Source: Solidesulfovibrio aerotolerans (GTDB lineage Bacteria > Desulfobacterota > Desulfovibrionia > Desulfovibrionales > Desulfovibrionaceae). Taken from it: a stretch of 64,000 bases of DNA. Location: NCBI RefSeq assembly GCF_009856865.1, contig NZ_WVUD01000001.1, forward strand, positions 248,001-312,000, written 5' to 3'. This document shows positions 1 to 64,000 of the stretch, in pieces (within the stretch, counting starts at the first letter, position 1; every line of letters begins with the position of its first letter). The position numbers and the translations under genes were made by a program. Below the pieces are notes generated by a model. It saw only the letters and a program-made list of their open reading frames with translations. It ran no database searches and was not told the origin of the DNA.

Positions 1-99
1 GCCTGGGCCTCGCGCCAGTTGACCATCTGCCTGCGCACGTATGCGGACCTGCCCGCGTATGCCAAAGACTTGATCGACCTGATCCAGTCCCGGCCGTAA
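1..99 (+). CDS. C-terminal end of an unidentified protein (cut by window edge)
   Basis: An open frame runs from base 1 to a TAA stop at 97-99 and gives about 32 C-terminal residues ending IDLIQSRP. The start lies outside the window. The fragment is too short to assign to a family. It is followed by about 270 bases without a gene before the CheC-type gene, so it is probably in a separate transcription unit. Confidence 0.5.
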   Translation, partial: AWASRQLTICLRTYADLPAYAKDLIDLIQSRP

Positions 100-368
100 G
101 CGTCCCCTCGGCACGGCCGCACATCTGCGGTCGCTGGCCTGTTCTGCCTTTTGTCGCCGACTCCCGGTGCGCCAGGAACGCCTCCGTTTTCCTGTCCAAA
201 GCTGTCAGCCCGGTCCTTTCCCGGCGCGCCTGGATGTGCCGGGCAGGAAATACAGGCAGGGAATCAAAGGAAAACGGTTCCCAGCAGACACGGATTTCTT
301 TACTTTGGGGCCATGAAGAGCGATTCCGCCTACGTCAAACACGCGGAAGCGCCCGGAGGTTGTCCCTA

Positions 369-974
369 GTGATCAGTCTTGAAGCCCGCATGGATTTACT
401 GTGCGAATGCGTCAATATCGGCCTTGGCCGGGCGGCCGAGGCGCTCAACCGCATGTGCGACAGCCATGTGCAGTTGGCCGCGCCGGAAATCCGGATCATG
501 AGCCGCCCCAGCCTCACCGCTGCCGCCAGCGGCCGTTGTCCGGCCGTGTGCGAAGGCGTGTTCTTGCCGTTTACCGGCCCGATGATGGGCATGACCGCCC
601 TGGCCTTTGCCTACGGCGATGCCAACCAGCTCGTCTCCGGCCTCACCGCCGCCATGGGCATCGAAGACGCCTCCGAAGCCATGCGCGCCGACACCTTGCG
701 CGAGGTCGGCAATGTCATCCTGGTCGGCGTGCTCGGGGCCATGGGCACCATGCTCGGCCTGCACGTCGTCTATCAGCCCCTGTCCACGGCCCAGAACCTC
801 GATCCGCTGCTGTCCGTGGCCGATTCCTGCCGCACGGTGAGCCTGTATGTGCGCGCCCATTTCAGGCTGGCGCGTTTCATGGTCACCGGCGATATTCTGG
901 TGGTGCTGGCCCAGGAGGGCTTTGATGCGCTGATGGCCGCCATTGACGCCAAAATTATGGAATCGGCAGGCTAG
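369..974 (+). CDS. cheC: CheC-family CheY-P phosphatase
   Basis: A 201-residue protein with both CheC active-site signatures intact. The first is D9-x3-E13-x2-N16, followed by P39 exactly 23 residues on; the second is D108-x3-E112-x2-N115. CheC proteins remove phosphate from CheY-P, often with CheD as partner. The GTG start is chosen because GGAGG at 355-359 sits nine bases upstream; an in-frame ATG 21 bases later is the alternative. It ends two bases before a radical SAM gene. A cheA-cheY-cheD cluster lies about 4 kb downstream, so this may be its phosphatase; that link is inferred. Confidence 0.82.
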   Translation: MISLEARMDLLCECVNIGLGRAAEALNRMCDSHVQLAAPEIRIMSRPSLTAAASGRCPAVCEGVFLPFTGPMMGMTALAFAYGDANQLVSGLTAAMGIEDASEAMRADTLREVGNVILVGVLGAMGTMLGLHVVYQPLSTAQNLDPLLSVADSCRTVSLYVRAHFRLARFMVTGDILVVLAQEGFDALMAAIDAKIMESAG

Positions 975-976
975 CC

Positions 977-2575
977 TTGGCTGCAATCGTTCTCTTATCC
1001 CCCACGCCGCCGGATTGTTCCGCCTTTGGGGTGCGCAGCCTGCAAGCCAGCCTCAAGGCCGCCGGCCACGACGTGCGCCTGATCCTTTTTCCGGGCAGCA
1101 TCGGCCTGTCCCAGGAAGACGGTTCCTTTGTCTACCGCTATCCCGAGGCTGTGGTGGAACAGACGCTGGCGCTGGCTGCCGGGGCGGATCTGATCGGCGT
1201 GTCGTTTTTCACCAACTACTTTGACCGGGCCGTGCAGTTGACGGCCGCCGTGCGCGAACGCCTCGGCATCCCGGTGGTCTGGGGTGGCGTCCACGCCACG
1301 GTGCGGCCGGTGGAAGCCCTGGAGCACGCCGATTTTGTCTGTCGCGGCGAAGGCGAGGCCGCCCTGGCCGCCCTGGCCGGGGCCATCGTCGCCGGTGCGC
1401 CGGTGGACGCCATCCCGGGCGTGTGGACCATGGGTGAGGACGGCCCCATCGACAACGGTCTGGCGCCCCTGGTGCCTGATCTGAACGCCTTGCCCTTTTT
1501 CGATTTTTCAGGTGTGAATCAGTACGCCCTGGCCCCGGAACTGGGCCGCATCGTGCCGCTGGACGCCGCCTTTCTGGCCCAGGCGTTGCCCAAACTGCCG
1601 TATTTTAACGGCAAGCTCCTGACGGCCTACCGCACCATGACCGACCGGGGCTGCCCCCACGCCTGTTCCTACTGCAACGTGCCCACCGTCAAGGCCCTTT
1701 TTCGCGGCAGCGGCGTGCCGTACTTTAGGCACCGCAGTGTCGAGCACGTCATGGCCGAATTGCGCGAGGTGACCGCCCGCTATCCGTTCATTGAAGCGGT
1801 GCAGCTTTTTGACGACACCTTTTTTTCCCGCCGCCTGGACTGGCTCAAAGACTTTGCCGTGGCCTATAAAAGAGACATTGGCCTGCCGCTGTACTGTCAG
1901 GCTTCGCCAACGACCCTGGCCGCCGACAAGCTCGACGTGCTGCTGGAGGCCGGGTTGTGTTATGTTGAAATGGGCATCCAGACCGGCAGCCCCAAAATGC
2001 GCGAAATTTTCGGCCGTCCCGAAGACGACGCCACCGTCCTGGCCGGAGCCAGGCTCCTGGCCGAGCGCCGGGGCAGACTGCTCACCCCGGATTACCACGT
2101 CATCATCGACGCGCCCTGGGAGGAACCCGAAGATCTGCTGGCCACCGTGCGCCTTTTGGCCCGCCTGCCCAAACCCTTTGGGCTGGCCATCGCCAGTCTG
2201 GTCTATTTCCCCGAAACCGAACTCTACCGCCGGGCCAAGGCCGAAGGGCGCATTGTCCATGAAGAAACCGAAATCTATCGCCGCCCATTCTACATCGCCC
2301 CCCGACGCAGTTACCCGGGGTTCCTGCTCTATCTGCTGACCTTCCAGCATATCCCCAAAAGCGTCTACGCCGCCTTGCTCTCCCCGGGGCTCGTGCGGTT
2401 TTTCTCGCACCACAATCCCGTGCCGCTCTACAAACTCGCCTACGCCCTGGGCGAAACCCTGCGGCTGGCCGCCAAGGGCTTCTCCGCCCTGCGCCACGGC
2501 AACCTGGGCCGCATCAGTGCCTTTGTGCGCCGCACCCTGCTTCACGACCCCACCGTCGCCGGTCGCAAGGGGTAA
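977..2575 (+). CDS. B12-binding radical SAM protein
   Basis: A 532-residue protein. The N-terminal 150 residues resemble a cobalamin-binding Rossmann fold (early LLSPTPPD strand, later WGGVHATV). The radical SAM core has the cluster motif C226-x3-C230-x2-C233. The start is a TTG two bases after the cheC stop; it is kept because the first beta strand of the domain begins at residue 3. It is clearly paralogous to the protein at 33983-35494: both carry an MT-x-RGCPH-x-C motif, a conserved MGxQTGSP segment and a similar C-terminal third. Substrate unknown. A copy of the GC-hairpin repeat follows the stop. Confidence 0.85.
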   Translation: MAAIVLLSPTPPDCSAFGVRSLQASLKAAGHDVRLILFPGSIGLSQEDGSFVYRYPEAVVEQTLALAAGADLIGVSFFTNYFDRAVQLTAAVRERLGIPVVWGGVHATVRPVEALEHADFVCRGEGEAALAALAGAIVAGAPVDAIPGVWTMGEDGPIDNGLAPLVPDLNALPFFDFSGVNQYALAPELGRIVPLDAAFLAQALPKLPYFNGKLLTAYRTMTDRGCPHACSYCNVPTVKALFRGSGVPYFRHRSVEHVMAELREVTARYPFIEAVQLFDDTFFSRRLDWLKDFAVAYKRDIGLPLYCQASPTTLAADKLDVLLEAGLCYVEMGIQTGSPKMREIFGRPEDDATVLAGARLLAERRGRLLTPDYHVIIDAPWEEPEDLLATVRLLARLPKPFGLAIASLVYFPETELYRRAKAEGRIVHEETEIYRRPFYIAPRRSYPGFLLYLLTFQHIPKSVYAALLSPGLVRFFSHHNPVPLYKLAYALGETLRLAAKGFSALRHGNLGRISAFVRRTLLHDPTVAGRKG

Positions 2576-2633
2576 CGAAGGGGGGAGGTCGGAGATGAGC
2601 GGAGGGGAATAGAGAGGAGAGGAGGCAGAAGAG
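2576..2633 (+). repeat. Purine-rich leader of GC-hairpin repeat R1
   Basis: The bases between the radical SAM stop and the repeat core are almost all A or G, with GGAGG-like blocks. The same kind of purine tract precedes most other copies of the repeat, so it is treated as part of the element rather than chance spacer. Confidence 0.6.
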
Positions 2634-2672
2634 GCCTCCGGCGGCCGGGGGGATGATCCCCCCGGACCCCCC
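2634..2672 (+). repeat. GC-hairpin repeat R1, stem class A
   Basis: Begins GCCTCCGGCGGCC, then a hairpin with six G paired to six C around ATGAT (2645-2665), then GGACCCCCC. It lies just after the radical SAM gene in the same orientation. It could act as a strong hairpin at the 3' end of the transcript. Confidence 0.85.
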
Positions 2673-2727
2673 GAATGGAACAAATGAATAAGGGGTTGTG
2701 TAGGCCGCCGCTCAACCTTTGTCTTGT

Positions 2728-2770
2728 TGGTGGGATTCCACAGGGGCATTTTTTTGGCCGCCGCAGGGCC
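2728..2770 (-). repeat. Degenerate inverted partner of R1
   Basis: Reads TGGGATTCCA, then CAGGGGCATT and GGCCGCCGCAGGG on the plus strand. This matches the inverted class B copies at 54678 and 54808, but the stem is broken by a T run. With R1 it forms a 137-base inverted pair. Confidence 0.5.
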
Positions 2771-2775
2771 CAGGC

Positions 2776-4935
2776 TCAGGGTCTGGCGTTGTTGCGGATA
2801 AAGCGCAGGCAGTCTTCCCCGGACACCGGCCGGCTGAACAGATAGCCCTGAAAGGTGGCGCAGCCCAGACTCAGAAAACGGGCCAACTGGCCGGCTTCTT
2901 CCACGCCTTCCACCACCGTCATAAAGCCCATGGTCTGGCTGAGGGCGACGATGGTGCGCACGATATGATCGTTTACACCCCGCCGGCCGCCCTGGGTCAG
3001 GGAACGGTCGATCTTGACCGTATCCACTGGAAACTCGCGCAGATAGCGCAGCGACGTGTGCCCCATGCCGAAATCGTCGATGGCCACGCGCACGCCGATG
3101 CGGCGCAACTGGCCCAGGCTGGCCAGGGTGGCGGCGTCGGGTTCGAGCAGGGTCGCTTCGGTGATCTCCACCTCCAGCAGCTTCGAGGCCAGACCGGCCT
3201 CGGTCAGAATCGCTTCCACCCGACGGTCGAAATGGGGATCGAGAATCTGGCGCGGCGTGACGTTGACCGACATAACGAGGTCGTTGCCCACCTGCTCTTT
3301 CCAGGCGGCCCGTTGGGTACAGGCCTCGACAAGAATGAAATGGCCCAACCGGGCGATCTGGGCGGTGTCTTCGGCCAGGGCAATGACCAGGGGCGGCGGG
3401 ATGAAGCCGAAGACCGGATGATTCCAGCGCAAAAGCGCCTCGACGCCGTGCACCTGATCGTGGATGGCGTTGATCTGGGGCTGGTAGACGAGATAGAGTT
3501 GGTCGTCCCGGCTCAGGGCGCGTTCCAGATCGTTGGCCAGGATTTTGGCAATGCGCCCCTCTTCGCCGGGCCGGTCCAGGCAACGCCGGCCGTAAGGGCC
3601 TGGACTGCCGCTGGTCACGGTGCGCAGCAGGGCGTCCAGAACCCGTTTGCCTTGCTGCGAGCGCAATTGGTCGGAGAGTTTGACAAACGGAAAATAGACG
3701 GCAGCACCAAGCGCCAGATTGACCAGCTGCATGGCCGGGCCGGCCAGGGAGCCGGTGGCGAGGGCGCCGCTGAGCAGGGCCGGGCTGGTCCAGCCGGGCG
3801 CGGCAATGGTCCGGGGCACGAAATCGCAAGCCGTGGCCAGATAGGCCGTCACGGTCTGCACCAGCGGTGTGAGCACAAACGGGAGTGCATACACGGGGTT
3901 GAGCACTAGCGGGATGCCGAGCAGCAGCGGCTCGTTGACGTTGCACAGGGCCGGCAGCAGGGCGAAGAGGCAGAGTTTGCGGTTGCCGTTGTCCCGGCTG
4001 CCCAGGAGCACGGCCAGAATCAGGCACAAGGTCGAGCCTGAGCCGCCCATGCGGGCAAAGGCGTCGAAAAAGGCCTTGGTGCAGATGTGGGGCGGGGCAT
4101 ACCCCAGGGCGCAGGCCACGGCATTGGCCGCCCCGGCCGGGACGAGAATGTGTTCCTCGATCGAAAAAAGCATGTTGGGGCCGTGCAGCCCGAAAAACCA
4201 AAACACCTGGGACAGGCCGGCATAGGCCAGGCCAAAGCCCAGGCTGTCGCCGCTGCCGCGAAAGGGAATGGCAAGCAACTGGTGCAGGGCGGCATGCAGA
4301 TCGGCCGCGACAGCGGCGGTAAAACCCAGGCGGATCAGGGCAAACGCCAGGATGGTCAGCACCCCGGCCGGCATCGCCGTCAGCACGTCGCGCATCACCG
4401 GATCGTGGCCCACTGCCCCAAATGGCAGTTGCAGGCGGCGGATGCGGCACAGGCGTAAATACAGCGAGGTGGCGCTGACCCCGACGAGCAGCGCCGGCAG
4501 CATCCCCTGGTCCAAAGAAAAAAAGTGCTGCCAGGACACGGTTTCCGACGGGGCGCAGACCACAAAATAGCTGGCCAGCACGATTACCGTGGCCATGGTC
4601 GGGCTGACCATCCGGTCGGCGTTGCGCTGGTTGTCCAGGGAGGTCATGACGCCGCTAAAGGCGCACAGTACCGCCAGCGAGGCAATGCCAAACGTGCCGG
4701 CGACCAGATCGTCGCAAAAAAGCCGCCAATGAGGGCCAAAGGCTGCATCCAGCGCGTCATGCAGCGCCAGCAAGGGAAAATCTTTCACCAGCAAGGCCAT
4801 GGCCCCGATCATGATCAGCGGCAGGGTCAAGGCCAGTCCACGCTGCACCGAAAGAAAAAAAGGACGGCTGGCGAGGCGGTCTGCAAGCTCATAAAGATGC
4901 AGCTTCAGGACGGCGTTGGGAGGCATATGGAACAT
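2776..4935 (-). CDS. PTS EIIC-like membrane domain fused to EAL c-di-GMP phosphodiesterase
   Basis: About 719 residues. The first 420 resemble a lactose/cellobiose-type PTS EIIC permease: several membrane segments, a FGLHGPN motif and an NVNEPLLLGIPLVLNP block like the family's conserved substrate-binding loop. Residues about 470-719 form an EAL domain with E499-A-L, IDDFGMG and EGVE, so c-di-GMP hydrolysis is plausible. No EIIA or EIIB domain is present. The chosen ATG has AAGG a few bases upstream; a TTG 84 bases further up is the alternative. It is divergent from cheA across a 298-base gap. It may sense a sugar and alter c-di-GMP rather than transport it (inference). Confidence 0.85.
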   Translation of the reverse strand: MFHMPPNAVLKLHLYELADRLASRPFFLSVQRGLALTLPLIMIGAMALLVKDFPLLALHDALDAAFGPHWRLFCDDLVAGTFGIASLAVLCAFSGVMTSLDNQRNADRMVSPTMATVIVLASYFVVCAPSETVSWQHFFSLDQGMLPALLVGVSATSLYLRLCRIRRLQLPFGAVGHDPVMRDVLTAMPAGVLTILAFALIRLGFTAAVAADLHAALHQLLAIPFRGSGDSLGFGLAYAGLSQVFWFFGLHGPNMLFSIEEHILVPAGAANAVACALGYAPPHICTKAFFDAFARMGGSGSTLCLILAVLLGSRDNGNRKLCLFALLPALCNVNEPLLLGIPLVLNPVYALPFVLTPLVQTVTAYLATACDFVPRTIAAPGWTSPALLSGALATGSLAGPAMQLVNLALGAAVYFPFVKLSDQLRSQQGKRVLDALLRTVTSGSPGPYGRRCLDRPGEEGRIAKILANDLERALSRDDQLYLVYQPQINAIHDQVHGVEALLRWNHPVFGFIPPPLVIALAEDTAQIARLGHFILVEACTQRAAWKEQVGNDLVMSVNVTPRQILDPHFDRRVEAILTEAGLASKLLEVEITEATLLEPDAATLASLGQLRRIGVRVAIDDFGMGHTSLRYLREFPVDTVKIDRSLTQGGRRGVNDHIVRTIVALSQTMGFMTVVEGVEEAGQLARFLSLGCATFQGYLFSRPVSGEDCLRFIRNNARP

Positions 4936-5233
4936 CAAAGGCCTTGCGTCAAAGTATTGCAGCCTGTCGGCCTGATTACAGCGGCCGCAATACGACAGTC
5001 TCCGAGATATGCGTTCCAAACGTCCCGATAAACAGCCAATATTGCCTTTCCCGCAGCGCAGTAGCGTGTCCTACTGCGCAACCGCATAGAACATTTCTTG
5101 TTCCAGAGCAATGGCCCGGTGGCCTGAAATACGGCCCCATGCTTCCCCTTGTGCTGCCCACGCCTGCGCTTTGTGCCTTGCTTCCAGGGCGGTTGCGTCG
5201 TATGGGAAGGCCTAAGGAACCAGACAACACCTT
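4936..5233. other. Divergent intergenic region between the EIIC-EAL gene and cheA
   Basis: 298 bases that must hold the promoters of both divergent genes. No convincing -35/-10 pair, operator palindrome or hairpin repeat could be picked out by eye. Confidence 0.4.
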
Positions 5234-6949
5234 ATGGCCGACGACGACACCCTTTTTGAACTTTTCGCCGAAAGCTGCCTGGATCAGCTGCGCGGCATCG
5301 AATCGGCCATTCTCGACCTTGAATCCGCCCGCCCGGACGAACTCGGTCCCAAGGTCGCCTCCATTTTTCGCGCTGCCCATACCATCAAGGGCGACGCCGG
5401 TGCCATCGGAGCAACCAGACTCGCCTCCCTGGCCCACAGTGTCGAATCCGCCCTGGACGCCGTGCGCCAGGGCCGCCTCGGCGTGGCCCCGGCCATGATC
5501 GGCGAACTGCTGGGCGTGTTCGATGTCATAAAAGCCATGGCTGAGGATGTCAGAAACGACGCCCAGCGCGACATCAGCCCCCACATCGCCCGCATTGAGG
5601 CCTTGCTCGCCCCGTCGGTTTCGTCAGCTTCATCAGACGCCTCGTCCCGGACCAGCCCGCCAGACGACGCCCCCCCGGACAGCCTCGCCGCACCCGAAGA
5701 CAGCGACGATCCCTTGGCCCCCAAAAAAAACAGCCCCGGTGACGACGACCGCATCCGCAAACTGGCCATCCCGGCCCGGGAACTCGATATCCTGGTGGAT
5801 AGGGTGGGCGAACTGGGCATCGCCCAGGCGCGGCTGGCCGGGCTGGCCCTGCGCCGCAACGACGCGGAACTGCGCAACGTGGCTGAGGAGGTCGAACGCC
5901 TGTCCGCCCTGCTGCGCGATCAGGTGCTCGGGCTTCGCATGCTGCCCATCAAGGTGAGCTTTCCCAAATACCGACGGCTGGTGCGCGACGCCTGCCATAG
6001 CCTTGGCAAAGACGCCGAACTGGTCATGGCCGGGGAAAACACCGAACTCGACAAGGCCGTCATCGAACAGCTCAACACGCCCTGCATCCATCTTTTGCGA
6101 AACGCGGTGGATCACGGCATCGAACCGCCTGACGTGCGCGAACACCTGGGCAAGCCCCGCCGGGGGACCATCACCCTGTCCGCCCGACAGGAAGGTTCCG
6201 ATGTGGTCATTGCCGTGGCTGACGACGGGGGCGGCATCGACGCCGCCAAGCTCTGGCAAAAAGCCCTGGCCGAGGGCCGCGTCACCGCCGATGCGCCCTT
6301 TGATCCGGCCGCCGCCCTGGACCTTATTTTTCTGCCGGGCCTGTCCACGGCCGAAACCGTGGGCGCGGTGTCGGGCCGGGGCGTGGGCATGGACGCCGTG
6401 CGCGAAGGCATTAGCGCCCTTCGCGGCCGCATCGAGGTGCAAAGCGCCCCAGGCGTCGGCTCCACCTTCACCCTGCGCCTGCCCGTGTCCCTGGCCATCA
6501 TCGACTGCCTGGAAGTGCACTGCGCCGGCGAAGCTTATTACCTACACCTCGACTACGTGGAAGAATGCCTGGAGCTGCCGCCGGCCGTTGTCCTTACAAA
6601 CGGCCGGGGCGTCATGGAACACCGCAACGTGGCCATGCCGCTGCTTTCCCTGCGCCACTTTTTCGAGCTTGAAACAGACGAGGCAGCCTGTCCCCATGTG
6701 GTCACCGTGCGCCGCGAAAACGGCCGGGCCGGTATCGTGGTCGATGCCGTCATCGGCCGCAAACAAGCCGTGCTCAAACACCTCGGCCGGGCCCTTGGCA
6801 AAGTGGACGGCGTGCTCGGCGGCACCGTCACCGAAGCCGGCGACATGGCGCTGGTCCTTGATGTACCGGGATTGCTCCAGTGCGCCCTCCTAACGGCCCA
6901 GGCCAAAAAAACGTCGGAGAAGTACCATGCCCCGCGCGCTCATCGTTGA
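5234..6949 (+). CDS. cheA: Chemotaxis histidine kinase CheA
   Basis: 571 residues. An N-terminal Hpt domain has the phosphorylated histidine in HTIKGDAG (H49). A Ser/Pro/Asp-rich linker (about 135-170) stands where the CheY-binding P2 domain usually lies. Dimerisation and ATPase domains follow, with the N box HLLRNAVDHGIEP, a G1 box ADDGGGID and a G2 box SGRGVGMDAV. A C-terminal CheW-like domain ends the protein. It is shorter than most CheA proteins because P2 seems to be missing. The last 23 bases overlap cheY. The kinase would phosphorylate the downstream receiver and receive signals from MCPs. Confidence 0.92.
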   Translation: MADDDTLFELFAESCLDQLRGIESAILDLESARPDELGPKVASIFRAAHTIKGDAGAIGATRLASLAHSVESALDAVRQGRLGVAPAMIGELLGVFDVIKAMAEDVRNDAQRDISPHIARIEALLAPSVSSASSDASSRTSPPDDAPPDSLAAPEDSDDPLAPKKNSPGDDDRIRKLAIPARELDILVDRVGELGIAQARLAGLALRRNDAELRNVAEEVERLSALLRDQVLGLRMLPIKVSFPKYRRLVRDACHSLGKDAELVMAGENTELDKAVIEQLNTPCIHLLRNAVDHGIEPPDVREHLGKPRRGTITLSARQEGSDVVIAVADDGGGIDAAKLWQKALAEGRVTADAPFDPAAALDLIFLPGLSTAETVGAVSGRGVGMDAVREGISALRGRIEVQSAPGVGSTFTLRLPVSLAIIDCLEVHCAGEAYYLHLDYVEECLELPPAVVLTNGRGVMEHRNVAMPLLSLRHFFELETDEAACPHVVTVRRENGRAGIVVDAVIGRKQAVLKHLGRALGKVDGVLGGTVTEAGDMALVLDVPGLLQCALLTAQAKKTSEKYHAPRAHR

Positions 6950-7388
6950 CGACAGCCGCTACCAGCGGCACCTGATCCTGCAAGCGCTCGCCGATCTTTT
7001 CGAAACCGAAGAAGCCGAAGACGGACAGCAAGCCATCGACCTGTTCACTGCCGCCCGCGACGCCGGACGCCCCTTTGATCTGGTGGTCATGGACATCCTC
7101 ATGCCGGTTCTCGACGGCCACGAGGCCCTGGCCGGCATCCGCCGCCTGGAAAGCCAAGCCGGTGTGGCCGAAGACGGCCGCACCCTGGCCATCATGCTCT
7201 CCAGCCTCGACGACCCGGCCAATATGCTGCGCGCCCAGTTCGATTCCGGTGCCCAGGCCTATGTGACCAAACCCTTCCAGGTCCAGACCCTGCTCGAAAC
7301 CCTGGCCACCCTAGGCCTCACCCATAACGCCCTGGGCGACTCCCTGGACGACGAGCTGGAGAGCAACGCCCCATGCAAGGCCTTCTAG
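6927..7388 (+). CDS. cheY: CheY-like single-domain response regulator
   Basis: A 153-residue receiver with the acidic pair D8/D9, phospho-acceptor D56 in VVMDILMP, a Ser at the usual Thr/Ser switch position (MLSSLDD) and the conserved Lys in YVTKPF. There is no output domain. It overlaps the end of cheA by 23 bases and the start of cheD by 16, so the three are translationally coupled. The C-terminal 25 residues extend past the receiver fold and are acidic. It is the likely phosphate target of the upstream CheA and of the CheC/CheD pair. Confidence 0.9.
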   Translation: MPRALIVDDSRYQRHLILQALADLFETEEAEDGQQAIDLFTAARDAGRPFDLVVMDILMPVLDGHEALAGIRRLESQAGVAEDGRTLAIMLSSLDDPANMLRAQFDSGAQAYVTKPFQVQTLLETLATLGLTHNALGDSLDDELESNAPCKAF

Positions 7389-7876
7389 ATCGCTTTCCAA
7401 ATCACAAAATCGCTTTTTTAAATGTGGCCCAGGGCATCCTGGTGGACAAACCCACCGTGGCCCATACGGTGCTCGGTTCCTGCGTATCCGTCACCTTTTT
7501 CGCCCCCCGGGCCGGTTTGGGGGCCATTTTCCACGCCCTGCTCCCCAAGGCGTCGGAATACCGCCTGCACGCCCCGGATCAAACGCCGTATAAATTTGTC
7601 GATACCGCTATCGAACTCCTCGTGGCCCGGTTCGTGCGGCGCGGAGTGCCCCTGCACGACATCGAATGCAAAGTGTTCGGCGGTGCCAGCGCGCTATTTG
7701 CCGAAGAAATGTCGGTGGGCCGTAAAAATGTCGAAATCGCTTTCGCCACCCTGTCCGATCTGGGGCTGCGCGTGGCCGCCTCCAACGTCGGCGGCGACGC
7801 CGGCCGCAAAATCGTCTTCTCCACCTCCACCGGCGAAATATTTGTGCGGATGTTAAAGAATAGCCGGAAAAAATAG
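7373..7876 (+). CDS. cheD: Chemoreceptor glutamine deamidase CheD
   Basis: 167 residues with the CheD core: C37 in LGSCVSV, H54 in AIFHALLP, a nearby Thr (T32), the FGGA segment and a closing GRKIVFSTSTGEIF strand. The family deamidates glutamines on MCPs and binds CheC. It overlaps cheY by 16 bases and closes the cheA-cheY-cheD operon. No cheW, cheB or cheR is adjacent, so the module is partial or shared with genes elsewhere. An inverted pair of hairpin repeats follows. Confidence 0.93.
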   Translation: MQGLLDRFPNHKIAFLNVAQGILVDKPTVAHTVLGSCVSVTFFAPRAGLGAIFHALLPKASEYRLHAPDQTPYKFVDTAIELLVARFVRRGVPLHDIECKVFGGASALFAEEMSVGRKNVEIAFATLSDLGLRVAASNVGGDAGRKIVFSTSTGEIFVRMLKNSRKK

Positions 7877-7899
7877 GAGAGAGGAAAAGGCAAAAGAGT

Positions 7900-7938
7900 G
7901 CCTCCGGCGGCCGGGGGGATGATCCCCCCGGACCCCCC
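7900..7938 (+). repeat. GC-hairpin repeat R2, stem class A
   Basis: Starts GCCTCCGGCGGCC, then a GGGGGG/CCCCCC stem around ATGAT, then GGACCCCCC. Preceded by an A/G-rich tract directly after the cheD stop. Confidence 0.85.
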
Positions 7939-8035
7939 GAATAAAAGTAGTTATTAAAGGGGGGCGGCGGGGTTCAGTTGAAAGTGCTTTTTTTTATTAT
8001 ACTTTTTCCGCCGAGGGGGCTGAGGATTATCCCCC

Positions 8036-8067
8036 GGCCGCCGCAGCAACAGTGGTTCCCGTCAAGC
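8036..8067 (+). repeat. Conserved sub-element GGCCGCCG-CAGCAAC
   Basis: Reads GGCCGCCGCAGCAACAG then TGGTTCCCGTCAAG. Closely related sequences occur at 19900-19930, inverted at 22943-22972, and in diverged form at about 54637 and 54768. It always sits within or beside the hairpin repeat islands. Confidence 0.65.
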
Positions 8068-8147
8068 GCCTCTGCCGGCCGCCCCGGTCTATAGCCGACC
8101 ACAGTACCAGCCAGCCCCGCACCCCCCTGAAATACTTCTCCTATCAA

Positions 8148-8187
8148 GGGGGTCCGGGGGGGATGATCCCCCCCGGCCGCCGGAGGC
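8148..8187 (-). repeat. GC-hairpin repeat R2', inverted copy, stem class A
   Basis: The plus strand reads GGGGGTCCGG, a G/C hairpin around ATGAT, then GGCCGCCGGAGGC: the exact inverse layout of R2, 210 bases upstream. It is followed by a pyrimidine-rich tract, the inverse of the purine leader. Confidence 0.85.
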
Positions 8188-8279
8188 TCTTTTTTCTTAA
8201 AATTTGCCCGTTTTTTGCATATCTTCCCCGGTCGGGTCGGTGCGCCAAGATGCCGCCGCCCGCCCTAAGGAGTAGAAGC

Positions 8280-8786
8280 ATGCAGCCCCCGACTCTGCAA
8301 AACGTCCGTGTCCTGGCCGCCGTGGCCGCCCTGACCCTGCTCATTCTGGCCGGCGTCGTCTGGCTTGGCGTCGTCGTCGAACGCAGCCGCACCGAACTGG
8401 CCGAGATGGAACGGTCCCTGGCCGCTCTCAGCCTGACCGTCGCCAGCCCGGCCGAGACGGCCCTCCAGGACACCCTGGCCAAACTGAGCGCCGACGTCGC
8501 CGCCCTGGCCGCCAAAATCGATGCCCTGGCCGCCGATCAGACCAAAAATGTCGGCCGCCAGTCCGCGGAACTCAAAGCCCTGGCCGCGCGCATCGAGGCT
8601 GCCCTGGCCGCTGCCGCCGCCAAATCCGCCCAACAGGCCAAAACCGCCCAGGAAACCAAAGCCCCAACTGCCAAGCAAACCCGCGCCACCGGCAAAGCCG
8701 CCCACCCCTCTCCCGGCCCCGAAGCCGGCAATCCGCCCCAGCCGCCTTACTACGGTCCCGGCTACCCGGCCTGGCCGGTGTACTAG
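8280..8786 (+). CDS. Small membrane-anchored Ala-rich coiled-coil protein
   Basis: 168 residues. The ATG is preceded by AAGGAG at 8267-8272 with seven-base spacing. One hydrophobic segment near residues 10-33 is a likely membrane anchor. It is followed by heptad-like Ala/Leu-rich helix (about 35-120), then an Ala/Lys/Pro-rich linker and a Pro/Tyr-rich tail ending PAWPVY. Not recognised as a named family; it resembles small envelope proteins with an N-terminal anchor and a coiled coil. Flanked upstream by a repeat island and downstream by a heptamer array. Confidence 0.7.
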   Translation: MQPPTLQNVRVLAAVAALTLLILAGVVWLGVVVERSRTELAEMERSLAALSLTVASPAETALQDTLAKLSADVAALAAKIDALAADQTKNVGRQSAELKALAARIEAALAAAAAKSAQQAKTAQETKAPTAKQTRATGKAAHPSPGPEAGNPPQPPYYGPGYPAWPVY

Positions 8787-8800
8787 GTCTGGCGCGGGTG

Positions 8801-8891
8801 CTAAAAGCCACAAGCTAAAAGCCACAAGCCACAAGCTAAAAGCCACAAGCCACAAGCCACAAGCCACAAGCTAAAAGCTAAAAGCTAAAAG
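8801..8891 (+). repeat. 13-unit tandem heptamer array (CTAAAAG / CCACAAG)
   Basis: Thirteen consecutive 7-base units with no spacer. Two unit types alternate irregularly: CTAAAAG (T) and CCACAAG (C), in the order T C T C C T C C C C T T T. The array lies between a stop codon and a strong bidirectional hairpin. Arrays of this size can change length by slippage. Confidence 0.9.
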
Positions 8892-8910
8892 CGAAAAAGA
8901 CAGAAACCAA

Positions 8911-8951
8911 AAGAGCGAAGGCAGAAGTTTTACGCTTCTGCCTTCGCTCTT
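8911..8951. terminator. Bidirectional terminator-like hairpin
   Basis: A perfect 17-base inverted repeat (8911-8927 with 8935-8951) around a 7-base loop, with A-rich and T-containing flanks. It lies between convergent genes ending at 8786 and 8983 and suits transcription termination on both strands. Confidence 0.8.
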
Positions 8952-8982
8952 CGTCCTGCTTGGGTCCTTCGCTTCTACCTTT

Positions 8983-9270
8983 CTACAACACGCTGACATC
9001 AATGCCTTTTTCTGCTTTGATGCGTTGTTGCAGCCGTTCCAGGCGCACGGTGAGGTAGGCCAGTTCGTAGGGTTCGGGCAGTTCCTGGAAATCGTTGAGT
9101 TCGCCTTCGTAGGCGTCGAGGTCAATAACGACGCGTTCGGCCACGAGTCGGATGTATTGGGCGTAGTCCGGGAAGCCCAGCGGTTTTCCCGGCGCGCGCA
9201 GGCCCCGGACGAAATCCAGCGCTTCGAGGTAGGCGGCGGTATCAAGCATGGAGTCGGTGGTCTCGGTCAT
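8983..9270 (-). CDS. Small hypothetical protein
   Basis: 95 residues starting MTETTDSM, with AGGAA six bases before the ATG. An in-frame extension to 9300 lacks a better ribosome binding site. The protein is acidic with predicted helices and a C-terminal stretch LTVRLERLQQRIKAEK. It was not recognised. It lies downstream of, and on the same strand as, the APS kinase gene with a gap of about 130 bases, so it could be the last gene of that operon. Confidence 0.65.
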   Translation of the reverse strand: MTETTDSMLDTAAYLEALDFVRGLRAPGKPLGFPDYAQYIRLVAERVVIDLDAYEGELNDFQELPEPYELAYLTVRLERLQQRIKAEKGIDVSVL

Positions 9271-9402
9271 GGCGGATTCCTGTGGTTGGCAGTGGCGCAC
9301 GGGCTGTCAAACGGACTGCGTGCGGTGCTCGTGCTGCGTTCGGTCCTTGCCGTTGAAGCGGTGGTGTCTGGCGTGTTCGCTGCCGGACCGTGCCCGGCCG
9401 GG

Positions 9403-11094
9403 TTACCCCAGATACCCCTGCGCCTCCAGGTAGAGCAACACCTCCTGGGCCGCTTCGCCCGGCGACAGCGCCGTGGTGTCCAGGGTCAATTCCGCCTGCT
9501 CGGGCACTTCGTAGGGATCGTCGATGCCGGTGACGTCTTTGACCAGCCCGGCCCGGGCCTTGGCATACAGCCCCTTGCGGTCGCGCTGCTCGCAGACGGC
9601 CAAGGGCGTGGCCATATGGATTTCCACGAAACCGCCGTGGGGCGACACCAGCCCCCGGGCCACGCGCCGGGCCGAGGCATAGGGCGCGATGGGGGCGCAG
9701 ATGGCGATGCCGCCGTTTTTGGTGATCTCGCTGGCCACAAACCCGATGCGGGCGATGTTGAGATTGCGATGTTCCTTGGAAAAGGTCAACTCGCTGGACA
9801 GGTGGCGGCGCACGATGTCGCCGTCCAGGAGCGTGACCGGCCGGGAGCGGCGTTCCATGAAGATGACGTAGAGAATCTTGGCCAGGGTGGATTTGCCGGC
9901 CCCGGACAGGCCGGTCATAAACAGGGTGAAGCCTTGTTTTGCCCGCGGCGGGAAGATCGTCCGCATTTCCGCTACGATCTCGGGCAGGGCGTACCACGCC
10001 GGAACCTCCAGATCGAATTGCAAGCGGCGGGTCAATTCCCCCGCGTCCAGCTGGCGCACAGTTTCGCCCGGGATAACAGCGTCTTGCGGGGCGAATTGGG
10101 CCTTTTCCTCCACGTACACCATAGGCTTTGCCGCGACCATGACCACGCCGGTTTCGTTCTGGTGGGCGGCTACCAGCGCCTGGGCAGCGCCGAGGGGATA
10201 CAGCAACTGGCCGGCTGCGTCGCGGGGATCGTGCTGATCCGGGGCCACCAGGGTATGGCTGGCCCCGAGATTGGCGTGGATGACGGCTTCAAAAAGGGCC
10301 TGGCGCGGTCCGGCTCCGGGCTGCGGCACGGGAAGCAGGGCAAGTTGCGCCGAGGATTTGGGAAACGAGGCGGCAAAGTGTTCGGCACAGCGCACGCCGG
10401 CGAAATGGGCTGCACCGCCGGTCATGGCCTCGCCCGCCGGGTGCGCCAAGAGCACCCGTGCGCCAACGGCCGCAGCCGCCTGCTGCATCGCGGCCTGGTG
10501 GGCGAGAAGCGGGATGCCGGCGGTGGGACAGGCCAGGACGCTGCGCCAGCCGCGTTGGGCAAAAAGCGCCTGGAGCGTGGTCGGGTCCAGGCGCAGTTCG
10601 ACAAAATCGGCATGGGGGGGCAGAGCCAGTCCGGTCACCTCTCCGGCCACGCGCACGGCCTGGGTGGTGGCCAGATAGGCCGAAGCACCGGGATGGGTCG
10701 CGGGATCGGCCAGGCCAAAAAGCGCCTGGGCCTCGACGTGGGGCTCGGCGGCCCAGGTCTCGCTGACGGTCAGCACTGCCAGCATGAAGCCTTCGGCGTC
10801 GCGAAGGGCCAGACAGTCGCCCGGGGCCAGGGCGTTGCCCAGCCGCGCCGGCACGTCGAGGCTGATGGGCCAGGGCATGATCCGGCCGTCGGTCAGGCGC
10901 ATGGAAGCCAGAACGCTTTCGAAGTCGGCCCGGCCAAGATAGCCGGTCAGGGGATAAAGCGCCCGGTTGAGCAACAACTCGAGGATAAGGAGTTGGTCCG
11001 GGCGCAACGTGTGGGACGGATAGGCCAGGGAGGCGGCTTTGATTTCCTCGGCCCGATGAAAATGCACCAAAAGGGATTGGGCGTGATTGTGCAT
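9403..11094 (-). CDS. APS kinase with N-terminal degenerate ATP sulfurylase domain
   Basis: 563 residues in the order of bacterial Sat-APS kinase fusions. The C-terminal kinase (about 385-563) is intact: P-loop GLSGAGKST (G395, K401), DGDIVR and a conserved ITKNGG region. The sulfurylase half aligns along its length (GPRQAL, MVYVEEKAQF, PAWYALPEIV), but its catalytic motifs are gone. The QTRNPxHRAH position reads PTAGIPLLAH, and the GRDHAG position reads APDQHD. It probably phosphorylates APS to PAPS but cannot make APS. An AGGAG precedes the ATG. It is last or near last in a polysaccharide operon, so PAPS for sulfation is an attractive role (inference). Confidence 0.85.
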   Translation of the reverse strand: MHNHAQSLLVHFHRAEEIKAASLAYPSHTLRPDQLLILELLLNRALYPLTGYLGRADFESVLASMRLTDGRIMPWPISLDVPARLGNALAPGDCLALRDAEGFMLAVLTVSETWAAEPHVEAQALFGLADPATHPGASAYLATTQAVRVAGEVTGLALPPHADFVELRLDPTTLQALFAQRGWRSVLACPTAGIPLLAHQAAMQQAAAAVGARVLLAHPAGEAMTGGAAHFAGVRCAEHFAASFPKSSAQLALLPVPQPGAGPRQALFEAVIHANLGASHTLVAPDQHDPRDAAGQLLYPLGAAQALVAAHQNETGVVMVAAKPMVYVEEKAQFAPQDAVIPGETVRQLDAGELTRRLQFDLEVPAWYALPEIVAEMRTIFPPRAKQGFTLFMTGLSGAGKSTLAKILYVIFMERRSRPVTLLDGDIVRRHLSSELTFSKEHRNLNIARIGFVASEITKNGGIAICAPIAPYASARRVARGLVSPHGGFVEIHMATPLAVCEQRDRKGLYAKARAGLVKDVTGIDDPYEVPEQAELTLDTTALSPGEAAQEVLLYLEAQGYLG

Positions 11095-11160
11095 GGGGAA
11101 GGCTCCTGGTTGGCCGTTGCGGCAGGAAAGGCGGGGCGATGTCGGGGTGGATTTTCCCTC

Positions 11161-12789
11161 TTACATATATCCCAAATCCGACAGTTCTTCGGCCATGGCT
11201 GCGGTACCGGCGTCGTCGGTGGCTCCCGGCCCGGAGCCACCGGTTGCCGCCACCGGCCCGGCAACGGGTCGGGCGGCCAGGGTGTCGGCTGTAAACGCCT
11301 GCACCAGCACGCGGCCGTCCATGTGCTCGGTGGCCGCCTCACCCAGGGCGTAGAGCAGTGTTGGCGTCACGTCCGGCATCTGCGCGTCCGTAAGCGTCAC
11401 GCCGGCGGCAACGCCCGGCCCGGCCAGGGCAAAAACGCCGTATTGCTCATGGCGCCCGCTCCATTTGTGGCCGGCGAAAAGGCCGGTCGGCGCGCCCTGC
11501 TCATAGAGGGCGATCTCGTGGGGCACCAGCACCTGATAGCCCGGCCCGCACAAGGTCACCACATCCGGCGCGCTGGCAACCGCTTCGCCGTGGTAGAGTT
11601 CCTCGCGGCTCAAAACGGCCATAAACGGATGCGCCCCGGTGTCGGGATCGACAATGCCCAGCAAGCCTTCCTTGAGCCGGGCCACAAGCGCTGGCCGCTC
11701 GGCCTGGCTGACGACCGCCGGATTGAAAAAAATCCCGCCGGCAATGCCTTCCGAGACGCAGGCCGAGTGCTGCCAATCGACAATGGTGGAAAACAGGTTG
11801 TTGATGCGGGCATGGGCCACTGATCTGGCCCGGCGTCGCCCTTCAAGGACTGCTTTGGGCAGCACGGCCCGCGCCGTTACCGCAACCAGCCGGCGCAGGA
11901 ACGAAGGCGGTCGATGCCCGGCCAGAGTCGCGCCAAGGTCGCCCGTTAACAGGAGCAAACCGTTGTCGATAAGCCATTTGTTGAGGAAAATCGAACGGGT
12001 GAGCGGTCCGGCTCCGTGGTCGGAGACGATGGCCACGGCCGTCTCGTCGCCAGCCGCCGCCACGATGCGGCCCAGGGCGGCGTCCAGGCGCTCATAGACC
12101 GCTTCGATGGCCTGGCCGAGTTCGGCGTGGCGCGGGTGGGCCGGGTCGCGGTAGCCCCAGAAAAAATGCTGCACCCGGTCGGATTCCATGAAAACCGAGC
12201 AGAAATAGTCCAGCGGCCGGCGGGCCATGAGCCATAAGGTCAGCTCGCAGCGGGTGTCCACCCCGGCCAGCAGATTGTCCAGATATTTGACCGGGTCCGG
12301 GTCGAGCATGGGCGATTCGCGGCAGATGCCGAATTTTGCTTCGATTTCGGTACGGATTTCGGGTGGATACGTGAAATCCTCAATATGGGTCGGGGTGAAC
12401 ATGCCCGGGATGACAAATCCGTCCACCGTGTCCGGCGGCCAGGTCACGGGCACGTTGAGCGCCCCGGCCGGGCGGCCCCGGTCCGAGAGCACCCGCCAGA
12501 TGGGCGGCAGCCGGCGCAGGGCCGCCGACACGAACCGCACTTCATGGCTGGCCGGATCGAGGGTCAGGGCGTCGAAGATGCCGTGGCGGCCGGGACTGGC
12601 CCCGGTGGCAAAGCTCGTCCAGGCCACCGGCGTTACCGGCGGCACGGTGGAGCACAGCGGCCCATGGACGCCCCGGGCCAGCAAAGCGGCCAGATGCGGC
12701 ATGCGGCCCTTGGCCAGCAGCGGCTGTATAATATCAAAGGTAGCCCCATCCCAACCGACCACTACAACGCGTTTGGCTGTCATGGACAT
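11161..12789 (-). CDS. Type I phosphodiesterase / alkaline phosphatase-superfamily protein
   Basis: 542 residues. The metal site pattern of this superfamily is visible: VVGWDGAT with its Asp near the N-terminus, the PVTPVAWTSFATG block holding the nucleophile Thr and the SPGRHGIFD segment, and a distal SDHG. No signal peptide is seen, so it looks cytoplasmic. The protein ends SDLGYM. AAGGA lies nine bases before the ATG. It overlaps the flippase end by 10 bases and sits 66 bases before the APS kinase gene. The substrate may be a nucleotide or a phosphodiester of the polysaccharide pathway; this cannot be told from sequence. Confidence 0.82.
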   Translation of the reverse strand: MSMTAKRVVVVGWDGATFDIIQPLLAKGRMPHLAALLARGVHGPLCSTVPPVTPVAWTSFATGASPGRHGIFDALTLDPASHEVRFVSAALRRLPPIWRVLSDRGRPAGALNVPVTWPPDTVDGFVIPGMFTPTHIEDFTYPPEIRTEIEAKFGICRESPMLDPDPVKYLDNLLAGVDTRCELTLWLMARRPLDYFCSVFMESDRVQHFFWGYRDPAHPRHAELGQAIEAVYERLDAALGRIVAAAGDETAVAIVSDHGAGPLTRSIFLNKWLIDNGLLLLTGDLGATLAGHRPPSFLRRLVAVTARAVLPKAVLEGRRRARSVAHARINNLFSTIVDWQHSACVSEGIAGGIFFNPAVVSQAERPALVARLKEGLLGIVDPDTGAHPFMAVLSREELYHGEAVASAPDVVTLCGPGYQVLVPHEIALYEQGAPTGLFAGHKWSGRHEQYGVFALAGPGVAAGVTLTDAQMPDVTPTLLYALGEAATEHMDGRVLVQAFTADTLAARPVAGPVAATGGSGPGATDDAGTAAMAEELSDLGYM

Positions 12790-14279
12790 GCTCTGGTATC
12801 CTTCTCTTGCGGCGCACGGGGCTGTCGTAGAGAGCGCATTTCGATCAGATCAAGCCGCGTCACACCTTTTAAAGCGACAATTACCGCCGCATAGGCAAGC
12901 GCACCAAGCGTTGCGCCCACAAATGGCAGATGATGCAAGGCATAGCACACCGCAAGGCAGGCCCCGCCGGCCACGGCGACGCGCCCAAGCGGCCGCGCCG
13001 CCAGGGAAATAAAACCATGGCGCGCCGCAAAACGCGAGGAAAACAACAGCAGCCAGCCATACGACCCCAAGGCCGTCCAGGCCGCCCCCAACGCGCCATA
13101 GCGCGGCACAACAAAGGCATTGATGCCAAAGGCCAGCAGCAGCGCCACGGCCGAATAATACAAAGCGTAGCGCTGGCGGCCGATGGCCACGAGAAGGTTG
13201 TTGACCAGCATGTCCAGGGCCAAAAGCGGCAGCGACAGGGCCAAAATGCGCAGGATTGCTGCCGCCCCGGCATATTTGCCGCTGAAAAGGAGAACACAGG
13301 CCGGTTCGGCATAAAAGGCCAGCAGCAGGGCCGGCAGGGCCATGGCCTGCAAGGTGTGGCGAAAAATCAGGCGGTAGAGCCGCCCGGCCGCGTCGCCGTC
13401 CGTGGGAGCCAGCCGGGCCAGGGCCGGAAACGCCGCCAGCATGAGCGCCTGGGGCAGGATCTCCAGTTTGAGCAGAAATTCGTGCGGCGCCTGGAACTCC
13501 GCAACCGCCGCCAATCCTGCCCACCACGTGAGCGATAACGCCCCGGCCCGAAATAGGTTTTGCTGGAAAAAAACTCCCAGCCCCACCACCGACGAGGCGT
13601 AAAACATCGCGCGCAGGGCCGGCGCGTCCAGGGTAAATGACGGGCGCGTCAACCGGACCGCTGCCCGCCAGGTCAAAAGCGCCTGGACCAGCCCCGCCGC
13701 CAAAAGCCCCCCCAACACGCCGGCCACGCCCCAGCCTGCCCAAAGCGCCAGGCCAACCCCGGCCATGGACAGGAGGCCCGCCGCAACCGAAAGCGGCGGT
13801 TCATAGCCCATGCGTTCATGGGCCTGAAATACAGCACAGCCCAACATGGAAAACGAGCGGCAGATTTCCAGGCCAAAGGCCAGCCCCAAAGCCAGATACA
13901 TGACCCCGCCATAGCCCGAGGCCGTCCCGGCTGCAGCCAGACCAAGCCCGGCCACCACGGCCAGTCCCGCCCGCAGGATGACAGCCCGGCCAACGATTCC
14001 CGCCGCCCTGGCCCGGTCGCAGACCATTTCGCGGATCATCACCTGCTGAATGCCGAAATAGGTCAGGGCGGCCACCGCTCCGGCCAAGGCCGAAACCGAG
14101 GCATAGCGGCCGAAATCATCGACGGACAGCACCCTGGCCACGGCCAGCAACACAAAAAAACCGCTGGCCGTCTGCACCCCGCGCGACAAGACCAGGGCCA
14201 TAAAATTGCGCGCCAACGAACGCGGTGGCTGCGGCGGCCGGACTGGCGCGGCGGGATGGGGGGCGGTCGCGTGCGGCAT
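12780..14279 (-). CDS. Polysaccharide flippase (Wzx/MATE-like)
   Basis: About 499 residues, very hydrophobic, with roughly 12-14 membrane segments and the opening LARNFMALVLSRGVQTASGF typical of oligosaccharide flippases. It would move lipid-linked repeat units across the inner membrane. The ATG at 14279 has AAGGAA five bases upstream. A TTG at 14318 overlapping the epimerase stop is possible but less likely. It overlaps the phosphodiesterase start by 10 bases, which supports one operon. Confidence 0.88.
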   Translation of the reverse strand: MPHATAPHPAAPVRPPQPPRSLARNFMALVLSRGVQTASGFFVLLAVARVLSVDDFGRYASVSALAGAVAALTYFGIQQVMIREMVCDRARAAGIVGRAVILRAGLAVVAGLGLAAAGTASGYGGVMYLALGLAFGLEICRSFSMLGCAVFQAHERMGYEPPLSVAAGLLSMAGVGLALWAGWGVAGVLGGLLAAGLVQALLTWRAAVRLTRPSFTLDAPALRAMFYASSVVGLGVFFQQNLFRAGALSLTWWAGLAAVAEFQAPHEFLLKLEILPQALMLAAFPALARLAPTDGDAAGRLYRLIFRHTLQAMALPALLLAFYAEPACVLLFSGKYAGAAAILRILALSLPLLALDMLVNNLLVAIGRQRYALYYSAVALLLAFGINAFVVPRYGALGAAWTALGSYGWLLLFSSRFAARHGFISLAARPLGRVAVAGGACLAVCYALHHLPFVGATLGALAYAAVIVALKGVTRLDLIEMRSLRQPRAPQEKDTRACP

Positions 14280-14314
14280 AGTGGTTCCTTGCCAGGGCAG
14301 CGCCCGGCTGGTCT

Positions 14315-15196
14315 TCAACTGCCCCTCACCATCGCATCCACGTCCAGCGCCCGCGGCGCAAAGCCGAGATCCCGGCGGGCGGCGGTGCTGTCGGTGTCTT
14401 TGGCGCAGAGAAGCCGCGCCACCTGATCGGGCACGATGGGCGGGTGGCGCAGCACCCGGCAGGCGATGCGGGCGGCCAGGGTGACAAGCCCCAGCGGCAC
14501 GGGAATTTTAAAAAGCCGTTGGCCGCAATGGCGGGCGACGGCGTCGGCCAGCTCGGCATAGGCGATGGGGTCGCCGGCCAGGACATAGGTGCCCCCCACG
14601 GCGGCCGGCGCGGTCAGGGCGGCCAGAAAGGCCGGAATCAGGTCGGCAATGTGCACCGGGGCCAGGACGTGGCGGCCGCGTCCGGGCATGGGGAGCGCTC
14701 CCCCCTTGGCGCAGGCCCTGGCCAGGGCGTGGACGGCCTCGCCGCGCCCGACACCGTAGACTTCGGCCGGGCGCAGGATGACCCAGGGCAGACCCGAGGT
14801 GCGCACGAGTTGTTCGGCTTCGGCCTTGGACTGGCCGTAGTCGCCGCAGGCCTGGCCCACGGCCCGGGTGCTGACGCACAGGAACCGGGCGTCGGGGCAG
14901 TGGCCGGCGCAGGCGGCCAGCAGATCGGCGGTGACGTCCACGTTGCCCCGGCGGTAGAGGCTGGCGGTGCGGGCGTGGGTGAGGGCGGCCAGATGCAGCA
15001 CGGCGTCGTGGCCGGCCAGGGCCGTGGCATAGGTTGCCGGGGTAAGCAGATCGCCGCAAAGGCCGGTCAGGCCGGGCAGGACCGGCAGGGCGGCGGGATT
15101 TCGGGCCAGGGCGGTGAGGCGGTGGCCGGCGGCGACGAGGGCCGGAACAAGGGCCGTGCCAAGGCCGCCGCCGGCACCGGTGACGAAGATGTTCAT
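14315..15196 (-). CDS. NAD-dependent epimerase/dehydratase (extended SDR)
   Basis: 293 residues. N-terminal NAD-binding motif VTGAGGGLG, downstream HLAALTH and catalytic YGQSK (Y-x3-K), then ILRPAEVYG. This is the fold of nucleotide-sugar epimerases and dehydratases. The MNIFVTGAGG start is chosen because the Rossmann fold begins there; its ATG overlaps the stop of the small upstream gene by four bases (ATGA). It probably prepares a sugar for the polysaccharide built by this locus; the exact reaction cannot be assigned. Confidence 0.88.
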   Translation of the reverse strand: MNIFVTGAGGGLGTALVPALVAAGHRLTALARNPAALPVLPGLTGLCGDLLTPATYATALAGHDAVLHLAALTHARTASLYRRGNVDVTADLLAACAGHCPDARFLCVSTRAVGQACGDYGQSKAEAEQLVRTSGLPWVILRPAEVYGVGRGEAVHALARACAKGGALPMPGRGRHVLAPVHIADLIPAFLAALTAPAAVGGTYVLAGDPIAYAELADAVARHCGQRLFKIPVPLGLVTLAARIACRVLRHPPIVPDQVARLLCAKDTDSTAARRDLGFAPRALDVDAMVRGS

Positions 15197-15465
15197 GGTC
15201 GGATAAAAATCCCGCGTAGCCGGGCGGCGAGGAGGCTTTGGCTGCATTCCAACCCGGCGTCGGGGCGCACGAAGGATTTGCGGTCGCCTTGCAGGAAGAC
15301 GGTTGCGGCGGCCACGGCGGACACGGCCAGCGACACCGCCGGGCGCAACAGGCCTGCTGGCAGATCCACGGCCTTTGGGGGGCTGTCGCGCCGGGTGGGC
15401 GCGATGGGGGTCAGGCCGGTGGCCCGGGCGCAGCGGGCCGCGATGGCCAGTATGATTGGGCGCAT
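15193..15465 (-). CDS. Small protein between adaptor and epimerase genes
   Basis: 90 residues starting MRPIILAIAARC, with AGGA five to six bases upstream. A longer form from an ATG at 15489 would overlap the adaptor stop as TAATG. The stop overlaps the epimerase ATG by four bases. Tight overlaps at both ends support a real gene. There is a mildly hydrophobic middle (LLRPAVSLAVSAVAAATVFL) and many arginines. Family unknown; a chance frame in GC-rich DNA cannot be excluded. Confidence 0.5.
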   Translation of the reverse strand: MRPIILAIAARCARATGLTPIAPTRRDSPPKAVDLPAGLLRPAVSLAVSAVAAATVFLQGDRKSFVRPDAGLECSQSLLAARLRGIFIRP

Positions 15466-15488
15466 GCAGTTCCTATGAAAGGGATTCA

Positions 15489-16496
15489 TTAGTTGACGGT
15501 GACCTTGACGTCGCAGCGCATGCCTTCTTTGATGCGCAGGTCGGGATTGGGCAATGCGAGTTCTATTTGGTAAAAGGACGGTTGTTGCAACATGGCAGGC
15601 TGGGCCACATAGTCGATCTTGGAGATGGTGGTGTGAAACTCCTCGCCGGGCCAGGCATAAAAGGCGAGGACGGCGGGGTCGCCGACCTTGAGTTTTTGCA
15701 CGATGATTTCGTGGACCGAGGCCCGGATGACCATGGGGTCAAGCGTGCCCACGGTGAGCAGCGTGGCCGCTTTGGTGAAGTCCATGCCGGGCACGAGGCT
15801 GGAATTGAACCACAGGATATAGCCGTCGGACGGTGCACGGATGGTGCCTTCGCGGGGGAGGTTTTTGAGGTCTCTGTCCTTGCCGTATTTGGAATGGGCA
15901 ATAAGCTGGGCATTCTCGTAGCGCTGTTGGGCCAGTTCGATTTCCTGGGCCAGATAGTCGCGTTGCAGCAGCAGGGCGTCAATGTCCATGGCGTTTGTGC
16001 GCACGGTCCGGGGAGCCACGGACTGATTGCTGACCATGTTTTCCAGATCGGTCTGACGGCTTTGCTGCCAGGCCAGCTGGTGCTGCACCAGGGCCATGGC
16101 GCGTTCAAGGGCGTTGAGTTGCGCCCGTGACAGGGATTGCTTTTCCGAAATAAGCGTTTCCAGCGGCAGTTCGTAGGTTACCAGCGGCTGGCCGTCTACA
16201 ACATGCTGGCCGACCTTTAAATCCGTGGCCAGGATGCGCAGCCGGCGCATGTCCGAGCCAAGTGCCACGGCGGATTTTTCTTCATAAGATTCCCTGGGCA
16301 GTTCTGTGATGTTGGCCTGGACGCCCGAACCCTGGCTCGGACCTTTTTTGTCCTTGGTGAGAAACGGCCATTTGATGTCATAGCGGACAGGACAGTAGGA
16401 TTTGCCAAGAAACGTCAGTGTCTCGGCCTGGGCCGGGGCAGCGGTCCAGAGGAAGGCGGCTGCGACCAGGGCGAGGAGGGGGGTGCGGTATGTCAT
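15489..16496 (-). CDS. Periplasmic HlyD/RND-type adaptor protein
   Basis: About 335 residues with a cleavable signal peptide (TYRTPLLALVAAAFLW, cut near AQA). The centre is a long coiled coil (about 115-215) rich in Gln, Leu and Glu. It is followed by lipoyl/barrel-like beta segments with PSDGYILW and VTVGTLDPMVIRASV, as in membrane fusion proteins. It diverges from the Wza-like gene across 189 bases. With the adjacent export genes it may help polysaccharide secretion; no matching inner-membrane transporter is in the window. Confidence 0.78.
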   Translation of the reverse strand: MTYRTPLLALVAAAFLWTAAPAQAETLTFLGKSYCPVRYDIKWPFLTKDKKGPSQGSGVQANITELPRESYEEKSAVALGSDMRRLRILATDLKVGQHVVDGQPLVTYELPLETLISEKQSLSRAQLNALERAMALVQHQLAWQQSRQTDLENMVSNQSVAPRTVRTNAMDIDALLLQRDYLAQEIELAQQRYENAQLIAHSKYGKDRDLKNLPREGTIRAPSDGYILWFNSSLVPGMDFTKAATLLTVGTLDPMVIRASVHEIIVQKLKVGDPAVLAFYAWPGEEFHTTISKIDYVAQPAMLQQPSFYQIELALPNPDLRIKEGMRCDVKVTVN

Positions 16497-16685
16497 AATG
16501 TGTCGGGGGTGGCATATGAGGCGGCCTTGCGACCGCAACGTGTAGAGGTTGCACCAAGCGGCGTTTTGCGGCCAACCTTTACACCAATTCGCATCGGATC
16601 ACAACGCGGCGTTGGGTTGCCTTGCGATCAGGGCTGAAATCACTTATTTGGAGCGAGATCGTTATTCGACGGACCAAGGACCGCC
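16497..16685. promoter_or_regulatory. Divergent promoter region of the polysaccharide operons
   Basis: A 189-base gap between start codons of the minus-strand assembly operon and the plus-strand export operon. Both promoters must lie here or be read from it. No clear operator palindrome was seen. Confidence 0.45.
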
Positions 16686-17543
16686 ATGCCCGCCCGCGCG
16701 TTTTCCCATCTCGTCGCCGTACTGCTCTGTCTGGCCGCAGTTGGCGGCATCGCCGCCTGCGCCCGTCCCACAGCCCCGCCGCCGGTTGTGGCCGCTTCCA
16801 AAACCCGGCCTGAAGCCCGCTCGGCCGATCTGGCTTCCAGACGTGCCGTCTTTGGCTACGGCGACGAACTCAATGTGACTGTCTGGCGGCTGGATGACCT
16901 CAAATCCACGGTTCAGGTGGACGAGGCCGGCCGCATCCAGTTGCCGCTCGTCGGCGAAGTGGCGGCGGGCGGGCGCACCGTCTCCGAACTGCGGACCGAA
17001 CTGACCCGGGCTTATACCAAATATCTGGTGGACCCGCAGATCACCGTGGTAGCCGTGTCCATACGCAGCCAGACGGCCCTGGTTCTGGGCGAGGTCAAGG
17101 CCCAGGGGGTGGTGACGGTGGATCACGACATGCCGCTGTTTGAGGCTATCGCCCGGGTGGGTGGCTTCACCGACACCGCCGGCAAGTCCACGGTGGTGCT
17201 GTTGCGGGCCATCGATTCCGACGCGCCCAAAGTCTACATTCTGGATATGCAACTGGGAACCAAGCTTGGCAAGAGCACGGCCGGCTTCGACCGGTTCCTG
17301 GAGGCCGGCGACGTGCTCTACGTGCCCAAAAGCAATTGGGCCAGTTTTGAAGAATTCCTGACGCACTTCAACTCCGTGGCCAACGCCTTTATCAATGCTG
17401 AAAGGTTGGTTATCTTCATGCCCCAACTGCGCGACGCTATCACAGACCTGTACCAGGGGCCGGTTACGACCATTGAACAAAACTCGCCAGTTGCCGGGGA
17501 ATACCTCAGCAACAATCAGGGCGGCGTTATAGCGGTGCAATAG
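16686..17543 (+). CDS. Wza-like polysaccharide export lipoprotein
   Basis: 285 residues with a lipoprotein signal ending GGIAAC, lipidated Cys at 25. Residues about 50-140 form the export domain (YGDELNVTVWRLDD, VDEAGRIQLPLVGEV) and are followed by a SLBB-like segment (VLGEVKAQGVVTVDHDMPLFEAIARVGG, positions about 125-160). Such proteins form the outer-membrane channel for capsule or exopolysaccharide. AAGGA precedes the ATG by five bases. One base separates it from the copolymerase gene, a classic Wza-Wzc order. Confidence 0.9.
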   Translation: MPARAFSHLVAVLLCLAAVGGIAACARPTAPPPVVAASKTRPEARSADLASRRAVFGYGDELNVTVWRLDDLKSTVQVDEAGRIQLPLVGEVAAGGRTVSELRTELTRAYTKYLVDPQITVVAVSIRSQTALVLGEVKAQGVVTVDHDMPLFEAIARVGGFTDTAGKSTVVLLRAIDSDAPKVYILDMQLGTKLGKSTAGFDRFLEAGDVLYVPKSNWASFEEFLTHFNSVANAFINAERLVIFMPQLRDAITDLYQGPVTTIEQNSPVAGEYLSNNQGGVIAVQ

Positions 17544-17544
17544 C

Positions 17545-19794
17545 ATGGAAGTTCGCCAACTCCTGCGTCTGCTGTGGCATCGCCGCCGGCTGATGACTCT
17601 GGTCTTTTCCGTCGTATTTATCGGTCTGGCCGCGCTGACGCTTTTGTGCGAAACCCAGTATGTTGCCTCGGCAAAAGTCTATCTCTACCATTCCTCCATC
17701 AAGGCCACCCTTCTTTCGCGCATTACGCTGGATACCGCCTCCATGGGCGCTGCCTCCCTGACCGACGCTGAACGGGCAACCTACGAGGATCTGGCCATTA
17801 CCGTGCCGGTCGTCAGGCCGCTTCTCACCGAACTAAACCTCAAACGCAAACGCAAGTCGCTCCAGATCCTCGAGTTCATCCCCTTCATGCGGTTTTTGAC
17901 CGACCGTTTTCTGCCAAACGTCGGCCGCCGCGACATGACCTATGAAGAACTGACCAACAAATCCCTGGTCAATATGATCTTCCCCCGGCCCTCCCTCAAA
18001 GCGGCCATGATGGAAGACGCCGATATCCTGGAATTCTCCAGTTCCGCCGAATCCCTGGAATTGGCCATGGCCCTGGCCAACGGCGCTGCCAAGTCGTTTG
18101 TTGCCCAGGACACGGCCATGCGCCAGAACGAGTGCCGGGAATTGGTCGCCACAGTGGACAAGGAACTGCCCAGAGCCAGGGCGGATTTCGAGCAGGCCCT
18201 GGTCGAACAGAGCCAGGTGCGCCAGCGCGAGAAAATTGCCAGCCTCGATTCCGAGGCCGAACAGCTCCTTACCCGTTACTACAGCCTGGCCGGCTCGCGG
18301 GATTCCAATCGGCTCGAGCTGCTCAAGGCCCAGGGCATGCTGGCCAACGTCAAAGCCCAGATAACGAAGCGGCCGGAATTCCGCAAAACCAGCGAATCCC
18401 TCCAGCGCTCCTCGCTGATCGATTCCATCAAGCTCACCTTGCGCGATTTGTATATGGATCTGGCCGTGGCCAAAACGCGCATGACCCCGGAACACCCACA
18501 GTACAAGGAAATTGAAAGCAAGATCGAAGAAGCCAAAAAGCTGATCAAGGGTGAATCCTTGAAAGTTTATGGGTCGGAAACCATCTCCACCGACCAGACG
18601 TTTAGCTATTTAAATGACCGCTCGGCCGAATATGCCGCCCAGATCGCCGGCTATGAAAGCCAGGACGCCGCCTTTGGCACACTGCTCGGTGCCCTCGAAG
18701 ACAAAATACAGGCCTTCCCGGACCGGGCCGCCGCCGATGCCCTGGCCAAATTCCGCGTGGCGGGGGCCGAAATGTTTTTGTCCAACCTCAATAATCTCGC
18801 CAGTGCCGCCCAGGCCGGCCAGAGACTGGATCTGTCCATTGCCCATGTGGTGGAACAGGCAAGCCGGCCGGGTAAGATTGAAGATTACATGCGCCCCAAG
18901 TTGTCCCTCATGCTGGCGGTCGGCCTTGTGCTGGGCTGTTTTCTGGCCGTGTGCGCGGCGCTTGTGGCCGCCTACGCCGACGAATCCGTGGGCAGCGCCG
19001 CCGCCCTGGCCGGCCTGGGTGCGCCGGTCATCGCCGCTGTGCCCTGCCGGTCGGCAACGGACCGGTTGCAGGCCTTTCGCCGGCTGCGCGACACGCTTTT
19101 CCCCCTGGCCGGCAACCCGCCCCGGCTGGTGCTGGTCGCCGACGTTGCCGCTAAGCCCCCCCTGGACAGGGACGTCCCCGATGCCATGGCCGTGGTGCTG
19201 GGCCTTGGCATGTCCCTGGCCCGGTCCGGCCGCTCCGTGGCCGCCGTGGACACTGTTTTAACCCACCCGACCCTGCACGCCCGCACCGGTCTGCCGCTGG
19301 GGCCGGGACTGGCTGAAGCCATTGGCGGCAAAGTCTTTCGCGACGCCGTGATCCTGCCTGGCGAGGAGCCGGGTCTCTTTATCCTGCCGGCCGGCGAAGC
19401 CGTCCTGACCGCCGCCGCCGCCGACAGGCTGCTGGACAGCCCGGCCATGGCCCTGTTGCTCGACGGGCTGATCCGACGCTTCGACGTGGTGCTCCTCGCC
19501 GTCGCCCCGGCCAGCCAAAGCGGTGACGCCGGCTCCCTGGCCCGCCACGCCGATGCCATACTGCTGACCGTGCGCCTGGACGCCGACCAGTGCGCCACCG
19601 TGGCCGCCACCATCGCCGATCTCGCCGCCGCCGCCGGCAAAACCCCGCAGACCGTCGTCCTCGGCGTTCCCGACGACGAACCCACCCCCCGCGAAGTCTG
19701 GACCGAACTGCGCGCCCGGCGATGGTGGTGGGGCGGGGAGAAGAAAAAGAATACGAAAGACGAAAGAATGCCTCCGGCGGCCGGGAGGGGGTAG
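17545..19794 (+). CDS. Wzz/GumC-type copolymerase with degenerate BY-kinase-like domain
   Basis: 749 residues. Membrane segments near 18-36 and 455-478 flank a large periplasmic coiled-coil region, as in polysaccharide copolymerases. The cytoplasmic C-terminal part (about 490-730) keeps the order of a bacterial tyrosine kinase, but no Walker A (GxxxxGKST) is present. The Walker A' equivalent reads VAAVDTVLTHPTLH, and there is no Tyr cluster. It is probably not a kinase. The last residues, ERMPPAAGRG, and the TAG stop are encoded by hairpin repeat R3. It acts with the Wza-like protein to set chain length. Confidence 0.88.
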   Translation: MEVRQLLRLLWHRRRLMTLVFSVVFIGLAALTLLCETQYVASAKVYLYHSSIKATLLSRITLDTASMGAASLTDAERATYEDLAITVPVVRPLLTELNLKRKRKSLQILEFIPFMRFLTDRFLPNVGRRDMTYEELTNKSLVNMIFPRPSLKAAMMEDADILEFSSSAESLELAMALANGAAKSFVAQDTAMRQNECRELVATVDKELPRARADFEQALVEQSQVRQREKIASLDSEAEQLLTRYYSLAGSRDSNRLELLKAQGMLANVKAQITKRPEFRKTSESLQRSSLIDSIKLTLRDLYMDLAVAKTRMTPEHPQYKEIESKIEEAKKLIKGESLKVYGSETISTDQTFSYLNDRSAEYAAQIAGYESQDAAFGTLLGALEDKIQAFPDRAAADALAKFRVAGAEMFLSNLNNLASAAQAGQRLDLSIAHVVEQASRPGKIEDYMRPKLSLMLAVGLVLGCFLAVCAALVAAYADESVGSAAALAGLGAPVIAAVPCRSATDRLQAFRRLRDTLFPLAGNPPRLVLVADVAAKPPLDRDVPDAMAVVLGLGMSLARSGRSVAAVDTVLTHPTLHARTGLPLGPGLAEAIGGKVFRDAVILPGEEPGLFILPAGEAVLTAAAADRLLDSPAMALLLDGLIRRFDVVLLAVAPASQSGDAGSLARHADAILLTVRLDADQCATVAATIADLAAAAGKTPQTVVLGVPDDEPTPREVWTELRARRWWWGGEKKKNTKDERMPPAAGRG

Positions 19795-19813
19795 CCCCCT
19801 CCCGGACCCTCCC
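19770..19813 (+). repeat. GC-hairpin repeat R3, stem class D
   Basis: GCCTCCGGCGGCC, then GGGAGGGGG paired with CCCCCTCCC around a TAG loop, then GGACCCTCCC. The TAG in the loop is the stop codon of the copolymerase gene. The stem and outer arm both differ from class A but still pair. The inverted copy at 43241 has the same class D stem. Confidence 0.85.
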
Positions 19814-19899
19814 TGCCAAGGGGTAAGGGGTTTTGCCGCACGATGGTGCGGGGGGCCGGCCCCTTGCATAGAGCGAATGTTGTGGGTGCCCTGGGCTTT

Positions 19900-19930
19900 G
19901 GCCGCCGGAGCAACGGTGGTTCCAGTCAAG
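19900..19930 (+). repeat. Conserved sub-element GCCGCCGGAGCAACGG
   Basis: Reads GGCCGCCGGAGCAACGG then TGGTTCCAGTCAAG, nearly identical to 8036-8067 and to the inverted copy at 22943-22972. It lies midway between repeats R3 and R3'. Confidence 0.7.
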
Positions 19931-20013
19931 TGTAAGCTCTGGTTTTTTCCGGTCCTCGACTGACCGGATTGTCAACCAGCCCCAAGAAACCCCTTTATAA
20001 ATTTCTTCCATTC

Positions 20014-20052
20014 GGGGGGTCCGGGGGGATCATCCCCCCGGCCGCCGGAGGC
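20014..20052 (-). repeat. GC-hairpin repeat R3', inverted copy, stem class A
   Basis: Plus strand GGGGGGTCCGG, stem around ATCAT, then GGCCGCCGGAGGC. Its GGAGG lies about 10 bases before the GTG start of the next gene and probably serves as that gene's ribosome binding site. Confidence 0.85.
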
Positions 20053-20061
20053 ATTCTTAAC

Positions 20062-22794
20062 GTGCAGAATCTCTTTAAAAAAATAAATCCTTGGCCCATT
20101 TTGCTCTTCCTGGTCGCCCTGGCCCTGCGCCTGTACGAACTGGGCGGGCCGTCCATGGCCTTTCATGATGAACTGACCACCCTGGCCCGCAGCCTGGAGC
20201 CGTCGTTTGCGGAGGTGCTGGCCGCAGCCATCAAGCAATTCCCACCGTTTATCGATTTCCAGCCGCCGCTGTATTATCTCGTGACCCATGGTGTTGTGGC
20301 CTTGGGCGGGCACGGCGATTTCTGGGTGCGGCTGCCGGCGGCATTGGCCGGTGCGGTCTGCGCGCCGCTATTATATTGGCTGGGACTGCGTCTGGGCGGG
20401 CCGGTTTGCGGCGTGTTTGCCGGCGCGGCCGTGGCTGTTAATTTGTACCACATTGATGTCAGCCAGCAGGTGCGCCTCTACGCCTTGTGGGGTGCATTGA
20501 CTTTGGCCGGGCTGCTGGCGCTCATGCGGGCGCTTAACGGCGGGCGGCGTCGGGACTGGGCTGTTTTCGCCCTGGCCTTGGCGGCCGGATTCTATACGTC
20601 GTATCTGGCCCTGGGCCTGCTGGTTTTGGCGGCGCTGCTAACGGCCTGGGCGCTGGCCGTGCCGGGCCGGGACGCACCGGCACGACGGCGCACGCTCTTA
20701 GGCTTTCTCGGGGCGTCGGCTGCGGCCGTGGCCGCTTTTTGGCCGTGGCTGGAGGTCACCAGCGGGGTGCGGGGCTATCTGCTGGACGCGGCCGTGCCGC
20801 TTCGCCCGCCGCTTTATGAGGCACTAACCACTGTTTTCGCGGCCTTTTCCAGCCATTACGCCACCGTTATCGGTCGCCCGGAACTGCCCTGGCTTATGGC
20901 CGGTGCGGCGGTCGCGGGGCTGCTGCTCGGGCTGGCCCGTGCGGCGCAGCGGCGCAGTGCGATCCTTGTTGCCGTCCTGTTTGTGGTCTTTTTCGGTCTG
21001 GCCTGGGGCCGGGCGAGTGCGGCCCATCCTTTTCAGGTGCGCTATGGGCTGCCGTGTCTGTTTGCCACGCTGTTGGCGGCCGGGCTGGGGCTGGCAGCTC
21101 TCGCCGACTGGCTGCGCCGGCGGGGAGTGGGCGCGGCCGCGGGCCAGGGACTGGCGCTGGTGCTGGGGCTGGCCCTGGCCGCGCCGAGTCTGCCGGTTGC
21201 CCCGTTTTTTTACCGCCGCGACGACAGCCGTTTAAAGACCCTGGCCGCTGCCTTGCGCGCCGCCGCCGGTCCGGCCACGTCCCTGGCCTTGTGGCGCGAG
21301 TCCGATCCCTGGCTGCGGCCGTATTTTGAGACCTTTGCCCGGTGGTATCTGCCGGGTGTGTTTTTGACGGCCCTGCCGGATGCTAGCCCGGCCGGCCGGC
21401 AGGCCCGGGATATGCTGCTGCTGGTTCCGGCCACGCCGGGAACGCCGCCCCCCGCCGGGGCCAGACTGGTCACGGCCCTGGCCGGGACAGAAATCTGGCA
21501 CAGCCCCGTGGCCAATGCCACGCCCCTGGTACCGTCGGATGGTTTTACGGCCCGGTTTGCCCCGGACGTGGCCTTTGCCGAACTGACCAGCAGCCGTAAT
21601 GTCCGGGCCACCGGCTCCTCGCTGGTTCTGGCCGAGAGCGTGCGCGCCGGCGAGGCTGTGTATGTGTTCACGCCCCAGCCCGGCCAACGCGTAGCCCTGA
21701 CCGGGCTGGAGTGGGATACCGAAACGGCCTCCTATCCCGGCCAGTCGCCGTCGGGCCGGGTCATTGCCCTGGTCGGTCCCGACGCCGAGCACCTGACGCC
21801 CTATGATTCCGACAGTCCGCCGCCGCCGGCCGAGTCGTTGATGCTGCGCCTGTATTTCCGGCCCGGCTACAGCCGTGGACCGCTGGCGCTCACCCGGCTC
21901 GATGCCCGTTTTGCCGTGTCCGGCGATCCCGGCCCGCCCGCTGCCGTGGCCGCCGAGCAGGCTCGTCGGCTGGCTGCCAATACCCAGATTGCGCCGTGTC
22001 CGGCCGGCACCATTTTTCCCGACCGCTATGTACTTGGGCCGGATGGCACAGTCTGTCCCGCCGTCGGCCGGCTGGCGTCGGACGCGTCCCTGACGCTGGC
22101 CAATGCCACGGCTGCCCCCCTGGCCGTCACCCGCCTGGACCTGACCGGCAATCCCGGCGGTGCGGCCGTGAGCCTGGGGGCCACACAGTTCCAGCTTCCC
22201 CTGGCCGGGCCGCAGCTTTTGACCGCCGCCCTGGTGCCGGGCGGCCCTGGCACGGTGCGGCTGGCCCCGCTGTATACCGACGCCGGCTTTAATCCCGACG
22301 CGGCGTTGCCCGGGGCCACGGCGGTCAAGCGGGCCGGCGAGCCGGTCCTCACCTGTCCCGATGCCAAACCCTGCGAAATCCTCTACGAACTGACCACCGG
22401 CTATCCGGCCAAACGCCTGGAGCTGACCTGGTTTCCGCGCCTTTTGGGCGATGCGGCCGGGCACAACAACGCCACGGCCGAAATTGCGGTGGGCGACGGG
22501 CCGTTTCAGAGTCTGGACAGCTTTTCCAGCCTGCAATCCGGGCGTTGGGACGGGCTTGGAGTGACGCGCCGGGCGGCCACAGCCCTTGGCGGGGCCACGG
22601 GCCGGATTCGGTTGCGCCTGCGGCTGGCCGGGGACGGGGCGCAATTGTGGTCGTCGCCGGAAACGCCCATGGCGCTCACCCTGGCCGTAGATACGGGCAG
22701 TCTGCCGCCTCTGGCCATTGCGCCCGGGACCACGCCCATGACCGCCGCCGCCCCCGGCCCGTGGGGCATCACCGTAGGCTTTGACACGCCGTGA
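20062..22794 (+). CDS. Membrane glycosyltransferase (GT39/ArnT-like) with periplasmic domain
   Basis: About 910 residues. Roughly the first 400 contain about ten membrane segments and an early FHDELTTLAR motif, matching the acidic first-loop site of GT39/ArnT-type enzymes that use polyprenyl-linked sugars. Residues about 415-910 are beta-rich and probably extracytoplasmic. The GTG start is preferred because GGAGG of repeat R3' lies about 10 bases upstream and the first membrane helix begins soon after. An upstream in-frame extension would be translated repeat. It follows the Wza/Wzz genes and likely modifies the exported polymer or a lipid carrier. Confidence 0.8.
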   Translation: MQNLFKKINPWPILLFLVALALRLYELGGPSMAFHDELTTLARSLEPSFAEVLAAAIKQFPPFIDFQPPLYYLVTHGVVALGGHGDFWVRLPAALAGAVCAPLLYWLGLRLGGPVCGVFAGAAVAVNLYHIDVSQQVRLYALWGALTLAGLLALMRALNGGRRRDWAVFALALAAGFYTSYLALGLLVLAALLTAWALAVPGRDAPARRRTLLGFLGASAAAVAAFWPWLEVTSGVRGYLLDAAVPLRPPLYEALTTVFAAFSSHYATVIGRPELPWLMAGAAVAGLLLGLARAAQRRSAILVAVLFVVFFGLAWGRASAAHPFQVRYGLPCLFATLLAAGLGLAALADWLRRRGVGAAAGQGLALVLGLALAAPSLPVAPFFYRRDDSRLKTLAAALRAAAGPATSLALWRESDPWLRPYFETFARWYLPGVFLTALPDASPAGRQARDMLLLVPATPGTPPPAGARLVTALAGTEIWHSPVANATPLVPSDGFTARFAPDVAFAELTSSRNVRATGSSLVLAESVRAGEAVYVFTPQPGQRVALTGLEWDTETASYPGQSPSGRVIALVGPDAEHLTPYDSDSPPPPAESLMLRLYFRPGYSRGPLALTRLDARFAVSGDPGPPAAVAAEQARRLAANTQIAPCPAGTIFPDRYVLGPDGTVCPAVGRLASDASLTLANATAAPLAVTRLDLTGNPGGAAVSLGATQFQLPLAGPQLLTAALVPGGPGTVRLAPLYTDAGFNPDAALPGATAVKRAGEPVLTCPDAKPCEILYELTTGYPAKRLELTWFPRLLGDAAGHNNATAEIAVGDGPFQSLDSFSSLQSGRWDGLGVTRRAATALGGATGRIRLRLRLAGDGAQLWSSPETPMALTLAVDTGSLPPLAIAPGTTPMTAAAPGPWGITVGFDTP

Positions 22795-22824
22795 CGTGGC
22801 GTGTGGGAAGAGAAGACAGAAGAG

Positions 22825-22863
22825 GCCTCCGGCGGCCGGGGGCCTGAGGCCCCCGGACCCCCC
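22825..22863 (+). repeat. GC-hairpin repeat R4, stem class C
   Basis: GCCTCCGGCGGCC, then GGGGGCCTGAGGCCCCC and GGACCCCCC. The stem differs from class A at the loop side (CCTGAGG) but is fully paired. Purine leader at 22807-22824, after the glycosyltransferase stop. Confidence 0.85.
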
Positions 22864-22942
22864 ACCGGGAAAAGTTTATCAAGGGGTTCTGGCGTTGGCT
22901 GGCAAACTGGTCGGCTGCCAGCCTGGACAAACAGCGTTTGTG

Positions 22943-22972
22943 ATTGACGGGGAGCACGGTTGCTCCGGCGGC
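22943..22972 (-). repeat. Inverted copy of sub-element GCCGCCGGAGCAAC
   Basis: Plus strand ATTGACGGGGAGCACGG then TTGCTCCGGCGGCC, the reverse complement of the sub-element at 8036 and 19900 with a few changes. It merges directly into repeat R4b. Confidence 0.65.
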
Positions 22973-23004
22973 CAAAGGGAGTGACAGCCCTTTGGAATCC
23001 CACC
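22962..23004 (+). repeat. GC-hairpin repeat R4b, stem class B variant
   Basis: GCTCCGGCGGCCAAAGGG, loop AGTGACAG, then CCCTTTGG and AATCCCACC. This is class B arm and stem with a longer loop, arranged in the same orientation as R4. Confidence 0.7.
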
Positions 23005-23023
23005 TGTTAAAATACTGCTTCCA

Positions 23024-25171
23024 TCAAGGGGGTCCGGGGGGGATTATCCCCCCCGGCCGCCGGAGGCACTCTTCGTTTTCTTTTTCGTTTTCTTTTTCGC
23101 CTTCGTCTTCTCTTCTCGCGCGTCTCCGGTCGCAGGGGCAGCCCTGGCAGCGTTCCCGGGAGAGGTGGGCCGAAAGCAGGCTGGCGGCTGTGGACAAAAG
23201 CGAGCGTTCCTGGCGCGTGAACCGGCGCGGCTGGCGGACCTCGCCCACGGCCAGAAACCCGCTCCAGGTTCCGTTGCGGGTCAGCGGTGCGGCCAGCACC
23301 GCCGTCAGATCAAAGGCCAGAAGGTTTTCGCGGATGGACTGCGGGAAATCCTCCACCGGGCCGGCGAGGATCTCTCCGGCGGCCAGACTGTCGGCCCACT
23401 GGTAACCGTCGAGGCTGTAGGGAATCCTGTCCATGCCGGGCTGGCCCCGGCGTGGTGTCAGTCCGGCGGCCTGGGCCTCGCCGGCCAGACGACAGCAGCG
23501 GCCGTGGGCGGCATCCTCGAAATTGTCGAACCAGGCCGCCCGGCCCAGAGAAAAGGCCGTCAACAGCCGCACCAGGGCCTGATCCACGGCGTTTGGCCCG
23601 TCGCCCAGAAGTGCGCGCCCGAAAAGGGACAATTCCTCTTCAGCCAGGGCCCGGGCGGCCAGGGCTTCTTCGGCCAGCCGGCGGGCGGTGATGTCCGAAC
23701 CCACGGCCAGCCAGCCTTCGGGCCGGCCCGCCGGATCGGTCAGTGGCCGATTGTCCCAATGCAGGTAGACACGCCGGCCGTCTTTGGCCGTTATTTCGTT
23801 TTCCGACTGGTCACGCGACAGGGAGTCGGGCGCAGCCATGGCCCGGGCCAGCAGACTGGACAGGTCCGGCGGTGCGGCCGGCCAGAAGACCGCTTTGCCG
23901 GCCAGCATTTCGGCCCGGCTGTAGCCCAGGAGGCGCTCGGCGTATTCGTTGACAAAAACCAGTTTTCCCGCGGCATTAAAGCGCAGAATCAGGGAGTTGG
24001 CGTTTTCGACCAGTTCCCGGTACCGTCCTTCGCTTTGCGTCAGCCGGGTCGCCGTGCGCCGTCGCGCCGCGAGCAGCACAGCCAGGATGCAGGCGGCCGG
24101 CACGGACACGGCCAAAGCCGCCGCTGCGCCCCACACCAGCGGCTTGTTTCGTTCGTAGAGCGAGGCCGGGGCATTGAGAAACGTCGTGTTTTTGGGAACA
24201 TGGTCCATGGGCAGCTTCAGGCGCTCCAGGACGGCATAATCCAGGACCGGCTCGGCCGGCACGCTGGCCACGGGGATGTCGCCGGGACGGCGACCGGCCA
24301 GGATGTCGCGGACGATGCCGGCGGCGGCCCGGCCTTGCTTTTCCCCCCACAAGACCTGGCCGCCTATCGCCCCGGAACCCAGGTCGAAATCCCACAGGGC
24401 AAATATCGGCGTTGTCGTCTGGCCGGCCAGACCGCTCACATCCGATCCTACGGCCACAGTCTGGCCCGCGGCATTGCGCAAGGGCGCCAGGCGCAGGACG
24501 ACGGCGTCGGACGGGGCCACGGCCAGAGCGGCGATGGCGGATTCCAGGGAGGCGTCCAGGATTTCGACCGGCCGCACCCGCCGGCCCAAGGCGGTCGCAG
24601 CCCGGCGAAAGCGGTCCAGATTGGCCCGGCTGGTCACTGACGCGGCCGACCCGAAGGCCAGCACGGTGCGGGCCTTGGGCACAAGCTCCAGGGCCAACTC
24701 CAGCGTGCCCAGCACGTCAGGGTCTTCGCCCACTCCGGTGACATCGGCATAGCCGGCGGTGCGGGCCGGGGTGAAGTCGTTGACGCCGCAAAAGACAATG
24801 GGGCGGTCGGGGAAAAGCGTGTCGCGCCGGGTCAGCCAGAAATTCAGGGCGTCGTCGTCGGTGCTGGCCAGGACGGCAAGGGGCACGTTGTGGTATTTGG
24901 CCGCCAGATAGGCTGTAAAGGCGGTCTGGTCGCCGTCTCCGTGAACATTGCGCGCGTCGAGGTGCTCCACGTAGACCCGGGCTTCGCCCGGCCCCAGTTC
25001 GGCCAGAAAGCCGGCCAATTCCGCATCGGACCAGGGGTCGCCGTGGTGGTAGGACGACAGCAGCAGCACGCCCGGCGGCTGGGCGGCGGCCAGGGCCGCA
25101 GCGGCAAACAGGCACAAAAGAACCACAAGCGTCAGGACGCGGCGGGCAGGTGTTGCTGGCCATGTCTTCAT
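23024..25171 (-). CDS. ABC-binding-protein-like sensor with PAS and GAF domains, no output domain
   Basis: 715 residues: signal peptide, a periplasmic domain like ABC-type binding proteins (about 30-330), a membrane helix near 347-367, PAS (about 375-500) with GRYRELVENANSLILRF, and a GAF-like domain (about 515-670). No histidine kinase, GGDEF or EAL region follows. The tail is a charged Glu/Lys/Asn tract and RRPGGIIPPGPP encoded by the repeat R4' and its purine leader, with the TGA inside the repeat. An original kinase domain may have been lost. It diverges from a hybrid kinase gene 176 bases away, a possible partner. Confidence 0.8.
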   Translation of the reverse strand: MKTWPATPARRVLTLVVLLCLFAAAALAAAQPPGVLLLSSYHHGDPWSDAELAGFLAELGPGEARVYVEHLDARNVHGDGDQTAFTAYLAAKYHNVPLAVLASTDDDALNFWLTRRDTLFPDRPIVFCGVNDFTPARTAGYADVTGVGEDPDVLGTLELALELVPKARTVLAFGSAASVTSRANLDRFRRAATALGRRVRPVEILDASLESAIAALAVAPSDAVVLRLAPLRNAAGQTVAVGSDVSGLAGQTTTPIFALWDFDLGSGAIGGQVLWGEKQGRAAAGIVRDILAGRRPGDIPVASVPAEPVLDYAVLERLKLPMDHVPKNTTFLNAPASLYERNKPLVWGAAAALAVSVPAACILAVLLAARRRTATRLTQSEGRYRELVENANSLILRFNAAGKLVFVNEYAERLLGYSRAEMLAGKAVFWPAAPPDLSSLLARAMAAPDSLSRDQSENEITAKDGRRVYLHWDNRPLTDPAGRPEGWLAVGSDITARRLAEEALAARALAEEELSLFGRALLGDGPNAVDQALVRLLTAFSLGRAAWFDNFEDAAHGRCCRLAGEAQAAGLTPRRGQPGMDRIPYSLDGYQWADSLAAGEILAGPVEDFPQSIRENLLAFDLTAVLAAPLTRNGTWSGFLAVGEVRQPRRFTRQERSLLSTAASLLSAHLSRERCQGCPCDRRRARREDEGEKENEKENEECLRRPGGIIPPGPP
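23028..23067 (-). repeat. GC-hairpin repeat R4', inverted copy, stem class A
   Basis: Plus strand GGGGGTCCGG, stem around ATTAT, then GGCCGCCGGAGGC, then a T/C-rich tract. Read on the minus strand it encodes the last residues of the sensor gene ending at 23024. Confidence 0.85.
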
Positions 25172-25347
25172 GGCTGTTGCTGTAGCGCAAACACAACGCC
25201 TTGTCTTGGGTTGCGAGACAGGGTTGGGAGACAGGATTGGGACAGAGTCTTCACGCCCGACGCTTGCCTAACCCGCTTGAAACCGACTACAGGTATTTAA
25301 GAAGGCGTCGCTTGCAGCAGTCGAGGGGCACGCCAGACAGGACCAGC

Positions 25348-26982
25348 ATGGACACAATAGCGAATCCGCCCGGCCCGCCTGGTCCAGGCGATGGCCAGGA
25401 GCCGCCGGATAGCGCCGCTCGGGCCGCTGAAATGGCGCGCCTGCGCCAGAGTGAAGCCCGGTTGCGGCTTCTCTTTGACCAGTCCGTGGTCGGCATTGTC
25501 ATCGCCAACGGCCAGGGCATCGTCCGCGACGCCAATGCCGCCATCCTGGCCATGCTCGGGTACGACCGGGAATCCTTTCTTGGAACAGACATGCGCACGG
25601 TGATCCATCCCGACGATCAGCGCGCCTTGCCCCTCGACGTGGTCCACGCCGGCATCGCGGCCGGGAATCAGCCCGGTGTGGAACGGCGCTACCGCCGGGC
25701 CGACGGGACATATCTGCCCGTGTCCGTGTCCTTCGGGCTGTTCGATCCCGAGAGCCGGCTGCATCAGGTCATGGTGCAGGACATTTCCGCCCAAAAAGCC
25801 ATCGAAGCCGAGCGTGCCCTGGCCCTGAGCCAGGCCGAGGCCGCGAGCCAGACCAAATCCGTTTTTCTGGCCCACATGAGCCACGAACTCCGCACGCCGT
25901 TAAACGGCGTCATGGGCATGTTGCAGTTGGCCCAGATGGCCAACGACTCGCCGGAAACGGCCGAGTATCTGAACGCGGCCATGGCCTCCGCCCAGGGGCT
26001 TTTGCGCATCCTGTCCGACATCCTGGAGGTGTCGGCCCTTCATGACGGGTTGGTCCGGCTGACGGACGAGGCGTTTGACCTCGACGAGGCCATCGACCCG
26101 GTTCTGGCGAGCCTGGATCGGGAAGCGCACGCCAAAGGCCTTGTCTTTTCCCATGGCATCGCGCCCGATGTGCCGCCCCGGCTGCGCGGCGACGTCGGCC
26201 GGCTGCGTCAGATCCTGTACAATCTGGCCGCCAACGCCATCAAATACACTTCGACCGGCCGGGTGCGGTTGACCGTTGCGACCGTGCCCCAGCCCGACCC
26301 CCGGCGCATCCGCCTGGTTTTTAGTTTGGCCGATACCGGCATCGGCATTCCTGAACACCGCCAGGCAACGGTCCTGGAAGCTTTTACCCAGGTCGGGCCG
26401 CTCCTGACCCGGCGTTTTGGCGGCGTAGGCCTTGGCCTGTCCATCGCCAAGGGGCTGACCGAACAGATGGGCGGCAGCCTGACCCTGACCAGTGTCGAGC
26501 AGGAGGGAACCACCGTGCAGGTCGAATTGCCGTTTGCCCTATCGGAACAACCGGCCGTGCGTTCCTTTGCCCCGGCCGCCAGCCTGACAGGGCTGCGGGT
26601 GCTGGTGGCCGAGGACGAGGCGATAAACCGGCTCACCATCCAGAAGATGCTGGAAAAGCTCGGTTGCCGGCCGCATCTGACCCAAAACGGCCGGGAAGCC
26701 CTGGACGCTTTGGCGCAAAACGCCTTTGACTGTGTGCTTATGGATATCCGCATGCCCGAGATGGACGGTCTGACGGCGGTGCAGGCGCTGCGCCAGGGGC
26801 AGGCCGGGGAGGCAGCGCGGCAAATGCCGGTGGTGGCCCTGACCGCCCATGCCCTGGCCGAGGACAAGCAGGCCGCCTTTGACGCCGGGGTCAATGCCTA
26901 TCTGGTCAAACCCGTGGACATGGCCGAACTGGGCCGGCTGCTGGCCCGGCTGTTGGCCGACGGCCGGGAGCACGTCGCATAA
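25348..26982 (+). CDS. PAS hybrid histidine kinase with C-terminal receiver
   Basis: 544 residues, no membrane segment. PAS domain about 40-165, HisKA with MSHELRTPLNG (H179), ATPase with NLAANAIKYT, DTGIGIP and GVGLGLSIA, and a receiver with D466 in LMDIRMPEMDG and Lys in YLVKPV. The ATG follows AGGA by five bases; upstream in-frame sequence lacks a domain. It diverges from the sensor at 23024-25171, which lacks a kinase. The two could form a split signalling pair, but this rests only on position and complementary domains. Confidence 0.9.
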   Translation: MDTIANPPGPPGPGDGQEPPDSAARAAEMARLRQSEARLRLLFDQSVVGIVIANGQGIVRDANAAILAMLGYDRESFLGTDMRTVIHPDDQRALPLDVVHAGIAAGNQPGVERRYRRADGTYLPVSVSFGLFDPESRLHQVMVQDISAQKAIEAERALALSQAEAASQTKSVFLAHMSHELRTPLNGVMGMLQLAQMANDSPETAEYLNAAMASAQGLLRILSDILEVSALHDGLVRLTDEAFDLDEAIDPVLASLDREAHAKGLVFSHGIAPDVPPRLRGDVGRLRQILYNLAANAIKYTSTGRVRLTVATVPQPDPRRIRLVFSLADTGIGIPEHRQATVLEAFTQVGPLLTRRFGGVGLGLSIAKGLTEQMGGSLTLTSVEQEGTTVQVELPFALSEQPAVRSFAPAASLTGLRVLVAEDEAINRLTIQKMLEKLGCRPHLTQNGREALDALAQNAFDCVLMDIRMPEMDGLTAVQALRQGQAGEAARQMPVVALTAHALAEDKQAAFDAGVNAYLVKPVDMAELGRLLARLLADGREHVA

Positions 26983-27018
26983 GAGCGCCTGCGGCGGCCA
27001 GGGGTATGGGGAGAGAGA

Positions 27019-27059
27019 GCCTCCGGCGGCCAAAGGGCTGAGCCCTTTGGAATCCCACC
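27019..27059 (+). repeat. GC-hairpin repeat R5, stem class B
   Basis: GCCTCCGGCGGCC, then AAAGGGCTGAGCCCTTT, then GGAATCCCACC. A truncated GCGGCGGCCAGGGG copy stands just before it at about 26985-27005. Stem class B is A/T-containing yet perfectly paired. Confidence 0.85.
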
Positions 27060-27190
27060 TGGGGAACGTCGGGTGGTTGGAAGTCGGGGCGTTAACGAAG
27101 CACGGGAAGAAGAGTTTCTAATAAGACCAGTCACTCCAACAACCGAATCCATCCACCCACTCCACCGATACCCCCTTGAAAAATTTCCTA

Positions 27191-28378
27191 TCAAGGGGGT
27201 CCGGGGGGGATTATCCCCCCCGGCCGCCGGAGGCCTCTTCTGCCTTCCCCCCTCTTGCGCCCGTCTACCGCCCGGCGGTAGGCGGTCAGGGCCAGGGTGA
27301 CGGCGTTGTTCCAGTCAAAGCCCGCTGCCCGCAGAAGGCCCCGGGCGGCCATGTCCCGGGCGAGGGGCGGGTCGGTCAGCACCCGGCACAGCGCGTCGGC
27401 AAGGCCGGCGGTGTCGTGGGGATTAACGAGCAGCGCGGCCCCCCCCGCCACTTCGGCCACGGCCGGGGCGGTTGAGGCAACCACCGGCGTGCCGCAGGCC
27501 ATGGCCTCAATCACCGGCAGGCCGAAGCCTTCGCCAAAGCTCGGATAGGCCAGCACTGCCGCGCCGGATAACAGCCCCGGCAGATCGGCCTGGGGCACGC
27601 CGCCGCAAAAGATGATTCCTTCCCCGCCGCCGCTTCCCCGTATCTGCGCGCCAAAGGCGGCAAACAGTCCGTCGTCGGGGCCGGCGATGACGAGCAACGG
27701 TGCCGCCGCGCCCAGTCGCGCCCGGAGCAGCCGATAGGCCGCAACCAGCCCTGGCAGATTTTTGCGCGGTTCGATACGCCCCAGCGACAGGATGTACGGG
27801 CTGTCGGGGATGCCCAGGCGCTCACGCAGACCGGCCAGGACGGGCGGGTCGGTGACCGGGGCAAAGGCGGCGTCCAGGCCGGAATGGACAAAGGCCACCC
27901 GCTCGGGGGCAACGCCGTAGCGGGCCATGATCTCGCTCCGGCAGTAGTCGGAAACGGTCAGCACCATGGCCGCCCGGCGGGCGCTGCGGGGATAGAGCAG
28001 CCGCATCAGGCTGGAGAGTCCCCGGGGAAAATACTGGGGCATGGTTTCGTGCAGGATGTCGTGGAGTGTAATGACGCAGGGGACCGTCGGGGTCAGCGGC
28101 GCCAGGTATTGGCAATGAAAGACATCCACTTCCCGGGCCAACCGCTGGGGAAAGGGGGCGATCAGCCGGCCGGTGCGGCCGGCGGGAATGGGGGCGAGCG
28201 TCACGTTGGGAGCACCGGCGGCCAGGGCCAGGGCAGCGGCGCGGCCGGGCTCGGTCACATAGAAGACAAACCGGATATCCGGTGCGGCAGCCGGCAAGCG
28301 GGCGGCCAGGGCGGCGATGTAGGTGCGCGAGCCCTGCATGATGCCGCCCAGGGTGTGCAGATCAAGACCTACCCGCAT
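27191..28378 (-). CDS. GT4-like glycosyltransferase
   Basis: 395 residues. Two Rossmann halves. The C-terminal half has LSLGRIEPRKN, the loop VLAYPSFGEGFGLPVIEAMA with the E-x7-E motif, and CGTPVVAS, as in retaining GT4 enzymes that use nucleotide sugars. The start MRVGLDLHTL begins the first beta strand and overlaps the upstream glycosyltransferase by 10 bases. The last 12 residues, RRPGGIIPPGPP, and the TGA stop come from repeat R5'. Normal family members would end about 20 residues earlier. Confidence 0.88.
   Translation of the reverse strand: MRVGLDLHTLGGIMQGSRTYIAALAARLPAAAPDIRFVFYVTEPGRAAALALAAGAPNVTLAPIPAGRTGRLIAPFPQRLAREVDVFHCQYLAPLTPTVPCVITLHDILHETMPQYFPRGLSSLMRLLYPRSARRAAMVLTVSDYCRSEIMARYGVAPERVAFVHSGLDAAFAPVTDPPVLAGLRERLGIPDSPYILSLGRIEPRKNLPGLVAAYRLLRARLGAAAPLLVIAGPDDGLFAAFGAQIRGSGGGEGIIFCGGVPQADLPGLLSGAAVLAYPSFGEGFGLPVIEAMACGTPVVASTAPAVAEVAGGAALLVNPHDTAGLADALCRVLTDPPLARDMAARGLLRAAGFDWNNAVTLALTAYRRAVDGRKRGEGRRGLRRPGGIIPPGPP
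27195..27234 (-). repeat. GC-hairpin repeat R5', inverted copy, stem class A
   Basis: Plus strand GGGGGTCCGG, stem around ATTAT, GGCCGCCGGAGGC, then pyrimidines. On the minus strand it encodes the C-terminal tail of the glycosyltransferase ending at 27191. The R5/R5' island shares its internal sequence with the R6/R6' island at 38801-39015. Confidence 0.85.
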
Positions 28379-29358
28379 CGTTTGGCGACCAGGGTTTGCA
28401 CCGTTGCGGCCAGGGCCAGCCCCAGCCCGGCGGCAAAGGCCAGGGAGCGGCCGAGAATGAAGAGCGGGGCCAGGACGGCCACGGGCCGGTCGCGGGGGGC
28501 GGCGAAGCGGACAAAAGGGATGGTGGTGGCGAAAAGGGCGGCCAGGGACAGGCCGGAAAGTGCTGCGCCGAGGCTGGTCAGCGGCAGGGCGGCCAGCCCC
28601 AGGCCGAAGCCGCCGGCCAGGACGGTCTGGACCCGGATGACCGGCGGGGTGTAGCCGTCGCACACCAGTTTCTGGGGATGGTCGCGGCAGGCCCGAAAGC
28701 GCCAGAAGGCCCGGCGCAGCTTGATGCGCAGATAGCGGGCGAGGGTTGCCGGGTGGCGGTGGTAGACGATGGCGGCCGGGGCGAAAACCAGCCGATGGCC
28801 GGCGGCGGCCAGGCGGTAGGACAGTTCGGTGTCCTCGTTGTCAGCCACGCAAAAGGACGTATCAAACCCGCCGGCCGCGTCGAACACGGTTTTGCGGTAG
28901 GCGGCGGCATAGGTGGCCACCAGATCGATGGTCGGGCGGCGGGCCACGAAGGCGTAGCGGTCGGCAAATTCGAGCTGGGCAAAGCGGGCGACAAGCGTGG
29001 TCTGGCGGGTGCGGTAGGCTCCCTGGACCCCGGCCACGGTGGGATCGGCCAGGGGGGCGAGGATGTTCTCCAAAAACTCTGGGGCCGGGGCACAGTCGGC
29101 GTCGGTGAAAACGACAACATCGCAGTCGGAGGCGGCCGCCCCGGCGTTTCGGGCCGCGGCCGGCCCGGCGTTGGCCTGCCGGATGACCGTCGCGCCCAGG
29201 CGCTCGGCCAGGGCGGCGGTGTCGTCGGTTGACCCGTCGTCCACCACAATAACGGCAAACCGGTCGCGACCGATGGTCTGGGTGGCCAGCGCCGTCAGGG
29301 TGTCGGCCAGGGTGCCGGCGGCGTTATAGGCCGGGATGACGACGGTTACGCGGGGCAT
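28369..29358 (-). CDS. GT2-family glycosyltransferase
   Basis: 329 residues. Family 2 signatures: VVIPAYNAAGTL, VDDGSTD, FTDADCAP (DxD-like) and a later DNEDTELSYRL. C-terminal hydrophobic segments (about 245-325) suggest membrane association. The ATG is preceded only by a C run, with no Shine-Dalgarno sequence, but it lies inside the end of hicB (13-base overlap), so translation may be coupled to the antitoxin gene. It overlaps the next glycosyltransferase by 10 bases. Confidence 0.88.
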   Translation of the reverse strand: MPRVTVVIPAYNAAGTLADTLTALATQTIGRDRFAVIVVDDGSTDDTAALAERLGATVIRQANAGPAAARNAGAAASDCDVVVFTDADCAPAPEFLENILAPLADPTVAGVQGAYRTRQTTLVARFAQLEFADRYAFVARRPTIDLVATYAAAYRKTVFDAAGGFDTSFCVADNEDTELSYRLAAAGHRLVFAPAAIVYHRHPATLARYLRIKLRRAFWRFRACRDHPQKLVCDGYTPPVIRVQTVLAGGFGLGLAALPLTSLGAALSGLSLAALFATTIPFVRFAAPRDRPVAVLAPLFILGRSLAFAAGLGLALAATVQTLVAKRCG

Positions 29359-29816
29359 GGGGGGGGAGGTGCCAGCCCGACGGCCGGGTCATTTTTAGGA
29401 TGCAGATCAAAATCCAGGCGAAATCCCAGGACGTCGGCGGCGTCCATAAGCTGGGCCACAGTGGATTGGTGGTCGAGATCCAGCAGCCGGCGCACTTGCC
29501 TGGCGTCGCAGTGGAGCAGTTCGGCCAGTCTGAGTTGGGATATGCCCTGGTCGCGCATGGCCTGATAGAGGCCGAGCTTGACCGCGACCAGCGGTGACGG
29601 GGCCAGGGCGAGCTGTCCCGGCGCAGGGCTTGAGGGTGCGGGGATGTCACGGCGTTCGTCCATGTAGCCGGCCAGGGCCACGTGCAGGGCGTCTTGCCCC
29701 CATTTGAGGGCAATGGCGGCCGATGCGCCACAGGTGATGGCCTCGGGCAGGTCGGGAAAGGCGGCCATGACGTCGCCGTTATCCAGGGGCGTCAGCGTGA
29801 CGGGATAGTCATACAT
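29346..29816 (-). CDS. hicB: HicB-family antitoxin
   Basis: 156 residues. N-terminal HicB fold (YPVTLTPLDNGDVMAAFPDLP, then ALHVALAGYMDERRDIP). The C-terminal part has a helix-turn-helix-like segment AMRDQGISQLRLAELL for DNA binding. It neutralises HicA and usually represses its own operon. GGAGG precedes the ATG. It lies 15 bases after hicA, and its 3' end overlaps the GT2 gene by 13 bases, which is unusual for a self-contained toxin-antitoxin pair. Confidence 0.9.
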   Translation of the reverse strand: MYDYPVTLTPLDNGDVMAAFPDLPEAITCGASAAIALKWGQDALHVALAGYMDERRDIPAPSSPAPGQLALAPSPLVAVKLGLYQAMRDQGISQLRLAELLHCDARQVRRLLDLDHQSTVAQLMDAADVLGFRLDFDLHPKNDPAVGLAPPPPCPA

Positions 29817-29831
29817 GGCGGACCTCCGGGA

Positions 29832-30032
29832 TCAGAACACGTCGTTTGGGTCCAGGCCGAGTTGCTTGCACAGCATCCGCAAAAAGGCCGGATCGAGGTC
29901 GGCACTGCCGTGGCAGGGGATGGTGGTCTTGCGCTGGCCGCAGATGGCCCAGACATGGCCGCCTTTGCCGCGTCCCTCGATGATTTCGACGCCGTTGCGT
30001 TTGAGGCGGCGGATGAACTCGCGCCCCTTCAT
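29832..30032 (-). CDS. hicA: HicA-family mRNA interferase toxin
   Basis: 66 residues, normal length for HicA. Double-stranded-RNA-binding-like fold with the catalytic His in GKGGHVWAI and a second conserved part TTIPCHG. HicA cleaves mRNA when free of HicB. No clear Shine-Dalgarno sequence precedes the ATG, and an inverted repeat lies 11-26 bases upstream. First gene of an apparent hicA-hicB-GT2-GT4 unit. Confidence 0.92.
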   Translation of the reverse strand: MKGREFIRRLKRNGVEIIEGRGKGGHVWAICGQRKTTIPCHGSADLDPAFLRMLCKQLGLDPNDVF

Positions 30033-30042
30033 ATGTAAATAT

Positions 30043-30058
30043 AGGACAAAAATGTCCT
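30043..30058. promoter_or_regulatory. Probable hicAB operator palindrome
   Basis: AGGACA, AAAA spacer, TGTCCT: a perfect 6-base inverted repeat in an A/T-rich stretch just upstream of hicA. Its place and size suit a HicB binding site overlapping the promoter. Confidence 0.6.
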
Positions 30059-30084
30059 CTGGTCAACGGGCCGGTGGCGCATTT

Positions 30085-31557
30085 TCACACCCGCGACCCG
30101 CGCAGCAGATGTTTGATGAAGACGCGCCCCGCGCGCACGGTACGGGCCATTTCGCCGGGACTAATAAGGGCTGCCGCCAGCCGGCGCAGGAGGAATGTGG
30201 GGCGCAGATAAAAGCGTTTGCGGGCCAGATCGCACAATTGCACGATTTCGGTGGGCCGCAGAGAGGCATTTCGCACCACGCAGCCGTGCAGCCCCTCGGG
30301 GGTCAGCCAGTCGCGCCAGCGCCCGGCGGCGATAAAGCCGCGCTCTTTATAGTCGGCATACGCTTCGGTGCCGGGATAGACCATCACCGGATAAAACTGG
30401 GCCGTGTCGGGATTAAGCTTGAGCGCAAAGTCGATGGTGGCCAGGATCGATTCCCGGGTATCGTCCGGGAAGCCGAAAATAAAGCAGCCGTGGACCTTGA
30501 TGCCGGCTTTGGCCGCATCGGCCCGAAACCGGCCCATGCGCTCGGCACCCAGGCCTTTCTTCATGTTGGCCAGGGCAGCCGGATCGGCAGACTCAAACCC
30601 CACGCAGACTTGCCGGCAGCCGGCCCGGCGCATATTGGCCAGGGCGTCGGCGTCGAGATCGGCCCGGGCATTGGCCGACCATTCAAAGACCAGCCCCCGG
30701 CGCACGATAGCGGCGCAAAATTCCCGCAATCGGGCCTTGTCGGCTGTGAGTGTGTCATCCTCGAAAAAGATGGTGCGCAGGCCCGGGAAGTTGTCCAGGC
30801 ACCAGGCCACTTCATCGAGGACGAGGTCTACGGAGCGGCAGCGCGCCGCCCGGCCGGTGAGGGTTTGCGGGTGCAGGCAAAACGAACAGCGGTAGGGACA
30901 GCCGCGCGAGGTGGCCAGGGTCACCATGGGCGGCTTGGCGTTGGGGTTGAAATAGTGGCGGATGTCCAGATGGCGCTTATAGACCGGAGCCACCGGCGGC
31001 AGGGCGTCGAGGTTTTCGATATACGGCCGGTCGGCGTTGTGGGTGACCGTGCCGGCCGCGTCCACAAAGGACAGGCCGGCAACCGTGGCCAGCCGCTCTG
31101 GCGTGGCCGGTCCCGACTCCAGCAGCCGGGCCAGTTCAAGGACGGTCGCCTCGTATTCGCGCCGGGCCACGGCAGTAACGGCTCCCGGTTTGGCGGTCAG
31201 GACCTCTTCGGCCCGGGCCGTGGCATGGGGACCGACCAGCACGGTAAAAAGGCCCGGCACGGCCCGGGTCAGGGCCAGGGCGGCCTGTATGTCCGCGTCG
31301 ATGCTGGGGGTGGAGGTGTCAAGGACGGCCAGGAAAGGCTTTTCGGCCACGGCGCGTTGCACAACGGCGGCCAGATCGAGGCCGGCGGCCGGGGCATCCA
31401 GGAAGGTCACGTCGTAGTTGTCGGCCTCCAAAACGGCGGTCAACTGGGCCAGAAACAGCGGGAAATAGAGTGTTCCGCTCTTGGTCACGGCCGGAGAACG
31501 CTGGGGCCGGGAGAATTTGGGCAAAAAGGGCGCGTTGAGAACGAATATAGCGGCCAT
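30085..31557 (-). CDS. B12-binding radical SAM protein
   Basis: 490 residues. N-terminal cobalamin-binding-like domain (about 1-150) and radical SAM core with C220-x3-C224-x2-C227 in SRGCPYRCSFC. The DNA-proximal start MAAIFVLNAPFLPKF has AAGGA five to six bases upstream. The TLYFPLFLAQ and LDAPA segments resemble enzymes acting on lipid or hopanoid-type substrates, but this is weak evidence. It is the last gene of the six-gene cluster that begins with an acyl-AMP ligase, with a 187-base gap after the acyltransferase gene. Confidence 0.85.
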   Translation of the reverse strand: MAAIFVLNAPFLPKFSRPQRSPAVTKSGTLYFPLFLAQLTAVLEADNYDVTFLDAPAAGLDLAAVVQRAVAEKPFLAVLDTSTPSIDADIQAALALTRAVPGLFTVLVGPHATARAEEVLTAKPGAVTAVARREYEATVLELARLLESGPATPERLATVAGLSFVDAAGTVTHNADRPYIENLDALPPVAPVYKRHLDIRHYFNPNAKPPMVTLATSRGCPYRCSFCLHPQTLTGRAARCRSVDLVLDEVAWCLDNFPGLRTIFFEDDTLTADKARLREFCAAIVRRGLVFEWSANARADLDADALANMRRAGCRQVCVGFESADPAALANMKKGLGAERMGRFRADAAKAGIKVHGCFIFGFPDDTRESILATIDFALKLNPDTAQFYPVMVYPGTEAYADYKERGFIAAGRWRDWLTPEGLHGCVVRNASLRPTEIVQLCDLARKRFYLRPTFLLRRLAAALISPGEMARTVRAGRVFIKHLLRGSRV

Positions 31558-31744
31558 GGGCTTCCTTTGGGCAGGGTAGAGGGGCGAAAGGCCCAGGAAG
31601 CCGTGGCTTCCAGGTCGGCCAGCCGACGTTTCAGGGTGCCCGGACGCGTTAGCAGAGCGGTTGGCACAAAGCCAGCCCGACCCTGCGTCCGGCAACGCTT
31701 CTTGGGGTCTGGGAAACGGATTGTGGCCGAGACGAGGCCCGGAT

Positions 31745-32692
31745 TCAAGGAAAAACATGGGCCTCCAGGCCGTGCCACCAGCCCGGCGCGGCCACGACCC
31801 GGGCGGCGTAGGCGGCCGCCCAGGCTTCGGTCATGGCCAGGGCGGCGGCATCGCGCCCGCGCTCGGCTGCTGCGCCGGCACCAACGGAGGACGGGGGCGG
31901 GCTGATCGGTCCCTCGATCACGAGGCGGTAGGGCGAAACGGTGCCGGCCTCCAGAAAGACCGGCAGCAGGACAGCCCCTGTGGCCAGGGCCAGCCGGGCC
32001 GGTCCCAGGGGCACCGACAACGGGCCGCCCGGGAAATCAACCACGGCGTGGCGGCCAAAGGGTGGCTGCCCCGGCCCGTCGTCGGCAGTGGTCATGACGA
32101 TGCCGCCGGCCCGCAGATGGGCCAAAGCTTGCCGCGTGCCGGGGCCGGGCGGCACGATGCGGGCCGGGATACGCCCTTCGTAGCGCGCCCGCAGGCGGAA
32201 GGCGACATGTTTGCCTATAAAGGAAAGTCCGGCGTCGGACAAATGGCCGATCTGGAGCATGGGAAAGCCCAGCGCTCCCAGGGCAGCCAGGGGAAGCTGG
32301 GTGGGGCCGAAGTGCCCCAGGGGCAGGACCACGCCGCGCCCGTGGCCCCGGGCGGCTTCCAGGCGGCTGAGACCGGTTATTTCAATGAGTTGATTTATGT
32401 TTTCACATGTCAGTCTGGGTAAATTGAAGACGAGCAGCTGGTTGACGTAGTGGGTGGCAAAGGCGTCGGCCACGGCTTGGGCCTGGGCCGGCGGGGTCAG
32501 CCCAGGTGCCACCCGGCGAACGGCCTGGGCGATGCGCCCGGTCCGGCCCCGGGAAAGGCGTTGGTGCAGCCGGCCCATGGCGCGATAGAGGGCCAGGGCC
32601 GCGCCAAAGGGCAGGCGTTCGGCCACCAGACGCAGGGGATACCAGACGAGCAGGCGCAGCAGATCGCGCCCGGGATTCTCCCCGACGCGCAC
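31745..32692 (-). CDS. LpxL/HtrB-like acyltransferase
   Basis: 315 residues with the fold order of late acyltransferases of lipid A synthesis: N-terminal hydrophobic segment, GVVLPLGHFGPTQLP, a later TADDGPG, then FPGGPLSVPLGPARLALATGAVLLPVF. The usual catalytic H-x4-D/E reads H-F-G-P-T-Q, i.e. H-x4-Q. The GTG start follows the upstream TAA by one base (TAAC then GTG) and has GGGGA nearby, so the genes are coupled. The same H-x4-Q change occurs in the protein at 39020-40009. Likely transfers an acyl chain to an envelope lipid. Confidence 0.78.
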   Translation of the reverse strand: MRVGENPGRDLLRLLVWYPLRLVAERLPFGAALALYRAMGRLHQRLSRGRTGRIAQAVRRVAPGLTPPAQAQAVADAFATHYVNQLLVFNLPRLTCENINQLIEITGLSRLEAARGHGRGVVLPLGHFGPTQLPLAALGALGFPMLQIGHLSDAGLSFIGKHVAFRLRARYEGRIPARIVPPGPGTRQALAHLRAGGIVMTTADDGPGQPPFGRHAVVDFPGGPLSVPLGPARLALATGAVLLPVFLEAGTVSPYRLVIEGPISPPPSSVGAGAAAERGRDAAALAMTEAWAAAYAARVVAAPGWWHGLEAHVFP

Positions 32693-32693
32693 G

Positions 32694-33986
32694 TTATTTC
32701 CCCGCCGCCCGCAGGAGCAGGTCAAGGCATTTGTCGATGTAGGCGGTCTTTGTCTGGCTGTACAGGATCGGCTCCAGGAGATCGGTGTCCGGGGTGATCA
32801 GGCCTTGTTCCAGGGCGATTTCGGCCAGGGCGGTGTGCGGTTCGACCCGGATGGCGTTAAGCTCGAAATGCGCTCTTTTTCCCATTTCGCGCCGGGCTTT
32901 GAAAATGAACCGCAGCATAGACAGGGCCGCTGCCAGCGTCTGGCCGGGCGGGTTTTTAAAAAAATTGTAGCTGACGTCAAAGCAGCCCATATCACGGACC
33001 AGGGCGTAGGCGGCCTTGATTTCGGCCACGCTTGAGGCTTTGCCCAGGCGCTTTAAGGCTGTGTCGCCAAAGGCGTCCGGGGAGAAAATGACCGTGTCGC
33101 AGCCGGCCCGGCGGGCCAGTTGCAAAAACTCGCGGGTCAGTCCCCGTTCGGCAAACCAGGCCGACCAGGGCAGGGTGGCCTCGGCCGCGATCATGGCTTT
33201 CATGACGGCCGTGGCGTGATCCGACGGGAAATTAAAGACCGAATCGAGAAAGGTGAACCGCTTGGCGCCGTGGACGTCGCGCAAGGCGATGATCTCGGCC
33301 GCCACCTGCTCCGGGGCCTTGGCGCGATACCGCCGGCCGTTTAAAAACCCGTACGGGCAATAGACGCAGGAAAGGGCGCAGCCGCGTTTGGTCTCGACGC
33401 CAATGCCCCACGGCACGGCCAGATAGGGGGCCAGGGGCAGGAGGGCGAAATCCGGGGACGGCAGCGCCGACAAATCAATCTTTCCCGCTTCGCCGGTATA
33501 AAACGCCGCCCCGGTGGCGTCCCGGCCATAGAGCGACGGCACGGCCGCCGGCGACACCCCCCGGGCCAGGGCGTCGGCCAGCCCGGCAAAAACGATTTCC
33601 CCTTCCAGGGCAACGCCAAAGTCGATGGCCGGATAGGCAGCCATGATGGCCGGGGCGAACATGGAAAAGCCGGCTCCGCCCACAGCCACGGGGCCGGCCG
33701 TCTCCCGGCGCACGGCCTCCAGGGTGGCGGCAAAGGGCGGCAGATAGGAGACGTTGACCCGGGTGTTGGTGGAATCAATGTTTCGCAGGGAAATGCCGGT
33801 CAGTTCTGGCGAAAAATCGCGCAGAAAGCGCGCCAGCCCGGCCATGGGATCAGCCCCGGCCACGTTGGGATCAAAGGCCCGGACCTCGTGCCCCGGCAGG
33901 CTGGCGGCCAGGGAGGCCAAACCAATGGGAAAGACCGGCTCTCCGGCTCCCTGGCCGAGCCAGGATTGGACCAGCGCGATTCTCAT
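32694..33986 (-). CDS. B12-binding radical SAM protein
   Basis: 430 residues. The N-terminal B12-binding-like region starts MRIALVQSWLGQG. The radical SAM motif is C203-x3-C207-x2-C210 in KRGCALSCVYC, with PYG following. The C-terminal region is helical and basic. The ATG overlaps the stop of the upstream radical SAM gene by four bases (ATGA), and the TAA stop is one base from the acyltransferase GTG. It is diverged from the other three radical SAM proteins in the window. Substrate unknown. Confidence 0.85.
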   Translation of the reverse strand: MRIALVQSWLGQGAGEPVFPIGLASLAASLPGHEVRAFDPNVAGADPMAGLARFLRDFSPELTGISLRNIDSTNTRVNVSYLPPFAATLEAVRRETAGPVAVGGAGFSMFAPAIMAAYPAIDFGVALEGEIVFAGLADALARGVSPAAVPSLYGRDATGAAFYTGEAGKIDLSALPSPDFALLPLAPYLAVPWGIGVETKRGCALSCVYCPYGFLNGRRYRAKAPEQVAAEIIALRDVHGAKRFTFLDSVFNFPSDHATAVMKAMIAAEATLPWSAWFAERGLTREFLQLARRAGCDTVIFSPDAFGDTALKRLGKASSVAEIKAAYALVRDMGCFDVSYNFFKNPPGQTLAAALSMLRFIFKARREMGKRAHFELNAIRVEPHTALAEIALEQGLITPDTDLLEPILYSQTKTAYIDKCLDLLLRAAGK

Positions 33987-35494
33987 GCCCGGCCCGACAC
34001 CCGGCGCAGCAGCCGTTTGGCCGGTCCCATGAGGGCAAAAAGCCCCTGCCACAGCGGGTTAAATAGCGGCCGGACCAGCACCCCGGCCACGGCGTCGCTG
34101 GCGAGTAGAGCCAGCAGCCGGGACGGCATGCGCCCGCCCTTGGCCAGAAGGATCAGCAGATTGATATAATCAGGCCGGCGCATGGTGTAGGACTTGGTAT
34201 ACACTTGGCGGCGCTCATCGGTCAGGAAGCCGTCGGCAGCGGCCATGGCATGGAGCTTGGTGCCGGGATACAGGACCAGGGAAAACGGCTGGAGCCGAAA
34301 CGGTTTGGGAATCTGGGCAATAAAGCGCACCGATTCCAGCCGGTCGGCCGTGGTTTCATACGGCGTGTCCAGGATGAAATCGTAACTGGGGGGAAACATG
34401 CGGTCCTTGGAGGCGTTTATGATGCGCATGGCGGCCAGCATGACCTCGTTGCCCATGGCCTGACGATTAAAAAGCTTCTGGATGCGCGGCGAGCCGGTCT
34501 GTACGCCCATTTGCAGGTAAAACAGGCCGGCGTCGAGCAGGGCGTCCATTTTCTCCCGGCTGATGGTGGCCGGCGAGCCGAGACAGCTAAACGGCAACCC
34601 GATGCGCGTCTTCCACTGCCGGCAAAACTCCACAATATCGGCCAGGGGCCTGGCGAAAAAGGCGTCGTCGGAGATCCAGACATAGCCGATGTCGGGCAGG
34701 ATGCGCCGCACCGTCTCGATTTCGGCCAGCACATGGTCCGTGCCACGCCAGCGCAGATAGCCCTTGGCCCCGTAGAGCGCCTTTATGGCGTCGTTGACGC
34801 AGTAGGCGCAGCGGTGGGGGCAGCCCCGGCCGGTCATGGTCTGGTAGCCGATCTTGCCGAGCAGCAGCGACACCGTGCCCCGGGCCAGGATAGCTTCTGT
34901 GGCGGCCGGGGTCAGCGGCACGACACCGGCCAGCGGGTTTTGGCTGTCCCAAATATGGTGGTCCTCATGGGACCAGTCCGGGGCCGGCAGGGCGTCGAGA
35001 TTTTGGGTCAGCGGCCGCACCGCGTTGCGGGCCATGGTCCCGTCTGTGCGCCGCGCCTGGATGTTGGCAATGGTGGTCAGGTCGCCGTCGGCCTCGATGG
35101 CCCGCACCACGTCCAGGATGGCTTCCTCGCCATCGCCCACGCAGACCAGATCGGCCAGCTCCAGGCACTCCTCGGGCCGGATGGTGGGATGCACCCCGCC
35201 CCACAGCACCGGCACGCCCGTTTTCGCCTTGACCGCCCGGGTGATCTGCACCGCATTGTCCACGTAGTTGGTCATAAGCGACACGCCGACGAGGTCGCAA
35301 TCGGCGCACAAGGCCGCTGTCTGCTCCATGACGGCGGCAGGATAGCGCTCGGGACAATCGGTCAGAGCGTCGCCGAGTGGATCGGGCAGAAAAATCAAGC
35401 GCACGGCCACGCCGTTGGCCTTTAAAAAGGCGGCAATGGCGCGCACGCCGTAGGCGGTAATGTCGGGATAGGGCGAAATGAGGGCTACGCGCAT
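33983..35494 (-). CDS. B12-binding radical SAM protein, paralogue of 977-2575
   Basis: 503 residues. B12-binding-like domain from MRVALISPYPDITAYGVRA to WGGVHPTIRP; radical SAM cluster C225-x3-C229-x2-C232 in GRGCPHRCAYC; MGVQTGSP and a C-terminal domain shared with the solo protein at 977-2575. AAGGA lies 11 bases before the ATG. It is followed by a second radical SAM gene with a four-base overlap. Its place between a DUF362 gene and the acyltransferase points to a multi-step pathway. Confidence 0.86.
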   Translation of the reverse strand: MRVALISPYPDITAYGVRAIAAFLKANGVAVRLIFLPDPLGDALTDCPERYPAAVMEQTAALCADCDLVGVSLMTNYVDNAVQITRAVKAKTGVPVLWGGVHPTIRPEECLELADLVCVGDGEEAILDVVRAIEADGDLTTIANIQARRTDGTMARNAVRPLTQNLDALPAPDWSHEDHHIWDSQNPLAGVVPLTPAATEAILARGTVSLLLGKIGYQTMTGRGCPHRCAYCVNDAIKALYGAKGYLRWRGTDHVLAEIETVRRILPDIGYVWISDDAFFARPLADIVEFCRQWKTRIGLPFSCLGSPATISREKMDALLDAGLFYLQMGVQTGSPRIQKLFNRQAMGNEVMLAAMRIINASKDRMFPPSYDFILDTPYETTADRLESVRFIAQIPKPFRLQPFSLVLYPGTKLHAMAAADGFLTDERRQVYTKSYTMRRPDYINLLILLAKGGRMPSRLLALLASDAVAGVLVRPLFNPLWQGLFALMGPAKRLLRRVSGRA

Positions 35495-35530
35495 GGCCGG
35501 TATGTCCTTTTGGTGGGGCAACGTGTTGGC

Positions 35531-36751
35531 CTACAGGCCGTAGCGCGTTTTGTACGCCTTGTAAAAGTCCAGAATGTGCGGCGGACAGCCGGGCACATGT
35601 TGGGCGATGGAGCCGGGCTTTTTGGTATTAAAGACCAACGGTGCGCTACACGCCCCAAAGCACCAAAGTTCGCCGCGCACATTACGGATGTTGGCCATTT
35701 CCGGCATGGGTACGCCGACGTAAAGCGACACCGGGTCACGCCCGTCCAAAAGCCCCTCGCTGCCAAGCTTGTCAAGCGCATGGCGCAAGGCCGACAGACA
35801 CCCCTGGCAGGCCCCGCCTTCCACCACCCGCACGGCCGGATACGCCCCCATGGAGCTTAAGATCGGGCGCACGAACTGCCGCCGGCAGCGGGCCGGATCG
35901 TCGCCCACCACGTCGATGGCGGCCGGATCCGTTTCGCCCAGCCCCTCCTGGCCGGCCAGCCGCAGCATGGCCACCTCCTGCGGGGCAATGCCCATCAGAT
36001 CGGTGCAGACCGTGTCCACGGCGCACACGTCGGTCCCGGCCACGATGACGTTCATGTCCGGCAGGCTCGACCCGGACAGCGGGGCCTGGCCCTGCACCGC
36101 CCACAACCCGTCCACCACGGTCAGATGGGGCCGTACCACCCGCAGGATATCGATAATCTTGATATTGATATCGTTGCGGTGCCAGGGCATGCGGTTGTCA
36201 TCCAAAATAAGGCCGTACTGGTTTTTGATGCCAAGGGTCACCAGCGTATGCACATGGGTCTTTAATTTGGGGATGTTGATATAGACGTCGGACTCCAGCA
36301 GCACGCGCGGCAGGGGCACCGGGTCGAAGAGCAAGGCCGTTGGATTGGGAACCAGCACCGGGTCGGCGGCGTCAAAGTAGACCAGCTCCCCCCCCTCGGC
36401 GGCCAGCCGGGAGGTAAAGCGGTCCAGGCCGCGCAGGGCTTCGCCCAAGGGCAGGCCGTAGCCCGGATTGTCGCCCACGCGCACCACCGTCGCCCCAGCC
36501 TGGCGCACCAGCCGCACCATGGCCAGGATCACCCGCTCGTCAGTGACCACCGAGCGGGGATTGTGCGGATTGGGGCGCACCAGATTGGGCTTTAAAAGCA
36601 CCGTTTTGCCACGCACAAGCGTCGCCAGATCGCAGCAACCGGCCACGGCCCGGGAAACCAAGGCAACGACAGCGGCAAGGCCCGCGTCGGTATAGGCGTC
36701 CGGGGCCTCGCCGATCAGGGCGTGGGCGAGTCCGACACAAGGGCGCGCCAT
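35531..36751 (-). CDS. DUF362-family protein
   Basis: 406 residues matching the DUF362 pattern: VLLKPNLVRP near residue 55, VGDNPGYG, IPKLKTHVHTLVTLGIKN near 165, then a VVDGLWA segment. The C-terminal part has clustered Cys (GGACQGC, CFGAC, VPGCPP) that could bind an iron-sulfur cluster. The family's function is not settled. GGAGG lies nine bases before the ATG; the gene start overlaps the ligase end by 37 bases, so the two are co-translated. Confidence 0.82.
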   Translation of the reverse strand: MARPCVGLAHALIGEAPDAYTDAGLAAVVALVSRAVAGCCDLATLVRGKTVLLKPNLVRPNPHNPRSVVTDERVILAMVRLVRQAGATVVRVGDNPGYGLPLGEALRGLDRFTSRLAAEGGELVYFDAADPVLVPNPTALLFDPVPLPRVLLESDVYINIPKLKTHVHTLVTLGIKNQYGLILDDNRMPWHRNDINIKIIDILRVVRPHLTVVDGLWAVQGQAPLSGSSLPDMNVIVAGTDVCAVDTVCTDLMGIAPQEVAMLRLAGQEGLGETDPAAIDVVGDDPARCRRQFVRPILSSMGAYPAVRVVEGGACQGCLSALRHALDKLGSEGLLDGRDPVSLYVGVPMPEMANIRNVRGELWCFGACSAPLVFNTKKPGSIAQHVPGCPPHILDFYKAYKTRYGL

Positions 36752-38238
36752 GCGATTTTTCCTCCAGGGGTTCGGGGCAGCGCGTCGCGGATTTCAATGA
36801 CGCGCGGCATTTTAAGCCGATGCAGACGGGTTTGCAGGAACCGGCGCAGCCCGGCCGTGGTCAGCACCGCCCCATTGCGCGGGGCAACGACCGCCTTGGC
36901 CGCTTCGCCGCGCAGATCGTCGGCAAACGGAATAACCACCGCCTCGGCCACGTCCGGGTGCTGGCGCAAGGCTTCTTCGATTTCCACCGGAAAGACCTTC
37001 ATGCCCCCGACTTTAAGGAGCATGGATTGGCGGCCGGCAAAATAAAACCGGCCCGACCCGTCGCGATAGATTTCGTCGCCGGTGCGAAACCGGCCGCCGT
37101 GCAGGCGGTATTGCGCCTGGGAGGCTTCGCCAAAATACCCCGGGCACACGCCGGGGCCGGAAACGACCAGTTCGCCGGGTTCACCGTCGGCACACGGCTG
37201 CCCGTCCTCGCGCAAGACCTGGACGTCATAGCCGGCTGCCGGTCGCCCCAGGCAGCACGGGGTATAGGGATCGCCAGGACGGTTGGCCAGGGCCACGCCC
37301 GTGGTTTCGGTGCTGCCCCAGACCGGCAGGATGGCCGTCCCGTAACGCCGCAGCAAGCCTGTTGCCAGGGCCGAGGGCACATGCATGCCCCCGGATTCCG
37401 CCACCCGCACCGTGGCCAGCGGATTGGCCGAGCCGGCCGGCAGACGCAACAGCGTTTCATAGATGGCGGCCACAGCCATAAGCGCCGTGACCTTGTGTTC
37501 GATGCAGGCCGCTGCCACAGCCCGGGCCGAAACCCGGTCGCACAGCACCATGGTTCCGCCCAGATACAGCGGGCGCAGCAGGATCTCGTGGGGATGCACG
37601 AAAATCGGCATCATGCACAAATGCACGTCATCCGGGACAAGGCCAAACGCGTCCACAGCCGCCCGGGTGTTGGCCAGCAGATTGCCAAGGGTCGTCACCG
37701 CCCCCTTGGGCGCGCCGGTGGTGCCGGAGGTGAAATTTAAATAGACCGCGTCGTCCCGGCCGACCGTGGGCAGCCGGGCCGGCAGGGGGCCGGTGCACAG
37801 ATCGTTTATATGGGGCAGCCCCGGCGGGGCCGGTCCGTCGCACACGAGCAGGGCAAAGGGTGGTGCGGCCGGATACAGCGTGTTGATGACGGGCAGGAAT
37901 TCGGCGGCCACAACCATGACGACCGGGGCCAGCCGGGCCAGGATGTCGCGGGTCACAGCCGCCGGCTGGTTGGGATCGACCGGAAAAAAAACACCGCCGG
38001 CTGCGGCCGTGGCCAGAAAGGCCGTCACTGCCGCCGGTGTCTTGCGCGAAAAAACAGCCAGCCGCGCTCCAGGGACCAGTCCCAGCTCGAAAAGGCCGCC
38101 AGCCAGCCGCAACACCGCTTCGGCCAAAGCCGCATGGGTCACAACGGCTTCGCCGGCCGCGATGGCCACGCCGTCTCCACGTTCTGCGGCGTTGCGGCGC
38201 AGCATGTCCGCCAAAGTCATACAGGCAGCGTCAGCCAT
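36715..38238 (-). CDS. Acyl-CoA synthetase/AMP-dependent acid ligase
   Basis: 507 residues. ANL-superfamily motifs in order: NFTSGTTGAPKGAV (P-loop), WGSTETTG, TGDEIYRDG and a C-terminal TPGGKIAW Lys. It activates a carboxylic acid as acyl-AMP and passes it to CoA or a carrier; no acyl carrier protein gene is seen nearby. AGGAGG is four to five bases before the ATG. It is the first gene of the six-gene minus-strand cluster and would supply the activated acid for it (inference). Confidence 0.88.
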   Translation of the reverse strand: MADAACMTLADMLRRNAAERGDGVAIAAGEAVVTHAALAEAVLRLAGGLFELGLVPGARLAVFSRKTPAAVTAFLATAAAGGVFFPVDPNQPAAVTRDILARLAPVVMVVAAEFLPVINTLYPAAPPFALLVCDGPAPPGLPHINDLCTGPLPARLPTVGRDDAVYLNFTSGTTGAPKGAVTTLGNLLANTRAAVDAFGLVPDDVHLCMMPIFVHPHEILLRPLYLGGTMVLCDRVSARAVAAACIEHKVTALMAVAAIYETLLRLPAGSANPLATVRVAESGGMHVPSALATGLLRRYGTAILPVWGSTETTGVALANRPGDPYTPCCLGRPAAGYDVQVLREDGQPCADGEPGELVVSGPGVCPGYFGEASQAQYRLHGGRFRTGDEIYRDGSGRFYFAGRQSMLLKVGGMKVFPVEIEEALRQHPDVAEAVVIPFADDLRGEAAKAVVAPRNGAVLTTAGLRRFLQTRLHRLKMPRVIEIRDALPRTPGGKIAWRALVSDSPTP

Positions 38239-38410
38239 CGGACCTCCTGGGGAGTATGGGACGGCATACAGCGGGAAAAAGGATTTTGGCAAGGCATTCT
38301 GGTCACTTCATGGAGATTGCCCACCGGCTCGATCCGGTATAAAGCCAAAACGTCCGGGCGTTGTGCGCCCGCCCGGGCCTGTTTACAAGATTTGGCCGCA
38401 CGGAGACGGC
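38239..38410. promoter_or_regulatory. Divergent region upstream of the ligase cluster
   Basis: A 172-base gap between the divergent ligase gene and the small secreted protein. Both promoters are expected here. A G/C-rich imperfect inverted repeat near 38350-38380 is visible; its role is unclear. Confidence 0.4.
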
Positions 38411-38773
38411 ATGGACAAACGATCCTTCAACCTCGCCCGCCTGGGCCTTGTTGCCCTGACCCTGCTGTGCGCCCTGCTGCTCACCGGCCCGGCCCGGGCT
38501 GCCGCGCCCAGCAACAACGACGATGACGCCAAACCGATCAAGGCCGGCGTCGCCGTGACCGGCATCATCGAAAACGATTATGCCGACGGTTTGCTGCTGA
38601 CCACCGACCAGGGGGTCAGCTATATGGTGCTCACGCCGGAAGAAGTCACCCTGGAACAGGAAGAAGCCTTCCACAAAAAGTTCAAGGGCCAGTCCGTGAC
38701 GCTCACCGGCAACGTCTACCGCGACGAAGACGGCTCGCTCAGCCTGTTTGTCAACCAACTCCCCACCCAGTAA
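38411..38773 (+). CDS. Small secreted protein
   Basis: 120 residues with a signal peptide (LVALTLLCALLLTGPARA, cleavage near residue 30) and a compact beta-rich mature part with VTGIIENDYADGLLLTTD, consistent with an OB-like fold (like DUF-type periplasmic proteins). GGAG lies six bases before the ATG. Not assigned to a named family. It is single-gene, followed by repeat R6. Confidence 0.72.
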   Translation: MDKRSFNLARLGLVALTLLCALLLTGPARAAAPSNNDDDAKPIKAGVAVTGIIENDYADGLLLTTDQGVSYMVLTPEEVTLEQEEAFHKKFKGQSVTLTGNVYRDEDGSLSLFVNQLPTQ

Positions 38774-38800
38774 AGAGTTCAGATTTATTGAAAAAAGAGT

Positions 38801-38841
38801 GCCTCCGGCGGCCAAAGGGCTGAGCCCTTTGGAATCCCACC
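38801..38841 (+). repeat. GC-hairpin repeat R6, stem class B
   Basis: GCCTCCGGCGGCC, AAAGGGCTGAGCCCTTT, GGAATCCCACC; identical core to R5. It follows the small secreted-protein gene. Confidence 0.85.
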
Positions 38842-38975
38842 TGGGGTGTCGGGTGGTTGGGGGATGGGACAGGTGCGGTGTATTCCAAGAAGTTTTTTCA
38901 TAAAACCAGTCACCCCAACAACCGAATCTCGCCATCTGCACCACCGGTAACCCATTGAAATACCTCTCCCCTCAA

Positions 38976-39015
38976 GGGGGTCCGGGGGGGATTATCCCCC
39001 CCGGCCGCCGGAGGC
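38976..39015 (-). repeat. GC-hairpin repeat R6', inverted copy, stem class A
   Basis: Plus strand GGGGGTCCGG, stem around ATTAT, GGCCGCCGGAGGC. It lies just downstream of the acyltransferase stop on the minus strand. With R6 it forms an island homologous to R5/R5'. Confidence 0.85.
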
Positions 39016-39019
39016 ACTC

Positions 39020-40009
39020 TTATGCCTCTTCTCTCTCTTCTGCCGCTTCACTAAAAAAAGCGTCATGGCCGGCGGCGGCCATGTGCAGGCGAAAGGCCAG
39101 GAAATAGAGGTAGGGGCTGGGATTGGCGATGATGGCTGCCGACAGCCGGGCGGCGGCGGCGGCGGTATTGCGTGTGGCCGCGTCGTCGGCCGAAAGCCCG
39201 TCCTCGCCGGGTCGGACCAGGGGCAGGGCCGGTTCGAGGCGCAGTGTCAGCCGCCCGTTTTGGGCCCGTTCCATAAAGCACGGCACCACGGCGCAGCCGG
39301 TTTTGCCGGCCAGCAGCATGGGGCCGAGGGAAAAATAGGCATGCCGGCCCAGAAACGGCACGAGCGCCCGCTTTTCGCCGCCACCGCCGTCCAGGGCCAC
39401 GCCCAGGACGTGGCCGGCGCGCAGACAGGAAAACGCTCCCTTTAAGCTGCCGAACACATCGATATGTTTGACCGGCAGGGTTTGTTCGTGGGCCCAGCGC
39501 AGTTCCCGGGTGCGGCGCACGGCTGCGGGGCGCGCTTCGGGCAGCTTTTCGTTTAAGACCGTGGCCGGGGCCGAGAGCTGGCACATGGTGTAGCCGGCGT
39601 GGCCAATCGCCGCCATAATCATCTGATTGGCCCCGTAGTGGCCAAAGACCAGCATGGCTCCGCGCCCGGCGGCCAAGGCGGCGTCCAGATGCTCCTGGCC
39701 GCTTACGCCGGCCATGGCGGCGGTGCGTGCCGGGGTCAGGGTCGGAAAGAGCAGCACTTCCAGGTCGTTCTGGCAAAATTCCACCAGCGCCTGCTGGGCC
39801 AGGGCCAGGCGCGTTGCCGGGTCGTCCGGCACGCCGGGCACAACGCGGGCCGCTGCCGCCATACCGTCACGCCGGGCGTTTCGCACGCGGCCAAGGGCAT
39901 GCCCCAGCCCCCGGGCCAGGGCGCGGCCTGCCGCCGGCGGCAGGGCCTGCACGACTCTTTTAAACGGATGCCAATAGACCCAGACCAGGGCGTCGCGCAG
40001 TGCTTGCAT
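39020..40009 (-). CDS. Second LpxL-like acyltransferase
   Basis: 329 residues. The family block GAMLVFGHYGANQMIMAAIG carries H-x4-Q where lipid A acyltransferases have H-x4-D/E. Later VLGVALDGGGGEKRALVPFLGR and FSLGPMLLAGKTGCAVVP match the second half of the fold. The ATG is 12-13 bases from a GGAGG supplied by the inverse strand of repeat R7. It is not part of the six-gene cluster but is a probable functional relative of the enzyme at 31745-32692. Confidence 0.75.
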   Translation of the reverse strand: MQALRDALVWVYWHPFKRVVQALPPAAGRALARGLGHALGRVRNARRDGMAAAARVVPGVPDDPATRLALAQQALVEFCQNDLEVLLFPTLTPARTAAMAGVSGQEHLDAALAAGRGAMLVFGHYGANQMIMAAIGHAGYTMCQLSAPATVLNEKLPEARPAAVRRTRELRWAHEQTLPVKHIDVFGSLKGAFSCLRAGHVLGVALDGGGGEKRALVPFLGRHAYFSLGPMLLAGKTGCAVVPCFMERAQNGRLTLRLEPALPLVRPGEDGLSADDAATRNTAAAAARLSAAIIANPSPYLYFLAFRLHMAAAGHDAFFSEAAEEREEA

Positions 40010-40019
40010 GGGGAGAGAT

Positions 40020-40058
40020 GCCTCCGGCGGCCGGGGGGATGATCCCCCCGGACCCCTC
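40020..40058 (+). repeat. GC-hairpin repeat R7, stem class A
   Basis: GCCTCCGGCGGCC, G/C stem around ATGAT, then GGACCCCTC. Single copy, without a paired inverse nearby. Its reverse strand gives GGAGG just before the acyltransferase gene. Confidence 0.8.
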
Positions 40059-40162
40059 ACAGGGAGAAGTTTAAAGGGTCATTTGACGCAGGCGGGTAAT
40101 CCGGTCGGTTAAGGACGGAATAGTCAGCCAGTATTTGAACGCTGTGCGGCAATGGTCTACCG

Positions 40163-40909
40163 CTACCGCGACATGAGCGCGAACACACCCCAGCCCAGGT
40201 ATGCACGGGTGTAGGTGGCGTAGCGTCGGGGTGCCGAGGTCAGTTCGGCTCGAACCTCTTTCGCGAAGGCATCGTCGGGATTCGTTTCGAGCCAGCGGCG
40301 CATCGTGAGCCACTTGGCGGCCTCGTACCTGTCCCAGCCGTCTTGGTTTGCCAGAACCATTTCCACAACGTCGTAGTCGAGGTTGTCCAAAGACGCGAGA
40401 AGTTCTGGAAGCAAGAGAAAGTCTGCGATGGAACCGGCGTGGCATCCCTTGGCGATCTCTTCTGTCGGCGGCACTTGCAGCCAATAGGGCTCGCCGATGA
40501 GGATGATGCCTCCCGTGCAAAGACTCTTGGCCAGAAGTTCTATGGTTCCGACGATTCCCCCACCGATCCAGGTGGCACCGACACAGGCTGCCACACCGAC
40601 CTTTTCGTCGGCGACGTAGCCGGCAGCATCTGCGTGGATGAACGCGACCCGATCGGCGACGCCGAGTGCGTCAGCCCGGCGTTTCGCTTGTTCGGTGAAT
40701 AGTTGGCTCATGTCGATACCAGCGCCGCTGATTCCGTAATCGCGTGCCCAGGTACACAGCATCTCGCCCGAACCGCTGCCGAGGTCGAGCACGCGGGTCC
40801 CTGGTTCCAAACGCAAGGCCGCGCCGAGCGTGGCGAGCTTTTCTGGTGTGAATGGATTATGGATGCGATGCGCACTTTCGGAAATGGTGAATATCCGGGG
40901 AATGTCCAC
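40163..40909 (-). CDS. Class I SAM-dependent methyltransferase
   Basis: 248 residues. SAM-binding motif I VLDLGSGSGEM, then an acidic residue in GAGIDMS and an FIHADAAGY segment. C-terminal part is helix-rich. GTG start with AAGGAG eight bases upstream. Codon use is more mixed (many non-GCC/CTG codons, more A/T) than in neighbours, which suggests recent acquisition. It lies between the acyltransferase and an MCP gene and may methylate a lipid-like product; the acceptor is unknown. Confidence 0.82.
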   Translation of the reverse strand: MDIPRIFTISESAHRIHNPFTPEKLATLGAALRLEPGTRVLDLGSGSGEMLCTWARDYGISGAGIDMSQLFTEQAKRRADALGVADRVAFIHADAAGYVADEKVGVAACVGATWIGGGIVGTIELLAKSLCTGGIILIGEPYWLQVPPTEEIAKGCHAGSIADFLLLPELLASLDNLDYDVVEMVLANQDGWDRYEAAKWLTMRRWLETNPDDAFAKEVRAELTSAPRRYATYTRAYLGWGVFALMSR

Positions 40910-40922
40910 GGCACATACTCCT

Positions 40923-42797
40923 TTAGCGGCCCCTGCGTCCGGCTGGCAAGGCCTTGGCCGGGCTTCGCGCCGGCATCGGCAGCGACCGGGGGGCGCTGCG
41001 GGTGGTGGCGGCCGTGGAGCGGGCCACGGCCGGTCGGGCCGGGCCGCCGCCTTCGCCCTGCATCTCGGCAATGAGCGCCCCCAGTTCCTGGGCCTGTTCC
41101 ACCAATTCGACAACGGCCCGGCCGGCCATCTCCATGGCCTGGGCCGAATCAGCGGATATGCGGTTGATATCTTCGATGCTGCGGTTGATTTCCTCGCTGG
41201 TGGAGGATTGCTGCTCGGAGGCCGTGGCGATGGAACGCACCTGGTCGGCGGCCGAGTCTACCAATTGGACGATTTCGCCAAGGATGTCCCTGGCGCTGGT
41301 CATCAGTCCGCCGGCTTCTTCCGCTGCGACCACGGCCTGGGCCACGTTGTCATAATTCTTGCGCGTGCCGGTCTGGATGCCGCCGATGGCCTCACCCACT
41401 TCCTTGGTGGCGGTCATGGTCTTTTCGGCGAGCTTGCGCACTTCATCGGCAACCACGGCAAACCCGCGTCCGGCCTCACCGGCCCGGGCCGCTTCGATGG
41501 CGGCATTGAGTGCCAGCAGATTGGTCTGATCGGCAATGTCGGAAATGACGTTTAAGATGCGCCCGATGCTGTCGGCCTGACCGCCCAGCGCTTCCATGTC
41601 CGCCCGCGACTGGTGGGCGTTGTCCCTGACCCGCACCAGGAATTCGGCCACCCGGGCTACGGCCTGGGCACCTTCCTCGGCCTTGGATTTGGCCGTGGCC
41701 GTGGTGTCGGCGGCTGTTCCGGCGCTGCGGGCCACTTCCAGCACGGTGGCGTTCATCTCTTCCATGGCGGTGGCCGTCTCGCCCACGCGTTCGGATTGAA
41801 TCTGGGCACCCTGGCGGGCCTGATCGACCTGCCCGGCCAGTTCGTCGGAGGCCGAGCCCACCACGCCGGCCACGCCTTCCAATCGGCCGGCCGCCTGCAA
41901 CATGCCTTCGGTGCGGGCCTTGGCTGCTTCCCTGACGGCTTCCTCGGCCGTGGCCGTGGCCGCGCGGGCGGCGGCGGCTTCGCTGGCGGCCTCGGCGGTC
42001 TTTTGGTCGGCCTCGGCGATTTTGGCCTTTAAATTGTGGATCATGGTCACAAAGACGCCGTAGACCCCGCCGCTGCCGGCCACCGGGGCCAGCTTGACGT
42101 CGAGATTGCCGGCCGCCACTTCCGAAGCCACGGAACCGAGGTAGGCCGGGTCTTGCCCGAGCTGGCCCAGCACGTTTTTCACCAGCGTGACCGCCATGCC
42201 GATGCCGAGCAGCAGACCCAGGGCGATGCAGACGAACACGACCGTGCGTCCGGCCTGATAGGCTTCGGCGGCGTCAGCGGCCGAAGCTTGTGCGCCCTTG
42301 TCGTTAACGGCCACAAGAATATCCAGGAATTGCTGGGCATCGCGGATATGCCGGGCCTGTTCGCCGCTGGCGATCTTGGCTGCCTCCGCGTTGTCGTTGG
42401 CCTGGGACAGCTTGAGCACCTGCGCATGCAGCGAGAGATACTTCTTCCAGGATTCCATAAACTTCGGGAAATTTTCCCGTTCTTCAGGCTCGTTTATCAG
42501 CGGCTTGCAGGTTTCGATGGCTTTGTTGAGGTCTTTTTCGACACCGTCCATGACCTGTTCCAAGCGCCGCATTTCGGCGGTATCGGTAGTGAGCAAGTGA
42601 ACCAGTTCATTGCGACGATAGAGGGAGGCCAGATTGTTGATCTGGCCAACTGCTTTGATGGCCGGCAGCCAATTGGTGGCCAGTTGATGGGTGTCGGCAT
42701 TGATTTTACCCATCTCATAGATAGCTACCCCGCCGATGCCGCACAAAAGAATAAGCAACACGGCGAATGCGCCGGCAAGTTTCACAGACAGTTTCAT
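40923..42797 (-). CDS. Methyl-accepting chemotaxis protein
   Basis: 624 residues. Membrane helices near 8-28 and 190-212 flank a periplasmic four-helix-bundle-type sensor domain. A divergent HAMP-like linker is followed by a long signalling helix with the hallmark [19 protein letters not shown] tip region. The C-terminal tail is Arg/Ala/Pro-rich and lacks a typical CheR-binding pentapeptide. GGAGG lies four bases before the ATG. It would signal to a CheA, possibly the one at 5234-6949. Confidence 0.93.
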
Positions 42798-43070
42798 GGC
42801 ACCTCCAGTGGTGTCGCTTGACGATAAAGGCATGCCTATTTGCGTATTGTCAGACAGAGAATCAGGAACGGCCCAAATCGGATTGTTACGGTCTTTGAAT
42901 ATGAGGCAATCCTATCCATTTGACAAGACACTGTGTGCAGAACTTACGCTCTTTTAACAAAAAATTGTTCGTGGCAGTCGCCCCTTGCGCCGCAGCCGCC
43001 CGGACCGTATGGTTTGCACCTACGGTGCCACGGCCGAGGGAGCGAGCGAAGAGAAGAGAAGGCGGAAGAG

Positions 43071-43109
43071 GCCTCCGGCGGCCGGGGGGATGATCCCCCC
43101 GGACCCCCC
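43071..43109 (+). repeat. GC-hairpin repeat R8, stem class A
   Basis: GCCTCCGGCGGCC, G/C stem around ATGAT, GGACCCCCC, preceded by a purine tract at 43045-43070. It follows no plus-strand gene, so it is not tied to a stop codon here. Confidence 0.85.
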
Positions 43110-43240
43110 GAATGGGAGAAGTTGTTAAGGTGGGGCGGGGTGATGCTGTCGGTGGATTGATTGGTTTTATGAAATAACCTTCTTGGCATATTTCGCGCTC
43201 GTCCCCCAACCCCCCGCCGTTCCCCCGCCCCCCAGGCAGG

Positions 43241-43282
43241 GAGGGTCCGGGAGGGGGCGACCCCCTCCCGGCCGCCGGAGGC
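43241..43282 (-). repeat. GC-hairpin repeat R8', inverted copy, stem class D
   Basis: Plus strand GAGGGTCCGG, GGAGGGGG stem with CCCCCTCC around CGA, then GGCCGCCGGAGGC. Same stem class as R3 but inverted, showing that stem class and orientation assort freely. Confidence 0.8.
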
Positions 43283-43358
43283 ACTCTTGCTCTTTTGCGC
43301 GCTTACGCGCTTGCACGGTTGCACCGTGCGCGCTTATTTCTTTCCAGGAGTCATCAGT

Positions 43359-44171
43359 ATGGACGAAGCCATTCTTTCGCTGCCTCTGACTGAAAAAATC
43401 GCCCTGTCCCAGCGTATCCTGGCCGGGGCCATGGACCGTTTTGGCGACGCCTTCTGGATCGCCTGGACCGGCGCCAAGGACAGCACGTTGGTGTTGTGGC
43501 TGACCCGCGAACTGTGCCGCGCAACCGGTCGGACCATGCCGCGCGTGCTGACCATCGACGAGGGCGACCCGTTCCCTGAAATCCTGGCCTTCCAGAAACG
43601 CCTGACGGCCGAATGGGGCTTGCGGCTGACCGTGGCCGCCAACCGCGAGATCTTGGATCGCAAGCCGCTTATCGGCGATTATGTCGATCTGGGGGGGCTG
43701 TCCGATGCGGTCAAAGCCGAGGCGGCGCGCGCCGGTTTTACCGGCCCGGGCTTTCCGTTTGATCCCGAATCGCCCTTGGGCAACCAGTTGATGAAGGTGT
43801 TTCCCATGAACGCCTTTTTGCGCGAAGCCGGTGTGGCCGCCCTGGCCACGGCCATCCGCTGGGACGAGCATCCGGCCCGGGCTGACGAACTGTATGAAAG
43901 CCCTCGTGATGCACCGCCGCATCTGCGCGTGCATCCCATCCTGCACATGCGCGAGGCCGATGTCTGGGCGATTACCCGGTCCAACGATCTGCCCTTTTGC
44001 GACCTCTACCGCCTGGGCTATCGCAGTCTGGGGACGCTCTCGGGCACGGTGCGCCACAGCGATCAACCGGCCTGGGAGCAGGATCTGGCGGATCGCAGCG
44101 GTGAGCGTGCCGGCCGCGACCAGGACAAGGAAGACGCCATGGAGCAACTGCGGGCGCTGGGCTATATGTAG
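43359..44171 (+). CDS. PAPS reductase / CysD-like PP-loop protein
   Basis: 270 residues. The PP-loop nucleotide-binding motif reads WTGAKDSTLVL near residue 35, in place of SGGKDS. Further segments (RVLTIDEGDPFPEI, then AIRWDEHPARADEL and HPILHMREADVWA) match the PAPS-reductase/sulfate adenylyltransferase subunit 2 fold. It ends RALGYM, like the phosphodiesterase at 11161. AGGAG lies eight bases before the ATG. No partner CysN is adjacent, so the exact reaction (reduction, adenylation or another PP-loop chemistry) is open. Confidence 0.78.
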   Translation: MDEAILSLPLTEKIALSQRILAGAMDRFGDAFWIAWTGAKDSTLVLWLTRELCRATGRTMPRVLTIDEGDPFPEILAFQKRLTAEWGLRLTVAANREILDRKPLIGDYVDLGGLSDAVKAEAARAGFTGPGFPFDPESPLGNQLMKVFPMNAFLREAGVAALATAIRWDEHPARADELYESPRDAPPHLRVHPILHMREADVWAITRSNDLPFCDLYRLGYRSLGTLSGTVRHSDQPAWEQDLADRSGERAGRDQDKEDAMEQLRALGYM

Positions 44172-44280
44172 GGAGGAGCGGGGCGGTATGGCGCAGCGCC
44201 TGAAAAACGCTGCCGGGTCGGCCGATTGGCGCGCGGCCTTGCCCCCAGCGGGGAAAGCCCCGAGCCGGGCTGGTTTCGTT

Positions 44281-44301
44281 TCAACGATGGTCTATCGTTG
44301 A
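44281..44301 (+). terminator. Weak terminator-like hairpin
   Basis: TCAACGAT, loop GGTCT, ATCGTTGA (8-base perfect stem) followed by TGTTTTTCG. It lies 110 bases after the PAPS-reductase-like gene. Confidence 0.45.
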
Positions 44302-44386
44302 TGTTTTTCGATAATTCTGCCAGAAGTCGCCAGTGGCCGCACGCGTCTTGCCGTGTGGGCAACGCCTTTGTTGGAAGGAACAGTCA

Positions 44387-44950
44387 ATGTACAAGCGAAT
44401 TGTCGTTACCGTTGTTACACTCATACTTGTGGCTTCTGCTTGTTTTGTCGGCATCCATGAATACTTGCGGCGCACTGAAATTCAGCAAAAAGAAGAACTC
44501 ATGCGCATTGAATTGGCCAAACAACAAGCCGAGATTCAAATTCAAGAAGCAGCTCGAAAGAAAATAGAGGAAGAGGAGCGCGTCAAACAGGAAGCCGCCG
44601 CCAAGGAAGAAGAAGCCAGAAAAGCGGCCCAGCAAGCGGAAATTGCGGCAAAAATTGCAGGTGAATACGAAAAATCCGCCAAGTTGGTTGGCGGCATCGA
44701 ACGGTCTGTGCGCAAGAGCTATCTGAAAAATTTTGTTTTACAGCTGAATAATCCCTCCTCGGCCACGGTCTCCTTTGATCTTAAATGCTATCATCTCGAT
44801 GGCACGCCGAAAACGCTTCGTGTCAGCATCGATGCCTACCAGACCAAAGAAATCAGCTTTCAAGAGGGATGGACAGACAACTTCCTCCCTGGCGAAAAGG
44901 TGGAAGCCCTTTTGGACGGCAACGTCATCTGGGCCTATACGATTCCCTAG
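44387..44950 (+). CDS. Membrane-anchored coiled-coil protein
   Basis: 187 residues. Hydrophobic anchor at 4-21 (IVVTVVTLILVASACFVG), a Glu/Lys/Gln/Ala coiled coil (about 30-95), and a C-terminal beta-rich domain (about 110-187) with AYQTKEISFQEG. AAGGA precedes the ATG by about seven bases. The gene is clearly lower in GC than its neighbours, which may mean separate origin. Function unknown; perhaps an envelope tether. Confidence 0.7.
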   Translation: MYKRIVVTVVTLILVASACFVGIHEYLRRTEIQQKEELMRIELAKQQAEIQIQEAARKKIEEEERVKQEAAAKEEEARKAAQQAEIAAKIAGEYEKSAKLVGGIERSVRKSYLKNFVLQLNNPSSATVSFDLKCYHLDGTPKTLRVSIDAYQTKEISFQEGWTDNFLPGEKVEALLDGNVIWAYTIP

Positions 44951-44994
44951 CGGCGCACGGCTCATTTCCGCAGCCCGGTTTGATCGCCGACAGG

Positions 44995-45022
44995 CAATAC
45001 TGCCCGCCACGGGGCAGTATTG
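44995..45022 (+). terminator. Rho-independent terminator
   Basis: CAATACTGCCC paired with GGGCAGTATTG around GCCACG, then TTGTTT. It lies 45 bases after the coiled-coil gene stop. Confidence 0.7.
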
Positions 45023-45227
45023 TTGTTTGATAAAATGAAACATTTAAGTTGTCCTGTGCCGGTGGGGAGGGGCCGGCCGGCGTCCGTGCGTGAAGTACAT
45101 CCTGCCGGAATAATGGCGCAATATTTTTTTTGAACCTTCTCCGCAGAAGTGGTGCCATTCTTGCTGTTCCCGCTTTGCCCAGACCAGATCGGCAACCGTG
45201 CGTGTGGGCAAGGCAGGTGAAGGGATT

Positions 45228-46019
45228 ATGCGGGCAGCAAGCAGCAGGGCGGCGCAAACAAAACCGGCGCACCCGGACGCACAACCGGCCGGACAGACGG
45301 CCCGGGAGCGGTGCGGCCTCGGGCTGGCCCTGGCCCTGGCGACCTTGGGAGCCTTTTCCCCGGTTGCCGCAACAGCCCAAAACGTCGGCCTCCCCCTGGC
45401 CGGACCCGCTGCCGAGGCCCTGACCCTGGCCGATGCGCGCACCGTGCCACCGGAGTTGCTCGGCCGGGCCGCGGTACCGCCGGACTGGTCCATCGCCGAG
45501 GCGGCGCGGCGCATCTACGGCCATGTGGACGGCCAAGTGCTGTCCCGGGTGGTTTTAGCCAATCCCGGCCAGCCCGATCCCAGACGGGTGCGACCGGTTG
45601 AGCCGCTGACCTTTCCCGCCCTGGCGACCGAGCAGACGCCGCTGCCTGGCAGCCGGCTGGTGCGGGTGGCCCGGGAGCCTGATCTCAACACCGCCCTGGC
45701 GGCCGTGCGCGACGGCGATGACGACGGGTTGTCGCTGCGCCTGTGCCTGCATTATCATCCGGCCTACGGTCTGGCCTGCGACGTGGTCGTGGACGAGACC
45801 TATGCTGACGCCGCCACCGCCCATGCCGCGCTGGCCGCCCTGCCGCCCCGGGCTTTTCAGTCCGCCGTGCTGCTGGACGGTTTTTTGCCGGGAACGATTT
45901 TTTATTCCACGCTTCCACTGCCGCGCCTGTGCCCGGCGCCTGTCTGCCCGGCCGGTTCAACCATCCTCGCCCGCAACGCCGAAGGGGGACTTCGTGATGC
46001 CAATGCCTGCCTGCCGTAA
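45228..46019 (+). CDS. Exported protein with LysM-like segment
   Basis: 263 residues. After a basic, Ala-rich N-terminus, a hydrophobic stretch GLALALATLGAF is a likely signal peptide or anchor. Residues about 85-135 (WSIAEAARRIYGHVDGQVLSRVV to a later VEPLTFPAL) follow the spacing of a LysM peptidoglycan-binding repeat. The C-terminal half has several Cys. AAGG precedes the ATG by about five bases. It overlaps the next gene by 23 bases, so the two are coupled and may act together at the cell wall. Confidence 0.65.
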   Translation: MRAASSRAAQTKPAHPDAQPAGQTARERCGLGLALALATLGAFSPVAATAQNVGLPLAGPAAEALTLADARTVPPELLGRAAVPPDWSIAEAARRIYGHVDGQVLSRVVLANPGQPDPRRVRPVEPLTFPALATEQTPLPGSRLVRVAREPDLNTALAAVRDGDDDGLSLRLCLHYHPAYGLACDVVVDETYADAATAHAALAALPPRAFQSAVLLDGFLPGTIFYSTLPLPRLCPAPVCPAGSTILARNAEGGLRDANACLP

Positions 46020-47034
46020 GGCGCTTGCCTGCCTGCCGCTCCTGGTGGCGGCCCTTTGTTGTGTGCCCGCTGCGCCGGTCCTGGCGGAAGAAACGCCGGG
46101 GCTGGTCCATTCCGTGGAGATTGCCTGCCTCCCGGATCAGGGACGGGCCATGGCCGCCATGCGGGAAGGCCTCGCCAGCCTGCCGCGTGAACTGTCCGGC
46201 CAATTGCGGCTGCTGGATCTCGACGGCATCTGGTGCCTGCGTTTGGCCGAGGCCGCCGACGAAGCGGCCCTGCGTCCGGTCCTGGCCGTGGTACAGGGCA
46301 CCTATCCCCAGGCGGCCCTGGTGCTGGGTCAGATCGGGCGTGGCCGGGTGGCGGCCCGGGTGGCCAGCCGCCCATCGGGTGCGGCCGGCTCCACGGGACA
46401 GAGCCAGCATCCGCCTACTGGAGCGCCCGTGGCGACGCCGGCCCAGGCGCTGGCGCAGACCCCGGGCCAGCCCCGGACCCCGGCCGAGGCCCTGCCCCAG
46501 ATTTCGGCCGGGGCCCCGGTCCAGACCCCGACCCTGTCGCCTGCCTCGGTCCAGGCCCAGCCCCTGGTCCAGGCGTCGGCCCCGGCCCAGCCTCAAAGCC
46601 CGGCCCAGGTCCAGCCCCTGGCCCAGGTGCCGACCTCGCCGGCCCTCCGGCCTGCCGCCCAGGCGCTGCCCGCCGCAGGCCGGCCCCTGCCGCCGGTGGT
46701 CCTGGCTTCCCGGACAGCCGTGGCGCAACCGTCGATGCGCCCGGCTGCGGTCGAAACGCGGCCGGACGTCCCTGCCGCCGCCGCCGCGACGGTGCCGTCT
46801 GGACAAAAGCCTGCCCAGGCCAACGATGCCGCAGCCCAGACGCCGGTCCCGGCCAAGGACGCTGGTGCGGCCGGCCAGACCGGCACCACGCCCTGGCCGG
46901 TCTGGGTGCAGTTGGCCGCCGCCCTGGCCGTGGTGGTCCCGGCCTTGGCCGGGTATTGGCTGGGCCGACGCCGGCAGGGCCGCACACCGGTCATCCTGCC
47001 CCATTTGCGCGACAACGGTCCGCTCGCCCTGTAG
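45997..47034 (+). CDS. Exported Pro/Ala/Gln-rich membrane protein
   Basis: 345 residues. Signal peptide (about 5-28), a globular part (about 30-125) with four Cys, a long Pro/Ala/Gln low-complexity stretch (about 128-290), and one C-terminal membrane helix (WVQLAAALAVVVPALAGYWL) followed by a basic tail. The start ATG overlaps the upstream gene by 23 bases; a GTG one codon earlier is the alternative. The layout (outside domain, flexible linker, anchor) suits a cell-envelope spanning protein. No family recognised. Confidence 0.65.
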   Translation: MPMPACRKALACLPLLVAALCCVPAAPVLAEETPGLVHSVEIACLPDQGRAMAAMREGLASLPRELSGQLRLLDLDGIWCLRLAEAADEAALRPVLAVVQGTYPQAALVLGQIGRGRVAARVASRPSGAAGSTGQSQHPPTGAPVATPAQALAQTPGQPRTPAEALPQISAGAPVQTPTLSPASVQAQPLVQASAPAQPQSPAQVQPLAQVPTSPALRPAAQALPAAGRPLPPVVLASRTAVAQPSMRPAAVETRPDVPAAAAATVPSGQKPAQANDAAAQTPVPAKDAGAAGQTGTTPWPVWVQLAAALAVVVPALAGYWLGRRRQGRTPVILPHLRDNGPLAL

Positions 47035-47051
47035 ACGCGGCCGGCCGCGTC
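47034..47051. repeat. 18-base perfect palindrome at the stop codon
   Basis: GACGCGGCCGGCCGCGTC overlaps the last base of the TAG at 47032-47034. It could be part of a transcription end structure. Confidence 0.5.
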
Positions 47052-47527
47052 CCAACCGGAGCAAAGCGGGGGGCTGGCCTGGTTTCGGGCCGGGCCGCCC
47101 CGCGAGCCCCCGACGCTGCGGGAACGCCATCTTTGTTACGAGTGGGGCCATGGCCCAGGCAAAACCGCCTGGGCCATGGCCCCAGCCTGCACAGGCCACG
47201 GACCGGATCACCCCGTCCGTGGTACGGCCCTGGACCATTTTCCCCTGCGCCGCACAGCGGCAGCCCACACTGGCTCCTTCCTCTCGCTCTGCCTCGTTTG
47301 TGCCTGCCTGCAACCGTGGCAGTGCATAAAAGGCGCATCGTATTCACCAAAAATACGATGCCCTATGCCACAAACGCCGCGCACCCGGCTTCAGCCGGCC
47401 TTTGTTGTGAATGTGTTGCGGGTGTTGCCCCGGGACAGGGGCGGTGATACAACATTGATTCACTGTCCGATTTGGAGGCTCGATTTTCCCGGTAGACATA
47501 CGTTTTCTCTTTGGGGTTGGGGGCTGC
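47035..47527. other. 493-base non-coding region before the CheB-CheR fusion gene
   Basis: Contains a perfect palindrome (47034-47051), a 17-base inverted repeat (47144-47183) and a 10-base one (47335-47361). The last 160 bases probably hold the promoter of the large sensor gene. No gene or hairpin-family repeat was found. Confidence 0.6.
47144..47183. repeat. 17-base perfect inverted repeat
   Basis: Left arm GGGGCCATGGCCCAGGC, loop AAAACC, perfectly complementary right arm. There is no T run on either side, so it may be a binding site or an RNA structure rather than a simple terminator. Confidence 0.6.
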
Positions 47528-50500
47528 ATGAATAGAGACGATCCTATTCCCGGCCAGGCCGAAGCCGCTGGCCGGGTAGGATTTCCGGTTATCGGCGTCG
47601 GGGTCTCGGCTGGGGGAGGGCTGGCGCTGGCCCAGTTCCTTGGCGGCCTGCCCCGGGATTTTGCCGCCGCCCTGGTGGTGGTCACCCCGCTTGCGGTTGC
47701 CGACGACAGCCGGCTGTCCGAGGTGTTGGCGGCGGCGGGCGCGTTGCCGGTGATGGTCCTGACCGACGGCCTGCGCCCCCGGCCGGGCTGGATCTACGTG
47801 TTGCCGGCGGGCTACGATGTGGTCATCCGTGACGGCGTTTTTGCACTGGTGTCGCCGTGTGCCGCGCCAGGGCGCCACGTCATCGACCGTTTTTTCCGTG
47901 CCCTGGCCCGGGATCAGGGGGCGAATGCAGTGGCCGTTGTCCTGTCCGGGGCCGGCAGCGACGGCGTGGCCGGCATCCGCGATATCCACGCGGTTGGCGG
48001 GTTGGTTGTGGTCCAGCAGCCGGAGACCGTGCTTGAAGACGGCCAGCCGGCCGGTGCTGCGGCCATGGGCCTGGCTGACATGGTGCTGCCGGCGGCGGCC
48101 ATCGGCCCTTTTTTGGTCAAAACCGTGCCGCGCCTGGCTCTGGGGGCGGTTGGCGGCTTTCCCGACGACACCGAAGCCCAAGGAGCCGGGGAAACTGAGG
48201 AAGCGGGGGAAACCGAAACAGTTGTGGGAGCCGAGGGCACCGCCGCCCTGGAGCGCATTTACGCTCTGCTTGCCGAACACACCGGCCACGATGTGCGGGG
48301 CTATAAAAAGAGCACGGTGCTGCGTCGGCTGCACAAGCACATGCTGCTCGCCGGGACGTCCAACCTGACCGAGTTCGCGGATAAACTGGCCGAGGACGCC
48401 GTGGGGCGCAGCCGGCTTTTCGGCGATCTGCTCATCGGCGTGACGTCTTTTTTCCGCGATCCCGAGGCCTTTGCCCGGTTGGGCGAGCGGGCGATTCCCG
48501 CCTTGTTTGACAGCCTTGGCCCGCGCGAAGTGCTGCGGACCTGGGTGGCTTGCTGCGCCACGGGCGAGGAAGCTTATTCCGTGGCCATGCTCCTGGCCGA
48601 GCATCAGCGTGGGCGGGGAGAGCGTCGGCCGGTCAAGATCTTTGCCACGGACCTGGACGCCAAGGCCCTGGAAACCGCCCGCCGGGGCGTCTATCCCAGG
48701 CAGGTGGTCCAGGCCATCGGCGAGGCCCGGGCGGCGGCCTTTTGCCAGTGCTCGGTTATGGACTGCGCCATGTCGCCGCAATTGCGCGACGATATCGTGT
48801 TTGCCCTGCATAATCTGCTGCGCGACCCGCCCTTTCTCGGCATGGACCTGATCGTATGCCGCAATTTCCTGATTTATCTCAATACGGATGTCCAGTCCAA
48901 GGTGCTTTCGCTTTTTGCCCATGCCCTGCGTCCCGGCGGTTTTCTGCTTTTGGGACCGGCCGAAACCATCGGTGCGGCCGAGCCGTTTTTTGCCACGGTG
49001 GACAAACGCTGGCGGCTGTACCAGCGCAAGGCCTTGGCGGCCGGCAGCTTTGATCTGCCGGCGCGCCGCCAGTCCTTGGCGTATGCCGCAGGCGGGGTGC
49101 CGCCTCCCGGGCGGCCGAGGACTGCGCTGCCTGAACCCGAAGGCGTGGCCGAGGCAGCGCTTTTGGCCCGCTACGCCCCGCCATCCGCCCTGATCGATCT
49201 GGATGGCCAGGTCTTGCGTCTGGTCGGCGACATCAATCCCTACCTGGAAATCGGGGCCGGCGCGCCGAGCCTTTCCATCAACAAGCTGGCCCGCAAGGCG
49301 TTGCGCCCGTGCCTGCGCCAGGTGCTTGAGGCGGTTGCCGCCACAGGCGCCGAGCAGGTCTGCGGCCCGGTGCCCATGGACGAAACCGGCCAGGTGCTCG
49401 TTCAGCTTCGGGCCTGCCGGATGCCTGACGCCTGGGGCAATCCCGCCTTTGTGCTGCTTATTTTTGAGCGGGTGTCCGGGGAGGTGGAACTGCCGGTCCG
49501 TGTCACGCTGCCTGACGTGTCCGAAACCACCCGGCGCTATGAGGGCGAGATTGAGCGCCTCAATGATACCCTCCAGCGGGCTGTCGAACGCTACGAGACG
49601 GTCACCGAGGAACTGCGCGCCTCCAACGAGGAACTGATCAGTTCCAACGAAGAGTTGCAGTCCTCCAATGAGGAGATGGAAGCTTCTCGCGAAGAGCTTC
49701 AATCGCTCAATGAAGAGCTGACCTCCCTGAATACGGAATTGCAGTGTAAGATCGAGGAGTTGGCCCAGGCCCAAAGTTTTGTGGAAAATCTGTTGGCCGC
49801 CACCAACATTGCCACGGTGGTGTTAAACGCCGATCTGCAGGTGGTGCGCTTCACGCCGGCGGCCACGGAACTGTTCCATCTCATTGCCAGCGACGTCGGG
49901 CGCCCCGTGGACCAGGTCAAAACCACCTTCGATGCCTCGCCGTTGGTCAACGACTGCCGGCTGGTGTTGGCCGAAAACGGCATTGTAGAGCGCGAGACGC
50001 ACACAGCCGCTGGCCGCTGGTTTCTCATGCGGGCCTATCCGTTCCGCGCACCCCAGGGCGGGGTGGATGGCGTGGTGCTGACATTTGGCGAGATCACGGC
50101 CCAGAAAGAGGCCGAGGCCGTACTGCGCCGGGGCAAGGAAGAGCTGGAACAGCTGGTGGCCCGGCGCACCGAGGAACTGCGCGAAAAGGCCCGGCTGCTC
50201 GATCTGGCCACGGTCATGGTGCGCGATCTTGACGGACGCATCACCTATTGGAACACCGGCTCCGAGCGTCTCTTCGGTTGGACCCGGGAAGAGGCCGAAG
50301 GGTGTGTCTCCTACGATCTGCTGGCGACCGTCTTTCCCCAGCCGCTTGAGGCCATCATGGACGACCTCCTGCGCCAGGGGCGCTGGTCCGGGGAACTGCG
50401 CAAGGTCGCCAAGGACGGCCGCGCCGTCGATCTGGCCGTGTCCTGGGTGCTCAACCGCGACGCCGCCAGCCGGCCGGTGTCCATCCTCGAAGTGGCCAAC

Positions 50501-53500
50501 GACGTCACCGACCGCAACCGGCTGGAGGAGCAGGCCCGGCGCTGGAGCCGGGTCTTTGAAAGTTCCGATTTCGGCCTGGCCCACGTCAAGGCGGCAGACA
50601 ACACCTTTCTCCAGGTCAACCCGGCCTTTGCCCGGCAGCGCGGCTACCGGCCGGAGGAACTCGTCGGCCAGCCGCTGCATTTTCTCGTCCCGCCAGAGGA
50701 ATGGGAGCAGGTTGCCGTCACCATCGCCGGTTTTGACCTCGCCGGTCACGGCATCCTGGAAACCATCCATGTCCGCAAGGACGGCAGCCGATTCCCGGTG
50801 CTTGTCGAGGTGACGGTGCTGCGGGGGGCTGACGGCAAGCCGGCGTCGCGCGTGGCTTACGCCCTGGACGTCACCGCGCAAAAGCAGTCCGAACAGGCGC
50901 TGCGCGACATGGCCCGGTTCCCCGGCGAAAACCCCCATCCGGTCATGCGCATCACGCCGGACATGGCGGTGGCGTACACCAATGCCCCCGGTCAGGCACT
51001 GCTGGCCGCCCTGGGCAGCACACCGGAGCAGCCGTTTCCCGATGCATTGCAGCCGCTGGTCGTTAAGGCCCTGGCCGAAGAGCGGCTGGTCGAAATCGAA
51101 GTCACGGTCGGGGAGCGGATCTTTGCCCTGTCGGCCATTGCCGTGCCCCAGCGCGGCTACGCCAACGTGTACGGCCTGGACATCACCACGCGCAAACAGG
51201 CCGAAATGGCCCTTATTGCCAGCGAAGCCCGCTACCACGACCTGTTTGACGCCATGGGCGAAGGGGTGTGTCTGCTGGAGATGGTGCGCGATGCTACCGG
51301 GCGCATCGTTGATTATAGCATCATCGACGCCAATCCGGGCTATGCGACCATCCTTGGCATTTCCCAGGAGCGGGCCATCGGAGCCCGGGTGGTCGCCCTG
51401 TACGGTCTGGCCAGCCCCCCCGATCTTACGGCTTACGAACGCGTGGTGGCTACGGGCACGCCTGATACTTTCGAGACCTATTTCGAGACGTTGCAAAAAC
51501 ATCTGCGCGTTTCGGCCGTGCCGACCGGACCGGACCGCTTCGCGGTCATTTTCCAGGACATCACCGACAGCGTCGAGGCAACCAAGGCCCTGGTGCGCAG
51601 CGAAGAGCGGCTGCGCCAGTTGGTGGACAGCGCCCCGGACGCCATTATCGTGCAGAGCGGCGGCCGGTTCGTTCTGGTCAACCCGGCGGCGTTGCGGCTT
51701 TTCGGTGCGATGGCGGCCGAGGAACTGCTCGGCCAGGAGATTGTTTCCCGCATCCATCCCGATTTTCGGGAAGTCGTGCGGCAACGCATCCGCATCGTTA
51801 ATGAGGAGCGTTTGCCGCAACCAGGCATTGAAATGTCCTATCTGCGTATGGACGGCGTGGCCGTGTCGGTGGAGGCCGTGGCCGTGCCGTTTGAGTTCCA
51901 GGGCAACCCGGCGAGCCTGGTGTTTGCCCGCGACATCACCGAGCGTCTGCGGGCCACGCAGGAGAAATGTCAGCAGGATGCCCTGCATGACGCCGCCGCC
52001 CGTATCCGCGGGGCCTATGTGGCCGGCCAGACCGCAGAAGCAATCTTTGGGGCGGCCTTGGATGAACTGCTGCGCCTGAGCAACAGCCGGTGCGGCTTTG
52101 TGGCTGAACAGCGCGACGACGAGCGCGGGCGGCCCGCCCAGCACTGTCTGGCCGTGGCCGCCAGTGCCTGGGGCACAGATGTCAGCCGGCAGCGACCGGA
52201 TCGCGCGCCCCATGGCCGGGCCTTTGCGTCCACAGAAGAACTCCACGCCGCAGCCGTCGCCGCCTGCCGGTCCGTCCTGGCCGAGTCCCCGCCGGGACCG
52301 GCCGAGGCCCTGGACCGGACTTTGGTGGAGACGTTTTGGGATCTGCCCCTGTACCACGGTCGGGAATGCCTGGGCGTTATCGGCCTGTCCGGCCGGGAGG
52401 GTGGTTTTGAGGCCAGCCATGCGGCCTCGTTGCACCTCGTGGCCGAGGCCTGTTCCCAGGTCATCGAACGGATGCGGGCCGACCGGCGGCTGGTGGCCGC
52501 CAAAAAGGCAGCCGAGGCGGCCAGCCTGTCCAAATCGGAATTTCTGGCCAACATGAGCCACGAAATCCGCACCCCGTTAAACGGCGTTCTGGGCATGCTC
52601 CAGTTGCTCGCCACCACGACCCTGGACGAGGAACAGGCGGAGTATGTGGAAAACGCCGTCAAATCCTCCAAGCGCCTCACGCGGCTTCTTTCCGATATCC
52701 TCGATCTGTCCCTGGTGGAGTCCGGCCGATTGGCCATCCGTCAGGCTCCGTGCTCTCCGGCCGATCTGCGCGAGGCCGTCATGGACCTTTTCACCCTGCC
52801 GGCCCGGGACAAGGGCATAACGCTGCATGTCAGTCTGGGGGCCGGTTTGCCCGAGCGCGTCCTGGCTGACGAAGTCCGGCTGCGCCAGATAGTCTTTAAC
52901 CTCGTTGGCAACGCGGTCAAATTCACCGACGCCGGTTCGGTCCGCCTGGACATCAGCCCGGCCTCCTCGCGCTTTGACGCCGCCTTCCGAGTGCTTTTCA
53001 CCGTGTCCGACACCGGTATCGGCATTGCCGACGACCAGCTCGACGGTATTTTCGAGCCGTTTGGCCAGGTGGAAGGTGTCTATGTGCGCCGCTTCGGCGG
53101 TGCCGGCCTTGGGCTGTCCATCGTGCGGCGGCTGGTGCGTCTTATGGGCGGCGAGATCGCTGTGGAGAGCTTCGTGGGAAGCGGCACCTCCATCGTCGTC
53201 TCCCTGCCCCTGGCGCGCACAGGCGACGACGTGGCCGAGGTCGCGGCAATACCCCGCCCCCTTGCCGCCGGGCCGGGGCTGCGCCTGCTTTTGGCCGAGG
53301 ATGACGCTGTGAGTCTTATGAGCTTTGCCCGGATGCTGGAAAAGGCCGGCCATACGGTCACTCTGGCCGAGGATGGGGCCGAGGCCATGGCCCGGTTGGC
53401 CGAGGCCGAGTATGACTGCATCCTCATGGACGTGCAGATGCCGGTGATGGACGGCGTGGCCGCCACCCGGGCCATCCGCAGCAACGATTCCCTGGGCCAC

Positions 53501-53680
53501 AAAAAATCCATCCCCATCATTGCCATGACCGCCTACGCCATGGCCGGGGATCGGGAACGCTTTATGGCCGCCGGCATGAACGACTACGTGAGCAAACCCG
53601 TGGATGCCGCCGAACTGGCCCAGGCCCTGGCCCGGGTGACGGCCGGCCAGCGCCCGGGACGGCCCGGGGAGACGAAGTAA
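47528..53680 (+). CDS. Giant CheB-CheR-multiPAS-GAF-histidine kinase-receiver protein
   Basis: 2050 residues. CheB-like methylesterase (about 20-205) keeps the Ser (GVSAGGG) and Asp (GAGSDG), but the catalytic His position, normally VVQH, reads VVTP. CheR methyltransferase follows (about 235-510) with ATGEEAYSVAM and CRNFLIYL. Next come a signalling coiled coil (about 660-745), about six PAS domains (750-1470), a GAF-like domain (1475-1650), HisKA with H1678, ATPase, and a receiver with D1968 in LMDVQMPVMDG. No membrane segment. It has GGGG before the ATG and stands alone. It combines methylation and phosphorelay functions in one chain. Confidence 0.92.
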   Translation: MNRDDPIPGQAEAAGRVGFPVIGVGVSAGGGLALAQFLGGLPRDFAAALVVVTPLAVADDSRLSEVLAAAGALPVMVLTDGLRPRPGWIYVLPAGYDVVIRDGVFALVSPCAAPGRHVIDRFFRALARDQGANAVAVVLSGAGSDGVAGIRDIHAVGGLVVVQQPETVLEDGQPAGAAAMGLADMVLPAAAIGPFLVKTVPRLALGAVGGFPDDTEAQGAGETEEAGETETVVGAEGTAALERIYALLAEHTGHDVRGYKKSTVLRRLHKHMLLAGTSNLTEFADKLAEDAVGRSRLFGDLLIGVTSFFRDPEAFARLGERAIPALFDSLGPREVLRTWVACCATGEEAYSVAMLLAEHQRGRGERRPVKIFATDLDAKALETARRGVYPRQVVQAIGEARAAAFCQCSVMDCAMSPQLRDDIVFALHNLLRDPPFLGMDLIVCRNFLIYLNTDVQSKVLSLFAHALRPGGFLLLGPAETIGAAEPFFATVDKRWRLYQRKALAAGSFDLPARRQSLAYAAGGVPPPGRPRTALPEPEGVAEAALLARYAPPSALIDLDGQVLRLVGDINPYLEIGAGAPSLSINKLARKALRPCLRQVLEAVAATGAEQVCGPVPMDETGQVLVQLRACRMPDAWGNPAFVLLIFERVSGEVELPVRVTLPDVSETTRRYEGEIERLNDTLQRAVERYETVTEELRASNEELISSNEELQSSNEEMEASREELQSLNEELTSLNTELQCKIEELAQAQSFVENLLAATNIATVVLNADLQVVRFTPAATELFHLIASDVGRPVDQVKTTFDASPLVNDCRLVLAENGIVERETHTAAGRWFLMRAYPFRAPQGGVDGVVLTFGEITAQKEAEAVLRRGKEELEQLVARRTEELREKARLLDLATVMVRDLDGRITYWNTGSERLFGWTREEAEGCVSYDLLATVFPQPLEAIMDDLLRQGRWSGELRKVAKDGRAVDLAVSWVLNRDAASRPVSILEVANDVTDRNRLEEQARRWSRVFESSDFGLAHVKAADNTFLQVNPAFARQRGYRPEELVGQPLHFLVPPEEWEQVAVTIAGFDLAGHGILETIHVRKDGSRFPVLVEVTVLRGADGKPASRVAYALDVTAQKQSEQALRDMARFPGENPHPVMRITPDMAVAYTNAPGQALLAALGSTPEQPFPDALQPLVVKALAEERLVEIEVTVGERIFALSAIAVPQRGYANVYGLDITTRKQAEMALIASEARYHDLFDAMGEGVCLLEMVRDATGRIVDYSIIDANPGYATILGISQERAIGARVVALYGLASPPDLTAYERVVATGTPDTFETYFETLQKHLRVSAVPTGPDRFAVIFQDITDSVEATKALVRSEERLRQLVDSAPDAIIVQSGGRFVLVNPAALRLFGAMAAEELLGQEIVSRIHPDFREVVRQRIRIVNEERLPQPGIEMSYLRMDGVAVSVEAVAVPFEFQGNPASLVFARDITERLRATQEKCQQDALHDAAARIRGAYVAGQTAEAIFGAALDELLRLSNSRCGFVAEQRDDERGRPAQHCLAVAASAWGTDVSRQRPDRAPHGRAFASTEELHAAAVAACRSVLAESPPGPAEALDRTLVETFWDLPLYHGRECLGVIGLSGREGGFEASHAASLHLVAEACSQVIERMRADRRLVAAKKAAEAASLSKSEFLANMSHEIRTPLNGVLGMLQLLATTTLDEEQAEYVENAVKSSKRLTRLLSDILDLSLVESGRLAIRQAPCSPADLREAVMDLFTLPARDKGITLHVSLGAGLPERVLADEVRLRQIVFNLVGNAVKFTDAGSVRLDISPASSRFDAAFRVLFTVSDTGIGIADDQLDGIFEPFGQVEGVYVRRFGGAGLGLSIVRRLVRLMGGEIAVESFVGSGTSIVVSLPLARTGDDVAEVAAIPRPLAAGPGLRLLLAEDDAVSLMSFARMLEKAGHTVTLAEDGAEAMARLAEAEYDCILMDVQMPVMDGVAATRAIRSNDSLGHKKSIPIIAMTAYAMAGDRERFMAAGMNDYVSKPVDAAELAQALARVTAGQRPGRPGETK

Positions 53681-53806
53681 GCAGCGGCGGGCCGGCGGCC
53701 AAGGCCGTCCTGTCGCCGCGGTTGCGGGCCGCCCGGCTTGGCGGGCTCGGCCTGCGAAATATCCCGATCCACGTGCAGTGTGGCGACATGACACCGCATG
53801 ACCATG

Positions 53807-53832
53807 AAAAAGGCCCCTTACGGGGCCTTTTT
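53807..53832. terminator. Bidirectional terminator
   Basis: AAAAAGGCCCC paired with GGGGCCTTTTT around TTAC, between convergent genes. A/T tails on both sides suit termination in both directions. Confidence 0.88.
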
Positions 53833-53851
53833 CAGTGCAGCATCGCGGTGG

Positions 53852-54415
53852 TTACGGCTTGAGCAGCGGCTTGTAATGCACCGGAACCTTAATCGATGGA
53901 TCGAGTTCCTTGGCCTTTATAAAATCAGCCTTGGCCGCGTCGAGGTTGGTCATGGCCCCGTAGCTTAAGGCCCGGTTCTTGTAATAGACAGCCTGGGGCT
54001 TGCCGGCCTTGCTGTGTTCAATGGCCTTGGTCAGATCGGCGATGGCCTCGGCATGCTTGTTTTGCATGGCCAGGATGCGGGCGCGATCATAGTAGGCCGA
54101 CGTGTAGTCGGGGTTGAGTTCAATGGCCTTGCTGATATCGGCCAGGGCCTCGGTGGTCATCTTTTTGTTGGCATAGGCCGAGCCGCGATTGGTCAGGGCC
54201 AGGGGGACGATTTCCTTGGGCGTGGCCGGGTTGTCGATGACCTTGGTCAAAAGGGCGATGCCGTCGTTCCAATGCCGTTCGTTGACGGCCTGCACACCCT
54301 TGGCATAGTCGGCGTTGATGGGGTCGAGCACGGCTTTCTTCTTGGCCGCCAGCACAGGGGACGCACACAATACCAGGATGGCGAGAGCCAGAAGGAGGAT
54401 GTTCCGTTTTGTCAT
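53852..54415 (-). CDS. Periplasmic TPR-repeat protein
   Basis: 187 residues. Signal peptide about 1-23 (NILLLALAILVLCASPVLA). About four TPR-like helices follow (ALTNRGSAYANKKMTTEALA, AYYDRARILAMQNKHAEAIA, YYKNRALSYGAMTNLDAAKA). Such proteins mediate protein-protein contacts. An AGAGG-type site precedes the ATG. Single gene bounded by a terminator and an A/T-rich spacer. Confidence 0.82.
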   Translation of the reverse strand: MTKRNILLLALAILVLCASPVLAAKKKAVLDPINADYAKGVQAVNERHWNDGIALLTKVIDNPATPKEIVPLALTNRGSAYANKKMTTEALADISKAIELNPDYTSAYYDRARILAMQNKHAEAIADLTKAIEHSKAGKPQAVYYKNRALSYGAMTNLDAAKADFIKAKELDPSIKVPVHYKPLLKP

Positions 54416-54677
54416 GGCGCTACCTCTTGGGTTTGATTGTTACGGTACGGACTACGAATATGGAGGTGTTTTGTCGTTTTGACAAGAGGGTGATTGCTTT
54501 TTTTGAAGTTGTGCAGACGATATTCCCAAGGTATCTAACGCTATTTTCCTTGAAATAAATATATAAATTATTCAATGCTGTTTCGTTCTCATGCGTATTA
54601 TGTCTCATATGATTATTTTATATTGAAACTATCGTGCCGCCAGAGCAACGCTGTACTCCTTTTCCCCCTTGCCTCCA

Positions 54678-54718
54678 GGTGGGATTCCAAAGGGGCCACC
54701 CCTTTGGCCGCCGGAGGC
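54678..54718 (-). repeat. GC-hairpin repeat R9, inverted, stem class B
   Basis: GGTGGGATTCC, AAAGGGG paired with CCCCTTT around CCA, then GGCCGCCGGAGGC. First of two tandem copies. Confidence 0.85.
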
Positions 54719-54807
54719 CTCTTCTGCCTTCTGCTGCAGTGTATTAAATTGTTTTTGAACTATCGTGCCGCCAGAGCGACGCCGTACCCCTTTTCCCCTT
54801 GCCCACA

Positions 54808-54848
54808 GGTGGGATTCCAAAGGGGTCACCCCTTTGGCCGCCGGAGGC
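54808..54848 (-). repeat. GC-hairpin repeat R10, inverted, stem class B
   Basis: Same as R9 with loop TCA instead of CCA; exactly 130 bases away. It lies downstream of the malic enzyme gene in its reading direction. Confidence 0.85.
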
Positions 54849-54883
54849 CTCTTGTCTTTCTGCCTTCTGTCTCTGCCTTCTTG

Positions 54884-54949
54884 CAGCCTGTATAACGCCA
54901 AACGCCCGGGACGAAGAATCGTCCCGGGCGTTTGGCGTTATACAGGCTG
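54884..54949. terminator. 31-base perfect hairpin ending the dicarboxylate operon
   Basis: 54884-54914 is the exact reverse complement of 54919-54949, with loop AGAA. It starts nine bases after the malic enzyme stop. A perfect stem of this length is unusually strong for a terminator. Confidence 0.88.
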
Positions 54950-54957
54950 GGCAGATA

Positions 54958-56277
54958 CTAGAAGTCGTAGTTGTAGGAAGCGACGTATTCCTTGATGCGC
55001 TTGTGGGAAGCGTCGATACGCAGGCGCAGGTCTTTTTTGTACTGCTCAAGGTCGAGCGGAATGGTGGCCACGCCGGTGTCCATGGCCGCCTTGGCCACGG
55101 CCGGGGCTTCCCATTCCAGCATGCGGAAGTCCAGCGCCTTGGGGATGACGTAGTCGATGCCGAACTTGACGTCCTTTTCGCCGTACATGTCCATGACCTC
55201 GACGGGCACGGGCTCCTTGGCCAGGGCGGCCAGGGACCGGGCGGCGGCCATCTTCATCTGCTCGTTGATGCGCTTGGAGCCGGCATCCAGCGCCCCGCGG
55301 AAGATAAACGGGAAGCCGGAGACGTTGTTGACCTGGTTGGGGAAATCCGAGCGGCCGGTGCCCATGATGGCGTCGGGGCGGGCTTCCTTGGCATCGTTGT
55401 AGGGAATCTCGGGATCGGGATTGGCCATGGCGAAGATGATGGGATTTTTGCCCATGCTCTTGACCATGTCCTTGGTGACCAGCCCCTTGGCGGACAGGCC
55501 CAGGAACACGTCGGCACCCTTGAAGGCTTCGGCCATGTTGGCGTAGGCTTTTTTCTGGGCGAACTGCGCCTTGGTGGGGTGCAGATCGGTGCGGCCGGTG
55601 TGGATGTGGCCCTTGGAGTCAAACATCGCGATGTTGGCCTGATCGACGCCGAGTGTCACATAGAACTTGGAGCAGGCAATGGCGGCCGCACCAGCGCCGG
55701 ACACCACGACTTTGAGATCTTCGATCTTTTTGCCGGCGATCTCCACGGCGTTGATGATGCCGGCACCGGAGATGATGGCCGTGCCGTGCTGGTCGTCGTG
55801 GAACACCGGAATGTCCATCATTTCGATCAGACGCTGTTCGATTTCAAAGCACTCGGGGGCTTTGATGTCTTCGAGGTTGATGGCCCCGAAGGTGGGCTCG
55901 AGCAGCTTGACCGTCTCGATGATTTTCTCGGGGTCTTTGGTATTGAGGTTGATGTCGTAGACATCGATATCGGCAAAGATTTTAAAGAGCACGCCCTTGC
56001 CTTCCATGACCGGCTTGCCGGCCAGGGCGCCGATGTTGCCAAGGCCCAGGACAGCGGTGCCGTTGGAGACAACGGCCACCAGATTGCGGCGGTTGGTGTA
56101 TTTCCAGCCCAGTTCGGGATCGGCGGCGATGGCTAAACAGGCGTGGGCCACGCCCGGGGAATAGGCCAGGGACAGGTCTTTTTGGTTGCGGCAGGGCTTT
56201 ACGGGCACGACTTCGAGTTTGCCCGTGCGCCAGGTGGAGTGGTAATTGAGGGCTTCTTCCTTGGTGAACAGCGCCAT
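54958..56277 (-). CDS. NAD(P)-dependent malic enzyme, short form
   Basis: 439 residues. Motifs [40 protein letters not shown] and [11 protein letters not shown] define the malic enzyme fold; the phosphotransacetylase domain of long MaeB is absent. It decarboxylates malate to pyruvate with NAD or NADP. AGAGGT lies before the ATG. Last gene of the dctA-frd-fum-nfn operon, 33 bases after nfnB. It links malate to pyruvate and reduced nucleotide that NfnAB can use. Confidence 0.93.
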
Positions 56278-56310
56278 GTGGTTACCTCTTATGATTGGTT
56301 AGACGCGTTA

Positions 56311-57789
56311 TTATGCGTCAGCGGAATCGTCCGCTGTTTCGTCCGGTGAAACCTCGGCCGGGAGTGGTCCGAGCAGGCGGTCGGCAATGGCCTTGGCTGC
56401 CCGGCGTCCGGCTCCCATGGCCGAGATGACGGTGGCGGCACCGGTAACGATGTCGCCGCCGGCAAACACATTGGGAATCGAGGTCTCGCCGGTGGCCGGA
56501 TCAGCCACGATATAGCCCCGGCGATAGGTTTCCAGACCCGGTGTGGTCTGGCTGATAAGCGGATTGGCTCCGGTGCCCACGGCCACGATGGCCATGTCGG
56601 CCTCGATGGTGCAGGTGTCGCCCTGGCAGGCCACCGGCGAGCAGCGGCCCGAGGCGTCGGGTTCGCCAAGCTCCATGCGTTGCAGCACGATGCGGGCCAG
56701 CCGGCCATTCTCGTCCCCGATAAATTCCACCGGGGCGTTGAGGCACAGGATGTCCAGCCCCTCTTCCTTGGCGTGGTGGAGTTCCTCGCGGCGGCACGGC
56801 ATTTCGTATTCGGTGCGGCGATAGGCCAGGGAGACTTTCTCGGCCCCCAGGCGCATGGCGGTGCGGGCGGCGTCCATGGCCACGTTGCCGCCGCCGAAGA
56901 CCACGACATGTTTGGCCGGGAAGGTCGGGGTGTCGGTGGCCGGGAACTTGTACGCCCGGCCCAGGTTCACGCGGGTTAAGTACTCGTTGGCCGAGAACAC
57001 GCCGATGAGGTTTTCGCCGGGCACGCCCAGAAAGCGGGGCAGTCCGGCTCCAACACCGATAAAGACGGCGTTGTAGCCCGTCTCCAGCAGTTCCGGCACG
57101 GTTACGGTCTTGCCGCCGACCCAGTTGGGGCGAAACTCCACCCCCAGGGCCTTCATGGCCTCGACTTCCTGGCGCACCACCCCTTTGGGCAGGCGGAATT
57201 CCGGGATGCCGTAGACCAGGACGCCGCCGACTTCGTGCAGGGCTTCAAAGACCGTCACCGGGATGCCCCGGGCGGCCAGATAGCCGGCGCAGGTGAGACT
57301 CGACGGTCCCGAGCCGATGCAGGCGACTTTGAGGTCATCGCGGGCCATGGCGCAAGCCGGACCGCCGGTGAGTGTTTCGCAGGCGGACTTGGCCAGATAC
57401 GTGTCGGCGGCAAAGCGCTCCAGCCGGCCGATGGCCACGGGTTCGCCTTTTTTGCCGAGGATGCAGGCACCTTCGCACTGGTTTTCCTGGGGACAGACCC
57501 GGCCGCACACGGCCGGCAGGGAGTTGGTGCGGCGCAGCACGGCATAGGCTTCGTCGTGCTCCCCGGCCACGAGTTGCTTGATGAACCCGGGGATATCGAC
57601 TTCGACCGGGCAGCCTTTGCGGCAGGCCGGTTTTTTACATTGCAGACAGCGCGCAGCTTCGATGCGGGCCATTTCCGGGGTGTAGCCAAGGGCCACTTCC
57701 TGGAAATTGCGGGCGCGCACCTTGGGCGGCTGTTCGGGCATGGCGGTGCGGGGGACTTTGGCCTTTTTACTTGGAGCAGTTGCAGACAT
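56311..57789 (-). CDS. nfnB: NfnB/SudA-type flavoprotein (GltD-like)
   Basis: 492 residues. N-terminal iron-sulfur Cys pattern CLQCKKPACRKGCP and a second Cys group near 95-110, then two FAD/NADPH Rossmann domains (ACIGSGPSSLTCAGYLAARG, VVFGGGNVAMD) as in the glutamate synthase small-subunit family. With the downstream-overlapping partner it forms an NADH-dependent ferredoxin:NADP oxidoreductase that bifurcates electrons. It overlaps nfnA by 23 bases. An alternative, a free-standing GltD, is less likely given that partner. Confidence 0.88.
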   Translation of the reverse strand: MSATAPSKKAKVPRTAMPEQPPKVRARNFQEVALGYTPEMARIEAARCLQCKKPACRKGCPVEVDIPGFIKQLVAGEHDEAYAVLRRTNSLPAVCGRVCPQENQCEGACILGKKGEPVAIGRLERFAADTYLAKSACETLTGGPACAMARDDLKVACIGSGPSSLTCAGYLAARGIPVTVFEALHEVGGVLVYGIPEFRLPKGVVRQEVEAMKALGVEFRPNWVGGKTVTVPELLETGYNAVFIGVGAGLPRFLGVPGENLIGVFSANEYLTRVNLGRAYKFPATDTPTFPAKHVVVFGGGNVAMDAARTAMRLGAEKVSLAYRRTEYEMPCRREELHHAKEEGLDILCLNAPVEFIGDENGRLARIVLQRMELGEPDASGRCSPVACQGDTCTIEADMAIVAVGTGANPLISQTTPGLETYRRGYIVADPATGETSIPNVFAGGDIVTGAATVISAMGAGRRAAKAIADRLLGPLPAEVSPDETADDSADA

Positions 57790-58621
57790 GGCTTTTTTTA
57801 AACTCCTCGTAGGAAAGGCGTTCCTGGTCCTTAAAAGCCGTCAGCCGGGCCGCGAGTTCGGTGAAATCCACGGCATGGCCGTCGAATTCCGGACCGTCCA
57901 CACAGGCAAACCGGGTTTGGCCGCCCACACTGACGCGACACGCGCCACACATGCCAATGCCATCGACCATGATCGAATTGAGGCTGACCGTGGTTTTGAC
58001 GCCAAACGGTTTGGTGGCCTCGGCCACGGCCCGCATCATGGGCACCGGGCCGATGGCCACCACTTCGGCCACGGTTTTATCATTTTCGAGGCGTTCGACG
58101 AGCAGGTCCGTGACCAGACCCTGCCGGCCGCAGCTGCCGTCGTTGGTGGCAACCAGCACCTCGGGGCAAAACGAGCACAATTCGTCGTGAAACAGGAGCA
58201 GATCCTCGCAGCGCGCGCCGATGATGGTCACCACCTGATTGCCGGCCATGTGATGGCCCTTGGCGATGTGGTGCATGGCCGCGATGCCGGTGCCGCCGCC
58301 GACGCAGATGACCGGGCCGTCGAGCTTGTGGATTTCGGTCGCTTTCCCCAGCGGCCCGCACAGATCCAGAATGTCGTCCCCCGCATCCAGGGTCTCCAGA
58401 TGGGCGGTGGTCTTGCCCATGACCAGATAGACCAGGGTGATGGTGCCGGCGTCGGGATCGGCGTCGGCAATAGTCAGGGGAATGCGTTCCCCGTCCTCCC
58501 AGACCCGCAGGATCACGAAGTTGCCGGGCTTGGCCTTGGCCGCAATATGCGGGGCCGAGATGACCAGTTCGCTGGTCGCGCCCGGGATGAGCTTTCGCTT
58601 GCGCAGGATTCGACTTGGCAT
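57767..58621 (-). CDS. nfnA: NfnA/SudB-type ferredoxin-NAD+ reductase subunit
   Basis: 284 residues. FAD and NAD domain with VGGGTGIAAMHHIAKG, and a C-terminal [2Fe-2S] Cys set in GIGMCGACRVSVGG and FACVDGPEF. Close to dihydroorotate dehydrogenase electron-transfer subunits, but the paired NfnB gene fixes the assignment. The ATG has GGAG upstream. 34 bases separate it from the fumarase beta gene. Confidence 0.88.
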   Translation of the reverse strand: MPSRILRKRKLIPGATSELVISAPHIAAKAKPGNFVILRVWEDGERIPLTIADADPDAGTITLVYLVMGKTTAHLETLDAGDDILDLCGPLGKATEIHKLDGPVICVGGGTGIAAMHHIAKGHHMAGNQVVTIIGARCEDLLLFHDELCSFCPEVLVATNDGSCGRQGLVTDLLVERLENDKTVAEVVAIGPVPMMRAVAEATKPFGVKTTVSLNSIMVDGIGMCGACRVSVGGQTRFACVDGPEFDGHAVDFTELAARLTAFKDQERLSYEEFKKSHVCNCSK

Positions 58622-58655
58622 CAGTGCTCCACGACGCGCGCCGGTCTGGCGCGGC

Positions 58656-59198
58656 TTAGCCGAGGTTCGGTTTCACGTACAGCTCCCCGCCGTGGCAATC
58701 ATTGATCACCAGGAGCGGGAAGTCCTTGACCGTCAACTCCCGGATAGCCTCAGGGCCAAGCTCTTCGTAAGCGATGACCTTGGCGTCGGTGATGCGCTGG
58801 GACAAAAGGGCCCCGGCGCCGCCAGTGGCACCCAGGTAGACCGCCTTGTGTTCGGCCAGGGCCGCTTTGACTTCGTCGCTGCGCTTGCCCTTGCCGATGG
58901 TTCCCTTAAGGCCCAGCGAATGCAGGCGCGGGGCATAGGTATCCATGCGGTAGCTGGTGGTGGGACCGGCCGAACCGATGGGGCGTCCCGGAGGCGCGGG
59001 AGAGGGTCCGACATAGTAGATCAGCGCGCCTTTGAGGTCAAAGGGGAGCGGCTTTTGGGCGTCAAGGGTCTCCACGAGCCGTTTGTGAGCGGCGTCGCGG
59101 GCGGTGTAGATGTTGCCGGTGATGTAGACCACGTCCCCGGATTTGAGCGGGGTGACGTCGGCATCGGTCAAGGGCGTTGTCAGATGGTACTCGGCCAT
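58656..59198 (-). CDS. Class I fumarase, beta (C-terminal) subunit
   Basis: 180 residues. Matches the C-terminal domain of iron-sulfur fumarases/tartrate dehydratases: VYITGNIYTARDAAHKR, PIGSAGPTTSYRMD, GATGGAGALLSQ. Its ATG overlaps the alpha-subunit stop by one base (TAATG), so the subunits are co-translated in fixed ratio. It completes the fumarate-malate interconversion. Confidence 0.92.
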   Translation of the reverse strand: MAEYHLTTPLTDADVTPLKSGDVVYITGNIYTARDAAHKRLVETLDAQKPLPFDLKGALIYYVGPSPAPPGRPIGSAGPTTSYRMDTYAPRLHSLGLKGTIGKGKRSDEVKAALAEHKAVYLGATGGAGALLSQRITDAKVIAYEELGPEAIRELTVKDFPLLVINDCHGGELYVKPNLG

Positions 59199-60037
59199 TA
59201 GAAGGTGACCTCCTTGTGGCGGGCGCTGTGGCACTGGATGTTGACCGCCAGGGGCAGGCTGGCCAAGTGGCACGGCGCGACGATGATTTTGACCGCCAGG
59301 CTGGTGGTCTTGCCGCCAAGGCCCATGGGGCCGATGCCCAGGGCATTGATGGCCGCCATCAACTCGTCTTCGAGCTTGGCGATCTCGGGATCGCTGTGGC
59401 GGTCATCCAGTTCGCGCATGAGCGCCTTTTTGGAATTAACAGCAGCCAGTTCGAAGTTGCCGCCGATGCCGATGCCGACGATGGTGGGCGGGCAGGGGTT
59501 GGGACCGGCCTCGGCCACCCGACCCACAACAAAGTCCTTTATGCCCTTCCAGCCCTGGGCCGGGGAGAGCATGGTGACGCGCGACATGTTTTCCGAGCCG
59601 CCGCCCTTGGCCATCATGAGGATTTTGAGCTTGTCTCCGGGCACGATATCGAAGTGGATGATGGCCGGGGAGTTGTCTCCGGTATTTTTGCGGGTAAAGG
59701 GATCGCAGGAGGACTTGCGCAGATAGCCGTCCTTGTAGCCGGCGATCATGCCGTCGTTAATGGCTTCGCGCAGGGTCGAACCCTCCACGCGCACGTCTTC
59801 GCCAACCTCGACGAAGAAAACGCCCAAGCCACAGTCCTGGCACAGCGGCAGGCCGGTGTCCCGGGCCAGATCGGCGTTTTCGAGAAGTTGGCGAAAGATT
59901 TCCTTGGCGGCCGGGGCATCCTCGGCGGCGTGGGCAGCCTCGAACGAGGCGCGCACATCGGCCGGAAGCTCCCGGTTGGCCGCGATGCACATGGCGGCCA
60001 CGGCGTCGCGGATATCCTTGGCGGAAACGGTCTTCAT
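59198..60037 (-). CDS. Class I fumarase, alpha (iron-sulfur) subunit
   Basis: 279 residues. Cluster-binding Cys in LPLCQDCG, GPNPCPPTIVG and near the C-terminus (IQCHSARHKE). GGGSENMSR is the typical substrate-loop motif. AAGGA lies within the frdB end, nine bases before the ATG, with one base between the genes. Hydrates fumarate to malate. The split two-subunit form is common in anaerobes. Confidence 0.93.
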   Translation of the reverse strand: MKTVSAKDIRDAVAAMCIAANRELPADVRASFEAAHAAEDAPAAKEIFRQLLENADLARDTGLPLCQDCGLGVFFVEVGEDVRVEGSTLREAINDGMIAGYKDGYLRKSSCDPFTRKNTGDNSPAIIHFDIVPGDKLKILMMAKGGGSENMSRVTMLSPAQGWKGIKDFVVGRVAEAGPNPCPPTIVGIGIGGNFELAAVNSKKALMRELDDRHSDPEIAKLEDELMAAINALGIGPMGLGGKTTSLAVKIIVAPCHLASLPLAVNIQCHSARHKEVTF

Positions 60038-60038
60038 G

Positions 60039-60794
60039 CTAGAAGTCCTTTTTGAGGAACTTGGGCAGGATGTTTTTCACAGCAGCCAGGGCCATCTTGC
60101 GGCGCAGCTTGCCAAGCTGCTCCTGGAGCGGAATCTGCTTGGGGCAGACGTCTTCGCAGGCTAAAAGGCCCATGCAGCCGAAGATGCCTTCATCGGTGCC
60201 GACGACGTCGAAGTAGTCCTTCTCGGTGCGTTGGTCGCGGGGGTCGAGGATGAACCGGGCCAGACGATTTAAAGCCACAGCGCCGAGGAAGTCCTCGCGC
60301 ATAAGGGCCGTGCCGCAGGCACCCACGCAGCAGCCGCACTCAATGCAGCGGTCGAGCTCGTAGATCTGCTCGGCCAGACCGTTGTCCATGCGTTCTTCCT
60401 GGGCCGTGGGGTCGAACTTTTTATCCGTATGCACCCAGGATTCGATCTTTTGATACATGGTGCGAAACCAGACGCCGGTATCAACGGACAGGTCGCCCAC
60501 GAGCTTAAAGACCGGCAGCGGCATCAGCGTAATCTCGTCGGGCATTTCCTTGGTCTTGGTGTGGCAGGCCAGACCCGGGCGGCCGTTAATGACCATGGCG
60601 CAGGCACCGCAGATGCCGGCGCGGCAGCAGAAATCAAACATCAGCGTGGGGTCGAGTTCTTCCCGGATGCGGTTGAGCGCAATAAAAAGCGTCATGCGCT
60701 CGGTCTCATCCAGCGTGAATTTGTCCATATGCGGCGCTGAGGCCGGATCGGACGGATTGTACCGGAATATATTGAAAGTCAGCGTTCTGCCCAT
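60039..60794 (-). CDS. frdB: Fumarate reductase/succinate dehydrogenase iron-sulfur subunit
   Basis: 251 residues. [2Fe-2S] Cys in CCRAGICGAC; [4Fe-4S] Cys in CIECGCCVGACG; [3Fe-4S] Cys in CMGLLACEDVCP. It carries electrons from quinol to FrdA. AAGGAG lies six bases before the ATG. Its start is 127 bases after the frdA stop, with repeat R11 in the gap; all other joints in the operon are under 40 bases. Confidence 0.95.
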   Translation of the reverse strand: MGRTLTFNIFRYNPSDPASAPHMDKFTLDETERMTLFIALNRIREELDPTLMFDFCCRAGICGACAMVINGRPGLACHTKTKEMPDEITLMPLPVFKLVGDLSVDTGVWFRTMYQKIESWVHTDKKFDPTAQEERMDNGLAEQIYELDRCIECGCCVGACGTALMREDFLGAVALNRLARFILDPRDQRTEKDYFDVVGTDEGIFGCMGLLACEDVCPKQIPLQEQLGKLRRKMALAAVKNILPKFLKKDF

Positions 60795-60861
60795 TTTCTT
60801 CTCCTTTTCGCTCGCGCGCGCCAACAGGGTCGCACCGCTTTGCCCCAATCCCCCCCTTCCA

Positions 60862-60901
60862 GGGGGTCCGGGGGGGATGATCCCCCCCGGCCGCCGGAGG
60901 C
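60862..60901 (-). repeat. GC-hairpin repeat R11, inverted, inside the frd operon, stem class A
   Basis: Plus strand GGGGGTCCGG, stem around ATGAT, GGCCGCCGGAGGC. On the frd transcript it lies between frdA and frdB and would form a strong hairpin. Confidence 0.85.
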
Positions 60902-60921
60902 TCTTTTCAACGATGCGAGTG

Positions 60922-62751
60922 CTACTTCGGTGCATCCATTGAAATAATCTTACCGCCGCCGTAGCCGCGGTCTCCGGGGGGCATCTCGAAGGTGTGGGTG
61001 GCCGGCTCGTAGTTGAGCGTCGGCAGATCGGCCCCTTCGGTCCAGGTGGCCAGGGTGCGGGTCAGCCAGTCGCGGTCGTTGCGCTCGGGGAAGTCCTCGC
61101 GGGTGTGCGCGCCGCGCGACTCGGTGCGCTTGAGCGCCCCGTAAGCCACGCACAGGGCCAGTTTGACCATGCCTTCGATCTTAAGCGCCATGGTCAGCTC
61201 GGGGTTGGCTCCCTTGCCGTTTGAGCGCAGGCCCACTTTGCGGGCGCGGCCCAGGATTTCCTGGAGTTCGGCCACGCACTTCTCGAGGTCCTTGCCGTTA
61301 CGGAAGATGCCGGCTCCCTTCATGATGGAGTCGAACATGGCGTTGCGCACGACATAGGGGTTTTCGCTGCCATGCTTGCAGGCCACGAGATCGGCGATGC
61401 GCGAGGTCTGTTTGTTCATGGCGTCGCGCACGGCACCTGTGGAGAAGGTTGTCTCGGTGCCCTTTAAGAATTCGACGATCTTGCCGCCGATGATCATGCC
61501 GGCAACGACGGTCTCGGCCAGGGAGTTGCCGCCTAAGCGGTTAAAGCCGTGCATGTCCCAGCAGGCGGATTCGCCGGCGGAAAACAGGCCCTTTAAGCCG
61601 TAGGCCGCGCCATCCTTGTTGGTGCGCACGCCGCCCATGGAATAGTGCTGGGTCGGGCGCACGGGGATGAGCTGGTGGACGGGATCGACGCCGAGAAACG
61701 ACTGGCAGATCTCGTCAACTTCGCGCAGCTTGGTGCGGATGTGGTGCTCGCCCAGATGGCGGATGTCCAGCCACAGATGGTCGCCGTAGGGGGAGGAGAC
61801 GCCCAGGCCCTTGCGCATATGTTCGGTCATGCGGCGGGAAACGACGTCGCGCGAGGCCAGTTCGGCCTTGTCCGGCTCGTAGTCCGGCATGAAGCGGTAT
61901 TCGTTTTTGTCAAGGAGCGTGCCGCCGTCGCCGCGACAGCCCTCGGTGACCAGGATGTCGGTGGGGACGATGCCGGTCGGGTGAAACTGCACGGCTTCCA
62001 TGTTGCCAAGAGACACCACGCCGGTGTCCAGGGCGGTGATAAGGCCGCCGCCGTCGCAGATGACCGCGTTGGTGGACTCGCGGTAGATGCGGCCAAAGCC
62101 GCCGGTGGCGACCAGGGTGGCCCGGGCCAGATACGCGGTCAACTCGCCGGTTTTAAGGCACCGGGCAATGGCTCCCATGCAGACGTCGCCGTCGTGAATG
62201 AGCGCAATGGCCTCGACCTTGTCCACCACGTTGACACCCATCTGGGCGGCGCGGTTATCCAGCGTATAAAGGACACAGTGGCCGGTGCCGTCGGAGGTGT
62301 AGCAGGTGCGCCACTTGGCTGTGCCACCAAAGTTGCGCGAGTGGATAAGGCCTTCGTTTTCGGGCTTTTCAAAGGCGGTAAAGGGCTTGCCTCCCTTGTA
62401 ATAGGTCTGCTCGCCGGGCACGACGCGGTTCCAGGGCACGCCCCAAAAGGCCATTTGGCGCATGGCGATGGGCGCGGCATCGACGAACAGCCGGGCCACT
62501 TCCTGATCGCAGCCCCAGTCGGAGCCTTTGACGGTGTCGGCGAAGTGGACATCGGGGGAATCGCCCTCGCCCATGGCCGAGTTGCCAAGGGCCGCCTGCA
62601 TGCCGCCCTGGGCGGCCGAGGAGTGGGAACGTCTGGCCGGGACAATGGACAGGCAGATGACGGAGAACCCGTTGTCGGCAGCCTCGATGGCCACGCGTTC
62701 GCCGGCCAGCCCTGCGCCGATGCACAAGAGATCGGTCTGGATTATTTTCAT
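60922..62751 (-). CDS. frdA: Fumarate reductase flavoprotein subunit
   Basis: 609 residues. FAD-binding CIGAGLAGERVAIEA, flavin-linking His in RRSHSSAAQGGM, active-site stretch HPTGIVPTDILVTEGCRGDGG and RPTQHYSMGGV. The catalytic subunit reduces fumarate (or oxidises succinate). Gene order C-A-B and the quinone-linked FrdC resemble Wolinella-type enzymes. 10 bases after frdC. Confidence 0.95.
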   Translation of the reverse strand: MKIIQTDLLCIGAGLAGERVAIEAADNGFSVICLSIVPARRSHSSAAQGGMQAALGNSAMGEGDSPDVHFADTVKGSDWGCDQEVARLFVDAAPIAMRQMAFWGVPWNRVVPGEQTYYKGGKPFTAFEKPENEGLIHSRNFGGTAKWRTCYTSDGTGHCVLYTLDNRAAQMGVNVVDKVEAIALIHDGDVCMGAIARCLKTGELTAYLARATLVATGGFGRIYRESTNAVICDGGGLITALDTGVVSLGNMEAVQFHPTGIVPTDILVTEGCRGDGGTLLDKNEYRFMPDYEPDKAELASRDVVSRRMTEHMRKGLGVSSPYGDHLWLDIRHLGEHHIRTKLREVDEICQSFLGVDPVHQLIPVRPTQHYSMGGVRTNKDGAAYGLKGLFSAGESACWDMHGFNRLGGNSLAETVVAGMIIGGKIVEFLKGTETTFSTGAVRDAMNKQTSRIADLVACKHGSENPYVVRNAMFDSIMKGAGIFRNGKDLEKCVAELQEILGRARKVGLRSNGKGANPELTMALKIEGMVKLALCVAYGALKRTESRGAHTREDFPERNDRDWLTRTLATWTEGADLPTLNYEPATHTFEMPPGDRGYGGGKIISMDAPK

Positions 62752-62761
62752 GGAAGCACCC

Positions 62762-63421
62762 TTATTTGAGCGGCAGGAAGTAGTAACGCAACAGCGACAG
62801 CAGGCCGATGCCGATGAAAACGGCGGTCAGCAGATTTTCTTTCTTTTTAAGGGTCCAGCGGCCCGGCCGGTCAACGAAGCCCCATTTGACCAGGATGCGG
62901 TAAAAACCGATGCCGACGTGGAGTTCCACCATGGGGAGCAGGAAGAGGTAAAAAACGAACCAGAAGCCGGTCTGGATGCGGGCGGCCGACTTTTCGGCCG
63001 TAATGGGCAGATTGGTCAGGACCACCCAGAGGTGGATGGCACCCATGATGAGGATGCCCATGGCGGTAACGGCCTGGACGATCCACAGCCAGGTGTCAGG
63101 ATGGCGCAGGCGTTTGGCGTTGGCCAGCATGACGCGCTGCTGGGCGGTATTAAACGGAATCTTTCTGGCGGCCAGGACGAAGTGGACGAGGAAGCACAGA
63201 AAGATCAGCGGGCCGCCGACTTGCGCCATGTAGGTGGCCTCGAAAAACCAGGCCAGACCGTTCATGACGCCGGGTCCGAGCAGGATGCTGGAGACGAGGA
63301 TCAGGTGGCTCCACATGAACAGGATCAGCGCCGCACCGGTGAGCATCTGCGCCCAGTCGAGATAAGCCGAGAGTTTGCCGACGGGCAGTCCCTCGTGGGT
63401 TGCCGTGGTTGGAACGGACAT
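62762..63421 (-). CDS. frdC: Fumarate reductase cytochrome b subunit
   Basis: 219 residues with five membrane segments and His residues inside them (MWSHLIL, CFLVHFVLAARK, GAIHLWVV, VELHVGIGFY) that can hold two hemes b, as in diheme quinol:fumarate reductases. GGAGG lies six bases before the ATG. Starts 21 bases after dctA. Confidence 0.93.
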   Translation of the reverse strand: MSVPTTATHEGLPVGKLSAYLDWAQMLTGAALILFMWSHLILVSSILLGPGVMNGLAWFFEATYMAQVGGPLIFLCFLVHFVLAARKIPFNTAQQRVMLANAKRLRHPDTWLWIVQAVTAMGILIMGAIHLWVVLTNLPITAEKSAARIQTGFWFVFYLFLLPMVELHVGIGFYRILVKWGFVDRPGRWTLKKKENLLTAVFIGIGLLSLLRYYFLPLK

Positions 63422-63442
63422 GGATTATCCTCCGTCAGGTGT

Positions 63443-64000
63443 TTACGATTTGCTGGAAGCGGCCACAGTGGCGGATTCGGCCGATTCTTCAAGGATGAGC
63501 ATGTCTTCGGGGTCGTCGGCGTATTCGTCGTCGGCACCGGAGAGAACGGCCTGGAGCTTGTTCATGTCCATGGCCCCTTCCCACTTGGCCACGACGATGG
63601 TGGCGATGCCGTTGCCGATCAGGTTGGTGATGGCCCGGGCTTCGGACATGAAGCGGTCAACGCCAAGGAGCAGGGTCAGCGAGGCCACCGGGATGGTGCC
63701 GACCGTCTGGAGGGTGGCGGCCAGGGTGATAAAGCCGCCGCCGGTGACGGCTGCCGCGCCCTTGGACGTGAGCAGCAGCACGAAGAGCAGATAGAGCTGG
63801 TGGTTTAAGTCCAGGGGTGTGTTGGTGGCCTGGGCCAGGAACACGGCGGCCATGGTCAGGTAGATGCAGGTGCCGTCGAGGTTAAACGAATAGCCCATGG
63901 GCAGACACAGGCCGACCACGGACTTGTCGGCCCCGGCGTTTTCCAGCTTGGCCATCATGCGGGGCAGGGCCGCCTCGGAGGAGGAGGTGCCCAGCACGAG
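63443..64000 (-). CDS. dctA: C4-dicarboxylate transporter DctA/DAACS family (5' part outside window)
   Basis: The last about 185 residues are present; the start lies beyond 64000. Family motifs visible: [12 protein letters not shown] (Ser-rich hairpin), [22 protein letters not shown], and [21 protein letters not shown]. The C-terminal tail is acidic. A proton or sodium symporter for malate, fumarate or succinate would feed the downstream frd-fum-mae genes. Confidence 0.92.

Follow-up and report, generated by a model that had tools for sequence, protein, structure and literature searches.

We found that six genes of Solidesulfovibrio aerotolerans belong, as a single block, to a larger gene set of sulfate-reducing bacteria, and they may well be at the heart of an anaerobic route to an exported, acylated cell-envelope glycoconjugate modified by B12-dependent radical enzymes. 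The genes occupy six open frames on the - strand, from position 38238 down to 30085 of the window (the whole stretch of DNA analyzed, 64,000 nucleotides), in the order AMP ligase, DUF362, RS1, RS2, AT, and RS3 (Table 1). A sequence-only reading had placed six genes here with the same spacing, and open frames, measured joints (-37, +36, -4, +1, and +187 bases) and Pfam domains (AMP-binding and its C-terminal domain, DUF362, three times B12-binding plus Radical_SAM, and Lip_A_acyltrans) all agree with it. The run extends beyond 30085 with GT2 and then GT4, and an extra frame between RS3 and GT2 is presumably HicB-like. Outside the six-gene run, the window also holds a fourth B12 radical SAM gene (RS4) and a second LpxL-like gene (LpxL2).

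Table 1. Genes of the window that belong, or probably belong, to the set, with their coordinates, strands, and supporting matches
Feature	Coordinates	Strand	Support
AMP-forming acyl ligase (AMPlig)	36715..38238	-	Pfam AMP-binding 224 bits
DUF362 protein, probable Fe-S protein	35531..36751	-	Pfam PF04015 141 bits
B12-binding radical SAM enzyme RS1	33983..35494	-	Pfam B12-binding + Radical_SAM
B12-binding radical SAM enzyme RS2	32694..33986	-	Pfam B12-binding + Radical_SAM
LpxL/PatA-superfamily acyltransferase AT, GTG start	31745..32692	-	PF03279 39 bits, cut-off 22
B12-binding radical SAM enzyme RS3, HpnJ/AprD4-like	30085..31557	-	Pfam; HpnJ model; AprD4 structure match
Glycosyltransferase family 2 (GT2)	28369..29358	-	Pfam 110 bits
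Glycosyltransferase family 4 (GT4)	27191..28378	-	Pfam 99 bits
Second LpxL-like acyltransferase (LpxL2)	39020..40009	-	PF03279 67 bits
B12-binding radical SAM enzyme RS4, RS1 paralogue	977..2575	+	Pfam
CheX-like protein	390..974	+	Weak PF13690 match, 27.9 bits
Type I phosphodiesterase (PDE), probable partner	11161..12789	-	Pfam 133 bits
Wzx-type flippase, probable partner	12780..14201	-	Pfam Polysacc_synt 36 bits
Outer-membrane polysaccharide export protein (OPX), probable partner	16686..17543	+	Pfam Poly_export 75 bits
Wzc-like chain-length protein, probable partner	17545..19794	+	No Pfam match; weak NCBIfam matches
GT-C (PMT_2) glycosyltransferase, probable partner	19969..22794	+	Pfam 39 bits

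The cluster represents one way in which three separable blocks, AMP ligase-DUF362, RS1-RS2-AT, and RS3-GT2-GT4, are arranged. The first five genes keep the same order in five other Solidesulfovibrio genomes (G005, G007, G008, G012, and G013; G000 is the genome of the window), where an additional GT2, missing from the window at that place, comes next, and in the remaining Solidesulfovibrio genomes with the set the blocks are rearranged or apart. Conservation of gene order, proposed earlier as a check, thus holds for the blocks but the six-gene order is not general. RS1-RS2, LpxL-like genes, RS4, and RS3-GT2 also recur in other families of the phylum. We scored 198 relatives for RS1, RS3, DUF362, LpxL2, and, as a control, another B12 radical SAM gene from the genome of the window. 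All four genes were present in 14 of the relatives and none in 177, so that they are co-inherited yet unlinked in several genomes, and the control showed no association with them. At E 1e-60, LpxL2 accompanies RS1 in 17 of its 18 genomes and is absent from the rest of the 198. The limits for RS1, RS3, and the control (1e-60) were preset, while those for DUF362 (E < 1e-100, next match 2.7e-48) and LpxL2 (E < 1e-60) were chosen after the scores had been seen, the latter excluding G043 (1.3e-34), G002 (2.9e-27, at its AT place), and G185 (1.3e-17). Since the co-occurrence P values ignore relatedness, we also counted by genus, and RS1 and LpxL2 are in the same 4 of 78 genera. The co-inheritance of parts that are not neighbors, their recurrence in other families and the gene fusions described below all favor the earlier proposal of one pathway.

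Judged by sequence, RS1 to RS4 are members of the B12-dependent radical SAM superfamily, each with a B12-binding domain and a CxxxCxxC radical SAM domain. The motif is kept in 16/16 aligned RS1 and 18/18 RS2 sequences (in these counts, the RS4 set includes one RS1 sequence, L056 7553-9055, and four genes are counted twice in the RS3 set because the fetched stretches overlap). RS4 adjoins RS1 in G028, G098, G426, G466, and G187, an RS1/RS4-like copy is found in G529, and a CheX-like gene lies next to, or one gene from, RS1 or RS4 in G001, G003, G004, G008, G009, and G010.

GT2 comes after RS3 in relatives, and in G028 and G067 (one genus) the two are a single protein of 842 and 840 amino acids; GT2 and GT4 are fused in G005, G007, and G008. 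Homologs of the PMT_2 GT-C protein are found beside RS3 in G004, beside GT2-GT4 in G007, and near RS4 in G008. RS3 matches the structure of AprD4 (6fd2) with an E value of 8e-25, and its best NCBIfam model is HpnJ. A passage of PMC12583986 gives the order HpnI, HpnK, and HpnJ in the route to bacteriohopanetetrol cyclitol ether. The parallel would be a GT2 glycosyltransferase partnered by a radical SAM enzyme acting on the transferred sugar. However, RS3 (364.4 of 577.6 bits for HpnJ) and GT2 (33 of 310 bits for HpnI) are under the cut-offs, and the genome contains neither an HpnJ match above cut-off nor a squalene-hopene cyclase match (PF13243; 2 of the 14 control genomes have one), so the hopanoid pathway itself was rejected. 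The HpnJ model matches weakly in 14/14 controls, and low-scoring matches to it therefore mean little.

Genes for building and exporting glycans are recurrent neighbors of the set. Stretches from other families of the phylum that carry genes of the set also hold GT9, PDE, flippase, and OPX genes, not every one in each, and that of G098 has a sugar-phosphate transferase. PDE homologs occur in the fetched stretches of G028, G098, G294, G529, and G293, and flippase homologs in those of G028, G098, G538, and G294 (the last two at 25% identity). OPX lies beside RS3-GT2 in G028 and G067 and beside an RS1-like gene in G187, with a Wzc-like gene next to OPX and RS3-GT2 in G028 and G067. The families of PDE, Wzx, OPX, Wzc, and PMT are widespread and tied to the set by neighborhood only, and in Solidesulfovibrio they are often away from the six genes. 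The recurrence of glycosyltransferases, phosphodiesterase, flippase, and export genes points to an exported glycoconjugate; of the unusual lipid or acylated metabolite suggested earlier, the acyl transfer is the part that stands as likely. The stretches of some genomes resemble Wzx/Wzy-type exopolysaccharide loci in their flippase, OPX, Wzc-like, sugar-phosphate transferase (G098), and GT genes; to our knowledge, four B12 radical SAM enzymes, DUF362, an acyl ligase, and two LpxL-like acyltransferases are unusual parts for such loci. Nothing among the literature matches listed described such a cluster, and of the Solidesulfovibrio papers listed none did so by title.

The reactions, substrates, and products that we infer for the glycoconjugate pathway would be as follows. 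GT2 and GT4 (with GT9 in other families) would assemble a glycan on a lipid carrier, and RS3, physically coupled to GT2, would rearrange or deoxygenate the sugar that GT2 adds. AMP ligase, with the putative Fe-S protein DUF362, would activate and perhaps reduce an acid, possibly shikimate derived; AT and LpxL2, both LpxL/PatA-like, would transfer acyl groups to the glycan, while RS1, RS4, and RS2 may catalyze C-methylation or carbon joining in the lipid or acyl portion. Finishing and export of the product would fall to the flippase, the phosphodiesterase, OPX, and the Wzc-like protein. More tentatively, and with a good deal of doubt, the product could represent a new class of envelope glycoconjugate, in which a sugar on the carrier would become a carbocycle or deoxy sugar through the glycosyltransferase-coupled RS3 (a hopanoid-free counterpart of HpnI-HpnJ), the acyl part would be modified at carbon by the three other B12 radical SAM enzymes, and an acid would be activated by AMP ligase-DUF362, DUF362 being an Fe-S redox enzyme. 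If the pathway is true, sulfate reducers would have a strictly anaerobic way of making envelope glycans that are heavily modified, and the four B12 radical SAM enzymes would share a testable context with a DUF362 protein; a further prediction is a radical enzyme that modifies sugars and is fused to its own glycosyltransferase.

The acyltransferases could instead suggest a modification of lipopolysaccharide, with the LpxL-like pair and GT9/HldE acting on lipid A and the inner core, the radical enzymes altering lipid A sugars or acyl chains, and no separate polymer, which we consider unlikely. Besides the presence of two LpxL-superfamily enzymes, it would account for GT9, which resembles heptosyltransferases under their cut-offs, and for the HldE-type genes (PfkB plus cytidylyltransferase in the one copy scanned) found with an epimerase-like gene near RS1 or RS4 in four Solidesulfovibrio genomes (G001, G004, G009, and G010). 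LpxL-family genes number two per genome in 6 of 8 Desulfovibrionaceae with the set (three and four in the other two), and none matched in the 3/3 checked that are without it; this distribution and the HldE-type genes also count in favor of the glycoconjugate pathway. The catalytic motif of LpxL/LpxM is HX4(D/E). AT and LpxL2 share the PF03279 superfamily and the conserved His with LpxL/LpxM and PatA, but Gln or His replaces the acid (HX4Q or HX4H) in 15/15 AT sequences and LpxL2 has HX4Q in 10/10, so an assignment to LpxL/LpxM was rejected. The best NCBIfam match of AT, far under cut-off, is a phosphatidylinositol mannoside acyltransferase, and the OPX, Wzc, and flippase genes neighboring the set in relatives also argue against lipopolysaccharide.

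Also unlikely is a pathway related to ladderane-type clusters that would make an unusual lipid or a small acylated metabolite, as in the sequence-only reading, or a hydrocarbon, each as a free product. TIGR04072/ladderane-type FASII clusters, such as L112 in the same genome, likewise combine a B12 radical SAM enzyme, an acyl ligase, an LpxL-like acyltransferase, and GT2, and among NCBIfam models TIGR04072 ranks first for RS4 (88.4 bits) and second for RS2 (213.8 bits). FAD oxidoreductases, distant kin of phytoene desaturases, accompany the set in relatives, and a passage of PMC2649909 places two such enzymes in ladderane candidate clusters. However, RS1 to RS4 are all under the cut-off of 360 bits (RS3 91.6, RS1 82), whereas a genuine TIGR04072 protein (553.7 bits), our positive control, sits with a ketosynthase elsewhere in the genome, and it differs from the present set in distribution and shows no association with it. 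A Pfam scan of 21 window proteins showed neither a ketosynthase nor a carrier-protein domain, in keeping with the earlier exclusion, as far as tested, of a polyketide synthase or ladderane locus, and the recurring glycan genes are also at odds with a free lipid.

The tie of AMP ligase-DUF362 to the remaining genes is the weakest part of the one-pathway reading. DUF362 is absent from 8/8 fetched stretches of other RS2-bearing genomes (E 1e-70 is an arbitrary limit for RS2, with G293 just beyond it at 5.7e-68), and ligase-like genes occur in two of the eight, the G098 copy being without the HPHE motif. G098 and G187 have RS1, RS3, and LpxL2 but no DUF362 orthologue, and G043 has RS3 but not RS1. 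In G028, G067 (one genus), and G043, the pair is away from the RS block and is adjoined by a chorismate mutase-DAHP synthase and an AroB-type gene, an adjacency of the latter seen only in these genomes, which hints at a shikimate-pathway acid as the ligase substrate. The pocket region of the ligase keeps HPHE, ESGG, and WGSTETTG in 15/15 aligned sequences, shared motifs that fit no nameable specificity. DUF362 is probably an Fe-S protein, given C315, C318, C364, C368, C389, and H392 in 15/15 aligned rows (one row a fragment); its PDB matches were at chance level, and its structure model, from four sequences, had a mean pLDDT of 48.2, so no reading rests on it. Fe-S motifs nested in DUF362 are mentioned in a passage of PMC7955657, and one of PMC11770544 treats DUF362 as the outgroup to lactate racemases of the same clan, neither passage giving it a function.

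A shikimate-fed cofactor or benzenoid pathway, akin to the BzaD step of cobamide lower-ligand synthesis, would fit these neighbors and the best NCBIfam model of RS2 (BzaD), but it is very unlikely, since RS2 scores 247.3 bits against a cut-off of 450 and was rejected as BzaD, and acyltransferases, glycosyltransferases, and fusions would be left unexplained. In G000, the AroB-like hit lies on another contig and proved to be an EboD-type gene adjoining EboE, and a link of DUF362 to 3-dehydroquinate synthase was therefore dropped for Solidesulfovibrio. A PF01761 match is present in 15/15 genomes with DUF362 and in 16 others of the 119 in the family, and its places in G004 and G010 resemble the EboD/EboE place of G000.

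Re-derivation of the six frames and measurement of their joints gave the genes, families and spacings of the sequence-only reading: an AMP ligase (AMPlig), a DUF362 protein, the B12-binding radical SAM enzymes RS1 and RS2, an LpxL-like acyltransferase (AT) and RS3. The window maps to G000:C73:248001-312000. These genes range from 0.64 to 0.71 in GC, compared with 0.65 for the whole window, and hence their composition does not point to recent acquisition from outside. Orthologues of DUF362 (E under 1e-100) were found in 15 of the 198 relatives, namely 12 of the 14 Solidesulfovibrio genomes plus G028, G043 and G067, and the AMP ligase directly adjoins DUF362 in 14 of these 15, the exception being G001, where both are present on separate contigs. 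The close joints had suggested a single pathway; conservation of gene order stood for the first five genes, uninterrupted in G000 (the window's genome), G005, G007, G008, G012 and G013, but not throughout the genus. In G003 and G009, the five lie with RS4, RS3 and the glycosyltransferases GT2 and GT4 inside ~18 kb in a different order, and in G004 RS1-RS2-AT-GT2b-epimerase-HldE-RS4 is ~460 kb from RS3-GT2-GT4 and AMPlig-DUF362. Therefore, the six-gene cluster is one arrangement among several of three or four stable blocks. GT2b, a further GT2 that resembles polyprenyl-phosphate-sugar synthases with scores below the cut-offs, is found 3' of AT in G005, G007, G008, G012 and G013, and the window has none there. 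In the other eight Solidesulfovibrio genomes with both genes fetched (G001, G003, G004, G005, G007, G008, G009, G010), only 2 to 163 bases separate RS3 from GT2.

Features in the window and in stretches fetched from other contigs or genomes
Feature	Sequence	Positions
Six-gene cluster (- strand)	window	30085-38238
RS4	window	977-2575
ATP sulfurylase-APS kinase fusion	window	9403-11094
GT4	window	27191-28378
GT2	window	28369-29358
Frame between RS3 and GT2, putatively HicB-like	window	29346-29816
LpxL2	window	39020-40009
Methyltransferase, distant CMAS/cyclopropane synthase kin, between LpxL2 and a chemotaxis receptor	window	40163-40909
Ketosynthase, ketosynthase-like, carrier-size, 4-coumarate-ligase-like, LpxL-like and GT2-like genes with a TIGR04072 enzyme	L112 (G000:C99)	2745-14534
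DUF362b, AMP ligase, DUF362, chorismate mutase-DAHP synthase and AroB, consecutive	L045	6468-12907
Same series, second Desulfovibrionaceae genus	L046	6310-12720
EboD-type dehydroquinate-synthase-like gene adjoining EboE	L121 (G000:C84)	7861-10143

Four genes of the set are inherited together. RS1, RS3, LpxL2 and DUF362 are present in 18, 19, 17 and 15 of the 198 genomes; 14 carry all four, 177 none and seven a partial set (G002 and G006, 69 and 89% complete, and G043, G059, G098, G184 and G187). By genus (n=78), RS1 and LpxL2 are confined to the same four (p 7e-7), RS3 is present in 4/4 RS1 genera (p 2.5e-5) and 3/3 DUF362 genera (p 4.6e-4), and RS1 is present in two of the three DUF362 genera (p 0.006). 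No association with any of the four was seen for the control gene, which encodes a TIGR04072-type B12 radical SAM enzyme in the window's genome and is present in 28/198 (by genus, p 0.57 to 0.87).

Across 395 genomes drawn from the phylum, RS2 matches (E under 1e-70, an arbitrary limit) were found in nine, the window's own and eight others, from all of which stretches were compared. RS1 directly adjoins RS2 in G426, G529, G466, G098, G187 and G362, lies ~6 kb away in G538 and was not seen in the stretch fetched from G294. All eight stretches contain an AT or LpxL2 match, and RS4, GT9, DUF362b, RS3, GT2, an FAD oxidoreductase, a SPASM radical SAM protein, PDE, flippase and OPX recur in varying combinations. 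DUF362b, another type of DUF362 protein that carries a ferredoxin-like domain, adjoins RS3 in G426, G466 and G187 and is a candidate electron donor to it. G028 holds three loci: flippase-PDE with SPASM-LpxL2-RS4-RS1-RS2-AT-GT4, RS3-GT2 next to OPX-Wzc, and FAD oxidoreductase-DUF362b-AMPlig-DUF362.

RS3 and GT2 form a single frame with one terminal stop in G028 (842 aa) and G067 (840 aa), and GT2 is fused to GT4 in G005, G007 and G008; these fusions tie the HpnJ/AprD4-like RS3 to sugar chemistry. HpnJ performs the last step, following the glycosyltransferase HpnI and the deacetylase HpnK (PMC12583986). Every aligned row of RS1 (16 rows), RS2 (18), RS3 (14, from 10 genomes) and RS4 (13) keeps the radical SAM cysteines. 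DUF362 keeps five cysteines and a CPPH near its end in 15/15 aligned rows (one a fragment), a pattern that we take to be reminiscent of hydrogenase small subunit/NuoB-type Fe-S sites. LpxL enzymes have Asp/Glu in the catalytic motif; at this acid position the alignment gives Gln or His in AT and Gln in LpxL2.

Since HPHE and ESGG are common to 15/15 AMP ligases (11 from Solidesulfovibrio and one each from G028, G067, G293 and G294), these enzymes probably use similar acids. Chorismate mutase-DAHP synthase and dehydroquinate synthase genes come next after AMPlig-DUF362 in G028, G067 and G043 (AroB model scores of the two copies scored, 321.7 bits in G028 and 333.1 in G043, cut-off 305), and the former comes after the ligase in G293. 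This adjacency gives a low-confidence hint of a shikimate-pathway acid as ligase substrate. Any PF01761 match is found in only 31/119 Desulfovibrionaceae genomes.

LpxL-family matches number two to four per genome in eight checked genomes with the set and are absent from 3/3 checked without it. Taken with the neighbours (glycosyltransferase, flippase, PDE, OPX, Wzc-like and HldE-type genes), this distribution favours as the product an acylated glycoconjugate that is exported; we infer this product, as we do the acid and every reaction. No description of the gene set was found in the literature searched, thin on subscription journals, and only within it do we call the set undescribed. Tests of the cluster proteins for HpnJ, TIGR04072, BzaD and LpxL membership failed. 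The L112 B12 radical SAM enzyme, elsewhere in the window's genome, is a genuine TIGR04072 member (553.7 bits, cut-off 360), and its gene is patchy among relatives (28/198). The window's methyltransferase gene had no match in stretches fetched from relatives and has a lower GC, 0.61. The ATP sulfurylase-APS kinase protein of this sulfate reducer, encoded close to polysaccharide genes, could be a PAPS source for polysaccharide sulfation.
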